Below, in pieces: positions 1-42,658 of a stretch of 42,658 bases of DNA (its first letter is position 1; each line of letters starts with the position of its first letter). The translations under genes were made by a program, and so were the position numbers. Source of the stretch: Crocosphaera sp. (GTDB lineage: Bacteria; Cyanobacteriota; Cyanobacteriia; Cyanobacteriales; Microcystaceae); NCBI RefSeq assembly GCF_030064895.1, contig NZ_JASJEB010000044.1, forward strand, positions 1 through 42,658, written 5' to 3'. The notes under the pieces were generated by a model. It saw nothing but the letters and a program-made list of their open reading frames with translations. It was not told the DNA's origin and made no database searches.

Positions 1-537
1 ATTCTCCCAACCAACGAGAGACAAGTTCGCCCATTGTCAAAGCTTAACCCTGACGAACAAGCAGAAGCCTGGAATGAAGCCGTCTCCCAAGTCGGAGGTA
101 AAGTTCCTCCAGCCCGTGTTGTGAAAAACATTGTAGACAAAATCCGTGAACAGAAACCAGTTCCTAATCCTTGGCATAAAGGTGAAGTCGCTATGATTAT
201 GGTTAAAGACAATCCTGATTTACGGGGTAAAGGGGGGTGTTGGTGTGTTATCACCGAAGTTCATGACTTTAGTTGTACTGTCCGCTTATGGGATGGCAAT
301 TATCAAGTGAAACCTGAGAATCTTAAGGAGTTACCCTATTCCAACGAGCAGGAGGAGGAGGTGCGGAAATTGTGCGATCGCCTTTCAAAATTGTATGACC
401 CTGAGATGGAGGAAACTGCTAAGGCTGTATTGGCTAGTTTAGGGAGAATAGACCGGCCTTGGTTGACTGAGCTTGAAGAAAGTCTATTATTGGTTTTAGA
501 AACGAAAATCCTGCCTCGCTTAACTACTTTGAAATAG
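1..537 (+). CDS. ParB-like protein, 3' end of a gene cut by the window edge
   Basis: The frame is open from base 1 and ends at TAG 535-537, so this is the C-terminal part of a longer protein; a TTG at 34 is not a convincing start because the frame stays open and conserved-looking upstream. The first residues (LPTNERQVRPL, then a PDEQAEAW segment) look like the helical part of ParB/Spo0J-type proteins as they occur in many cyanobacterial accessory regions. That family binds DNA and some members act in partitioning or regulation. The C-terminal half (about residues 60-178) holds a GGCWCVI/VRLWDGNY stretch resembling a small beta-barrel and a charged helical tail. The ParB label rests on the N-terminal motif only; the exact role is unknown. 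Confidence 0.55.
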   Translation: MLPTNERQVRPLSKLNPDEQAEAWNEAVSQVGGKVPPARVVKNIVDKIREQKPVPNPWHKGEVAMIMVKDNPDLRGKGGCWCVITEVHDFSCTVRLWDGNYQVKPENLKELPYSNEQEEEVRKLCDRLSKLYDPEMEETAKAVLASLGRIDRPWLTELEESLLLVLETKILPRLTTLK

Positions 538-560
538 AGAAATTAAGGCGCGCGGCCTTC

Positions 561-593
561 AAAACATGATTAGGGAGCGCACAATCATGTTTT
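561..593. terminator. Perfect 11-bp inverted repeat after the ParB-like gene
   Basis: The arms 561-571 (AAAACATGATT) and 583-593 (AATCATGTTTT) are perfect reverse complements around an 11-nt loop. The hairpin starts 23 nt after the stop codon and ends in T residues, so a weak intrinsic terminator is likely. The stem is AT-rich, so an operator is an alternative. Confidence 0.4.
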
Positions 594-613
594 GGAGGAT
601 TTAATGTGTTGCA

Positions 614-648
614 CATTGAGTTCCATTGAGTTACTTTAGAAGTATGAT
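614..648 (+). promoter_or_regulatory. Direct repeats plus -10-like box upstream of the RHH gene
   Basis: The 9-mer CATTGAGTT occurs at 614-622 and again at 624-632, a 10-bp period that puts both copies on the same face of the helix. A TATGAT box follows at 643-648, 16 nt before the ATG at 664. Ribbon-helix-helix dimers commonly bind such spaced direct repeats, so autoregulation is a reasonable inference. Not proven. Confidence 0.35.
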
Positions 649-663
649 CTTGACTGTTCCAAA

Positions 664-879
664 ATGCAATCTCCTCATATTAGCGTCAGAATTCCCCCTA
701 AGCTCAATGAGCGATTAGAAAGCTATATCAAAGACAACGGAGTTTCAAAAACCGAAGCCATTGTCACTGCCATAGCTCGATATCTCAACTGTGAGTCAGA
801 AGTCCCCGTGATTCAGAGAATTGTCGAACTTGAGCAAAGAATGGCCAATTTAGAGACATTTGTTAACTACAACCATTAA
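664..879 (+). CDS. Ribbon-helix-helix (CopG/Arc-like) DNA-binding protein
   Basis: A 71-residue protein. Residues 5-12 (HISVRIPP) form the short beta strand and the following LNERLESYIKDNGVSKTEAIVTAIARYL gives the two helices of a CopG/Arc/MetJ fold, including the usual S-K-T-E turn between helices. The C-terminal 25 residues look like a short coiled coil (IVELEQRMANLETF). Such proteins are dimeric repressors or antitoxins. No toxin follows; the next gene, 79 nt away, begins the conflict-system operon. The product may therefore regulate itself and that operon, since candidate operator repeats lie on both sides of it. The fold call is good; the target is inferred. Confidence 0.75.
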   Translation: MQSPHISVRIPPKLNERLESYIKDNGVSKTEAIVTAIARYLNCESEVPVIQRIVELEQRMANLETFVNYNH

Positions 880-902
880 ATAGACTGTTTCCCTAACATA
901 GT

Positions 903-918
903 TATGGGATTTCCCATA
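903..918. promoter_or_regulatory. 16-bp palindrome upstream of the conflict operon
   Basis: TATGGGA-TT-TCCCATA is a perfect dyad (7-bp arms, 2-bp centre) in the 79-nt gap between the RHH gene and the first operon gene, 40 nt before its ATG. A clear GGAGG ribosome binding site follows just before 959. This is a plausible operator for the neighbouring RHH protein; that link is inferred. Confidence 0.35.
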
Positions 919-958
919 GGGTTATCTCTAATAAAATCTGATCTTCGAGGACTGGAGG

Positions 959-1996
959 ATGAAACTGTCTGGTGCAGAGTTAAAAAAGTTAGTTAACGCC
1001 ATTGTTAGTGCTTATCCCACTAAATCGGATTTAGCAATGATGGTTCAATTTGAATTAGAAGAAAATCTGGAGGCGATCGCAGGAGGAAACAACCTAAAAC
1101 AATTGGTATTTGATCTAGTAACAACGTGGGCAATACCTAGAGGAAAAATCTACCGTTTAATCTTAGCCTCTTACGAAACGAATCCTGAAAATCCAGAACT
1201 AAAAGACTTTTATGAATCAATTGTTTTAAAGCGGTTTAATCTGGAATCTTCTGTCAAAACCCATGATTTCGGTCCTAATATTAATTGGCAAGGGGAAACA
1301 GATGACATTCAACTTCAAAGTTGGCTGAAACCAGAATTGGACTATTGGGATGTCGGTTTTCTCAAACGGGCTATTGAACAATCAGCTTCAGTTTGTCGTC
1401 TGGAAATGCCGACTCGTCAGATTATAGGAACGGGAGTTTTAATTACCCCGAATAAGTTATTAACGAATTATCATGTTTTACGACCCAGTGAGGAAGACAG
1501 TCTCGAAACCAATGCTTTGAATACGGTTTTGAAGTTTGGTTGTTTTACCTCAGATATGGGGCAAGAAACAGAAGGGAAGTCTTTTAAATTAGATAAAGAA
1601 ACTCCCATCTTATGTTTTAGTAAAACTGAAAACCTGGATTATGTTTTATTACAAATAGAACCATTAATTAGCCAAGACAAGAAGATAAAACCTGCTCGTT
1701 GGAGTCCCCAAAAACTTCCAATGGAAAAAATGGGTATTAATGTCTTGCAACATCCAGAAGGGGATTCAATGAAACTGTCTATTAGTCAAGATGGTGTCAC
1801 AGGTGTTTATCAACAAAATGGCTTAGTTCAATATGTTAATAAAACGTCTTTGGGGTCTAGTGGTTCTCCTTGTTTTGATGAAAATTGGTTTTTAGTCGCA
1901 TTGCATCATGCTCAAAGAGCGAAAACTTTTGGCACCATTAGAGAAGGAATTTTATTCTCTTCTATTTATCAAGAAATTCAGGATTTTTTAACTTAA
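959..1996 (+). CDS. EAD1 domain fused to a trypsin-like serine protease
   Basis: A 345-residue protein. Residues 1-90 form an effector-associated domain of the EAD1 type (MKLSGAELKKLVNAIVSAYP start, then FELEENLEAIAGGNN and NPELKDFYES), closely similar to the start of the VMAP protein encoded at 2465. Residues 140-340 are a trypsin-like protease: His172 in LLTNYHVL, Asp227 in ENLDYVLL and Ser301 in GSSGSP. In NTP-dependent conflict systems, EAD domains bring an effector to its signalling partner by like-with-like contact, and the protease is thought to act when the complex is activated. There is no signal peptide, so it should be cytoplasmic. GGAGG stands just before the ATG. The next gene starts 13 nt downstream. 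Assignment is strong; the protease target is unknown. Confidence 0.85.
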   Translation: MKLSGAELKKLVNAIVSAYPTKSDLAMMVQFELEENLEAIAGGNNLKQLVFDLVTTWAIPRGKIYRLILASYETNPENPELKDFYESIVLKRFNLESSVKTHDFGPNINWQGETDDIQLQSWLKPELDYWDVGFLKRAIEQSASVCRLEMPTRQIIGTGVLITPNKLLTNYHVLRPSEEDSLETNALNTVLKFGCFTSDMGQETEGKSFKLDKETPILCFSKTENLDYVLLQIEPLISQDKKIKPARWSPQKLPMEKMGINVLQHPEGDSMKLSISQDGVTGVYQQNGLVQYVNKTSLGSSGSPCFDENWFLVALHHAQRAKTFGTIREGILFSSIYQEIQDFLT

Positions 1997-2009
1997 TTAA
2001 GGAGAATAA

Positions 2010-2438
2010 ATGGGACGGAGAATTATTACCAGCCAACTAGAAGCAAAAACAGAAGGAGCCAAGCTTGATGGTTATTTTGATAAGTTACTTAAGTATATTC
2101 CTACCGAAATTGTTGGCGGTTGGATTGCTATTACAGGACTAATCAAAAGTGCCAGTAATATTCCCACAAATACAATTTTATGGATTTTGTTAGCTATCTT
2201 TACTGGGCTGACGGCTCTTTATATTCTGAAGCAGACAGAGGAAGCAAACAAACCAGCAGCTATTAAACAAACCACTATTTCTAGCATAGCTTTTATTGTG
2301 TGGGTATTTGCTATAGGAGAACCTTTTGATTCTTTGAGTTTTTATAATCCAATTTATGGATCAATTCTTTTGATTTTGTATAACTTAACTATTCCTTTAA
2401 TTAATCCGATTGAAGTTATGCAAAACAAACGAGGTTGA
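2010..2438 (+). CDS. Four-helix membrane protein of the conflict operon
   Basis: A 142-residue protein with a polar N-terminal segment (residues 1-30) ending in KYIPTEIVGGW, then four hydrophobic segments at about 33-47, 55-75, 86-106 and 113-133. The preceding AAGGAG is a good ribosome binding site. The gene sits between the trypsin and VMAP genes with short gaps, so it is part of the same transcription unit. The YIPTEIV motif before the first helix recurs, to my knowledge, in small membrane proteins of cyanobacterial conflict operons, but I do not recognise a named family. A membrane anchor or membrane-damaging effector would fit the context; this is inference. Confidence 0.6.
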   Translation: MGRRIITSQLEAKTEGAKLDGYFDKLLKYIPTEIVGGWIAITGLIKSASNIPTNTILWILLAIFTGLTALYILKQTEEANKPAAIKQTTISSIAFIVWVFAIGEPFDSLSFYNPIYGSILLILYNLTIPLINPIEVMQNKRG

Positions 2439-2464
2439 TAGTTTATTTCTGTGATGTCTTATTT

Positions 2465-4000
2465 ATGAAATTATCTAGAAGTGATCAAAAAGAATTATGT
2501 AACGCCATCCGAAGTGCTTATCCTACAAAAGAAGCTTTGGAGCAATTTACATACTTTGAATTAGAAGAAAGTTTAGACAAAATTGCTGGTGGTAATAATA
2601 TAACAGCAATTATTTTCAATTTAATAACTCAATGGGCAATTTCTCAAGGCAAATTAGAGGAGCTTATCGAAAAAGCTTATCATGATAATGAGGATAACCC
2701 AGAATTAAAAGATTTTTATAATAAAAAAATAAAGCCACCCCCTAGTATTTACAACGAGTTAGGAGGAGACGAGTTATCTTCTGAACGTTCTCAAATTATT
2801 TCAAAATGGAATGAATTATATGTAATTCTCAATAAAGTTAATGATAATCAATTAATTACTAAAATTTGTCAAGAAACTCTGAAAAATAGTCAAAATGACT
2901 TCTTGGGGACTTGCCCCGAATTATCTAACACTATAGATTTAAACAGCTTAAAAAAAATACTCTTAACTAAATTTCCTAAAAGAAATGATGATGTACCGAC
3001 AATTATCGAATTTGCTGAAAGATTAAGCCGTTGTCAAATTGAGAAACCATTATCTAGTCAATTAGAGCAATGGATTCAGTCAATAGCCCAAGACTTTGAT
3101 CTTGCTTTACCTACTTATGCTGATGAATCTGTCCGAGAGAATAATAATAATATATATATCTACTTTTTATTAATAACAGTTATCCCTAAAGGGAAAAATA
3201 AATTTGATCTAGAATCGGATTTATTGTCATACAATGCCTTAACAGATAGTTATCAATCCATTCCCAAATTTCTTGATTGTGAAAATAGAAACTTAATGCA
3301 GTGTGACTTTACAGAGATAAAAGATAAAGTCGGGGTACTAGTTGAAGTTTGTCAAGACTATCTTCAAATTCCTTATCGTCTTAATCTTGAATTATTTTTA
3401 ACCTATCCCTACTTAGGATACGCCTTTGAATTTGATGAAATTGTTATTGATCAACAAAGAAATTCTCAGAGTTCTTTAGGAAAAGAATATCCTTTATTCG
3501 TAAGTTCGTATGATCGCTTTTCCAATAAAAAACATTATAATCAATTTCTGCTCAGATGGCGTAGTAATGTTCAAAATAAGTTAAAGCCTAATTTAGCTAA
3601 ATTTATTGAATCTCTCAAAGAATTGGAAAGCTATAATCATCAAAATTTGGATGAATTAGCTAATCAGTGGGAAGTTCAGGAAATTATTGGGTTAAAAATC
3701 ATGGGATGCTGGTATGATGAAGCTGATGTACAACAAGACTTATTTTATTATATTGTTAAAAGTGGCATTCCCTTAGTTTTATGGCTTAGGTCTAATGACT
3801 TAACCGATCCTAGAAAACAATTAAAAGATTTGTTAACACAACCTTTAAATAATTGGAATGATTTATTTGAACAAGTGTGGAAATGTCGTAAACAAGCTTA
3901 CAAAAAGCCCGAAAAAATCGGTTATCATCTGGGAATTTTAGCGGATGATCCTCAGAGAATTCCCTCTCATTTTAAGCCTTTAATTGAAACGGGTAAATAA
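2465..4000 (+). CDS. EAD1-containing VMAP protein (vWA-MoxR associated protein)
   Basis: The start at 2465 (MKLSRSDQKEL) is preferred over the open TTG at 2435 because it aligns with the start of the EAD1 domain in the protease gene. Residues 1-85 are EAD1 (FELEESLDKIAGGNN, NPELKDFYNKK). A helical middle region follows at about 105-210 (LNSLKKILLTKFPKR, IIEFAERLSRC), and a C-terminal mixed alpha/beta region at 230-511 contains LFLTYPYLGYAFEFDEIVID and WLRSNDL. This order matches the vWA-MoxR associated proteins, where the middle and C-terminal VMAP modules link the EAD to the MoxR/vWA signalling pair. The matching EAD1 in the protease suggests that these two proteins dock. The MoxR gene follows after 14 nt. 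The family call rests on architecture and neighbours. Confidence 0.75.
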   Translation: MKLSRSDQKELCNAIRSAYPTKEALEQFTYFELEESLDKIAGGNNITAIIFNLITQWAISQGKLEELIEKAYHDNEDNPELKDFYNKKIKPPPSIYNELGGDELSSERSQIISKWNELYVILNKVNDNQLITKICQETLKNSQNDFLGTCPELSNTIDLNSLKKILLTKFPKRNDDVPTIIEFAERLSRCQIEKPLSSQLEQWIQSIAQDFDLALPTYADESVRENNNNIYIYFLLITVIPKGKNKFDLESDLLSYNALTDSYQSIPKFLDCENRNLMQCDFTEIKDKVGVLVEVCQDYLQIPYRLNLELFLTYPYLGYAFEFDEIVIDQQRNSQSSLGKEYPLFVSSYDRFSNKKHYNQFLLRWRSNVQNKLKPNLAKFIESLKELESYNHQNLDELANQWEVQEIIGLKIMGCWYDEADVQQDLFYYIVKSGIPLVLWLRSNDLTDPRKQLKDLLTQPLNNWNDLFEQVWKCRKQAYKKPEKIGYHLGILADDPQRIPSHFKPLIETGK

Positions 4001-4014
4001 CCAAGGAGACACTT

Positions 4015-5118
4015 ATGACTGAAGATTGGCATTTATTTCGAGGCAATGGTCAACAACGAGAAAAAGCTACTGAGATTCTCAAAAATCTAGAACCTCCCCC
4101 TTGGCGGAAATTTGGTCAATGGTCAGACTTAGAAAATTCCCAAGAAATTAGAGACCGTTGGCCAGAAATTCGACAACTTGCCAAAAAAAGGGAAAGAGAA
4201 CAATTAAGAGGAAAAAATTTTCGACTTTATACTGAAGCATCAGAAAATCAGGAACTTTCTTCTGATATTCGAGATGTGATTAATGCTGTCAATGCAGCTA
4301 TTTATTTAAGAAGACCTTTGTTGGTAACCGGAAATCCTGGTTCGGGGAAGAGTACCCTAGCTTATGCGATCGCTCATGAATTAGACTTAGGAACAGTATT
4401 ATCTTGGTCAATTACAGCACGGACAACCATTCAAGAGGGTTTATATCGTTATGATGCCATTGGGCGACTACAGGATGCTCAACAAGGGGAAGAGCTTCAT
4501 ATTGGAAATTATATTAAATTAGGAGCATTGGGGACAGCTTTTTTAGCGTCAGATTTACCCAGAGTCTTATTAATTGATGAAATAGATAAAAGTGATATTA
4601 ATCTGCCCAACGATTTGTTAAATTTACTCGAAGAAGGGCAATTTCCCATTGATGAATTAGTGAGACGTTCTCCGAAAAATAACTCAGAAAAAAATGAAAT
4701 AGAGCCTTTCACTATTAACACACAAGATGAAGGAATAGAGGCAGTAATTGAAGATGGTTGGGTTCGTTGTCAGGCTTTTCCTATTATTGTCATGACCAGT
4801 AATGGAGAACGAGATTTTCCGCCAGCTTTTAAGCGAAGATGTTTACGAATTACTATGCCAGATCCTAAAAAAGAAGGATTAGAAGCCATTGTTAAGGCTC
4901 ATTTTGGTGACGAAAAATTTAACGAATACGCTGACATTATTAATTCCCTTATTAGTGAATTTCTTGATGAAGGAAAAGCGAATAAAATTGCTAGAAATCG
5001 GGCAACGGATCAACTACTTAATACCATTTATGTCTTAACTTGTTCCCTTAGTCCCAAAGCAAAAGATGAGGAATCAGTAAAAAATTTATTATTAAAGCGT
5101 TTATCGGATAATGATTGA
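4015..5118 (+). CDS. MoxR-type AAA+ ATPase
   Basis: A 367-residue ATPase. Walker A is GNPGSGKST (about residues 105-113), Walker B LLIDEIDKSD (about 184-193), and a VMTSNGERDFPPAFKRRC segment (about 260-277) carries sensor 1 and the arginine finger region typical of MoxR/RavA-like AAA+ proteins. MoxR ATPases work with vWA proteins as chaperones or switches; here the vWA gene begins inside the end of this gene (8-nt overlap, 5111-5118), which implies translational coupling and a joint complex. A strong AAGGAG precedes the ATG. An insertion at about 220-245 (acidic, Asn/Glu-rich) separates Walker B from sensor 1. This is a core NTPase of the ternary conflict system. Confidence 0.88.
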   Translation: MTEDWHLFRGNGQQREKATEILKNLEPPPWRKFGQWSDLENSQEIRDRWPEIRQLAKKREREQLRGKNFRLYTEASENQELSSDIRDVINAVNAAIYLRRPLLVTGNPGSGKSTLAYAIAHELDLGTVLSWSITARTTIQEGLYRYDAIGRLQDAQQGEELHIGNYIKLGALGTAFLASDLPRVLLIDEIDKSDINLPNDLLNLLEEGQFPIDELVRRSPKNNSEKNEIEPFTINTQDEGIEAVIEDGWVRCQAFPIIVMTSNGERDFPPAFKRRCLRITMPDPKKEGLEAIVKAHFGDEKFNEYADIINSLISEFLDEGKANKIARNRATDQLLNTIYVLTCSLSPKAKDEESVKNLLLKRLSDND

Positions 5119-8035
5119 AGAAAGTCAACTCAAACAATTAATAAATATCTTAGGAGAAGAGTTGGATTTAACTGGAGAAGACATCGCTGATGTTCTATGG
5201 TTGGCTGTACAAAGACAGAAGTATAATCGTAATTTAGTGACGGTTGAAACCAAGGAATCCGAGTCAACCTCTTGGTGGTCAAAATTCCAAGATTTAATCA
5301 CTCAGCTTCAAGATTTAATTAATCAAAAAGACACAGAAAAAGCACAAGAAAAAACAGCAAAAACAACTATTTTTCAAAACAAATATTCGGTTCCCATCTA
5401 TGGCGAAACCTCTACTTCAACTACTTCTACGACCAATAGTAGTCAGGTTTTACCCATTCGAGTCCCTGATGCTCCTTCCTTACGAGAACCCTTAGAAATC
5501 GCTCAAAGTTTTCGTCCTTTGATGCGTAAAATGGCAACGGGAAGAAAGGTTATTTTAGATGAAATTGCTACCGCCAAAAATATTGCTGAAAATAAGATTT
5601 ATCTTCCTGTTTTAAAGTCAGAAACAGAACCTTGGTTAGATTTGGCTTTAGTGATAGACGAAAGCCCATCTATGTCGATTTGGGGACATACCATTAAAGA
5701 TTTAAAGCGATTAGTTGAACATTATGGGATCTTTCGAGATGTCAGAACCTGGGGATTAGTCAGCGATGAAGCTGGTTTGGTTAAGCTGTTACCCCGTATG
5801 GGAACTAAGCGCAAAGTACAACGTTTTGCGAGTCCTCGTGAACTTCGAGATCCCAATGGTCGACGGTTAGTATTAATTGTCAGTGATTGTGTTTCCCGTT
5901 TCTGGCATGATGGTGCTATGATTGCGCCTTTGGAAATTTGGTCACAACAACAACCTTTAGCTATTCTGCAAATGTTACCTGACTGGTTATGGTTAAGAAC
6001 TGGTTTAGGCAATGGTGCCTCAGTGTTGTTGAAAAGTTTAGCTCCAGGGGGTCCCAATCAACAGTTACAGATCGAGGAGTTATTATTAAGAAAAGATTTT
6101 CCTCTTTCAGAAGGCATTAAAGTTCCAGTTCTAAACTTAAACCCGGATTTGTCAAAGGTTTGGAGTGAAATGGTAGCGGGGAAAAGTGAGGCCATCTCAT
6201 CAGGTTTTGTCTTTCCCCCACAGATGGAGTTTGAGGAAGACAGTTTACCGGAAATCGAAGTGGGCCAACTCAATGCAGAGGGAAGAATTACTCGTTTTCG
6301 TCAAACTGCTTCTCCTATTGCCCGTAAATTAGCAGGATTATTGGCTGCTGCCCCTGTTATTAGTTTACCGGTGGTGCGTTTAATTCAAGATACTCTTTTA
6401 CCCCAATCAAATCAAATTCATGTAGCCGAAGTGTTTTTAGGGGGCTTATTAAAACCGCTAGTCCCCATTGAAGCCGATACGAACCCTGATGCGGTACAGT
6501 ATGGGTTTATGGATGAAGGAATTCGTCAAATTTTCTTACAAGATGCTCCTGTTAGCGATTCGGCTGAAGTCTTTGATGCTGTTTCTCAGTATGTAGCTTA
6601 CCGCTTAAATAGGTCTTTACAGCAATTTGTCGCTTTATTAAAAGCACCTCAAGACTCTTCTGAAGAGGAGGGTATAAAAGCGTTTGCAGAGGTGGCTATT
6701 GAGATTTTAAAAGGTTTAGGGGGAGATTATGCTAGGTTCGCTTTGGAATTAGAAGAACAGAGAACTCCATCATCACAATCTGTTGATTTTATCTCCCTTT
6801 CCCCACAACAATTACAACTATTAAATCTTACTTCAGAAGATTTACGCGTTTTTGATGTAAATGTAGCTACTTTCTCAGAAAGTCCAGAAACAGAAAATCT
6901 AGAGCTACTCAAATTTGAGACAATTTTTGTTAATAGTCGTGGTGAAACGGTTAAAACACAGCCATGTGAGGCTTACTACTATAAAGAATCATTGGACTTC
7001 AACATAGACTTTAACAACGTTGATGAAACCAGAGAAAAATCAGAAATTGATGGTGATAATAACCAAGATGAACAAACAAACCCAACAGTAGAACCTTTAA
7101 CTATGATTTCTATCCCAGAAGGGGAGTTTATTATGGGTTCTCATTCTTCAGAAGAAGGTCGATATGACAGAGAAAGTCCACAACATCGGGTGAAAATTTC
7201 ATCTTTCTATATGAGTCAAACCCCCATTACCCAAGCTCAATGGCGGGCGATCGCTTCTCTGGATCAAGTTGAAAAAAACTTAGAACTATCACCAGTTAAT
7301 GATGGTGATGATGATCATCCTGTTACATACATCAGTTGGCACGATGCCATAGAATTCTGCGCTCGGTTATCTAACCATACTGGAAAACAATACCGTTTAC
7401 CATCAGAAGCAGAATGGGAATATGCCTGTCGAGGGTTTCAACGTCCTCCAGAGTCTTTGCCTGAAATAGATGCGGGAGATCCTTTCGCCGATCTTTTGAA
7501 CACAGAACCAGAAACTCTCAACATAGATGCTGGAGATCCTTTCGCCGATCTTTTTGAAGAAGACACAGAACCAGCAAATCCCATCAATACAAAAGTTTAT
7601 CCTCCCTTTCACTTTGGAGACACTATGACTGATAAGTTAGCTAATTATAATGCGTCTTATACTTATGCCGATGAACCAGAAGGGCAATACCGAGGCAAGA
7701 CGACCCCTGTAAGGTCTTTTAAACCGAACGCCTTTGGTTTGTACGATATGCACGGAAATGTCTATGAATGGTGTTTAGACCCCTGGCATTATGATTATAA
7801 GCGCGCACCTAATGATGGCAGTGTCTGGGATGAAGAAAATCAGCAAGAAGATTTCTATCAGGATATCGTAAAGAATATTAAGCAACTATTGACAGATAAA
7901 CGAAATCATGTAGGTCGCGGCGGTTCGTACCACTATAATCCGCGCTATTGCCGGTCTGCGTATCGCAACTACTACGCCCACGCGCGCGATTACGATGGTT
8001 TTCGTGTTGTGTGTGTTCTCCCCAGGACTTCTTAG
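5111..8035 (+). CDS. vWA protein with C-terminal FGE/C-type-lectin domain, DGR target 1
   Basis: A 974-residue protein. Residues 1-80 are helical. A vWA-like domain starts near 165, with the metal site DESPS (Asp183, Ser185, Ser187) after a hydrophobic strand, and a long helical region runs to about 560. Residues 660-974 form a formylglycine-generating-enzyme-like (FGE-sulfatase) domain with GEFIMGS, PITQAQW, RLPSEAEWEYACR, MHGNVYEW and the final RGGSYHYNPRYCRSAYR. In DGR systems this C-type-lectin fold is the usual variable protein, and the last 37 codons are VR1. True FGE oxidase activity is unlikely; a diversified ligand-binding sensor is more plausible. The FGE part has a 40-residue Asp/Glu-rich insertion with a repeated IDAGDPFADL, placed where the paralogue at 10157 has only AGTRT. 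The protein would couple recognition to MoxR/VMAP signalling (inference). Confidence 0.88.
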   Translation: MIEESQLKQLINILGEELDLTGEDIADVLWLAVQRQKYNRNLVTVETKESESTSWWSKFQDLITQLQDLINQKDTEKAQEKTAKTTIFQNKYSVPIYGETSTSTTSTTNSSQVLPIRVPDAPSLREPLEIAQSFRPLMRKMATGRKVILDEIATAKNIAENKIYLPVLKSETEPWLDLALVIDESPSMSIWGHTIKDLKRLVEHYGIFRDVRTWGLVSDEAGLVKLLPRMGTKRKVQRFASPRELRDPNGRRLVLIVSDCVSRFWHDGAMIAPLEIWSQQQPLAILQMLPDWLWLRTGLGNGASVLLKSLAPGGPNQQLQIEELLLRKDFPLSEGIKVPVLNLNPDLSKVWSEMVAGKSEAISSGFVFPPQMEFEEDSLPEIEVGQLNAEGRITRFRQTASPIARKLAGLLAAAPVISLPVVRLIQDTLLPQSNQIHVAEVFLGGLLKPLVPIEADTNPDAVQYGFMDEGIRQIFLQDAPVSDSAEVFDAVSQYVAYRLNRSLQQFVALLKAPQDSSEEEGIKAFAEVAIEILKGLGGDYARFALELEEQRTPSSQSVDFISLSPQQLQLLNLTSEDLRVFDVNVATFSESPETENLELLKFETIFVNSRGETVKTQPCEAYYYKESLDFNIDFNNVDETREKSEIDGDNNQDEQTNPTVEPLTMISIPEGEFIMGSHSSEEGRYDRESPQHRVKISSFYMSQTPITQAQWRAIASLDQVEKNLELSPVNDGDDDHPVTYISWHDAIEFCARLSNHTGKQYRLPSEAEWEYACRGFQRPPESLPEIDAGDPFADLLNTEPETLNIDAGDPFADLFEEDTEPANPINTKVYPPFHFGDTMTDKLANYNASYTYADEPEGQYRGKTTPVRSFKPNAFGLYDMHGNVYEWCLDPWHYDYKRAPNDGSVWDEENQQEDFYQDIVKNIKQLLTDKRNHVGRGGSYHYNPRYCRSAYRNYYAHARDYDGFRVVCVLPRTS
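7466..7554 (+). repeat. In-frame duplication inside the FGE domain
   Basis: A 32-nt segment (7466-7497) recurs with one mismatch at 7523-7554, an offset of 57 nt or 19 codons, giving IDAGDPFADL twice. It lies in an acidic insertion absent from the paralogous FGE gene. Confidence 0.85.
7913..8025 (+). repeat. DGR variable repeat 1 (VR1)
   Basis: 113 nt in frame at the end of the vWA-FGE gene. From CGC (7916) on, it matches the TR except for nine substitutions, all at TR adenines (to T, C or G), and one extra codon in the AAC run. The codon before CGC is also explained by A changes (AAA to GGT). The last 27 nt before the final AG contain no A in the TR and are identical, which would serve as the anchor at the 3' end. 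Two codons and the stop follow the repeat. Confidence 0.95.
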
Positions 8036-8041
8036 CACTCT

Positions 8042-8065
8042 GCCCTATTGCCCTATTGCCCTTTG
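8042..8065. repeat. Short tandem heptamer repeat (TGCCCTA type)
   Basis: TGCCCTAT-TGCCCTAT-TGCCCTTT follows the vWA-FGE stop codon. It is one of the short tandem repeats common between genes in cyanobacteria. It stands between VR1 and the Avd gene and has no clear role. Confidence 0.6.
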
Positions 8066-8184
8066 CTCTCCGCCCAAAAATCGGCTACTTTACAAAAGTT
8101 AATATAATAGAAAAGAAAAGTAATAAACAGTTAAATTAATTGAGAATAAATGACCGTTTTTTCTGTCATAATCATAAATCTGTC

Positions 8185-8204
8185 TCCTGAAAATGTCTTC
8201 AGGA
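8185..8204 (+). promoter_or_regulatory. Hairpin just upstream of the Avd gene
   Basis: TCCTGAA (8185-8191) and TTCAGGA (8198-8204) form a perfect 7-bp stem with a 6-nt loop, 20 nt before the Avd ATG. No long T run follows on the + strand, so a processing or translation-control hairpin is more likely than a terminator. Confidence 0.35.
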
Positions 8205-8224
8205 AAATAAAGGAAAAAACATCA

Positions 8225-8599
8225 ATGAATGAATTACCAGTTATTCAGAAAACTTATGATTTTGTCAAGTGGTTTGTCCCGATTTTAAATAAGTTACCCC
8301 GTGACCATAAGTTTATTTTAGGGGATAGAATAATCAAAGAAGTTTACGAGTTATTGGAAGGGTTACTGAGAGCCAGATATGCTAAAGAGAAATTAACCCA
8401 GTTACAAGCCTTAAATAGCGAGTTAGATGTTCTTAGATATCAGACACGGTTACTGTATGATTTTGAATTAATTTCCCTTAAACGCTATCAATATATTAAC
8501 CAGCAATTACAAAGCATCGGTGTCGAATTAGGAGGATGGATAAAACAACAGAAACAGTCCAACAGAAATCATTATCAAGAGACAGCTAATTTTAACTAA
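8225..8599 (+). CDS. avd: DGR accessory protein Avd (four-helix bundle)
   Basis: The start at 8225 (MNELPVIQKTYDFVKW) is chosen because AGGA stands 10 nt upstream and because Avd proteins begin this way; a longer frame from 8150 adds an unlikely hydrophobic leader. The 124-residue product has the Avd signature: an initial IQKTYDFVKWFVPILNKLPRDHKF helix, then RIIKEVYELLEGLLRARYAKEK, a third helix with LDVLRYQTRLLYDF, and KRYQYINQQLQSIGVELGGWIKQ. Avd forms a positively charged pentameric barrel that binds the reverse transcriptase and the TR RNA and is needed for mutagenic cDNA synthesis and retrohoming. The RT gene begins 9 nt after its stop. Confidence 0.92.
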   Translation: MNELPVIQKTYDFVKWFVPILNKLPRDHKFILGDRIIKEVYELLEGLLRARYAKEKLTQLQALNSELDVLRYQTRLLYDFELISLKRYQYINQQLQSIGVELGGWIKQQKQSNRNHYQETANFN

Positions 8600-8608
8600 A
8601 CTATAAGA

Positions 8609-9679
8609 ATGAAGAGATATGGTAATCTTTATCCGAAAATTATTGAGTTTGAAAACTTATTTAAAGCAGCAAAGCAAGCACAATTAGGTAAACGATTTAA
8701 GGATAGTGTTTTAGAATTTAATGATAACTTAGAAGGAAATTTACTAAAATTAGAAAAAGAACTGATAACTCACACCTATCAACCAGGAAAGTATCATACT
8801 TTTAGAATTTATGACCCGAAACCACGATTAATTTCTGCTGCTCCCTACCGAGATAGAGTGGTTCATCATGCACTCTGTAATGTGATTGTCCCCTTAATTG
8901 AAAAAAGTTTCATTCCTGATTCCTATGCTAACAGAGAAGGTTATGGAAGTCATCGAGCTTTGAAACGGTTTATTGGCTTTGCCCGAAGTAGTAAATATAT
9001 TTTACAATGTGACATAAAAAAGTATTTTCCCAGTATCGACCATCAAATACTTAAGCAACAGATTCGCCATTATCTAAAATGTCCAGAAACTTTATGGTTG
9101 ATTGATGCTATCATTGATAATAGTAATGAACAAGAAGCTGTAAATGAGATATTTCCAGGGGATGATTTATTAACCTTAATAGAACGGAGAAAAGGTTTAC
9201 CTATAGGTAATTTAACCAGTCAATTATTCTGTAATCTTTACTTGAATAAATTTGATCATTTTGTTAAAGAAGAGATTAAAGCTAAGAAGTATGTCAGATA
9301 TGTGGATGACTTTGCTCTTTGTTCTGATGACAAGGATTTTTTAGTAACAGCTAAGCAAGAAATTGAAGCATATTTAACCACCATTAGATTAAGACTCCAT
9401 CCTATAAAAAGTCAGTTGTTCGAGACAAAATATGGAGCCAATTTTTTAGGATTTCGGGTATTACCTCATCAAGTTAGAGTTAGAAATGATAATTTAAGGC
9501 GGTCTCGTCACAGATTAAGACAGCTACAATACGATTATCGTTATGGAGAAATCTCCTTGAAAGATGTGATACAAAGATTAAGCAGTTGGGAAGCACATCT
9601 CAAACATGGAGATACTTATCACCTCAGACAAGATATTTTTGACCATTGGACATTTCAGCGACAACACTGGGACTTCTGA
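8609..9679 (+). CDS. DGR reverse transcriptase
   Basis: A 356-residue reverse transcriptase. Catalytic Asp135 lies in [13 protein letters not shown]. The DGR-typical motif LPIGNLTSQ is at 197-205, where group II intron and retroviral enzymes usually have a Q-G motif; this change is linked to low fidelity at adenines. YVDD is at 231-234 and a LGFRVLP thumb-start motif follows near 276. There is no maturase or endonuclease domain, as expected for DGRs. It copies the TR RNA and misincorporates opposite A. It follows avd after 9 nt and lies 205 nt before the TR. Its stop codon shares bases with a 13-bp inverted repeat. Confidence 0.96.
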
Positions 9680-9768
9680 TAGCGGTTTTCAATTGGATAG
9701 ATTATTCTCGATAACCCTGCGGTAACTTTGAACATATTACTTTGAGCTACTGATATGAAAACCGCTAT
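9679..9768. repeat. 90-bp element with perfect 13-bp inverted ends
   Basis: ATAGCGGTTTTCA at 9679-9691 and TGAAAACCGCTAT at 9756-9768 are perfect reverse complements, and the left arm begins on the last base of the RT stop codon. A 64-nt AT-rich interior separates them. This may be a small MITE, an RT-end terminator or a structured part of the retroelement RNA. A shorter hairpin (TTTGGTA/TACCAAA, 9775-9793) follows. Confidence 0.7.
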
Positions 9769-9774
9769 GAGTTC

Positions 9775-9793
9775 TTTGGTAATTACTACCAAA
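9775..9793 (+). other. Small hairpin upstream of the TR
   Basis: TTTGGTA (9775-9781) and TACCAAA (9787-9793) form a perfect 7-bp stem with the loop ATTAC, 91 nt before the TR. It may belong to the TR transcript leader; no function can be assigned. Confidence 0.4.
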
Positions 9794-9878
9794 TCTAAAA
9801 TATTTTAAGTTTCCAAAGAAAGTCTAAAATTTCCATAATAAGTAGCGACAACATTTGAAAATAAAGGATGGGACAGGC

Positions 9879-10019
9879 ATGAGAAAACGCGGCGGTTCGT
9901 ACAACAATAATCCGCGCAATTGCCGGTCTGCGTATCGCAACAACAACAACGCGCGCGATAACAATGGTTTTCGTGTTGTGTGTGTTCTCCCCAGCACTCT
10001 TCTATTCCAGAGCTTGTAA
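9879..10019 (+). other. 46-codon open frame spanning the template repeat
   Basis: An ATG at 9879, with AGGA 10 nt upstream (9865-9868), opens a frame that runs through the whole TR in the same phase as VR1 and VR2 and stops at TAA 10017-10019. It would encode an Asn-rich version of the target's C-terminus (SYNNNPRNCRSAYR, then four Asn). It could be a by-product of the TR originating as a copy of target coding sequence. The ribosome-binding-site spacing is good, so translation is possible but unproven. Confidence 0.4.
9885..9994 (+). repeat. DGR template repeat (TR)
   Basis: 110 nt matching VR1 and VR2. It is rich in AAC/AAT codons at exactly the positions that vary in the VRs (AAC-AAT-AAT, AAT, four AAC in a row, AAC-AAT). 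AAY codons are the optimal template because A-mutagenesis can yield many residues and no stop codon. The 3' tract from GGTTTTCG to CCCC has no A and is shared by all three copies, ending at CCAG; the sequences then diverge (C in TR, G in both VRs). TR lies between the RT gene and the second target gene. Confidence 0.96.
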
Positions 10020-10050
10020 ATGGGAATTTACAGGGAGCGTCCTGAAGAGT
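9996..10050 (+). ncRNA. Candidate structured RNA at the 3' side of the TR
   Basis: Directly after the TR, ACTCTTC (9996-10002) pairs with GAAGAGT (10044-10050), enclosing a second perfect hairpin TGTAAAT-GGGA-ATTTACA (10015-10032). In the well-studied phage BPP-1 DGR, a structured RNA segment directly downstream of TR binds the RT-Avd complex and primes cDNA synthesis. Position and nested stems make this region the likely equivalent. The pairing is read by eye; function is inferred by analogy. Confidence 0.5.
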
Positions 10051-10156
10051 CCAGACCTGTTCCTGTGGGGTGAATAACTCCCGAAAATAAATCAGATTGG
10101 AGAGCCTAGTAGGGTAACACCGAAACGTTTTCCAATCTACTCATTTTTAAGAAAAA

Positions 10157-11023
10157 ATGGCTCAACTGAGGGTAAAAAAAGAAGCAAAACGAGTTCAAGG
10201 GTTTGTAGAAGATTTGAATGGTGTTCCCTTGGATATGATACTCATTCCTTCTGGAAGCTTCTTGATGGGTTCGCCATCGGATGAAGAGGACAGTTATGAC
10301 GATGAAAGACCACAGCATCAAGTAACCGTGCCGATGTTTTTTATGGGACGTTACCCCATTACTCAAGCACAATGGGAAGCCGTTGTTGCGATGCAACAGG
10401 TAGAAAAAGAACTTGATTCTAATCCATCTGGATATAAAGGAGATAAGCGGCCTGTTACTAATATTAGTTGGCATGATGCCATAGAATTCTGCGCTCGTTT
10501 ATCTAACCATACTGGAAGACAATATCGTTTACCGAGTGAAGCAGAATGGGAATACGCCTGTCGTGCAGGGACTAGAACCCCCTTTCACTTTGGGGAAACT
10601 ATATCAACCGACTTAGCTAATTATAATGGTTCAAACGATAAATATGGGGCTTATGGGAGAGGCGAAAAAGGGGTGTCTCGAGGTGAAATCACAGATGTCG
10701 ATTACTTCGGTGTGGCTAATGATTTTGGACTAAGTGATATGCACGGAAATGTCTGGGAATGGTGTTTAGACCCCTGGCATGATGATTATAAGCGCGCACC
10801 TAATAATGGGAGTGTCTGGGATGAAGAAAATCAGCAGCAAGATCACTATAACCACATTGTTAATAATATCAAACAACTATTGACAGATGAGCGAAGCCAT
10901 GTAATACGCGGCGGTTCGTTCATCAATGCTCCGCGCTATTGCCGGTCTGCGTATCGCTACCTCTACAACGCGCGCGTTTACTACCTCGGTTTTCGTGTTG
11001 TGTGTGTTCTCCCCAGGAGGTGA
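10157..11023 (+). CDS. FGE-sulfatase/C-type-lectin domain protein, DGR target 2
   Basis: A 288-residue protein made almost entirely of one FGE-like domain: MILIPSGSFLMGS, PITQAQWEA, ISWHDAIEFCARLSNHTG, RLPSEAEWEYACRAGT, MHGNVWEWC and a final RGGSFINAPRYCRSAYR containing VR2. It is a clear paralogue of the end of the vWA-FGE gene; long stretches are nearly identical in DNA (for example 10738-10850 against 7747-7860), which points to a recent duplication or gene conversion. No signal peptide is visible. It lacks the vWA part and the acidic insertion, so it may be a free binding protein, decoy or competitor of the sensor. The start is ATG in an A-rich context with a weak ribosome binding site. 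It may share the TR transcript. Confidence 0.93.
   Translation: MAQLRVKKEAKRVQGFVEDLNGVPLDMILIPSGSFLMGSPSDEEDSYDDERPQHQVTVPMFFMGRYPITQAQWEAVVAMQQVEKELDSNPSGYKGDKRPVTNISWHDAIEFCARLSNHTGRQYRLPSEAEWEYACRAGTRTPFHFGETISTDLANYNGSNDKYGAYGRGEKGVSRGEITDVDYFGVANDFGLSDMHGNVWEWCLDPWHDDYKRAPNNGSVWDEENQQQDHYNHIVNNIKQLLTDERSHVIRGGSFINAPRYCRSAYRYLYNARVYYLGFRVVCVLPRR
10904..11016 (+). repeat. DGR variable repeat 2 (VR2)
   Basis: 113 nt in frame at the end of the second FGE gene. From CGC (10907) on, 11 substitutions against the TR all fall at template A. There is also one extra codon near the GAT-AAC-AAT segment; aligning it leaves one T-to-C difference, the only non-A change in either VR. The A-free 3' tract is identical to the TR through CCAG. 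Two codons follow before the stop. Confidence 0.95.
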
Positions 11024-11189
11024 AGTAAGAAGTGTTTTTTTAGATAGTTCCAAGTGAGGTAGAATTAAGTTCAGTCTGGTTAGTAAAATGGTGAACAATC
11101 AGAAAATTTCTATTTAAGAAAAGACTAAAAAATTTGATAACGAAGCTAAAAACAATTAATTTATCATTGAAAATACCGAGTAATTAACG

Positions 11190-11420
11190 ATGAAAACAAT
11201 TCAGTTAAACGATCTAAAAAAAGACGCTTTATTAACTCAAAAAGAACCAATTGCCATAGAATATAATAACAAAATTGTTGGCTATTATAATCCTGTTATT
11301 AATTTCCAGGAAGCAAAAAAAGCAAAGGAAGAACTTGATAATATTATGGAAAAAGTATTGGAAAAAACAGGTGTGACTGAAGAAGAATATTTGTCAATGT
11401 TTATGAAGACTGAAGAGTAA
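11190..11420 (+). CDS. Small antitoxin-like protein
   Basis: A 76-residue protein. The N-terminal half (TIQLNDLKKDALLTQKEPIAIEYNNKIVGYYNPV) resembles the Phd/YefM-like fold of antitoxins, in which a strand-helix start is followed by a phrase of the kind 'PIAI-x-NKIVGYY'. The C-terminal half is a charged helix (residues 37-74) of the type that wraps a toxin. No toxin gene follows: the next gene is 42 nt away on the other strand and unrelated. This could be an orphan antitoxin left near the DGR system. The family call is tentative. Confidence 0.5.
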   Translation: MKTIQLNDLKKDALLTQKEPIAIEYNNKIVGYYNPVINFQEAKKAKEELDNIMEKVLEKTGVTEEEYLSMFMKTEE

Positions 11421-11462
11421 TGCGTTTTTTAAATATCCCTTGATTTAATAATTACTATTTTA

Positions 11463-11885
11463 CTAATCTATAGGGGATTTAACAGGAGTTCCATTGAGAG
11501 TAATAGTGGGGTTTTGGTCACAAAGGCCAAACTTTGCTTGCCAACGTGAAGGAAAATTTGGGTCAATAAATGTAATCTCAAATCTACCCCAATGATAAGT
11601 AGGTTTACCATCAATTCCTTCTCTAAAAGTATCGCAACGACGAGAAGAAGTAGATTGTGTCCAATAACCGTTATAAGAGTCTCGATCCTTAAATTGACCC
11701 CCTAAACCGTCTATAAAAATATGTCCTCGTCCATCTCCATAACTCCAAACTGCCGTTTTGTTTCTATCTTCAAGATAAATTACGTTATATTCTTCTGTTG
11801 ACCATACTTCATCTCCATAGGCATTTTTCGGCATACATAGAATATTTAAGAATACCAGTAACAGTAAAAAATAATTATGTTTCAT
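11463..11885 (-). CDS. Secreted protein of unknown function
   Basis: The start at 11885 is chosen because it places MKHNYFLLLLVFLNILCMPKNAYG at the N-terminus, a standard signal peptide with cleavage likely after NAYG; the open frame extends 10 codons upstream. The mature part is about 115 residues, rich in Trp, Tyr, Asp and Gly, with two Cys (in RRCDTF and GLCDQN) that could form a disulfide. It looks like a small periplasmic or extracellular beta-rich protein. I do not recognise the family. It is convergent with the antitoxin-like gene. Confidence 0.6.
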   Translation of the reverse strand: MKHNYFLLLLVFLNILCMPKNAYGDEVWSTEEYNVIYLEDRNKTAVWSYGDGRGHIFIDGLGGQFKDRDSYNGYWTQSTSSRRCDTFREGIDGKPTYHWGRFEITFIDPNFPSRWQAKFGLCDQNPTITLNGTPVKSPID

Positions 11886-11985
11886 CTGTTTTTTATTTTC
11901 ATTAATTAATCTCACTAATGCCTTTTCTGATTCAATCTTATAAAAAGCATTTAATAAATATCATAGAAAAATTATACCAACTTTC

Positions 11986-12147
11986 TTATTTACTGCCAAA
12001 CTTGGCTTTAGCTTGTTCATAAATTTCTATGGTAATTTCATTATGTCCTGCTTTTGTTGCCCATTTTTCGATCTTCTTACGGGCTGCCGGGCGTACAAAA
12101 AAAGGAATTTCTTTAAGTCTTGTTTCAGCTTCAGGAGTCCAGTTCAT
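11986..12147 (-). CDS. PCP-reductase-domain mini protein (protochlorophyllide reductase C-terminal-like)
   Basis: A 53-codon gene: MNWTPEAETRLKEIPFFVRP, then AARKKIEKWATKAGHNEIT and a basic C-terminus. This is the small helical domain found at the C-terminus of the light-independent protochlorophyllide reductase subunit ChlB (PCP_red family) and also as a free 50-residue protein in cyanobacteria. The W-T-P-E-A-E start, IPFFVR and A-R-x-K-I-E motifs are all present. A role around chlorophyll synthesis is often assumed, but the free protein's function is not known to me. It stands alone on the minus strand, 102 nt upstream of the secreted-protein gene. Confidence 0.8.
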   Translation of the reverse strand: MNWTPEAETRLKEIPFFVRPAARKKIEKWATKAGHNEITIEIYEQAKAKFGSK

Positions 12148-12195
12148 GAAAGGTTTGTCTTAATTTAACCCTTTTACTATAACCTAAAAACAAAT

Positions 12196-12220
12196 AAAAA
12201 AACCTCGTCAAACGACGAGG
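12196..12220 (-). terminator. Intrinsic terminator of the 12313-12507 gene
   Basis: On the minus strand CCTCGTC-GTTT-GACGAGG (12220-12203) forms a 7-bp GC-rich stem followed by seven T (12202-12196). It is 93 nt beyond the stop codon of the small membrane protein gene. Confidence 0.8.
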
Positions 12221-12312
12221 TAAATAACAAGAGCAAACGGTCAAAAATTTTAATAACGGATAATGAATAATGAATAATGAATAATTATAGAGTGTTAATT
12301 ATGTGTGAAGAA

Positions 12313-12507
12313 TTAACGTCCCAATTTTTGAGAGTAAGAAACGAGTCCAGCACTAACAACTTGTCCGTAGTTATTGAGGCGTTCTTGTTGTCCGTTGCGA
12401 GTGGGGGCAAAAAATGTATCGGTTAAACCCATTGAAGCGAACATGACAGTAGCAGCGAGAATGATGTAGTTGCGGACGATGGTGGTGTTGTTGGTGGTGG
12501 TGAACAT
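12313..12507 (-). CDS. Small single-helix membrane protein
   Basis: A 64-residue protein with one hydrophobic segment at about 13-33 (YIILAATVMFASMGLTDTFF) and a polar C-terminus (RNGQQERLNNYGQVVSAGLVSYSQKLGR). It lacks the ExxNGR motif of high-light-inducible proteins, so I did not call it HLIP. A 7-bp inverted repeat (TGACCTC 12513-12519 / GAGGTCA 12546-12552) lies in its leader, and a strong terminator follows, so it appears to be a discrete, probably well-expressed monocistronic gene. Function unknown. Confidence 0.65.
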   Translation of the reverse strand: MFTTTNNTTIVRNYIILAATVMFASMGLTDTFFAPTRNGQQERLNNYGQVVSAGLVSYSQKLGR

Positions 12508-12652
12508 TTGTGTGACCTCTTTTTCTCTTGTTACCCTTATCTTATGAGGTCATCTGGGGTGATGTCAGTCCCAAAAACAAGGTAGATTCAGGGTTATGAC
12601 CATTCCATGTTCTACTTATAAGTGGAATAAAGTGGAAAATGGTATTTAACCT

Positions 12653-12681
12653 GAGTTCGGAGTTCGGAGTTCGGAGTTCGG
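12653..12681. repeat. AGTTCGG tandem heptamer repeat
   Basis: GAGTTCG is repeated four times in tandem. Related, more degenerate copies occur at about 28800-28835 and 33139-33153. These are the short tandemly repeated repetitive sequences known between genes of cyanobacteria. Confidence 0.8.
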
Positions 12682-12717
12682 AAACAGAAATGATGTACAC
12701 CACCACCATGAGAAGTC

Positions 12718-12846
12718 ATACCAAATCCGGTTTAGATACCCCCCTTATCTTTCTAGTTGAGGAGGGTGGGGAGGGTGGCAGCTGTGGGAGGTGTGGGAGG
12801 AAAGATAGCAAAACGATAAAGAGGTTTTGACAATCGGATTTGGTAT
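12718..12846. repeat. MITE-like element with 12-bp ends (ATACCAAATCCG)
   Basis: ATACCAAATCCG (12718-12729) and CGGATTTGGTAT (12835-12846) are perfect reverse complements enclosing 105 nt with G-rich repeats (GAGGGTGGGG, GGTGTGGGAGG). No transposase is present. A non-autonomous element is likely. Confidence 0.55.
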
Positions 12847-12873
12847 CAGAAGCGTGAAATCAGAAGTTGATAA

Positions 12874-15090
12874 TTATTTATTCACCGATCTAACAGCAAT
12901 AACCGCAGGCCGAGGAGGATCATTAACTTGTTTACCTGGCCAGTTAGAACCCAGAGGAACAGTTCTCGTTTGCTTAAACTCCTCCCCTGACGTGGTTAAG
13001 ATAGAAAACTCTCGCACTTCGCTGGCCATATTTTGACGGGTTCCATAAGCTTCCCCGGGATGTTGTACAGCTAAAAATAGGGTTTGTTGATCCTCTGTCA
13101 ACCAGGGGCCAGTCATTTCTACTTCCATCGGTCCGATCGCAAAAGGAAAGGCCATCCCTTTATTTTCTCCCTGAAGGGGTAAATACCAGACAGTATTGTT
13201 ACCAAAAATTCCCACTAGACTACTTGTCCCCACTGCTTCCCCATCTTGAACACGCTGTTTAATTTCTCTGTTATGACGACTGGTAGACATATCCGTAACC
13301 ATCCATAAGTCTCCCTTTTGATCAAACATGAGGTTATCCGGGTTAGAAAAACCCATCCCTCCTAAAGCAGGTTCTCCTCCTGTGGCTAAAATATCCCAAC
13401 GAAAGGTCATGGCCGCTGGATCGTTTCTATCTTCCATGATCTTCATGATCCAACCATATTCATAATTTATTTCCCCATTGGGACCACGAAACACACCTTG
13501 ATCTGGCCCACCGTCACCCCCAGGAGTCCCGGAAGTAAAGGTGATAAATAAAGTGCCATCTTTGCCTATCTCTGTGTCTTCTGGACGCGCTGTACAGGTG
13601 ATTCCGGCCGCATTGGCGGCAAAATGAGCGTCGATTAAAATTGCTCCTTGTTTTTCCTCATAAGTTCCCGTATAGAGATCCCCCAAGGTTTTGAATCGGT
13701 TCTTAAAGGGAATTATTTCTTGATCTTCCGTAACTTCCATAATTCCTCCAACCCTGCGATCGCTGTTGGGTAAGGTGACTAAACCTCCTTGCACTTTTGA
13801 GGGTAAGACCGGATTAACAGGGGTTTCTGGAGTCAAGCGCACCCATTTTCCTGTTCCGTCGGGGTTAAAAACGGCACCGTATAACATTCCTGAGTCCATG
13901 CAGCAGGAGTTATTTTTATCTTTGGGGTCAACAATGGTTTTCTCTGAGACGAACTTGTAAACATGGCCGCCTCTGCGATCGCATCCTGAGTAAACAGCTA
14001 ATTTTTTGCCACTTTCGGCGCGAAAGGCCACTGCTTCGTGACGATAACGCCCCAACCAAGTATGTTTTGTCCCATAATCATTTTTATCGCTGGGATCAAC
14101 TTCTAGCATCCAACCGTATTTATTGCCGGCTAAACCGAAGACATTACCTCTTCCATCAATATTCCTTTCGTTCATCACAAAGGGAGTTTCAGAGGGGTCT
14201 AAGGAGGAACCATCGGCCCTGACTGGTTCAGGAACTTGATTTTGAATATTTTCTTCTGCACTGAGAACAGTTCCCCAGGGTGTGGTTCCTCCGGCACAGT
14301 TTTGGTTGGTTCCGATAATTTTACTGCCTAAACCATCGTCATAACCCTGTTTATCTTGTTTCTCAAACACTCTGATTCCTGGGCCTGTTGTTTTGAGATA
14401 ACGACCATCTTTTAACCCGGATATTCCAGTAATGCGTCTATCTGCGTCTGAATGGGTGCGTTCCCATTGTCCTTGAGCATTTTTTCTTAGGGAAATTATC
14501 CCCATTCCTTGATCGATTAAAGCTTCAGCCGCGATCGCTTCTATTTGTGCTTTGATGGGGTCATTTTTGGCTAAGGCAAAGGCATTAATTTGCCCATTGT
14601 TTTCATCTGCGATCGCCTGAACTTCGTCAAAAGGAAGGGATTTACCGATCACTTTTTCGTAGGTTTCTCTCCAAGTTTTACCGCTAATGTATTCAAAGTT
14701 AATGGTTAAAAATCCTTCATTGGGTTTGGTTTCAACGAAGGATAAGTAATCATTATTGTAACCGAAACGTGAATCTCCTACTTTGTCTCCCCATTGGGCA
14801 ATTACATCATAAGTAAAGCCTTCTGGTAAGACTACATCGTCCATGACTTCATAAGTCTTATAGCTTAATTTTTGTTGTTGCTCACTTAACTTTTCAATGG
14901 TTAAGGGAATGGGTATTTTAACTGGGGTAAATGTAAAAGATTGGCTGGCGTTAAAGATTGTTTTAACTGTTTCTTTACCTTCAGCAGCAACCATAAAGGA
15001 AGAGGATAAAGCCTTAGTTCCTTGAGATAATAAGACTGTCCCTGTACTCACACCTAAAAATTTTAAAAGATCCCGTCTGTTCATTTTCAT
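12874..15090 (-). CDS. phoX: PhoX-type alkaline phosphatase
   Basis: A 738-residue protein with a twin-arginine signal (NRRDLLKFLGVSTGTVLLSQG, residues 4-24), so it is exported folded to the periplasm. The body matches the PhoX/DUF839 family: LPEGFTYDVIAQWGD, the Cys-bearing GTNQNCAGGTTPWGTVLSAEEN, RYRHEAVAF, YSGCDRRGGHVYKFVS, ARPEDTE and the GGMGFSNPDNLMFDQKGDLWMVTD block. PhoX hydrolyses phosphate esters with Ca/Fe cofactors and supplies phosphate under starvation. The length is normal for a cyanobacterial member. It is monocistronic. A possible PHO box lies upstream at 15155-15178. Confidence 0.93.
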   Translation of the reverse strand: MKMNRRDLLKFLGVSTGTVLLSQGTKALSSSFMVAAEGKETVKTIFNASQSFTFTPVKIPIPLTIEKLSEQQQKLSYKTYEVMDDVVLPEGFTYDVIAQWGDKVGDSRFGYNNDYLSFVETKPNEGFLTINFEYISGKTWRETYEKVIGKSLPFDEVQAIADENNGQINAFALAKNDPIKAQIEAIAAEALIDQGMGIISLRKNAQGQWERTHSDADRRITGISGLKDGRYLKTTGPGIRVFEKQDKQGYDDGLGSKIIGTNQNCAGGTTPWGTVLSAEENIQNQVPEPVRADGSSLDPSETPFVMNERNIDGRGNVFGLAGNKYGWMLEVDPSDKNDYGTKHTWLGRYRHEAVAFRAESGKKLAVYSGCDRRGGHVYKFVSEKTIVDPKDKNNSCCMDSGMLYGAVFNPDGTGKWVRLTPETPVNPVLPSKVQGGLVTLPNSDRRVGGIMEVTEDQEIIPFKNRFKTLGDLYTGTYEEKQGAILIDAHFAANAAGITCTARPEDTEIGKDGTLFITFTSGTPGGDGGPDQGVFRGPNGEINYEYGWIMKIMEDRNDPAAMTFRWDILATGGEPALGGMGFSNPDNLMFDQKGDLWMVTDMSTSRHNREIKQRVQDGEAVGTSSLVGIFGNNTVWYLPLQGENKGMAFPFAIGPMEVEMTGPWLTEDQQTLFLAVQHPGEAYGTRQNMASEVREFSILTTSGEEFKQTRTVPLGSNWPGKQVNDPPRPAVIAVRSVNK

Positions 15091-15154
15091 AAACTCTCCT
15101 TAACTTTATTAATAAGGCTTTCTAGACGGAATACTTTAACCTATTTTTTCCTTT

Positions 15155-15178
15155 TTTTCTTTAGTCTATTCTTAACCT
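15155..15178. promoter_or_regulatory. Candidate PHO box upstream of phoX
   Basis: CTTTAGTCT-ATT-CTTAACCT on the + strand has two 8-bp units (15160-15167 and 15171-15178) at 11-bp spacing, close to the cyanobacterial SphR repeat (PyTTAAPyPy), and a further TTTAACCT stands at 15135-15142. It lies 70-90 nt upstream of the phoX start, in opposite orientation to the gene. Plausible because phoX is a classic SphR target; not proven. Confidence 0.35.
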
Positions 15179-15201
15179 TTTAATTATTGGAGAGAGGAAA
15201 A

Positions 15202-15333
15202 GGGAGCATCCCATTTTTGCAAAAAACTTATTCTTGGAGTTTGACGGGGAGACGGGGAGATGGGGAGACGGGGGGAAATTAATCAGATCAACTATTATCA
15301 ATCAAGGACAATTTGTAGCTTTGGGATGCTCCC
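15202..15333. repeat. MITE-like element with 12-bp ends (GGGAGCATCCCA)
   Basis: GGGAGCATCCCA (15202-15213) and TGGGATGCTCCC (15322-15333) are perfect reverse complements. Inside lies a GACGGGGA-type G-rich tandem repeat (15242-15276). It fills most of the 326-nt gap between phoX and the methyltransferase-like gene. No coding sequence seen. Confidence 0.6.
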
Positions 15334-15416
15334 GAGGAAAATTATATTTAAGGGTAACATGAAAATTCGTTTTGGATACCAAAGTAGTTTTTTTCGATCA
15401 AAAAAACCTTAACTAT

Positions 15417-17405
15417 CTACAAGTTAGAGTGGTTAAAATCCTCCAATGTTAAATTATGTTCTTGTAAACATTTTAACCATCCTTGTAAGCGGTTGACTTG
15501 ACGATAATCATCTAATAAACCGAGTTCTTGTGTTTTTTGGGTTAATTTTTTAAAGGTTTCATACAAAGGATAATCAGGAGAAACTAAACTATCTTTGTAA
15601 TGTAGAATAGGGGGGTCTTCATCTTCTATATAATCAGAATAATTAACCCGTAAATTATTTAATTGAATTTGCATCCGACTATGAAGACGGGGGTGAGGAG
15701 TTTCGTCAAAATCGGGATAATATAAGTAGGTTATTTTAGGAATACGCCAAGAAAACTGGATAACGTTTGCTTCTTCTAATCTTCCCACGGTACGACTAGC
15801 ACAACCTTCGTATAAACGCAATAAAGGTTCTAAATTATCTAAGACACTAATATGAATCAGTAGGGAATTTTTCAGTTTTCTACCTACGGTTTGTTTTTGG
15901 CAAAGTTGAGCAATTATTTCTAAGTTTCCTACTTGATATAACATAGCATCAGCCATAATACAAGCACTATTATAACTGCCAAATAATGACTTAATATCTT
16001 GCTTAACTTCTGGAGATAATTCTCGCATTTTTGGACGGCCATCAAATTGACTTAAGGCAAGATATAATAACAAATCTTGACGACGTTTTTCGGTAATCAT
16101 ATCCCAATCATCTTCTTGAGTAACTTGTAAAATAACTTTGAAAGCTTGACGAAAACTTCTAAATTCTTCTTTTAATTGTACCTCATTTTTTAATTCTCCT
16201 TTAGCTGGTAGTCGTCCCCGTTCGGTGTAAAATTCCATTAAAGGTTGTAGTAGGTTTTCATAGTCTTCAAACCGTCTTACTTTGGTAATTAATCTAGGGG
16301 TTTTTGCCCGAGAATGAAAGCGAGAAGCACGGAATTTTTGTGCCTCTATTTCATCGCGAAAGACTAAATAAATTCCTAATCCTATGGGAATAGAATCAAC
16401 CTCTAAAACTTGATCTATATAAAATTTTAGTTCTTCTTGTTCATAATATTTCTGGAAGGTATTGCGACTGGTAATAATGCCATCGCCATAGGCAATAACA
16501 CCTCTCTCTCTATCATCGATTAAAACTTGTGCAGAAACAATTAAAACTTTATTAGTTAATTGCCAAGCATTGAGTAACGCTTCTCGTCTCTCGTTGACAT
16601 CTTCAATTACATTAATAACATAACCTAAGTTGACAATATCAGCAATTTGTTTGTGATTATCGGGACAATAATAGGGGTCCCATCCTTTACTTTTATAACC
16701 TGCTGCTGCTATTCTTTCTACGTCACCTCCGTAACCACATCCATAGTCAAAAAAGCTAGTTTCTTCATCAAATAATAATAATTCTAAAGCTAAACGAATA
16801 GGACGAGAAAAGGCATTTCTAGGAATAGCTGCTTTATGTCTTTCGATTTCAATACTAAAGGTTTCTTTGGGAAAAACAGGACAATTACAAGCTAAATAAT
16901 GTCCTTCAAAAATAATACGTTTTCTTTCTAATCTTTTTTCCCATTGTTCTTTGGTACCGATGGGTACATTTAAGTTTAATAAGTCTAATTCTTCCTCCAT
17001 TTTAGTCAAATGGGCAAAAGTTTCATAGTTAGGATATTCAGGGGTTATAAAGTTTTCTTTTCTATGTAAAATTGGAGGATTTTTTTTATTTTTATAGTCC
17101 CAATAACTAATTTGCTCTGTATCTAGATTAACGACAATACTTAAGCTTAATGCTGGATGAGGCTCGTTATCAAATTCTGGATAAAATAAATAAGAAATAG
17201 TGGGTTTATCGGTAGCAAATTTAATAATTGTTGCCCCTTCAATTTTTTCGGTTAGTCTAGCTTTTTTTTCGTATTCTTGTAATCTTATATCAAGAGAATC
17301 AATGGCACTGACATGAACATATAAAGCAGTTGGTAACTGTTTACCGATGGAACTTTTTTTACAACAGATAATAATTTCTTTAAAATAATCAGTGGTTAAA
17401 AACAT
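15417..17405 (-). CDS. DNA-phosphorothioation-associated methyltransferase-like protein, with flanking duplicated domains
   Basis: A 662-residue protein. The centre (about 185-370) is the putative methyltransferase found near DNA phosphorothioation loci: HKAAIPRNAFSRPIRLA, then the SAM-binding FFDYGCGYGGDVERIAAAG, GWDPYYCP, VNLGYVINVIEDVNERREAL and GDGIITSRNTFQKYYEQEEL. Residues 14-147 and 501-633 are homologous to each other: each has a Cys-Lys/Gln rich start, a Y/L-V/I-H-V/I-S strand, YLFYPEFDNEPHP or YLYYPDFDETPHP, PPILH and an SP-x-YP-x-YETF stretch. This N-terminal copy is, to my knowledge, not part of the usual family core. No dnd or ssp genes lie in the window, so the function may be independent of phosphorothioation. 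The Uma2 gene is 35 nt upstream on the same strand. Confidence 0.8.
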   Translation of the reverse strand: MFLTTDYFKEIIICCKKSSIGKQLPTALYVHVSAIDSLDIRLQEYEKKARLTEKIEGATIIKFATDKPTISYLFYPEFDNEPHPALSLSIVVNLDTEQISYWDYKNKKNPPILHRKENFITPEYPNYETFAHLTKMEEELDLLNLNVPIGTKEQWEKRLERKRIIFEGHYLACNCPVFPKETFSIEIERHKAAIPRNAFSRPIRLALELLLFDEETSFFDYGCGYGGDVERIAAAGYKSKGWDPYYCPDNHKQIADIVNLGYVINVIEDVNERREALLNAWQLTNKVLIVSAQVLIDDRERGVIAYGDGIITSRNTFQKYYEQEELKFYIDQVLEVDSIPIGLGIYLVFRDEIEAQKFRASRFHSRAKTPRLITKVRRFEDYENLLQPLMEFYTERGRLPAKGELKNEVQLKEEFRSFRQAFKVILQVTQEDDWDMITEKRRQDLLLYLALSQFDGRPKMRELSPEVKQDIKSLFGSYNSACIMADAMLYQVGNLEIIAQLCQKQTVGRKLKNSLLIHISVLDNLEPLLRLYEGCASRTVGRLEEANVIQFSWRIPKITYLYYPDFDETPHPRLHSRMQIQLNNLRVNYSDYIEDEDPPILHYKDSLVSPDYPLYETFKKLTQKTQELGLLDDYRQVNRLQGWLKCLQEHNLTLEDFNHSNL

Positions 17406-17440
17406 AAAATATTATGGATAATAATTTAAAATAAAAAAGA

Positions 17441-18136
17441 TTATTGTTCAGATAAATCTCCAAATTTTTGACGATATTTTTCTATCATAGCTTCCATTTC
17501 AGAAACTTTTTTTCTTTCTTGTTGTAACTCAGTTTCTTTTTGTTGTAACTCAGTTTCTTTTTCTTGTAAAGCTGTAGCTAATTCTTCAGGAATCAATAAT
17601 TTTTCTCCTGTATCTTCTCGATAGAATCCTATTAATTGACCTTCAACCTTTAAGATTAACTTTAAAGGTTCACTACGATTATCCTCAATAATTTCATAAA
17701 TATTATTTCTTAAACGATAACCTTTTAATTGTTCAGGAATCCATTCTCCTTTAGGATCAAATAACCAATATTCCTTAACCCCTAATTGTTCGTATAATGT
17801 CTTTTTAAACTCTTGATCTTGATTTTTTGTCCCTGGTGAGGTCATCTCAAAAATAACTTGAGGAACCTCTTTTTCTTCCCAAATTTTATAATTATCTCTA
17901 CCCCCAGGTTCTACATTAAAGATGATCATAACATCAGGAGCAACTCTCATTCTGGGTAGTCCCTGACTATAGTACATAAATTGATTGGCTAAAACAGTTG
18001 CTTTTTGTCCTACTAAATATTGTTTGAGGACTTCTAAGGTGGTTAAAATAGCGTACAAATGAATATAGGTTTCTGCCACAGGTTCTCCGTCTGAACTGGG
18101 ATAAATAATATCAGTTTTTGCAACGGTTTCTAACAT
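17441..18136 (-). CDS. Uma2-family (DUF820) endonuclease-like protein
   Basis: A 231-residue protein. The PD-(D/E)XK-type Uma2 core is visible: APDVMIIFNVEPGGRDNYKIWEE (Asp in PDV), PQVIFEMTSPGTKNQDQEFKK (Glu and the Lys side), and YEQLGVKEYWLFDPKGEW. These proteins are extremely numerous in cyanobacteria; many are thought to be nucleases linked to mobile elements or toxin-like functions. The C-terminus (about 185-231) is a coiled coil built on LQQKETELQQE repeats, encoded by a 21-bp tandem duplication near 17518-17560. It is probably co-transcribed with the methyltransferase-like gene downstream. Confidence 0.87.
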   Translation of the reverse strand: MLETVAKTDIIYPSSDGEPVAETYIHLYAILTTLEVLKQYLVGQKATVLANQFMYYSQGLPRMRVAPDVMIIFNVEPGGRDNYKIWEEKEVPQVIFEMTSPGTKNQDQEFKKTLYEQLGVKEYWLFDPKGEWIPEQLKGYRLRNNIYEIIEDNRSEPLKLILKVEGQLIGFYREDTGEKLLIPEELATALQEKETELQQKETELQQERKKVSEMEAMIEKYRQKFGDLSEQ

Positions 18137-18261
18137 AAACTTAAGACTCTTATGGTGTTAAACTGGTCGTTAACGACCGGATCTGATGAACATTGTACGA
18201 AAAAATGCTCAAGAGAGAGTGGTTAATATTTCATTATATGATTTTTTGGCTTTAATGACCA

Positions 18262-18441
18262 GCAAATAGCGATATTGATTTTTTAAGTGATTATGATTTA
18301 TCTAAAACAAGTTCTTGGTTTCCTATGGGTTTAATTTTAGATTTAGAAACTTTATTAAACCGTAAAGTTGATATAGCAACGGATGATTCTTTACATTATT
18401 TTATCCGTAATAAGGTACTTGAGAAAGCAATTAAATTATGA
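18262..18441 (+). pseudogene. Remnant of an MNT nucleotidyltransferase antitoxin
   Basis: Sixty codons open from 18262 read ANSDIDFLSDYDLSK, then SSWFPMGLILDLETLLNRKVD and FIRNKVLEKAIKL before TGA. This is the second half of a MntA-like nucleotidyltransferase, with the SDIDFL metal motif kept, but the GSxARG part and start codon are missing (TGA stands at 18256-18258). It is therefore a 5'-truncated pseudogene. Confidence 0.7.
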
Positions 18442-18456
18442 AATATTCTAGTATTT

Positions 18457-18492
18457 ATGAAAGATTCTAGTATTTATTTAATTCATATTTGA
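18457..18492 (+). pseudogene. Possible start of a HEPN toxin partner
   Basis: MKDSSIYLIHI followed by TGA, 15 nt after the MNT remnant, resembles the first residues of the HEPN (DUF86) toxin that normally follows MNT. Only this stub is visible. Suggestive because of position; weak on its own. Confidence 0.4.
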
Positions 18493-18557
18493 GATTGGTT
18501 ATAAAGTTTTTAATGTAAACACAAACATTAGAGAAACTTACCCCTAAAATAAAAGTA

Positions 18558-18582
18558 GTCCCCTGGTGGCCACCAAGGGGAC
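18558..18582. terminator. GC-rich hairpin before the coiled-coil gene
   Basis: GTCCCC-TGGTGG / CCACCA-AGGGGAC forms a long stem with one bulged base. The + side is followed by A's and the minus side by TACTTTTATTTT, so termination on the minus strand or a 5' leader hairpin are both possible. It ends 33 nt before the next ATG. Confidence 0.45.
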
Positions 18583-18615
18583 ACAAAAAAATCACTATTA
18601 GTAGGAGTTTAACTC

Positions 18616-18918
18616 ATGAATGAACCATCTACCGTTACTTATCCCACAGCAGACATTCTATCGCGCATTGAAGACAAGTTAGATAAGCTTCAGGATAAGA
18701 TAGATAAGCAGTCAGAAAAGATAGGAGCGATCGAGGTTAAATTGACAGCAGTTGAAACAGAAGTTAAAAACCTGAATAAAGATGTCAACGAATTAAAAGG
18801 ATCAACTAAGGCACAAATTTGGACATTGATCGGAATTTTAGCCACTGCAATTCTAGGTTTAGGAGCGGCAGTAATTAGATTCTTTGCTACTACCCCACCC
18901 TACTATAATATTTATTAG
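18616..18918 (+). CDS. Coiled-coil protein with C-terminal membrane anchor (XhlA-like)
   Basis: A 100-residue protein. Residues 12-65 are a heptad-patterned coiled coil (ILSRIEDKLDKLQDKIDKQSEK, then AVETEVKNLNKDVNELKG) and residues 69-91 form one transmembrane helix (IWTLIGILATAILGLGAAVIRFF). This layout is that of hemolysin-XhlA-like small proteins, common as uncharacterised genes in cyanobacteria. TAGGAG gives a good ribosome binding site. It stands alone. Role unknown. Confidence 0.7.
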   Translation: MNEPSTVTYPTADILSRIEDKLDKLQDKIDKQSEKIGAIEVKLTAVETEVKNLNKDVNELKGSTKAQIWTLIGILATAILGLGAAVIRFFATTPPYYNIY

Positions 18919-18926
18919 ATTTAATT

Positions 18927-19196
18927 TTAATTGAAAAGATCACTATGACTACCTGTTCTAATTAAAATCAATTCTGTTGAATTTCTCTGATAAATTAACA
19001 ACCAGTCTGGTTCAATATGACATTCCCAGTAAGAAGACCAATTACCTGTTAATTGATGATTACGATAACGTATCTCTAGATTATTTCCTGCTTGTAAATA
19101 ATTAACGATGACTTCAAGCTTATCAATATTTTTTCCTCTTTTTTTAACTCTTTTTAAATCTTTTTTGAATTAATTGGTAACAACAATATTTAGCAA
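18927..19196 (-). pseudogene. YafQ/RelE-family mRNA interferase toxin, broken by a nonsense codon
   Basis: Read from 19196 (TTG-CTA-AAT), the frame gives LLNIVVTN, then TAA at 19172-19170, then FKKDLKRVKKRGKNIDKLEVIVNYLQ, IRYRNHQLTGNWSSYWECHIEPDW, LLIYQRNS and ILIRTGSHSDLFN. This is a full-length YafQ-type toxin of about 90 codons with the conserved H-x-L-x-GNW and ECHIEPDWLLIY motifs. The stop sits exactly where YafQ proteins have a Gln or similar before FKKDLKR, consistent with CAA to TAA. The ATG may also have been lost. It follows the antitoxin gene with a 1-nt gap. The toxin is likely inactive unless read through. Confidence 0.78.
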
Positions 19197-19197
19197 T

Positions 19198-19458
19198 TTA
19201 CACCTCTAAATCGTCACAAATATCAGCAAAACTTGTATAACTGCTTAAGTTTTCTTTATGGTTTAATTCTTCTATCGCTTCAATGGTTGTATTATTAAGA
19301 TTTCTATCAATAAAAGGAATATCTTTTGTTGTTGCAACCTGACGATAAAATAACTCTATAGCTTCACTTTGTGTGATCCCAAACTGTTCAAAAACTGACT
19401 CAGCTATTTTCTTAGTCTCGGAATCAATAATAATGTCTATGGATTCTTGTTTTTTCAT
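19198..19458 (-). CDS. RelB/DinJ-family antitoxin
   Basis: An 86-residue protein: MKKQESIDIIIDSETKKIAE, then VFEQFGITQSEAIELFYRQVATTKDIPF. This is the ribbon-helix-helix of RelB/DinJ antitoxins with the characteristic G-I/L-T-x-S/T-E-A turn and F-x-x-Q-V/I helix. The acidic C-terminus would bind the YafQ toxin. The partner gene downstream is interrupted, so this antitoxin may be a surviving half. Autoregulation through the RHH domain is typical of the family. Confidence 0.85.
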   Translation of the reverse strand: MKKQESIDIIIDSETKKIAESVFEQFGITQSEAIELFYRQVATTKDIPFIDRNLNNTTIEAIEELNHKENLSSYTSFADICDDLEV

Positions 19459-19815
19459 GATTGTAAATTTAATACTTTGATATTAATTATAGCATCATCT
19501 AAATTGTAGGGTACATTAACCAAGTGTAATTCACCAAATTTTACCAGATATAATCAATTAATTAGTGGGTTACGATTGATTATTATATATTATTTATAAT
19601 CTAAATTCTAGCCATCTAACCTACCCTACTGGACTACACTATAACTATAATAAGCGATAACCTATTGTTTAATTGATAAGATAATTTTATTTTCTGCATA
19701 ACCAATTTTGTTTTTAAAATAGGTTTTAACATGGGCTTAATAGTGTTAAAAAGCTACATAAACTTTGGAAATAATTGTGATTCGTAGGTGTTTAATATGA
19801 TTTAAAACTACCAAC
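19459..19815. other. AT-rich intergenic region
   Basis: About 357 nt without a gene. It contains a GTAGGGTA (19506) / TACCCTAC (19623) inverted pair and a GTGGGTTACG fragment resembling a worn cyanobacterial dispersed repeat. It serves as the antitoxin promoter side and the region after the NACHT stop codon. No clear promoter motif. Confidence 0.4.
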
Positions 19816-22077
19816 TTAATCATAATTCAAATCAGCAAAGGGTAAGAACAAAGTATCCTCAATTTCTTCTCTCACTTCTCGACTAACATAACACTCACTA
19901 TTTAAACACTTCATTAATAATTGATTAGCGGTTAAATATTGCTTGAGTAAGTCAATTTGCTGCTGGTTAAAGTTCCATTCATGACCAATATTTCGATATT
20001 TAATCATTGCTTCTCTTAGTTCTTTTCTCCAAGCTGCACTATTATTTTTCCACCACTGATTTTTTTTATATTTATCTTCATCACTATCTGGTAATTGTTG
20101 TTGTAATTTTTCTAATATTTCTTTTAGTTTTCCATCTACACAGTTTTGTATAGCATTGGAGAGGGAGCGGTTTAACGAGAAGGAGAGGTCGCGGTAGAGA
20201 TCGAGGTAGAGGGAGAAGGAGAGGTTGTAGTCGCGTTGGAGGTCGCGGTCGCGGTGGAGGTTGTAGTCGCGTTGGAGGTCGCGTTGGAGGTCGCGGTCGA
20301 GGTCGCGGTCGGGGTCGAAGGAGTAGTAAAATTGTCTAATAACTGCAATTTTCTGATCTGCTTCCACTGAATTACTTTTATCTCTTACCCATACTAAATA
20401 TTCTTGTAATCTTGTTTCATTTGCGAGCAATTTATCAATATTATGTTTCATTAACAATAATAAACGATCCGCAGGTTCTAATAGAGTTGCTGTTAATAAA
20501 AAAACTTCTTTCCATCGTTTTTCAAATACATGACCTGCTAAACTAATTAAAGCATTTTCTAACTCATTGGGATTAGAAATATTAGCAATTTTTCGAGAGG
20601 TAAAATACTCTTGAAATGTAAGGTGAGAAAAAGAATAAATTCCTCTTGCTCTTTCTACTAATAAACCGTGTTGTGCTTCAATAGATTTGAGAACTCCTTG
20701 ACTATCAATATCTAACTTTGTCTGTTCTTTTGGTGCAGTGGGTAAATTACAAATATATTCCCCGATATAACTTTCAATGGTTCTTTGTTTAAAGAAATAT
20801 TCCTTTTTATCAAAAGTTTTAAAAGCAATTTGACTCAGTAAACCTTCTTTTCGTTTAGGAGTCAATTCTTTATACACTTGTTGACGATAAATATAGCGTT
20901 TATCATCCCATTTTCTTAATAAAGTATTAGTTGCTCTAGCGTATAAATCTGCTCTATCTGAGGGAAAATTACCTGAGTCTTCAAACTCTAAACATAATAG
21001 AGTTAACAGCAAAGGATTATTCGCTAATTCTTTGATAGTAGAATTATTTTTTAACTGTTCTAGAAAATGTTTTGGATATTCAGGTAACTGTTTAATTTTA
21101 AACCAACTGTTCACAAAATTTTTAATTTGCTCATCATCAAAATCTGCAACTTCGACTTCTGTAAACTGAGTAAAAGTATATTCTTTCGCTGCAATACGAC
21201 AAGTTACTGCAAATTGATTCTTATGATAAAGGTTATAAAAATTTTCAATATTTCTGATTACTCTTTCATTATCTTCTTCCTTCACTTCATCTAAACCATC
21301 TAGTAATATTAATCCTCTTCCTGCTGTTAATATTCTCTCTAATTTTTCAGAAGCATTAGTTATCTTACAATCTTTCAACCATTTAATCATATAACTGGAT
21401 AAATCTGGACTATTTTCGGCTTCTGCATATTTTTTGAGGGGAATAAAAATGGGTATTTTCGTTTCAACAAATTCTCCTCGAGTACATTGTATAGCTAAAT
21501 ATTTAAGAAACATCGTTTTTCCCACACCAGGTTTGCCTAAAATCATCAATTTATCATATTGATTAACTGCTTTTAAACCTAAAACTCTTTTCTGTTTAAT
21601 CTTGTTTAAACCAAAGCGATCAAATTCATCCTTTTCTAAATTACAGTTCTGGAAAAGTTCATCTAAATTAAATCCTCTGCGACCAATAATTTTTTCTAAA
21701 ATATTAACTTGAGTGTAAATATCATTTAACTCAATGGGTCGACTCATATCTAATACTCGCATTGTACCGCATTCTTTTTCAACACTGTTTTTAATAGATG
21801 TTCTAATTTCTTCTACGAGTTCATCTATTCCTTTTTCTTGTAAGTGGATTTTATATGATGTTTGTATTTCAACAATATCTATCCATTCCAGTTTTAAAGC
21901 TTCACAAATATTAATAAATTTCTGCTTATCAATTGCTTTTCCTTTTAAAAAATTACTAACCACAGGACGAGAACAATCTGCTAAATCTGCCAAAATTTGT
22001 TGTGTCCAACCTTTCTTTTTAAATTCTTGTTTAGCTACTTCAAGTCCTTTTTTTGAAGCAATATAAGACCTTTCCAT
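19816..22077 (-). CDS. HTH-NACHT NTPase (bacterial NLR-type defence protein)
   Basis: A 753-residue protein. Residues 22-65 form a helix-turn-helix of the XRE kind (TQQILADLADCSRPVVSNFLKGK). The NACHT module follows: Walker A GKPGVGKT at 181-188, Walker B LILLDGLDEV at 256-265, TCRIAA sensor region near 292-297, and FSHLTFQEYFTSRKIA near 483-498, a winged-helix motif common to NACHT proteins. The C-terminus is helical (NNSAAWRKELREAMIKYR, NQQQIDLLKQYLTANQLLMKC). Residues 588-640 are an Arg-Asp-Leu/Ser-Phe repeat. NACHT proteins of this class protect bacteria from phages by nucleotide-driven activation. It is transcribed alone. No separate effector domain is visible, so the C-terminal part may act as sensor and the HTH end as effector or regulator. 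Confidence 0.88.
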   Translation of the reverse strand: MERSYIASKKGLEVAKQEFKKKGWTQQILADLADCSRPVVSNFLKGKAIDKQKFINICEALKLEWIDIVEIQTSYKIHLQEKGIDELVEEIRTSIKNSVEKECGTMRVLDMSRPIELNDIYTQVNILEKIIGRRGFNLDELFQNCNLEKDEFDRFGLNKIKQKRVLGLKAVNQYDKLMILGKPGVGKTMFLKYLAIQCTRGEFVETKIPIFIPLKKYAEAENSPDLSSYMIKWLKDCKITNASEKLERILTAGRGLILLDGLDEVKEEDNERVIRNIENFYNLYHKNQFAVTCRIAAKEYTFTQFTEVEVADFDDEQIKNFVNSWFKIKQLPEYPKHFLEQLKNNSTIKELANNPLLLTLLCLEFEDSGNFPSDRADLYARATNTLLRKWDDKRYIYRQQVYKELTPKRKEGLLSQIAFKTFDKKEYFFKQRTIESYIGEYICNLPTAPKEQTKLDIDSQGVLKSIEAQHGLLVERARGIYSFSHLTFQEYFTSRKIANISNPNELENALISLAGHVFEKRWKEVFLLTATLLEPADRLLLLMKHNIDKLLANETRLQEYLVWVRDKSNSVEADQKIAVIRQFYYSFDPDRDLDRDLQRDLQRDYNLHRDRDLQRDYNLSFSLYLDLYRDLSFSLNRSLSNAIQNCVDGKLKEILEKLQQQLPDSDEDKYKKNQWWKNNSAAWRKELREAMIKYRNIGHEWNFNQQQIDLLKQYLTANQLLMKCLNSECYVSREVREEIEDTLFLPFADLNYD
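20158..20316 (-). repeat. GC-rich repeat segment within the NACHT gene
   Basis: A 27-nt unit is repeated exactly at 20221 and 20257 (36-nt offset, 12 codons), with further partial copies on both sides. It encodes D-L-Q-R-D-Y-N-L/S-F-S-L phrases. The segment is strongly GC-rich against an AT-rich gene. Confidence 0.85.
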
Positions 22078-22250
22078 TTATTAAATATAATCCTTAATCA
22101 TAAAGTCTAAACAGTTCTAAATTATTGAAGCAAAATTCTTTTACATAAGTTTTACATCACTCTACTTAAGTTTAACATATTTAGATGAATACTGAACTAA
22201 GATAAAGATGACGAAGGAATACTTAAAATACGATCAAGAATTAATCAAAA

Positions 22251-22457
22251 ATGTCTAGCACTAATTTTGTAGCATCCTCCGAATTGGAACAAACGATTAA
22301 TGAGCTAGTAACTCTCACCGGTAGCAGTTCAGAAACCGAACTCCTACAGAGAGCCATCGCCTTGATGAAAGTCGCAGCAGAAGCTCAACAAAAGGGACAA
22401 AAAATTTTGATTGCAGATCAAGACAGAAATCCTCAATATGAACTGCAAATATTTTAA
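22251..22457 (+). CDS. Small RHH-like protein
   Basis: A 68-residue protein: ASSELEQTINELVTLTGSSSETELLQRAIALMKVAAEAQ, then KGQKILIADQDRNPQYELQIF. The helix-turn-helix spacing (LTGSSSETELLQRAI) is that of ribbon-helix-helix regulators, and short proteins ending in this way are frequent in cyanobacteria, often beside a small membrane protein as here. It starts 18 nt before the next ORF's ATG ends up in frame. Function unknown; DNA binding is likely. Confidence 0.6.
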   Translation: MSSTNFVASSELEQTINELVTLTGSSSETELLQRAIALMKVAAEAQQKGQKILIADQDRNPQYELQIF

Positions 22458-22475
22458 TTGACATCTAGCAAAATT

Positions 22476-22814
22476 ATGAGTGATAATCCTGAGAAAAATA
22501 CTCCAACTCAAGGTCTTCCTGTAATCTCTGTTACCGATTTAGCTAAGGGTTGGAGTGGGAGTCTTGCCATAGAAGATCCTACCGACAAGGCCCATCGTCT
22601 TAAGCAAGAAGCGTATGAAGCTTGTCATAGAAGATGGAGGTTAAACTTTATTATTTTTGTCGCAATTCTTGGTCTATGCTCTGTGTTTTATTTATGTTTT
22701 TCAACTCTAACTGATCCCAAAACAGGTATTAATGATAAGAGGTGGGCAACTGTATTTGTTAGTTCTATTGTAACCGGTAGTATTGGATTTTTAACAGGCA
22801 AAGCGATTAGCTGA
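22476..22814 (+). CDS. Small two-helix membrane protein
   Basis: The ATG at 22476 is preferred over an upstream TTG at 22458. The 112-residue protein has a soluble N-terminal half (about 1-58) and two hydrophobic helices at about 62-80 (FIIFVAILGLCSVFYLCFST) and 93-110 (TVFVSSIVTGSIGFLTG). It follows the RHH-like gene after 18 nt, so the two are probably co-transcribed. I do not recognise the family. Confidence 0.6.
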   Translation: MSDNPEKNTPTQGLPVISVTDLAKGWSGSLAIEDPTDKAHRLKQEAYEACHRRWRLNFIIFVAILGLCSVFYLCFSTLTDPKTGINDKRWATVFVSSIVTGSIGFLTGKAIS

Positions 22815-22859
22815 TTTATGACGATAAAAAGAGTTTAGCACCTTAACTTATTAACTACT

Positions 22860-23111
22860 ATGAAAAGTTTAAACAACTACACAGTTACTTTATTTCCTGC
22901 TATGACTGAAATTATTTTCTTAGTTGAATCTGATAATGACAGTGGTTATATCGCCCAAGCATTAGGAGAATCAATTATTACTCAAGCTGACGATTTAGAG
23001 ACATTAAAAAAAGAGGTAAAAGATGCAGTTCATTGTCACTTTCCCGATGAAGAGTTGCGTCCGAAAACTATTCGCCTTCATATTGTCCAAGAAGAGTTAT
23101 TTGCTTCATGA
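22860..23111 (+). CDS. hicB: HicB-like antitoxin
   Basis: An 83-residue protein with the partial RNase-H-like fold of HicB antitoxins: IIFLVESDNDSGYIAQALGESIITQADDLETLKKEVKDAVHCHF, where the S/D-G-Y-x-A and ITQADDLETLKKEVKDAV motifs are typical. It has no C-terminal DNA-binding domain, which is the short HicB form. It precedes and overlaps hicA by 4 nt (ATGA), so translation is coupled. It neutralises HicA. Confidence 0.85.
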   Translation: MKSLNNYTVTLFPAMTEIIFLVESDNDSGYIAQALGESIITQADDLETLKKEVKDAVHCHFPDEELRPKTIRLHIVQEELFAS

Positions 23112-23353
23112 AATTACCTAGAGATTTATCGGGTCAAGATTTAGTAAAAAATTTAAAAAAACTTGGCTATAAAGTGACCCATCAAACAGGTAGTCATATT
23201 AGATTAACAACTGAACAGCAAGGAGAACATCATATCACAATTCCTGCTCATAACCCCCTTAAAGTTGGCACATTAAACGCAATTTTACGTAATATTAGTA
23301 ATCATTTTCAGTTAAATAGAGATGAATTACTTCATAAACTATTTGAAAAATAA
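23108..23353 (+). CDS. hicA: HicA-family mRNA interferase toxin
   Basis: An 81-residue double-stranded-RNA-binding-fold toxin: LSGQDLVKNLKKLGYKVTHQTGSHIRLT and HHITIPAHNPLKVGTLNAILRNI. The catalytic His of the TGSHIRL motif is present, so the toxin should be active. HicA cleaves mRNA and slows growth. Gene order is hicB-hicA, with the antitoxin first, as often in cyanobacteria. Confidence 0.92.
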   Translation: MKLPRDLSGQDLVKNLKKLGYKVTHQTGSHIRLTTEQQGEHHITIPAHNPLKVGTLNAILRNISNHFQLNRDELLHKLFEK

Positions 23354-23571
23354 ATTTTATTTTTTTATCTGTCTTTAAATTCATTTCTAATAACAATATA
23401 CTATTTTTTATTGATTAAACCTTGTCGTTATTGACTCTTCTCCTTAACCGTATATTACGAGACAATCTTAAGGTAAAATTAAGAAAGAAAGTAAAATTAG
23501 ATACTTTTACTCAACATTACCCTTAAAAATTCCCAAACGCCTCACACACTATGATAGGAGAGTATTAAATT

Positions 23572-26544
23572 TTGGTAGTACAACTAGACTCTAAAACCTA
23601 CGAAAAACGAACCCAGGAAATAGCAAAGGAATTAATCGCCCAAACCCGTGAAAAACGCTCACTTTGGTCTAAACTAGGCGACCAAATGCGTCTAGATGAT
23701 AAATTGTTGGACTTTGCTATGGCTAACCCTGGTTTAAGGGTGCAATTGTTCCATTTTATCGATACTTTACCCGCGCTACAAAGTAATGCAGAAATAGCCC
23801 ATCATCTGCAACAATACTTAGGAGATGAGTCCGTAGAATTACCCAGTTCATTAAAAGGTATTCTTAACTTTACTGATTATAATTCCCTTCCTGCTAAAGT
23901 AGCAGCCGAAACCATCAGTAAAGCGGTGCAAACCTTAGCATTCAAGTATATTTCTGGAGAAACTGTACCCCAAGTCATTAAAACCGTCGAACGTCTCAGA
24001 AAAGAGAAAATGGGCTTTACTATCGACTTATTAGGAGAAGCAGTTATCACCGAAAGTGAGGCCAAAGCTTATCTTGATAGTTATCTCGACTTGATGGAAA
24101 AATTAGCTACAGAATCGAAAAAATGGTCAAATGTAGCCCAAATAGACCAAGCAGAAAATGAAAGCTTATCTAAGGTTCAAGTTTCGGTAAAATTAACCGC
24201 TTTTTATTCCCAGTTTGACCCAATCGATCCCGAAGGAAGTAAAGAAAAAGTCTGCACACTCATACGTATTTTACTGCGTCGGGCCCAAGAGTTAGGGGTT
24301 GCCATCCATTTCGATATGGAACAATATGTTTACAAGGATCTAACCCTATCTATCCTCAAGGAATTATTGTTAGAAGAAGAGTTTCGCAACCGTAGCGATA
24401 TTGGTGTTACCTTACAAGCATATTTAAGAGACTCCAAACAAGACTTATACGATCTCATTGCTTGGGCCAAACAACGAGGTACTCCCATCACCATCAGATT
24501 AGTTAAAGGGGCGTACTGGGATCAAGAAACCATTAAATCTGAACAAAATCATTGGCCACAACCAGTATATAACCAAAAATCAGCAACAGATGTTAACTAC
24601 GAAGAGATGACCCAATTATTATTGGAAAATCATCAATATTTGTACGCTGCCATCGGTTCCCATAACGTGCGATCGCAAGCAAGGGCCATTGCCATCGCTG
24701 AAACATTAAAAGTCCCCTCTCACGCTTTCGAGATGCAGGTATTATATGGTATGGGGGATCAGTTAGCCAAAGCATTAGTTAAAACAGGGCATCGTGTGCG
24801 AGTTTATGCGCCTTACGGTAACTTATTACCAGGAATGGCCTACTTAATCCGTCGTTTACTTGAAAATACCGCTAATAGTTCCTTCTTACGGCAAAATTTA
24901 GAAGAAAGACCCATAGAAGACTTAATCGCCCCCCCAACGGTTTCGGGAAGTGGCGAACGCAGCTCACAAAAAGAAAGTTTTGTCAATGCCCCTGACACAG
25001 ATTATTCTCGGGATGTTTTACGGGAAAAAGCAGAGAAAGCTTTAGCTAAAGTCAAAGATAGTTTAGGTAAGACCTATTTACCCTTAATTAACGGGGAATA
25101 TGTGCAAACAGACTTGATTGTTGATTCTTTGAACCCATCCAACTCTTCAGAAGTGGTGGGACAAATTGGCTTAATTTCCATTGAGCAAGCAGAACAAGCT
25201 TTAAACGTAGCCAGAGAAGCATTTAAAGACTGGAAGAAAACCCCTGCTACCCAAAGAGCTAATATACTGAGAAAAGCTGCCGATTTGATGGAAGAACGCC
25301 GTAATGAGTTATCCGCTTGGATCTGTGTAGAAGTCGGTAAAATATTGCAACAAGCAGACGCAGAAGTATCCGAGGCCATCGACTTTTGCCGTTATTATGC
25401 CGATGAAATGGAACGGTTAGACAAAGGTTATAACTACGATGTAGCCGGAGAAACCAACCGTTATCATTATCAACCCAGAGGTATCGCCTTAGTTATCTCT
25501 CCCTGGAACTTTCCCTTTGCCATTTCAACAGGAATGACTGTGGCAGCCTTAGTAACAGGAAACTGTACCTTATTGAAGCCAGCCGAAACAGCTACAGTTA
25601 TTGCTGCTAAAATTGCCGAAATATTAGTAGATGCAGGTATTCCTAAAGGAGTATTTCAACTGGTTCCTGGTAAGGGTTCCAAAGTAGGGGCTTATATGGT
25701 CAACCATCCCGATGTACATTTGATCGCCTTTACTGGTTCAAGGGAAGTAGGTTGTCGCATCTATGCCGATGCAGCTATCTTGCAACCCGGACAAAAACAC
25801 CTGAAACGGGTTATTGCAGAGATGGGAGGCAAAAACGCTATCATCGTTGATGAAAGTTCAGACCTCGATCAAGCCGTAGCAGGGGCTGTTTTCTCAGCAT
25901 TTGGCTATAGCGGTCAAAAATGTTCCGCAGCTTCCCGTATCATCGTTTTAGACCCCGTTTACGATGCGTTCTTAGAACGGTTTGTGGAAGCAACTAAGTC
26001 CTTGAATGTGGGGGCAACAGATCAACCCTCTACCCAAGTTGGGCCAGTGATCGACGCAACGGCACAAAAACGCATCCTAGAGTACATCGAAATAGCAAAA
26101 CAAGAGTCAACCCTTGCCCTGCAAATGGAAGCCCCTGACAACGGTTTTTATGTGGGTCCCACCATTTTTGGGGATGTCTTACCGAACCATACTATTGCCC
26201 AAGAGGAGATATTTGGTCCAGTGGTGGCGGTGACGCGAGTTAAAAGCTTTGCCGAAGCGTTAGAAGTTGCCAATGGAACCGACTATGCTTTGACCGGGGG
26301 TTTATATTCCCGAAGTCCCGAACATATCGAACAGGCCCAGCAAGAGTTTGAAGTGGGTAACTTGTACATAAACCGAACTATTACCGGGGCGATCGTTTCC
26401 CGTCAACCTTTTGGTGGGTTCAAGTTATCTGGTGTGGGTTCCAAAGCAGGAGGCCCCGACTACTTATTACAGTTCCTCGAACCTCGTCATATTAGCGAGA
26501 ATATTCAGCGTCAAGGGTTTGCACCCATAGAAGGCAACGAATAA
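23572..26544 (+). CDS. putA: Bifunctional proline dehydrogenase / L-glutamate-gamma-semialdehyde dehydrogenase
   Basis: A 990-residue protein starting at TTG, chosen because AGGAG lies 11 nt upstream and the nearest upstream ATG (23551) is out of frame. Residues about 90-440 are the FAD proline dehydrogenase barrel (VKLTAFYSQFDP, IHFDMEQY, ITIRLVKGAYWD, GSHNVRSQA). Residues about 515-980 are the aldehyde dehydrogenase, with SPWNFPFAI, the FTGSREVG loop, catalytic Glu in IAEMGGKNAIIVD and catalytic Cys in YSGQKCSAASR. It oxidises proline to glutamate, feeding electrons to the quinone pool, with internal channelling of P5C. There is no N-terminal ribbon-helix-helix, so it is the non-regulatory type. 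It has no operon partner. Confidence 0.95.
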   Translation: MVVQLDSKTYEKRTQEIAKELIAQTREKRSLWSKLGDQMRLDDKLLDFAMANPGLRVQLFHFIDTLPALQSNAEIAHHLQQYLGDESVELPSSLKGILNFTDYNSLPAKVAAETISKAVQTLAFKYISGETVPQVIKTVERLRKEKMGFTIDLLGEAVITESEAKAYLDSYLDLMEKLATESKKWSNVAQIDQAENESLSKVQVSVKLTAFYSQFDPIDPEGSKEKVCTLIRILLRRAQELGVAIHFDMEQYVYKDLTLSILKELLLEEEFRNRSDIGVTLQAYLRDSKQDLYDLIAWAKQRGTPITIRLVKGAYWDQETIKSEQNHWPQPVYNQKSATDVNYEEMTQLLLENHQYLYAAIGSHNVRSQARAIAIAETLKVPSHAFEMQVLYGMGDQLAKALVKTGHRVRVYAPYGNLLPGMAYLIRRLLENTANSSFLRQNLEERPIEDLIAPPTVSGSGERSSQKESFVNAPDTDYSRDVLREKAEKALAKVKDSLGKTYLPLINGEYVQTDLIVDSLNPSNSSEVVGQIGLISIEQAEQALNVAREAFKDWKKTPATQRANILRKAADLMEERRNELSAWICVEVGKILQQADAEVSEAIDFCRYYADEMERLDKGYNYDVAGETNRYHYQPRGIALVISPWNFPFAISTGMTVAALVTGNCTLLKPAETATVIAAKIAEILVDAGIPKGVFQLVPGKGSKVGAYMVNHPDVHLIAFTGSREVGCRIYADAAILQPGQKHLKRVIAEMGGKNAIIVDESSDLDQAVAGAVFSAFGYSGQKCSAASRIIVLDPVYDAFLERFVEATKSLNVGATDQPSTQVGPVIDATAQKRILEYIEIAKQESTLALQMEAPDNGFYVGPTIFGDVLPNHTIAQEEIFGPVVAVTRVKSFAEALEVANGTDYALTGGLYSRSPEHIEQAQQEFEVGNLYINRTITGAIVSRQPFGGFKLSGVGSKAGGPDYLLQFLEPRHISENIQRQGFAPIEGNE

Positions 26545-26551
26545 CCTGTAG

Positions 26552-26568
26552 GGTGGGCAATGCCCACC
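26552..26568. terminator. Hairpin between convergent putA and RT genes
   Basis: GGTGGGC-AAT-GCCCACC is a perfect 7-bp GC stem 8 nt after the putA stop, part of a GTAGGGTGGGCAATGCCCACC dispersed repeat frequent in cyanobacteria. It may stop transcription from both sides. Confidence 0.5.
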
Positions 26569-26581
26569 TTACCTATTTCTT

Positions 26582-28060
26582 TTAAAGTTTTTTAACAGTT
26601 TCAGCTATTAAATAATTTATGGGAGATACATTCCCGAAATAACTAAGAAGATAATTTCTCTGACTTTTAGGAAGACACCGAGAACCAACAGCAGAAGCCC
26701 AAGATAACCAGTCTGCTTTACCTTCTTTGAGATGCTCTTCTCTTAAATCAGGCATACCAAAACGATTTTCAGGTATTTCTAAAATCTTACTTTTAGAAAT
26801 TGTTGAAGAATTTTTGTGTTCATAAATTTTGATAAGTAAATCAGAATATTCCACTGTTGTTCTTAGACCATCTTCTACAATTTTTGTTATCCAAAATAAT
26901 TGCTCTTCAGTTACTATTTCAGCTTCATCAAGAAACTCACTAATTATCTCTAATAAATCTGACTTATTATCAATAAAAGGAGAATAATAATAAATTTTTT
27001 TAATTAAATTAGGGAATTTGTAGAGAAAAATTTTAATATTATCAAGTACATCTTTTCCATTTTCTTTCATAAAAGTAAGTATTAAATCTGCGTCTGCTTC
27101 CTCTAGTTCAGAATTATTAAGCAGAGAGTAAAGATACTCTTCTTGTTCATTACTCAAGGTTAAATTATGTGGTTCTTCTTCACTTTCATAGTAGTCTGAG
27201 ATCATTTCTGTTCTCATTCTGAGCAATTGTTTTCTCACTTCTTCTATTTTTTCACTTATTTCTAAGATACCAGGATCACCATATTTTGTTTTTGAGCTAT
27301 TTATATTAAGCCCTTTTTCTCCAGCCATCTGTTGAATTAATAAAAAATCATGATAAATTACCCGATTGTTATTAGTAAAAATATATATATCATCCATAAA
27401 CCTTAATAAAAGCTCACATTTCAATCGTATTGAATTATCAATAAACTTTAAAAATTCAGAACCTATTACTTTACATGGATGTATCCCTTGAGGAAGACAG
27501 TCAATACTTCTTCCTGAATTAATTTGTCTTAAAAAAATACCTAAATATTCTGATTCTTTTGGCTCTTTTGAAATTTGTTCAAACCATTGAACTAAATCGT
27601 GATGATATATACTATTAAAATATGCAGAAATATCAAGTTTCAGACAATATTTATAATCTTGATTAGCTTCAGCTACAGATTTTTTAAATTCGCGATAAGC
27701 TAGGGCAAGAGAAATTGGTTTACCTTGTTCAAATCTATGACCAAAACTTCGTCTATTTCTCTTAAAATCTTTTCTAAAATATTTTCTATTCCGATAGACG
27801 AAATCATAGATAAAAAATTCGGCTACTGGGTTAAGTTTGAACGTCCTTCTTAAGTGCATATCATGTTTCGCACTGTAGCAACGAATTTGTGGAAGAAAAT
27901 TATATTCTTGTGCATCATCATCCTTTAATAACTTTTGATAAATATATTTATACAATTCTTCTCCAGCATTTTTAATTACTATTTCATTGGTTGATAAAGG
28001 GAAAAAACTTTTTTGATAATCACTAGAAAAGTAATCAATAGTATTTTGAATATTAGGCAT
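26582..28060 (-). CDS. Non-DGR reverse transcriptase, likely antiphage (Abi/DRT-like)
   Basis: A 492-residue reverse transcriptase. The catalytic motifs are Asp143 in CLKLDISAYFNSIYHHDL, LPQG at 189-192, and FMDD at 221-224. The N-terminus (residues 55-110, with CYSAKHDMHLRRTFKLNPVAEFFIYDFVYRNRK and RSFGHRFEQGKPI) and the long helical C-terminus (about 290-492) are not those of group II introns, retrons or DGRs. This arrangement fits the 'unknown group'/Abi-type enzymes, several of which are defence-associated RTs that act by untemplated or ncRNA-templated DNA synthesis. The subtype is uncertain. A 49-codon ORF ends 20 nt upstream on the same strand. Confidence 0.85.
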   Translation of the reverse strand: MPNIQNTIDYFSSDYQKSFFPLSTNEIVIKNAGEELYKYIYQKLLKDDDAQEYNFLPQIRCYSAKHDMHLRRTFKLNPVAEFFIYDFVYRNRKYFRKDFKRNRRSFGHRFEQGKPISLALAYREFKKSVAEANQDYKYCLKLDISAYFNSIYHHDLVQWFEQISKEPKESEYLGIFLRQINSGRSIDCLPQGIHPCKVIGSEFLKFIDNSIRLKCELLLRFMDDIYIFTNNNRVIYHDFLLIQQMAGEKGLNINSSKTKYGDPGILEISEKIEEVRKQLLRMRTEMISDYYESEEEPHNLTLSNEQEEYLYSLLNNSELEEADADLILTFMKENGKDVLDNIKIFLYKFPNLIKKIYYYSPFIDNKSDLLEIISEFLDEAEIVTEEQLFWITKIVEDGLRTTVEYSDLLIKIYEHKNSSTISKSKILEIPENRFGMPDLREEHLKEGKADWLSWASAVGSRCLPKSQRNYLLSYFGNVSPINYLIAETVKKL

Positions 28061-28080
28061 TATTTATTGTGTTTACTAAA

Positions 28081-28230
28081 TTATACTTCATATTCATCCT
28101 TTGATAGAAGAATTTTGTGTCCTTTACGTAACAAGGAATAGTCAGCATCTTTTGAAGATAAATCACTATCTCCTTTTTGATCATTTTTTAGGGTAAGTTG
28201 TGAATCTTTAACTAAACGAGTTGTAGACAT
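28081..28230 (-). CDS. 49-residue protein upstream of the RT
   Basis: MSTTRLVKDSQLTLKNDQKG, then DSDLSSKDADYSLLRKGHKILLSKDEYEV. It has a CAGGA ribosome binding site about 9 nt before the ATG and ends 20 nt before the RT start, so the two are likely in one transcript. It is hydrophilic, with no recognised domain. It may be a small accessory or antitoxin-like partner of the RT; this is inference from position. Confidence 0.55.
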   Translation of the reverse strand: MSTTRLVKDSQLTLKNDQKGDSDLSSKDADYSLLRKGHKILLSKDEYEV

Positions 28231-28416
28231 GACAAAATCCTGTGATCGCAAAGACAATAAAAATTATCTATATGTTAATAGAAAGGCTGATGATAAAAGA
28301 TTAACTACCTCACCAAAACTTTTTTATTATTGTATCAGCCATTAATTACACTGCGAGTATATCTATTATTTGAAACATTCCCAATATTCAAAATATAGAG
28401 TTTGCTCTAGTTTTAA

Positions 28417-28638
28417 TCATTTCCAAGAGTTAACATCACCATAATCATCGTCTCTCATTTTCTTTTGTTGTTGAACAGACTCTTGAAATGCACCAATAAC
28501 AAAGCCTAAAGTTGCACCAGTAACCAACATAATTTTTCTACGTTGTGGCCGCTGTGCTATTCTAGTGACAGCTAATCCAAACATAGCACCGATCAAAGCA
28601 GTGATAATACCAGCAAAAATAACCTTTCTAGCGTTCAT
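28417..28638 (-). CDS. Small membrane protein with glycine-rich helices
   Basis: The start at 28638 (MNARKVIFAGIITALIGAMFGL) is chosen because GGAGA precedes it; the open frame extends 26 codons further without a good start. The 73-residue product has two hydrophobic stretches (about 5-24 and 36-50) with glycine spacing like a glycine-zipper pair, and a charged C-terminus (QQKKMRDDDYGDVN). It lies 17 nt downstream of a 28-codon membrane peptide gene. Function unknown. Confidence 0.6.
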   Translation of the reverse strand: MNARKVIFAGIITALIGAMFGLAVTRIAQRPQRRKIMLVTGATLGFVIGAFQESVQQQKKMRDDDYGDVNSWK

Positions 28639-28655
28639 GATTTTCGTCTCCTTGT

Positions 28656-28742
28656 TTACAGAAAAGAGTAAATTAATAAGATAATTGTCCCGACAAAAAG
28701 AATGTGATTCATCCAATCATTAAAAGTCCATTTTTTAAACAT
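28656..28742 (-). CDS. 28-residue membrane peptide
   Basis: MFKKWTFNDWMNHILFVGTI followed by ILLIYSFL and a stop: one hydrophobic helix after a basic, aromatic N-terminus. GGAG stands 7 nt upstream of the ATG, which supports translation. It forms a small operon with the 73-residue gene. Function unknown. Confidence 0.5.
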   Translation of the reverse strand: MFKKWTFNDWMNHILFVGTIILLIYSFL

Positions 28743-28799
28743 TTTATTTACTCCATTTTAAATATTTATCTGGACAAACATAAACGTTACAGTTGAGAA

Positions 28800-28932
28800 G
28801 AGTTAGGAGTTCGGAGTTAGGAGTTCGGAATTCGGTGTTGGGGATTATGGTTTTAACTAGAAATCCAACTCTCCCACACTCCCCGTCCCCCCGTCTCCCC
28901 GTCTCCCCATCCCCCACACTCCCCACACTCCA
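28800..28932. repeat. Mixed short tandem repeats between genes
   Basis: First AGGAGTTCGGAGTTAGGAG-type heptamers (28800-28835), then a C-rich tract of CTCCCC/GTCTCCCC units (28869-28930). Same repeat kinds as at 12653, 15242 and 42600. Short open frames crossing it are repeat artefacts. Confidence 0.8.
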
Positions 28933-28934
28933 AA

Positions 28935-31900
28935 CTACTCCCCTTGAGGAGAAGTTTGAAAAACAGGGGTTTGTTCTTCTTCTGGTGCGGTAGGAGAGGG
29001 TTTTTTACCTCTTCCGTTGCCATTTCCTGTATTTCCAGGAGGGGTTCCATTATCCCCACCCCCCAAGATATATTTTTCAAAGTTCTTGACCACAATATAG
29101 AGAACAGGAACCAACACCAAACTTAATACCGTTGCTAGGGCCAAACCTCCAAAAATAGCCGTTCCCAGAGACCAACGACTAACTGCCCCCACACTGGAAG
29201 CACTTAATAAGGGAGCAAACCCTACCAGAGAGGAAACTGCCGTCATTAAAATGGGGCGTAACCGTTGTTCAGCAGCATTAATGGCAGCTTGGGTGATACT
29301 CATCCCCAGATCACGGGACTGGTTAGCGAATTCTACGATTAAAATCGCATTTTTGGCTGCTAACCCGATTAACATTACTAACGCTACCTGGGCATACATA
29401 TTATTATTTAACACCGGCCAGATACCGTTACCAGGGTTAAAGGGGGCAGTTTGCACAAATGTTACCCGTAACCAAATCATTCCCAACGCCCCTAAAATAG
29501 CCAAAGGAACCGTTAAGAGGATGATCAGGGGGTCAATATAGCTTTCGTATTGCGCTGCTAACACCAAGAATACCATCACAAAGGCTAAGCCAAACACAAC
29601 GGGGGCGGCCCCTGCCGAACTTTTTTCCTCGGCTGCTGTATTGGTCCATTCGTAACCAAAACCAGGCTGTAGCGTCTCATTAGCCACCTGTTCCATGGTT
29701 GTGATCACCTGACCTGAACTATACCCCTGTGCCGGCGAAATAATTAACTTAACGGCCGGATAGGTTTTGTAACGGGTGAGAATGGGGGGATAGGTAGTAG
29801 ATTCTGCGCTAACAATGTTACTCAGTTGCACCATTGACCCATTGAGCGATCGCATATACAACTCACCAATATCTTGAGGGTTAGCCCGATCTTCCGCTTC
29901 TGCTTGGGCATAAACCCGATAGAGACGACCTTCAAAAACAAATTGATTGACAAAGTTGGACCCTATATAGGTTTGTAGGGTTCTTAAAACGTCGTCAACG
30001 GGAACATCTTGGGCTTTGGCCTTAGCCCGATCTATTTCCATTGTGGTCAAAGGACTGTCAAAAGTAAAGGTGGTAAAAATGACCCCGATCTCTTCTCGTT
30101 GGTTGGCTGCTGCCATCATATTTCTGACATTATCAATCAACACGGGCATCCCTTTCAACTGACGATCCTGGATAAACATTTCTGAACCAGCAAAGTTACT
30201 CAAACCGTCAACAGCTGGCGCATTAGAGGCGATCACCCTTGCCCCGGTAACTTCTCTAGCAAAGGTCCTATTGAGATATTGAATAATACCAAAGGCTGAT
30301 TTTTGGGGGCCGGGTCGTTCTTCCCAGGGTTTCAGCTTGATGAAGGTAATAGACTTATTAGCGTTTCTTCCTTCAAAAGAGAACCCGGTCAGACTTACCA
30401 CGTGGTCCAACACTTGATCTGCATCGGGCATATTTTGGATAATTTTGGTGGTTTGTTGATCGATGGCGTTGGTATAGTTGAGAGAGACTCCTGGAGGAGC
30501 TTCTGTAATACCGAAAAAGTAACCTTGATCCTCTGCTGGAATAAAGCCAGATGGCATGGTGGTGTACATCCAACCTGTGGCTATTAAACCGGCCACAAAC
30601 AAGGCCATGACCACAATGCGGATATGGGTGAGGAAATTAACAAAAACACGATATCCCTCTTGAATGACGTTGAAAACGCGGTTAAAGGCGTTGAAAAATA
30701 GGGCTAGTGGTCCATGCTTTTCTTCCGGTGGTCCCAACAAAATGGCCGACATGGTGGGGGAGAAGGTTAAGGCGTTGAAGGTGGAAAATAGGACGGCAAA
30801 AATAATCGTTAAAGCAAACTGTCGATAAACGATCCCTGTGGTTCCGGGGAAGAAACACACGGGAATAAATACGGCCATTAACACCACCGATGTGGCAATA
30901 GTCGCCCCAAATAGTTCGTCCATGGAGTCCATTGCTGCTTGTGTAGGCCGCATTCCCTGGGCTAATTTACTGGAAACTGCTTCTACGATAACGATCCCAT
31001 CGTCCACCACTAACCCAGTAGCTAACACACAAGCAAAAAGACTTAACTGGTTGAGGGTGAACCCAAACGCATTTAAACCGATCATCGCCCCTACCAACGC
31101 TACAGGAATAGCAATACCCGGAATAATGGTGGTTCGCCAGTCTTGCAGGAAGACGAAGATAACTAATACTACTAAGGCTATCGCTTGTAAAAGGGTAACT
31201 GTTAAATCTTGAATAGAAGCGTTAACGAATAAAGTGTTATCTAAGCCGATAACTACTTTCAAACCTGGGGGAAAACTGGGTTCCAACTCAGCCATTTTGG
31301 CCTTAGCTGCTTCTGCGGTTTCCAGGGCGTTACTACCGGGTAACTGATACATCAAAAAAGCGACACCAGGGTTACCGTTTACATCTACTAAGGTGTCATA
31401 GTTTTCCATCCCTAACTCAGCCCGTCCCACGTCTTTGATGCGGATCAAAGTGCCATCGTCTCCCACTTTGACCACCATTTCTTCTGCTTCAGCAGCGTCT
31501 CTAAATCGTCCTTGGGCCCGTAAGGGTATTTCAAACTGTTGTCCAGGGGGGGCGGGTTGTTGTCCTATTCTCCCCACACCAGTATCAAAGTTTTGTTCGT
31601 TGATCACATTGATCACATCTATGGCCGTTAGTTCCCTAGCAGCGAGTTTATCCGGGTTCAGCCATATTCTCATGGCATATTTTGCCCCACCAAATAAACT
31701 TACTGAACCCACACCGGGCAACCCTTTCATCTCGTTCCAGATGTAGCGATCGACGTAGTTATATAAAAAGGTTTTATCGTAGAGATATTGGCCGTCGGGT
31801 CCTTTTTCTGAGTAAAAGGCGTAAATTAAAGTAATACTAGGGGACTGTTTATCGGTTTTTACCCCGGCTTGGTTTACCACCGAGGGCAAGTCGGAGGCAG

Positions 31901-32252
31901 CCTGAGAAACTTTATTCTGCACTAAAACCTGTGCTGTGTTGCGGTCTGTTTCTGTGGGGAAAGTTACGTTAACAGTGACGTTTCCGGTATTATCGGTAAA
32001 GGAGTCGATCCAGCGTACTTGTTCGGTTCCGTTGATTTCTCGTTCTAATACGGTGGTAACGTTGTCTTCTGTGGTTTTAGCATCAGCACCGATATAGTTA
32101 GCGGTAACAGCTACTTTTTTCGGGGCGATCTCTGGTAACTTATCCAGGGGCAAAACCGCCATAGAAATAGTTCCCAGAAGGATGATCACGATGGTACAAA
32201 CGGTACTTAAAACCGGTCTTTTGATAAAGGCGTTTGATAGAGACAGTAACAT
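28935..32252 (-). CDS. RND-family (HAE1/AcrB-like) efflux transporter
   Basis: A 1105-residue inner-membrane transporter with 12 predicted helices: the first helix follows MLLSLSNAFIKRPVLSTVCT, and large periplasmic loops lie after helices 1 and 7. The proton-relay residues are present: paired Asp in GLVVDDGIVIVEAV (helix 4) and Lys in GLAAKNAILIVEFA (helix 10). Such pumps expel hydrophobic toxins, drugs or fatty acids with a periplasmic adaptor and outer-membrane channel. Neither partner gene is in the window, although it could lie elsewhere, as is usual in cyanobacteria. The C-terminus has a Gly/Asn- and Pro-rich cytoplasmic tail of about 45 residues. The 190-nt gap to the divergent channel gene holds its promoter. 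Confidence 0.93.
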   Translation of the reverse strand: MLLSLSNAFIKRPVLSTVCTIVIILLGTISMAVLPLDKLPEIAPKKVAVTANYIGADAKTTEDNVTTVLEREINGTEQVRWIDSFTDNTGNVTVNVTFPTETDRNTAQVLVQNKVSQAASDLPSVVNQAGVKTDKQSPSITLIYAFYSEKGPDGQYLYDKTFLYNYVDRYIWNEMKGLPGVGSVSLFGGAKYAMRIWLNPDKLAARELTAIDVINVINEQNFDTGVGRIGQQPAPPGQQFEIPLRAQGRFRDAAEAEEMVVKVGDDGTLIRIKDVGRAELGMENYDTLVDVNGNPGVAFLMYQLPGSNALETAEAAKAKMAELEPSFPPGLKVVIGLDNTLFVNASIQDLTVTLLQAIALVVLVIFVFLQDWRTTIIPGIAIPVALVGAMIGLNAFGFTLNQLSLFACVLATGLVVDDGIVIVEAVSSKLAQGMRPTQAAMDSMDELFGATIATSVVLMAVFIPVCFFPGTTGIVYRQFALTIIFAVLFSTFNALTFSPTMSAILLGPPEEKHGPLALFFNAFNRVFNVIQEGYRVFVNFLTHIRIVVMALFVAGLIATGWMYTTMPSGFIPAEDQGYFFGITEAPPGVSLNYTNAIDQQTTKIIQNMPDADQVLDHVVSLTGFSFEGRNANKSITFIKLKPWEERPGPQKSAFGIIQYLNRTFAREVTGARVIASNAPAVDGLSNFAGSEMFIQDRQLKGMPVLIDNVRNMMAAANQREEIGVIFTTFTFDSPLTTMEIDRAKAKAQDVPVDDVLRTLQTYIGSNFVNQFVFEGRLYRVYAQAEAEDRANPQDIGELYMRSLNGSMVQLSNIVSAESTTYPPILTRYKTYPAVKLIISPAQGYSSGQVITTMEQVANETLQPGFGYEWTNTAAEEKSSAGAAPVVFGLAFVMVFLVLAAQYESYIDPLIILLTVPLAILGALGMIWLRVTFVQTAPFNPGNGIWPVLNNNMYAQVALVMLIGLAAKNAILIVEFANQSRDLGMSITQAAINAAEQRLRPILMTAVSSLVGFAPLLSASSVGAVSRWSLGTAIFGGLALATVLSLVLVPVLYIVVKNFEKYILGGGDNGTPPGNTGNGNGRGKKPSPTAPEEEQTPVFQTSPQGE

Positions 32253-32441
32253 GATCCTGGATCAGAGAGGGATAGGCGGACAATATGAGTTTGCTATGAT
32301 TTGAGATGTAATCCCGATTAGTCTAACAAATATTTTCCTAAAAGATACCTAAATTAAATAATTTGTTTCAAAAGATTTCTTTCATGATGGCTCAAAACTA
32401 TCATTTATCTGATGCTTCCGTCTATTTAATTCATCATAATC

Positions 32442-33095
32442 ATGAACACAACTTCTAGAATTTATTCTCCGACTAATGGCTATAAATACTTGTTTATTGA
32501 CTTGATTTTACTGTTTTTATTGATTCCTTTTGCTTCTCTTCATCGTTCTTTGGGTCTAATAGTTAGTTTTTGTTTTCTTGTTACTTTATTGCTTGGTTTA
32601 AATACTTTAGATTTTCCTAAAAAAGTGATTTTTTTGTTTCGATTTTTTGCTACTTTAGGATTTATTTCTGATATTATAATTTTTCCTGATTCTCAATATT
32701 TAACTGACTTGAGTTCTTTGATGTCTTATTCTTTTTATGGTATTTTCTATATTTTGGTAATTTTAGCTATTGGTTCGAGAATATCTCATGAAAAAGAAGT
32801 TAACTTAAATGTGGTTCGGGGTGGGGTTTGTATTTATTTACTGTTAGGTATTTTTTGGTTTTTCTTATATAAAATACTGGTTTTTATTGATGTTAATGCT
32901 TTTTCTTTTCCTGATAATATAAGTAAGGATTCTCTATTTTATTTTAGTTTTACTACTTTAACAACATTGGGTTATGGTGATATTCTTCCTAAAAATGCTT
33001 TTGCCATGACTTTAGCTAATGCAGAAGCTTTAGTTGGACAAATTTATCCAGCAGTTGTTATTGCTAAGTTAGTTAGTCTTTATGAACATAAATAA
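32442..33095 (+). CDS. Six-helix K+-channel-like protein, copy 1
   Basis: A 217-residue membrane protein with hydrophobic segments at about 15-32, 37-55, 63-82, 95-115, 127-149 and 185-205. The pore loop SLFYFSFTTLTTLGYGDI (about 165-182) contains the TLGYGD potassium selectivity filter. The fourth helix lacks the Arg/Lys series of voltage sensors, so gating is probably not by voltage. There is no RCK domain. A close paralogue follows at 33230. It probably conducts K+ for osmotic or membrane-potential control. Confidence 0.85.
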   Translation: MNTTSRIYSPTNGYKYLFIDLILLFLLIPFASLHRSLGLIVSFCFLVTLLLGLNTLDFPKKVIFLFRFFATLGFISDIIIFPDSQYLTDLSSLMSYSFYGIFYILVILAIGSRISHEKEVNLNVVRGGVCIYLLLGIFWFFLYKILVFIDVNAFSFPDNISKDSLFYFSFTTLTTLGYGDILPKNAFAMTLANAEALVGQIYPAVVIAKLVSLYEHK

Positions 33096-33229
33096 TTTTC
33101 ACAGGGTTTTTCGGATTAAATATGTACACCAAATATCTAACTCCGAACTCCTAAAACTAGAAAACTGTATCCTCCACAAGTATGAGAAATCCTATATTTT
33201 TTATCTATTAAATTATCTAAGATTTAACC

Positions 33230-33898
33230 ATGACAACAATCAAACAATCACCAAAAATCTATTCTTTAACTACTGGTTACAGTAGATTATTTATTGATCT
33301 AGTAATCGTCTTTTTTTTGGTTCCTTTTGCTTCTTTTAACCGTAACCTTAATTTATTGGTAAGTCTAGTTTTTCTGATTACTTTATTATTAGGTTTAAAT
33401 ACCTTAGCTTTACCGAAAAGGACAATTTTATCGTTGCGATTTTTGGCTGCATTTGGCTTTACTGCTGATGTTATTGTTTTTCCTAACGCTGATTATTTAA
33501 CTGAGGTAAGTTCTTTTATATCTCACAGTCTTTATAGTATTTTTATTTTGATAGTTATTATTGCTATTAGTTCGAGGATTTATAACGAAGAAAAAGTTAA
33601 TCTAGATGTAATTCGCGGGGGAATTTGTATTTATTTATTGTTAGGAATTCTCTGGTTTTTCTTCTACCAAATTATTATGTTTTTTGACCCCAATGCTTTA
33701 TCTATTCCTAAAGAAGCTAGTCATTCATCGCTATTTTATTTTAGCTTTACCACCTTAACCACTTTGGGCTATGGTGATATTACTCCCAATAATGCTTTCG
33801 CCATGATTTTAACCAATGCAGAAGCATTAGTCGGACAAATTTATCCAGCAGTTGTTATCGCTAAATTGGTCAGTCTTTATAAAGTTGAATCAAAGTAA
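33230..33898 (+). CDS. Six-helix K+-channel-like protein, copy 2
   Basis: A 222-residue paralogue of the preceding gene, colinear along its length: TTGYSRLFIDLVIVFFLVPFAS matches TNGYKYLFIDLILLFLLIPFAS, and the pore SLFYFSFTTLTTLGYGDI is identical. K+ channels are tetramers, so the two products could form mixed channels. The 134-nt gap between them has a degenerate heptamer repeat (CTAACTCCGAACTCC) and no other gene. The histidine kinase start lies 13 nt downstream, so kinase and channel may share a transcript. Confidence 0.85.
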   Translation: MTTIKQSPKIYSLTTGYSRLFIDLVIVFFLVPFASFNRNLNLLVSLVFLITLLLGLNTLALPKRTILSLRFLAAFGFTADVIVFPNADYLTEVSSFISHSLYSIFILIVIIAISSRIYNEEKVNLDVIRGGICIYLLLGILWFFFYQIIMFFDPNALSIPKEASHSSLFYFSFTTLTTLGYGDITPNNAFAMILTNAEALVGQIYPAVVIAKLVSLYKVESK

Positions 33899-33911
33899 AT
33901 TGAGTAAAAAA

Positions 33912-35006
33912 ATGTCAAAATTAAGTTTAGGAACTCGCCTGTTTTTATCCCATTTATTAGTTATGTTCGTGGGGTTAGGAAGTTTTATTAGTATTGCCAA
34001 AATTTCCTCACCTAGAATGTTTGTTGTTCGCTTAGAAAAGTTAGAACAACAAGGATTTTTTACTGTTCGTTCTGCTCGAACTTATTTAGTTAGAGGGTTT
34101 GAAACTGCCTGGAATAATAGCGCATTTTGGTCGGTTATTTTTGGTGTTAGTGCTGCTGGAGGCGTTAGTTATATTGTCTCCCGTCGTACTATAAAACCCC
34201 TCAATCAAATGAAAAAAATTACCCAAAAATTAGCCGAAGGACATCTACAAGAAAGAATGCCGGATAGTGATATTCCTGAATGGAATCAATTAGGAAAAAG
34301 CTTCAATATTATGGCCAGTAGTTTACAAGATGTAGAGACAAGAAGACGAGAATTAATTAGTGATATGACCCATGAATTACGCACTCCTTTAACTATTATG
34401 AGAGGGTATTTAGAAGAACTCGCCAATGGTTCTATAGAAGGTTCTCCCGAACTATATTTAAACTTAGTAAAAGAAACCAGAAGACTAGAAAGATTAATTC
34501 ATGATTTACAAGAACTTTCTAAAGCAGAAGCCGGTTATCTTTCTATTAGTTTATATCCTATTAATATTCTTCCTTTACTAACTTCTTTAGCAGAAAGATT
34601 TGCCGATCAGATTATGGATGATGGTCCAAATATTAAATTAGAATGTCCCCAAGAATTACCACCAGTTTTAGCAGATAGCGATCGCACAGAACAAATATTA
34701 GTTAATTTAATTGGTAATGCTATTCGTTATACAGAAAAAGGGACTATTACTATTAAAGCATGGTCAGAAAATAAACAAGTTTGGGTGGAAATTATTGACA
34801 CAGGAATAGGAATCAAAGCAGAAGATTTACCCTACGTATTTGAAAGATTTTGGCGTGCAGATAAGTCTCGTTCACGGTATTCTGGAGGAACAGGTATTGG
34901 ACTAGCTATTACCCGTCGTTTGGTAGAATTACAAGGAGGAAAAATTGAAGTTGAAAGCGAAGTTGACCAAGGGACTACTTTTCGCTTTAATTTAGCTATT
35001 GGTTGA
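33912..35006 (+). CDS. Two-helix sensor histidine kinase
   Basis: The start at 33912 (MSKLSLGTRLFLSHLLVMFV) avoids a 20-codon upstream frame that overlaps the channel gene. The 364-residue protein has helices at about 8-26 and 70-88, a short periplasmic loop, a HAMP linker (RRTIKPLNQMKKITQKLAEGH), HisKA with the phospho-acceptor His in ISDMTHELRTPLTIMRGYLEEL, and HATPase_c with NAIRYTE, DTGIGI, FERFWRADKSR and GGTGIGLAI. It resembles BaeS-type envelope sensors. No response regulator is in the window, which is common for cyanobacterial kinases. Confidence 0.92.
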   Translation: MSKLSLGTRLFLSHLLVMFVGLGSFISIAKISSPRMFVVRLEKLEQQGFFTVRSARTYLVRGFETAWNNSAFWSVIFGVSAAGGVSYIVSRRTIKPLNQMKKITQKLAEGHLQERMPDSDIPEWNQLGKSFNIMASSLQDVETRRRELISDMTHELRTPLTIMRGYLEELANGSIEGSPELYLNLVKETRRLERLIHDLQELSKAEAGYLSISLYPINILPLLTSLAERFADQIMDDGPNIKLECPQELPPVLADSDRTEQILVNLIGNAIRYTEKGTITIKAWSENKQVWVEIIDTGIGIKAEDLPYVFERFWRADKSRSRYSGGTGIGLAITRRLVELQGGKIEVESEVDQGTTFRFNLAIG

Positions 35007-35052
35007 CCAATTAGTAAAATTAAAATTTTTTTGAATCGATAACTATTAAATT

Positions 35053-35778
35053 ATGAATATAAACTGGAAATATCCTCCTCAAAATCTCAAAATTAACTCT
35101 CAAAATATTCATGTTTGGAAAACATATTTAGAACAATCAGACATAAAGATTAAAGATAGTTTCAAAATTTTAAACGAAGAAGAAAAAAATAAAGCCCAAA
35201 GATTTAGCTTTGAAAAACATCAACAAAGATTTATTATAGCTAGGAGTAGTTTAAAACGAATTTTAAGTATGTACTTATCAATTAGTCCCCAAACAATAAA
35301 CTTTCAATATAATAATTATGGTAAACCACAACTATTAGAAAATATCAATAAAATTAATTTACAATTTAATATATCCCATTCAGAAAACATCGCTATTTAT
35401 GGCATAACTTGTCAAAATTTGATTGGGGTTGATATAGAATATATGCGCCCTATGTCAGAAGTAGAAAATTTAGCTAAACGTTTTTTTACCCAGAAAGAAT
35501 TTGCAGCAATGAGCAAACTATCATCCGCAGAAAAAAATAGAGAATTTTTTAAACTTTGGACAGGTAAAGAAGCTTATTTAAAAGCTATTGGCAAAGGAAT
35601 AAGTGGAGGATTAGACAAAGTAGAAATATCTAGCCATGAACCGAGAAAATTTATCAGACTACCAGAATCAAATCAAACCAATTATAATCTATTTTATCTA
35701 ACTCCTGAACATAATTATTTAGCTGCAATAGCCATTGAAAACAAGCAACAAACTTATCATTATTGGCAGCTTAATTAA
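35053..35778 (+). CDS. Sfp-type 4'-phosphopantetheinyl transferase
   Basis: A 241-residue enzyme. The family motifs are FNISHSENIAIYG, IGVDIEYMRP (Asp and Glu binding Mg) and FFKLWTGKEAYLKAIGKGI (Glu and Lys). It transfers the phosphopantetheine arm of CoA to acyl, peptidyl or aryl carrier proteins; cyanobacterial members (HetI/Sfp type) act on fatty-acid and polyketide carriers. It starts 46 nt after the kinase gene and is followed after 64 nt by rmlD. The natural carrier cannot be told from the sequence. Confidence 0.93.
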   Translation: MNINWKYPPQNLKINSQNIHVWKTYLEQSDIKIKDSFKILNEEEKNKAQRFSFEKHQQRFIIARSSLKRILSMYLSISPQTINFQYNNYGKPQLLENINKINLQFNISHSENIAIYGITCQNLIGVDIEYMRPMSEVENLAKRFFTQKEFAAMSKLSSAEKNREFFKLWTGKEAYLKAIGKGISGGLDKVEISSHEPRKFIRLPESNQTNYNLFYLTPEHNYLAAIAIENKQQTYHYWQLN

Positions 35779-35842
35779 TGTTGCTTCACTTTTTGACACC
35801 AACCTTGTAGAATTAGAAATAGTTTCTCACCCCAGAAAAATA

Positions 35843-36724
35843 ATGCACAAAATCTTGTTAACTGGCAGTGATGGACAAGTCGGCCAAGACTTACAACAAA
35901 CCTTAGTACCCATGGGAAAAATCATTGCTACTAACCGTCAGCAACTTGATTTAACCTCTCCCGAAAATATCAGAAAAATTATCCAAGAAACCCAACCTGA
36001 TATTATCGTCAATTCCGCAGCTTATACCGCTGTTGATAAAGCCGAAAGTGAAGCAGATTTAGCTTTTGCTATTAATGGTATCGCACCAGCAATAATGGCA
36101 GATGAAGCTAAAAAAATAGGAGCATTTTTACTGCATATTTCCACAGATTATGTCTTTGACGGCACAAAAAATACCCCTTATTTAGAAACAGATGTTACTC
36201 ATCCTCTGGGGGTTTATGGACAAACTAAATTAGCAGGAGAACAAGGTATCAAAAAAAACGGCGATCGCTATCTTATTTTAAGAACAGCTTGGGTTTATGG
36301 GACAAAAGGTAAAGGCAACTTTGTCAAAACTATGTTACGTTTAGGTCAGGAAAAAGAACAACTTGGTATAGTCGCTGATCAGGTTGGCAGTCCCACTTGG
36401 TCCTATGACATTGCTCATACCATAACCCAAATATTAACTAACCTTAACTTAGCAGAAACTCGAGAGATTTACCATTTTACTAATAGTGGTGTGGCAAGCT
36501 GGTATGATTTAGCTGTAGCTATTTTTGAAGAAGGAAAAAACATTGGTTTTCCCTTAAATATCAAGCAAGTTAACCCCATTATAACTGAGGAATATCCAAC
36601 ACCAGCAAAACGACCTCACTATTCAGTATTATCGGGTAAAAAAATAGCCAACTTATTAGGATATAATGCACCTTATTGGCGTGATTCTCTTAAAGAAATG
36701 CTAATCAAACTATATAAAAACTAA
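35843..36724 (+). CDS. rfbD: dTDP-4-dehydrorhamnose reductase
   Basis: The start at 35843 (MHKILLTGSDGQVGQDL) places the NAD(P)-binding GxxGxxG-type motif at the N-terminus; an upstream frame of 36 codons overlaps the transferase gene. The 293-residue SDR protein has IVNSAAYTAVDKAE, the catalytic Tyr-x3-Lys in YGQTKLAGE, ISTDYVFDG and ILRTAWVYG, all RmlD hallmarks. It performs the last step of dTDP-L-rhamnose synthesis for cell-surface polysaccharide. rmlA follows after 9 nt. Confidence 0.93.
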   Translation: MHKILLTGSDGQVGQDLQQTLVPMGKIIATNRQQLDLTSPENIRKIIQETQPDIIVNSAAYTAVDKAESEADLAFAINGIAPAIMADEAKKIGAFLLHISTDYVFDGTKNTPYLETDVTHPLGVYGQTKLAGEQGIKKNGDRYLILRTAWVYGTKGKGNFVKTMLRLGQEKEQLGIVADQVGSPTWSYDIAHTITQILTNLNLAETREIYHFTNSGVASWYDLAVAIFEEGKNIGFPLNIKQVNPIITEEYPTPAKRPHYSVLSGKKIANLLGYNAPYWRDSLKEMLIKLYKN

Positions 36725-36733
36725 CCTAAAACT

Positions 36734-37807
36734 ATGAAAGCATTAATTCTTTCCGGCGGAAAAGGAACCAGACTCAGACCTCTTACCCATACAGGTGCAA
36801 AACAATTAGTTCCTGTTGCCAATAAACCCATTTTATGGTATGGAATCGAGTCAATTGTCAAAGCAGGAATAACCGAAATCGGTATTATTATTAGTCCCGA
36901 AACAGGAGAAGAAATACGCCGAAAAACTGGCTCAGGTGAAAAGTTTGGAGCCAATATTACATATATATTACAGGATGAACCTTTAGGGTTAGCCCATGCA
37001 GTAAAAGTAGCGCGACCCTTTTTAGGAGATTCTCCCTTTATTATGTATTTGGGAGATAACTTAATTCAAGATGATATCAATATCTTTTTAGACAAGTTTA
37101 AAAATCAGCATCTAGACGAATTAATTTTATTACGTTCTGTTTCTAATCCCACTGCTTTTGGTGTAGCTGTGGTAGATGAAAAAGGAAGAGTATTAAAGCT
37201 AGTTGAAAAGCCCAAAAATCCTCCCTCAAATTTGGCATTAGTTGGGGTTTATTTCTTCTCTCCTGCTGTCCATCAAGCTATTGATAATATTCAACCATCA
37301 GCTAGGGGAGAATTAGAAATTACTGATGCTATTCAAGAACTAATTAATACCGATAAAATTGTTGAATCGATACAACTACAAGGTTGGTGGTTAGATACAG
37401 GGAAAAAAGACGATTTACTAGAGGCAAATCGCATTATTTTAGATACCAATTTAACCATTGAAAAAGCAGGAAATATTGATAAAAAGAGTAAAATAAGTGG
37501 TCGAGTTAATATTAAGGAGAGTGCAACAATTATTAATAGTACCATTCGCGGTCCTGTTATTATTGGAGAAAATTGTCACATTGAAAATTGTTTTATTGGT
37601 CCTTACACCAGCATTGGTGATAGATGTACTTTAATTGATGCAGATATTGAACATAGTGTTTTATTAGAAGGCGCACAAATCGTAGAAATTGATCAAAGAA
37701 TTGTTGATAGTTTGATTGGAGAAAGGGCTAAACTAGAAATGGCCCCTCAACGACCAAAAGCTTTAAGATTTATGGTAGGGGATGATTCTCATGTTGAATT
37801 AGTTTAA
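36734..37807 (+). CDS. rfbA: Glucose-1-phosphate thymidylyltransferase, long form
   Basis: A 357-residue protein. The nucleotidyltransferase domain has ALILSGGKGTRLRPLT, KQLVPVANKPI and MYLGDNL. Residues about 245-345 form a left-handed beta-helix (hexapeptide pattern: GRVNIKESATIINSTIRG, VIIGENCHIENCFIGPYTSIGD). This is the long RmlA type, seen in cyanobacteria and archaea and distinct from the 290-residue enterobacterial enzyme. It makes dTDP-glucose, the first step of the pathway whose last step is encoded next door; rmlB and rmlC are outside the window. A hairpin at 37895 follows. Confidence 0.92.
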   Translation: MKALILSGGKGTRLRPLTHTGAKQLVPVANKPILWYGIESIVKAGITEIGIIISPETGEEIRRKTGSGEKFGANITYILQDEPLGLAHAVKVARPFLGDSPFIMYLGDNLIQDDINIFLDKFKNQHLDELILLRSVSNPTAFGVAVVDEKGRVLKLVEKPKNPPSNLALVGVYFFSPAVHQAIDNIQPSARGELEITDAIQELINTDKIVESIQLQGWWLDTGKKDDLLEANRIILDTNLTIEKAGNIDKKSKISGRVNIKESATIINSTIRGPVIIGENCHIENCFIGPYTSIGDRCTLIDADIEHSVLLEGAQIVEIDQRIVDSLIGERAKLEMAPQRPKALRFMVGDDSHVELV

Positions 37808-37894
37808 ACATAGCGGAATATTGCTGGCTGCTTGTTTTTAGCATTTTGGTATATTGTTACTATCCAGAAAACCCTTATAACTAGCAAAATTATT

Positions 37895-37914
37895 CCCCCA
37901 TTCCATCATGGGGG
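37895..37914 (+). terminator. Hairpin after rmlA
   Basis: CCCCCAT-TCCATC-ATGGGGG is a perfect 7-bp, mostly GC stem 88 nt after the rmlA stop codon, followed by GTATAATTTT. A moderate intrinsic terminator. Confidence 0.5.
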
Positions 37915-37939
37915 GTATAATTTTGACATAAGTTCGGAT

Positions 37940-38154
37940 TAGACATCTCCAAAAATTTGTAAGCTTTTAATATAAAGCTTTTTGGGTAACATTAGCTTTG
38001 CTATCGCAAAGCCCTGAAATCCTGATTTTTCGTCCAAAATGTCTCCTAATGCAATTTCAGAAAAAAAGATAAGGTTTTTAAATTAGAATTATTTTTGCCA
38101 AAGCTCAGTTACAATAATCTTTTAGGCTCTTAGTTTATATTCTGGAGATGTCTA
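37940..38154. repeat. 215-bp MITE-like element with 12-bp ends (TAGACATCTCCA)
   Basis: TAGACATCTCCA (37940-37951) and TGGAGATGTCTA (38143-38154) are perfect reverse complements. Inside are two further perfect hairpins, AAGCTTT/AAAGCTT (37961-37980) and GCTTTGC/GCAAAGC (37995-38012). No open frame. This fits a non-autonomous element and fills most of the 366-nt gap after rmlA. Confidence 0.65.
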
Positions 38155-38173
38155 TTAGACAGATACCCCTTAA

Positions 38174-38788
38174 TTATTGATCATATTTGTTAAATAGAGA
38201 AGTTATAAACTTTATGTCTTTACGATTATAATAACTGAAATCAATACCAGACCAGTGAGCAATAAATTTTCCAAGCCAATAACTTTTTTTATAAGGCTGC
38301 CTGTAGATTAAAGTGATCTTATCATGGGCAATGATTTCTAAACCCCAACTAGTGAAAGTATCCTCATCTTCACCACCGTCTTTAACTTGATAAATTCCTT
38401 TGATAGATTTTTTTAGAATAATATCTTGCCATTGAATCCCTAAAATATTGGTTTTAATTATAAGCTGATTTTGATTAAAGTAAAATGTTTTGTGGCAAAA
38501 TAAAAATCTTATAAGTTCTAGAAAAAAAATAATTTCAACACTCCATATTACTAATATCAGAAGTAAAGATTTTAAGTATTCTAGTGAAATTGATATGGAT
38601 GTAGATAAGAAACCCCAAGTAAAAAAAATACAAAAAAACAGCCAAAAGATTAAGAAAAAGATTAGAAAGATATTCATACATCCCATTCCAGTTCTTTTGT
38701 ATTTTATAATATAGTCGTGGTGATCAGAAATAATTAGTTTAAACCCTTTTGGTATTGGTTCATTAAAAAGATTATTAGAGAAACTCAT
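38174..38788 (-). CDS. Two-helix membrane protein of unknown function
   Basis: A 204-residue protein with a soluble start (1-33), two hydrophobic helices at about 37-60 and 70-97, and a soluble C-terminal part (about 105-204) with KTFYFNQNQLIIKTNILG, a beta-strand pattern that recalls bacterial PH-like domains behind paired helices. It is AT-rich like its surroundings. Two unrelated genes lie downstream and upstream. I do not recognise a named family. Confidence 0.55.
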   Translation of the reverse strand: MSFSNNLFNEPIPKGFKLIISDHHDYIIKYKRTGMGCMNIFLIFFLIFWLFFCIFFTWGFLSTSISISLEYLKSLLLILVIWSVEIIFFLELIRFLFCHKTFYFNQNQLIIKTNILGIQWQDIILKKSIKGIYQVKDGGEDEDTFTSWGLEIIAHDKITLIYRQPYKKSYWLGKFIAHWSGIDFSYYNRKDIKFITSLFNKYDQ

Positions 38789-39182
38789 GGTTTTTATTTA
38801 TTATCTACGAAACAATTTAAAGTAGAAGTATAATAACATAAAATCTAGAGTATTCAATTTTTGAGTATTTGCCCAAATATCGTTTTATAGATAAATAACT
38901 ACACAGTAATTATATACCTCTATATACAATGTTTAGTCAGAAAAATTGTTCCATCAGAATTCCATTTTTCACGTACCAGATAACAAACTTGAATTTGTAT
39001 AGATACACTTATATATAAACGTATAGATTAAAATAATTTGTCTAGATAAATATCTATATAAATAAACAACGTGTATACAATTATATAGATATTAACAAAA
39101 ATTAACTAGACTGAGGCTGAGTTTTAAGTAACATATACATTCATGAATCACTAGCAAGAGAAAATTAACTGATAGGAAAAAA
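38789..39182. other. Very AT-rich intergenic region
   Basis: About 394 nt with many TATATA/TATAGA runs (38910-38935, 38996-39095) and no convincing gene. The repeated TATA-like words make promoter prediction meaningless here. Confidence 0.5.
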
Positions 39183-39377
39183 TTAAGTACACAATTCATA
39201 TAAAGAGTCTGTTTGAGTTTTCTCTCCGTGTATAGGTTTGTCTATATTACTATCTAGTTTTTTATTTTGTTCAACCCTTTTTATAGCTTCTTTTAACTTA
39301 TAATCATTTTCCGCCATTTCTTGTAATAGCTTTTTAATACGTTGTTCGTTAGCAAAAATACGTTCTTGTGGATACAT
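39183..39377 (-). CDS. Small charged helical protein
   Basis: The start at 39377 gives MYPQERIFANEQRIKKLLQEM, then AENDYKLKEAIKRVEQNKKLDSN and a polar tail, 64 residues in all. It is a single long amphipathic helix with alternating charge, with no domain that I know. The frame extends 9 codons further upstream to 39404. It could be an antitoxin-like or phage-type small protein. The existence of the gene is itself uncertain. Confidence 0.4.
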   Translation of the reverse strand: MYPQERIFANEQRIKKLLQEMAENDYKLKEAIKRVEQNKKLDSNIDKPIHGEKTQTDSLYELCT

Positions 39378-39404
39378 GATAGTTAACCTAATTTGGGAAA
39401 TCAT

Positions 39405-39854
39405 TAATGTAAATTGATAGTTTCAACTATTTCTAGGAGAAAATCATTCTTGATTTTCGGTATAATCAACTAAAACTAATCTTACTTCTAACTAATGAAT
39501 TATGACTGTGATTATAGTTCTATATTTATATTGATCTTAGTCACAATTATTATTTACAGAGGATTTCTTCCCATCCCCCCTTGATACCGTCTTGGTGTCT
39601 ACTTTGCTTATCAGGTATCCCCTGAAGTATTCCGTATTCGTTACCAGTTTGGACAAGGGACAACGGAACAATGGTTGAGTTTTTAAGAGAAATAAGATCG
39701 GTTAAATAAACAGTTAACTTTAACCAGAAGAAAACAAGAAGAAAAGGTTAGGGAGTTGGGGCAGTTGGTTAGGATAAATTAATTTTTAATTCTTTTCTCT
39801 AGTATTTCTCTTTTTTATGAGGAAATAAGGCTGATTTCTAGTCAACGAGTCGCA
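39405..39854. other. Intergenic region with a possible gene fragment
   Basis: 450 nt without an intact gene. A 33-codon open stretch on the + strand (39585-39686) reads like a protein end (YRLGVYFAYQVSPEVFRIRY, then QFGQGTTEQWLSF, stop), bounded upstream by TGA. It may be the tail of a lost gene. Confidence 0.35.
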
Positions 39855-42302
39855 CTACAGCCTACAAGCCTCTGCTCGAGTGAATAATACCCACTTGTTT
39901 GATGCCTTATAACCACCGGTCGAATAACACCAGGGAAGGTGTCCAACAGGTGTAGTATCTAGTAATTCATAGGTGAGGTCTGAGTAACTCACATAGTCTC
40001 TTCCTTTTCTCCAACCGACGCGATCGCAAAACTCGTACCAGATTTTTTCATTATACTGTCTTGTTCCACCAAGTTCATCCATATAGATTTTTTTCTGGAC
40101 ACTGAAGCCAAATTTTCCGTTACTGTAGTGTACCCAGAGTTGATCGATAGTACGTAAGTCATCACAGGGGAAGTTCTCAATATCGTCAACATCTAACCAT
40201 CCTTCAGACACTCGGTTAGTTACTTTGAGCATGACATTAGCAGTTTCTTTGTCAGCTTCCTTCCATTTCCCTGCTTCTAAGAAGTAACGCAATTTAGTGT
40301 AGTCAACGCGTCTATCTGGAGAAACTTGTAAAAGTTTTTCTACTGGTATTTTTGACAAGCTATAGCGTTTTAGATCGTATTCTTCTTTTGATGGATCACA
40401 ACCATACCGAAGCAATTGAACTATTTGGGGTTTATTGGCCCAGAATTTTGTCTTGTCATCATAGGAATTTTTGAATTGCTCGAATAAATGAGAAGGTAAA
40501 TCATTAGGCAACTTACCAAGTGCATAATTTTCGAGTTTTGCCAACAACTTTAAATCTTTTTCCAAATCGACTTGGAACAGTGGATATTTTAAACATATAG
40601 CAGTAAACTTCGCCAATTGTCGTAAAGTTAAATCATCTTGCGTTTGCCCATTTGTTACCACTTCATCAAAGAGTCCTGTATAAGATGCAATGTAAGTTTT
40701 TAAGCGAAATAAATTAACAAACTGCTTAAACCGACGGGGATTGTAATCGAGTATGGGAGCAACCATCTTAAGGATAGAATGAAGGATTGCAGAATCTTTA
40801 CCATCAACTACTTTGAATATTGTTGTTCGTTTTTCTTCAGTTTGTGAAGGGTTGCTCAGGGGATTTGTTTCAGTAGAATCTGATCCCTGTAAATTAGAGG
40901 ATGCTGTCCCATTTTGGCGAAAAAACGAGTTGAACCATTTTGCTCCTTTAAAAAAAAAATTTTCCTGCGATTTTGGTGTAGATTCCTTGCTATGTTGAGA
41001 TTCTTCTGATTGAGTATCTTTCGAGAGTTCTGCCAAAAATTCCTCAAATTTATCTTGAGTGGGTTGAGGCACTTGGAAAGGCAATTGAACAAACTTTTCA
41101 ACAAAAGCATATCCATATTCAAGTCCCTTTGATTCAGCTTGATCTTTCTGATTTTCTGTATCGAGTACCACTGAAGATGAAGGGAGATAAGGAAGCAAAT
41201 TTTTTTGTTTCAAGGCAATACTGGCCGCTACTTTCCCTCGATCCATTCCCAGGATAAAAATAATATGAGGATCATTAGCAATCATGAGGTTAAATGCTTG
41301 CATCAAATCAGCCGCTTTAGCTAGTTCACAACGATCTAGATCATCGATAAAAACGTAAACTTTGCCATTTTTAGGAGTATAAGCCTTGACAATCTTAGAG
41401 AAATCTTCATGAAATTTCTCAATAAATGGCACTTGACTATCGTAATTAGGGTATTTTAAATATTTAGTCAAATCTAGTTTAGGATCACCAATTAAGTTCC
41501 TTAGACGAATTAATAAGCTAACAACACCAGTAGCTGACGCTGTTACTCCGCCACTCATTAATAGAAAAGTTTGTATCCCACAAAGATTGTTAGAAGAAGA
41601 TTTATCCTGTTTGCCATTATTTTCTGCTTTAGTTCCTTGATTATCTTGTTGCGGTTTAACTTGTTTATTCTCTGGAGTAGTCTTGGCATTTTTTTGTTCT
41701 TTATTCTGTGTTCCTGGATTAGGATTATTTCCTTTTTCATCAATACATTTACCTTGATCTGAAAATGCTTGAATGCTTCCTATTCCTTGGGTAAAAAATA
41801 GAATAGGAATTGTTCCAGCTACACTAACAATAAATAAGCTAAGAGAAGCCGCCTGAAAAAATTCAACCCAGTTCTTTTTCCAGTTAAACCGGAAGAAAAA
41901 TAGTTTGATATGACCATATATTGTTAGACGAACTTCGCCGAAATTTCGGGGTTGAGATATCTGTTGCAGAAAAGAAATAGCAAAAGCAGCCCATAAAGCC
42001 TGTGCTTTATCATGTCTCCAAGCATTAAATGAAACAATTTTAAACTCACTGTTTTGCTTCTTTTTATCGAGTTTTTCTAGTTCATCTTGCAATTGCTTCA
42101 TGAAAGAAGATTTCCCACTTCCCCATTCTCCTTCAATAGAAAGAGTTAATGGAGGTTTAGTCTTAGGACTGTCCAAAAATTCAGCAATCGCACTAACATA
42201 AGGCTTAAATCCTAATGAATCATCCTTAGATACTGAATCACTAACTGAAGAAAGACTTATCGATTTTTCTTTAGATTCATTTTCATTAATTCCTTGGGTC
42301 AT
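39855..42302 (-). CDS. KAP-family P-loop NTPase with membrane anchor
   Basis: An 815-residue protein. Walker A is GEWGSGKSS at 58-66 and Walker B VYVFIDDLDRC near 315-325. As in KAP (Kidins220/PifA-like) NTPases, two transmembrane helices (about 149-172 and 243-264) are inserted inside the P-loop domain, here separated by a Lys/Asn/Gln-rich linker of about 70 residues. A second Ser/Thr-rich linker runs near 415-480. The C-terminal 300 residues are helical, then end in a Trp/Tyr-rich module. Many bacterial KAP proteins are plasmid- or phage-linked and exclude phages (PifA). There are no operon partners. Function in this organism is inferred only. Confidence 0.85.
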   Translation of the reverse strand: MTQGINENESKEKSISLSSVSDSVSKDDSLGFKPYVSAIAEFLDSPKTKPPLTLSIEGEWGSGKSSFMKQLQDELEKLDKKKQNSEFKIVSFNAWRHDKAQALWAAFAISFLQQISQPRNFGEVRLTIYGHIKLFFFRFNWKKNWVEFFQAASLSLFIVSVAGTIPILFFTQGIGSIQAFSDQGKCIDEKGNNPNPGTQNKEQKNAKTTPENKQVKPQQDNQGTKAENNGKQDKSSSNNLCGIQTFLLMSGGVTASATGVVSLLIRLRNLIGDPKLDLTKYLKYPNYDSQVPFIEKFHEDFSKIVKAYTPKNGKVYVFIDDLDRCELAKAADLMQAFNLMIANDPHIIFILGMDRGKVAASIALKQKNLLPYLPSSSVVLDTENQKDQAESKGLEYGYAFVEKFVQLPFQVPQPTQDKFEEFLAELSKDTQSEESQHSKESTPKSQENFFFKGAKWFNSFFRQNGTASSNLQGSDSTETNPLSNPSQTEEKRTTIFKVVDGKDSAILHSILKMVAPILDYNPRRFKQFVNLFRLKTYIASYTGLFDEVVTNGQTQDDLTLRQLAKFTAICLKYPLFQVDLEKDLKLLAKLENYALGKLPNDLPSHLFEQFKNSYDDKTKFWANKPQIVQLLRYGCDPSKEEYDLKRYSLSKIPVEKLLQVSPDRRVDYTKLRYFLEAGKWKEADKETANVMLKVTNRVSEGWLDVDDIENFPCDDLRTIDQLWVHYSNGKFGFSVQKKIYMDELGGTRQYNEKIWYEFCDRVGWRKGRDYVSYSDLTYELLDTTPVGHLPWCYSTGGYKASNKWVLFTRAEACRL

Positions 42303-42658
42303 AGTCTTCTCCTATTATCTTTTCAAGAAGTGTCAATAATCCAAATTTTGGGAATTCCATTTATTAGTTTGACATCCCAAATTTTTGGAGACTAATGTTG
42401 CGGAGACTGTCTCTTAATTTCTTATTTTAGCGGATTCTCTCCTAATGACCTCGTTTTATCAATCCTTCATATCTATCCGTAGAATAGCCAGAAGCAGCCG
42501 CCCAAACATGGTCAATCAATGATCATCAGAAAATTTGGGTAGAAACCCCGTCGTTCTAAGTGTCAGTAGATCACAAAGATCCTATTTGGGATTGCATGGG
42601 AGTGGGGAGCAGGGGGCAGGGGAGATTATTATAAGTCAAATTATGGCAAAAATAATCA
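42303..42658. other. Intergenic end of the window with a possible gene fragment
   Basis: No intact gene. On the minus strand 42442-42522 reads SLIDHVWAAASGYSTDRYEG, then LIKRGH and stop, bounded upstream by two TGA; this looks like the end of a former coding sequence. A G-rich tandem repeat (GGGGAGCAGGGGGCAGGGGAG) stands at 42604-42624. Confidence 0.35.

Follow-up and report, generated by a model that had tools for sequence, protein, structure and literature searches.

The window analysed in this study is a stretch of 42,658 nucleotides from Crocosphaera sp. (contig NZ_JASJEB010000044.1). Positions 8150-11023 hold a complete diversity-generating retroelement (DGR), which consists of avd, a DGR-type reverse transcriptase (RT), a template repeat (TR) and two in-frame variable repeats, VR1 and VR2 (Table 1). 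A preliminary sequence-only reading had called such an element; the TR and both VRs were recovered at the places it gave, and its other parts are present too. The Avd match to NF033474 scores 136.5 bits against a family cut-off of 80. The avd frame is open from 8150, and its likely start at 8225 was judged by eye against the copy on contig C34 of the same genome. Where group II RTs have a QG motif, the window RT carries the DGR-type [IL]PIGxLTSQ. Its best solved relative is 8ub7, which we take to be the Bordetella DGR enzyme, and both YxDD and [IL]PIG.LTSQ align with it (phmmer and alignment).

Table 1. Features of the conflict-system operon and the adjoining DGR (window positions)
Feature	Position	Strand	Evidence
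Putative effector, EAD1 and trypsin-like peptidase	959..1996	+	Pfam EAD1 7.6e-21, Trypsin_2 2.4e-18
Ternary conflict system EAD1-VMAP-M1-VMAP-C protein	2435..4000	+	Pfam EAD1 1e-19, VMAP-C 3.3e-18, VMAP-M1 4.1e-9
MoxR-like AAA ATPase	4015..5118	+	Pfam AAA_5 1.8e-10; MoxR name from context with PMC7159879
Target 1, 974-aa SAV_2336-N-terminal/FGE protein	5111..8035	+	NCBIfam SAV_2336_NTERM 8.4e-134; Pfam FGE-sulfatase 1.2e-45
VR1	7916..8025	+	8/8 substitutions at template A, plus one extra codon
avd	8225..8599	+	NCBIfam DivGenRetAVD (NF033474) 3.6e-40; Pfam bAvd 7.3e-22
DGR reverse transcriptase, 356 aa	8609..9679	+	YVDD, LPIGNLTSQ; phmmer to 8ub7 6e-50; RVT_1 1.9e-23
TR core, 107 nt	9888..9994	+	Repeat comparison with VRs
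Structured spacer RNA 3' of TR, Rfam RT-14-like	9992..10152	+	Model R1 135.6 bits (window in R1 training set); covariation
Target 2, 288-aa FGE/C-type-lectin protein	10157..11023	+	Pfam FGE-sulfatase 2.8e-52 over 4-254 of 255
VR2	10907..11016	+	12/13 substitutions at template A, plus one extra codon

The two VRs sit at the 3' ends of genes for different FGE/C-type-lectin proteins, as had been read, and both stop at most three codons short of the stop codon. In target 2 the FGE domain is matched over its full length, with VR2 at the domain end (Pfam); a structure prediction for this protein (nine sequences) reached a pLDDT of 49.6, too poor for use. A search for signals found nothing above chance (9 promoters, with 8.3 expected, and 0 terminators). 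The inverted repeat that separates RT and TR (about 9678-9770) was considered as a high-copy repeat and rejected as such, with three genomic matches, of which two span 26 bases.

The DGR adjoins a VMAP/MoxR conflict-system operon, in which VMAP-C and AAA_5 lie side by side with the SAV_2336 N-terminal/FGE protein (Pfam, NCBIfam). Target 1 gave no Pfam hit to a vWA domain at 0.001 and matches the SAV_2336 N-terminal family instead; by context, it is the putative vWA component of the ternary system. The association of DGRs with VMAP ternary conflict systems is already published, and the parts of Dore et al. (2024, PMC10907252) and Kaur et al. (2020, PMC7159879) drawn on here describe a MoxR ATPase, VMAP, a vWA-FGE target and adapter or effector genes adjoining the DGR, trans targets matching the TR at non-A sites, and an association with NACHT proteins, all paralleled here, the vWA component by context. 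Compared to the systems in those parts, the window has NACHT-FGE and kinase-FGE trans targets on other contigs and is known from one assembly. The reading preferred here, with a probability of about 0.93, is that the cyanobacterial DGR of the window is complete and is attached to a ternary conflict system of the VMAP-MoxR-vWA type.

The common core of the repeats begins at a CGC (TR 9888, VR1 7916, VR2 10907), and the three preceding bases differ. The TR core contains 24 A, 30 C, 27 G and 26 T (107 nt; 22% A). Under codon-wise scoring, which penalised changes at template A less than others, VR1 has an additional codon and eight substitutions relative to it, all at A (hypergeometric p 2e-6), and VR2 likewise an additional codon and 13 substitutions, 12 at A and one T-to-C (p 1e-8). 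Plain blastn gave the same picture (VR1 A8 C1; VR2 A14 G1 T1), the C change of VR1 being the first base past the shared tract and the VR2 count taking in some flanking bases. The length change of one codon in each VR agrees with the sequence-only reading, and the substantial number of substitutions at template C, G or T that it named as refuting was not seen, VR1 having none and VR2 the single T-to-C. The earlier counts need adjustment. Nine had been given for VR1, correctly all at A, because the extra codon was placed one codon later; eleven for VR2 captured the A bias and the lone T-to-C but covered the changes up to the length-changed codon, with which the count at A is 12 or 13.

The element had also been described as one template with two targets. 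Both cis targets hold, but the number is too low, since there is at least one remote target and probably a second. A NACHT-FGE gene on contig C28 carries a VR with 13 of 15 substitutions at A, and a more divergent kinase-FGE gene on contig C155 has 16 of 19 at A and, as judged from this comparison, is probably also a target of the window TR. The C155 VR shows non-A changes and a shifted codon, which may mark it as an old target or a diverged one. The C28 VR has the same extra codon and the same T-to-C as VR2, neither of which can result from mutation at A in today's TR, and one additional C-to-T. Two further DGRs lie in the genome, a complete one on C34 and one with a split RT on C177.

The 29-nt 3' tract GGTTTT...CCCCAG is identical in TR, VR1, VR2 and the C28 VR. 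Its identity in the three window repeats had been reported together with an absence of A; the former is correct, but there is one A at 9993. The tract is followed by C in the TR and by G in VR1 and VR2, and the same boundary was found at C28, C155 and the two C34 VRs relative to their TRs; C155 deviates inside the tract. A DNA stem-loop 3' of the VR folds better than shuffles in one of six VRs (C155, z -2.9) and no better in the other five. In the Bordetella phage BPP-1, according to the part of PMC12875486 used here, such a stem-loop aids homing and is important, not strictly required.

These VRs could in principle be paralogous gene ends shaped by ordinary mutation along with selection and conversion among the copies, the RT being unrelated to them, given that FGE-type stretches are abundant (20 matches to target 2 in genome G000) and that VR2 and C28 have a derived codon in common. 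Such an origin is extremely improbable. First, template A accounts for all or most of the changes in four VRs, and a second species shows the same. Second, the A bias is measured against a TR outside the targets. Third, the same kind of A-biased pair occurs at 27 of 37 loci with RT relatives (blastn, sequence examined). Across 42 relative TR-VR pairs, chosen at 70% or more of substitutions at A, 685 of 768 substitutions are at A. In viral contigs, 11 stretches matched a search pattern, of which one encodes a relative (38%).

Comparison between lineages bears on whether the DGR copies its template. The same-genus genome G004 has the same TR with five core differences from that of the window, and all five recur in the respective VRs: VR1, VR2, C28 and C155 follow the window TR, and the G004 VR follows that of G004. 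Between its own TR and VR, G004 shows eight differences, all at A, and upstream of the VR the target genes of the two genomes share 75.5% identity. Because each genome's VRs mirror its own TR differences, these comparisons show that TR-to-VR copying continued after the lineages separated, which supports the proposed past activity on both targets more directly than the substitutions themselves. The idea that VR2 is older than the split from G004 was abandoned after this tracking. In other pairs of loci, VRs tracked 8 of 8 (L009/L010) and 10 of 13 (L009/L011) non-A TR differences; L027/L029 had no non-A TR difference to track, and three comparisons (L018/L012, L015/L012, L015/L018) were dropped, as the ungapped registers matched under half of the columns. 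Such tracking between species offers a simple homing test that needs no reads.

Whether the DGR still works is a separate question. A formerly active, now frozen element would be consistent with VR2 and C28 agreeing less well with today's TR than with a longer, earlier one, with the in-frame stop in the sole fragment of this RT seen in G004, the nearest relative, at a contig end, and with the split RT on C177. This alternative is rated below even odds, as RT and Avd are intact open frames in both the window and C34, the window RT keeps its active-site motif, the VR1 core is free of non-A substitutions, and the TR differences from G004 are present in all four VRs. The DGR of the window may still be active.

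The length-changed codons of VR1 and VR2 sit in AAC/AAT runs, and codon-sized indels in such runs were also found in 3 of the 42 relative pairs. AAC repeats were suggested earlier to undergo slippage (in the part of PMC12875486 used here, citing Wu et al. 2018). The extra codons may instead be remnants of an earlier TR allele one codon longer, an origin rated slightly below even odds. VR2 and C28 have CTC before GGTTTTCG, where the TR has AAT, and a hydrophobic codon (ATC, ATT, CTG, GTT or GTC) stands there in 18 of 29 distinct relative TRs, that of C34 included (GTC); the remaining 11 have AAC, AAT or AGG. Against this, the VR1 extra codon lies within an (AAC)4 run, where slippage alone is enough, and the G004 TR is likewise short, so that a long allele would need to have been lost twice, or gained and lost.

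Directly after the TR begins a structured RNA. Of 39 base pairs, 32 show changes on both sides over 30 loci, with 95.6% of cells paired; none of 500 shuffles was as high, and slid controls gave 33-45%. The Rfam family RT-14 (RF02921) covers the stretch directly 3' of the TR in the window (9995-10138), C34, G004 and L029. In a scan of 24 loci at the gathering threshold, however, two reached the family cut-off; the window (46.5 bits, cut-off 48.1) and C34 lay just under it, and C177 and L085 gave nothing at E 0.05. Our model R1 (E <1e-12) matches 43 of 55 sources, 30 of those being training rows. The RNA is present in 17 of 18 same-class genomes with the RT at E 1e-40 or better; it is not tied to the RT, since 10 of 27 RNA-bearing genomes have no RT at 1e-40. 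The covarying RNA provides a way to find TRs, including those that have no RT, and a concrete hypothesis for the role of RT-14.

By analogy with the Bordetella phage system, TR and adjoining RNA would be transcribed together, and the RNA would recruit RT-Avd and prime cDNA synthesis. The cDNA, with errors opposite template A, would then replace a VR, homing being guided by the common 3' tract GGTTTTCG...CCCCAG followed by C in the TR and G in the VRs. Extra codons could arise when reverse transcription slips in AAC runs, or could stem from the earlier longer allele. The sites so diversified would be ligand-binding tips of FGE/C-type-lectin domains, in cis on the SAV_2336/vWA-type protein and the stand-alone FGE protein and in trans on the NACHT-FGE and probably the kinase-FGE protein; the targets have a putative sensing role. 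In the part of PMC12875486 used here, the BPP-1 DGR shares RT, Avd, TR, VR and A-mutagenesis with the window, together with a structured spacer RNA 3' of the TR, the likeness being one of presence and place; it differs in that the window TR is 3' of the RT gene, not 5', and in that most VRs of the window genome have no clear 3' stem-loop.

The window DGR is a known kind of element; it has further targets beyond those initially noticed, and the structured RNA next to its template is strongly conserved. In line with the cyanobacterial DGRs in the portions of Vallota-Eastman et al. (2020, PMC7517822) used here, the RT relatives are cyanobacterial by record title in 32 of 37 loci, CLec/FGE targets carry the VR at the 3' end, kinase or caspase-like multidomain targets and remote targets occur, and a genome may hold several DGRs. 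Those portions stress colonial and filamentous hosts, whereas the genus of the window seems to be a unicellular one, and do not describe a spacer RNA. Next to a suspected immune system, the locus cleanly exemplifies how in nature a single template can serve three or four target architectures, both in cis and in trans.

In other cyanobacteria, model R1 also revealed RT-less cassettes of target, TR and RNA, a few of them hypervariable solely at template A. By coordinates, 23 of 45 RNA matches lie within 3 kb of an RT or a piece of one, 20 do not, and two were left uncounted. Of these 20, ten have a TR-VR pair, seven have the RNA shortly after an FGE gene but no second copy, and three have neither. 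Five of the ten pairs (L165, L176, L179, L181, L092) show non-A changes inside the repeat and, judged from these, may be decaying; the other five (L168, L172, L175, L178, L182) show them at alignment ends only. A tentative suggestion, held with less than even confidence, is that the post-TR RNA is diagnostic of this cyanobacterial DGR clade and defines non-autonomous cassettes (target, TR and RNA, with neither RT nor avd) that an RT located elsewhere, or one intermittently present in the population, diversifies in trans. In two genomes with such cassettes (G148 and G267), the window RT found no match at 1e-15, and none of six RVT_1 matches had the DGR motif, four being of group II type and two of neither. 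These two belong to three genomes whose caspase-like/FGE cassettes (L168, L172, L182; caspase label by eye) share one TR sequence over 129 nt and diverge by 3-18% in the target gene regions. VR and TR differ there at 14, 8 and 12 sites, respectively, all A except two 3'-boundary bases.

The element in the window is a DGR that is well supported and belongs to a known cyanobacterial class; its value lies in its many and varied targets, a clean between-species test of homing, and the structured RNA that follows its template. Family models bore out Avd, the RT, and both FGE-fold targets named in the sequence-only reading, and the RT also matched the sequence of a solved RT (8ub7), which we take to be the Bordetella DGR enzyme. 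Alignment confirmed the earlier locations of TR, VR1, and VR2 (Table). When substitutions were tallied per codon against the TR core, in which A makes up 22% of the bases, VR1 carried eight, all at template A, and VR2 carried 13, of which 12 are at A and one is a T-to-C change; each VR also has one extra codon. The restriction to A, the T-to-C exception in VR2, and the single length-changed codon per VR stand as first described, but the counts at A become eight instead of nine and 12 instead of eleven. The 29-nt 3′ tract, described as A-free, is identical in all three repeats but contains one A; the base directly 3′ of it is C in the TR and G in the VRs. A long inverted repeat with ATAGCGGTTTTCA arms, spotted by eye between RT and TR, has 26-base matches at two further sites in the genome.

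Table. Locations of features in the window and of the third DGR in the same genome.
Feature	Location	Strand	Remark
VR1	window 7916-8025		
Inverted repeat	window 9678-9770		
TR core	window 9888-9994		
VR2	window 10907-11016		
NACHT-NCH2 protein	window 19816-22077	-	Conflict-type
Antiviral reverse transcriptase Drt5	window 26582-28060	-	Second RT, unrelated to DGR RT; NCBIfam 664.6 bits, cut-off 550
KAP NTPase-GUN4 fusion	window 39855-42302	-	Conflict-type
Third DGR	L057 8442-9808 (G000:C177)	-	RT split into 227-aa and 91-aa frames

Upstream of the DGR lie genes for an EAD1-trypsin protein, an EAD1-VMAP protein, and a MoxR-like ATPase, in the arrangement known from VMAP ternary systems (Kaur et al.). 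The N-terminal part of target 1 matched SAV_2336_NTERM, and no vWA domain was detected as such in this protein by family-model search. Among the proposals in PMC10907252 is that DGR targets are antigen sensors.

The same locus was compared between species, a species-level answer to the comparison of strains or deep reads that the sequence-only reading had suggested. In G004, a genome of the same genus, the same TR occurs together with target 2 close to a contig end. The two TR cores differ at five sites, at all of which the base of the window TR recurs in VR1, VR2, and the repeats on two other contigs of the window's genome (C28 and C155), and that of the G004 TR recurs in the G004 VR (5/5). 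The eight other differences between the G004 VR and its TR are all at A (8/8), and the target genes 5′ of the VR are 75.5% identical. This mirroring of TR differences in each genome's own VRs shows that TR-to-VR copying continued after the two lineages separated. Among relatives, VRs track the TR differences at 8/8 sites for L009 and L010 and at 10/13 for L009 and L011.

Used as a DNA query against the genome, the TR gave 11 matches, three of which are the TR, VR1, and VR2 of the window. On C28, a VR matching the window TR lies inside a 1090-aa NACHT-FGE gene, with changes at 13 A and two non-A sites plus one codon; on C155, another lies inside a 662-aa kinase-FGE gene, with 16 A and three non-A sites changed and a codon shifted. 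The two targets first assigned to the single template are both real, and the matches on C28 and C155 argue that it serves at least three targets, the latter being probably a fourth. A second complete DGR on contig C34, with caspase-FGE and FGE targets, contributes a TR and two VRs, and contig C177 contributes the TR of a third DGR, in which an insert bearing a four-helix-bundle (23S rRNA IVP-like) gene interrupts the RT. The remaining two matches are short (26 and 16 bases). The window Avd also matches the four-helix-bundle family weakly.

Codon-sized indels within the repeat occur in VR1, VR2, and C28 and, among 42 pairs from relatives, in L030, L031, and L043; all six lie in AAC/AAT runs. 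Slippage in AAC repeats is among the proposals in PMC12875486. L031 has an additional one-base gap within the repeat; of the 16 gaps in the 42 pairs, the remaining 12 are at or past the repeat ends. Compared to the window TR, C155 shows one codon gap in each direction, which may be an alignment effect. The CTC codon common to VR2 and C28 includes the T-to-C change beyond the length change; an earlier TR allele in which that position held a hydrophobic codon would explain it, and 18 of 29 relative TRs have such a codon there.

The RNA 3′ of the TR aligned well across 30 such stretches, three from the window's genome, and 32 of 39 predicted pairs changed on both sides. In this alignment, 95.6% of cells were paired, as high as in 0 of 500 shuffles, against 33-45% for slid structures, over which the structure is favored by its derivation from the same alignment. 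The Rfam model RT-14 (RF02921) scored 46.5 bits on the window stretch, slightly below its cut-off of 48.1, and exceeded it in G004 and L029; in gathering-threshold scans, 0/11 and 2/13 loci passed. Among the papers listed by a literature search, none contained the name RT-14; its source paper and Handa et al. 2025 lie outside the searched literature, and its link to DGR spacer RNA may therefore already be in print. A model built from the alignment (R1) matched 44 of 55 sources, 30 of them its training rows and one, L035, weakly (12.8 bits, E 0.45), and gave no match in the other 11, including two remote-target loci (L055 and L056). L035, a Spirochaetales MAG, has an RT 50% identical to a cyanobacterial RT, with a TR-VR pair. 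Across 292 genomes of the phylum, R1 found 45 places in 27 genomes. The RNA was present in 17 of 18 same-class genomes with an RT at 1e-40; in a further 18 genomes, more distant and with RT identities of 32-41%, R1 had no match; and of the 27 RNA-bearing genomes, 10 had no RT at 1e-40. By analogy, we read this RNA as a spacer RNA like that of the Bordetella element, which recruits RT-Avd and primes cDNA synthesis; the window RNA would likewise recruit the RT-Avd complex and act as primer.

Of the RNA matches, 20 lack a neighboring RT, and in 10 of these a target gene with a VR is followed a few hundred bases further by a TR. The most telling of these cassettes are L168, L172, and L182, in three genomes, which have an identical TR. 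Identity is 98-99% over the stretch holding TR and RNA, as measured in two pairs, and 82-97% over the target gene regions; VR and TR differ at 14, 8, and 12 sites, respectively, all at A except two 3′-boundary bases. The genome with L182 (G279) has a DGR RT elsewhere; the other two (G148 and G267) gave no match to the window RT at 1e-15, and 0 of their 6 RVT_1 matches had the DGR motif. Such cassettes may be used in trans or may reflect recent RT loss. Vallota-Eastman et al. (PMC7517822) mention a Nostoc PCC 7120 gene that retains remnants of TR-VR homology but has no neighboring RT, and among their suggestions is removal of the machinery after a variant is chosen. At seven other loci (L164, L167, L169, L170, L171, L174, and L180), the RNA begins at most about 80 bases from the end of the FGE match, and neither a second repeat copy nor an RT was found, as would be left by recombination between VR and TR. 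TR/RNA-like stretches also occur on plasmids, namely L166 (G130:C3), with no RT or FGE match nearby, and NC_010480.1 of Picosynechococcus sp. PCC 7002; 7 of 72,556 plasmid records matched such a stretch, at 60-80% identity.
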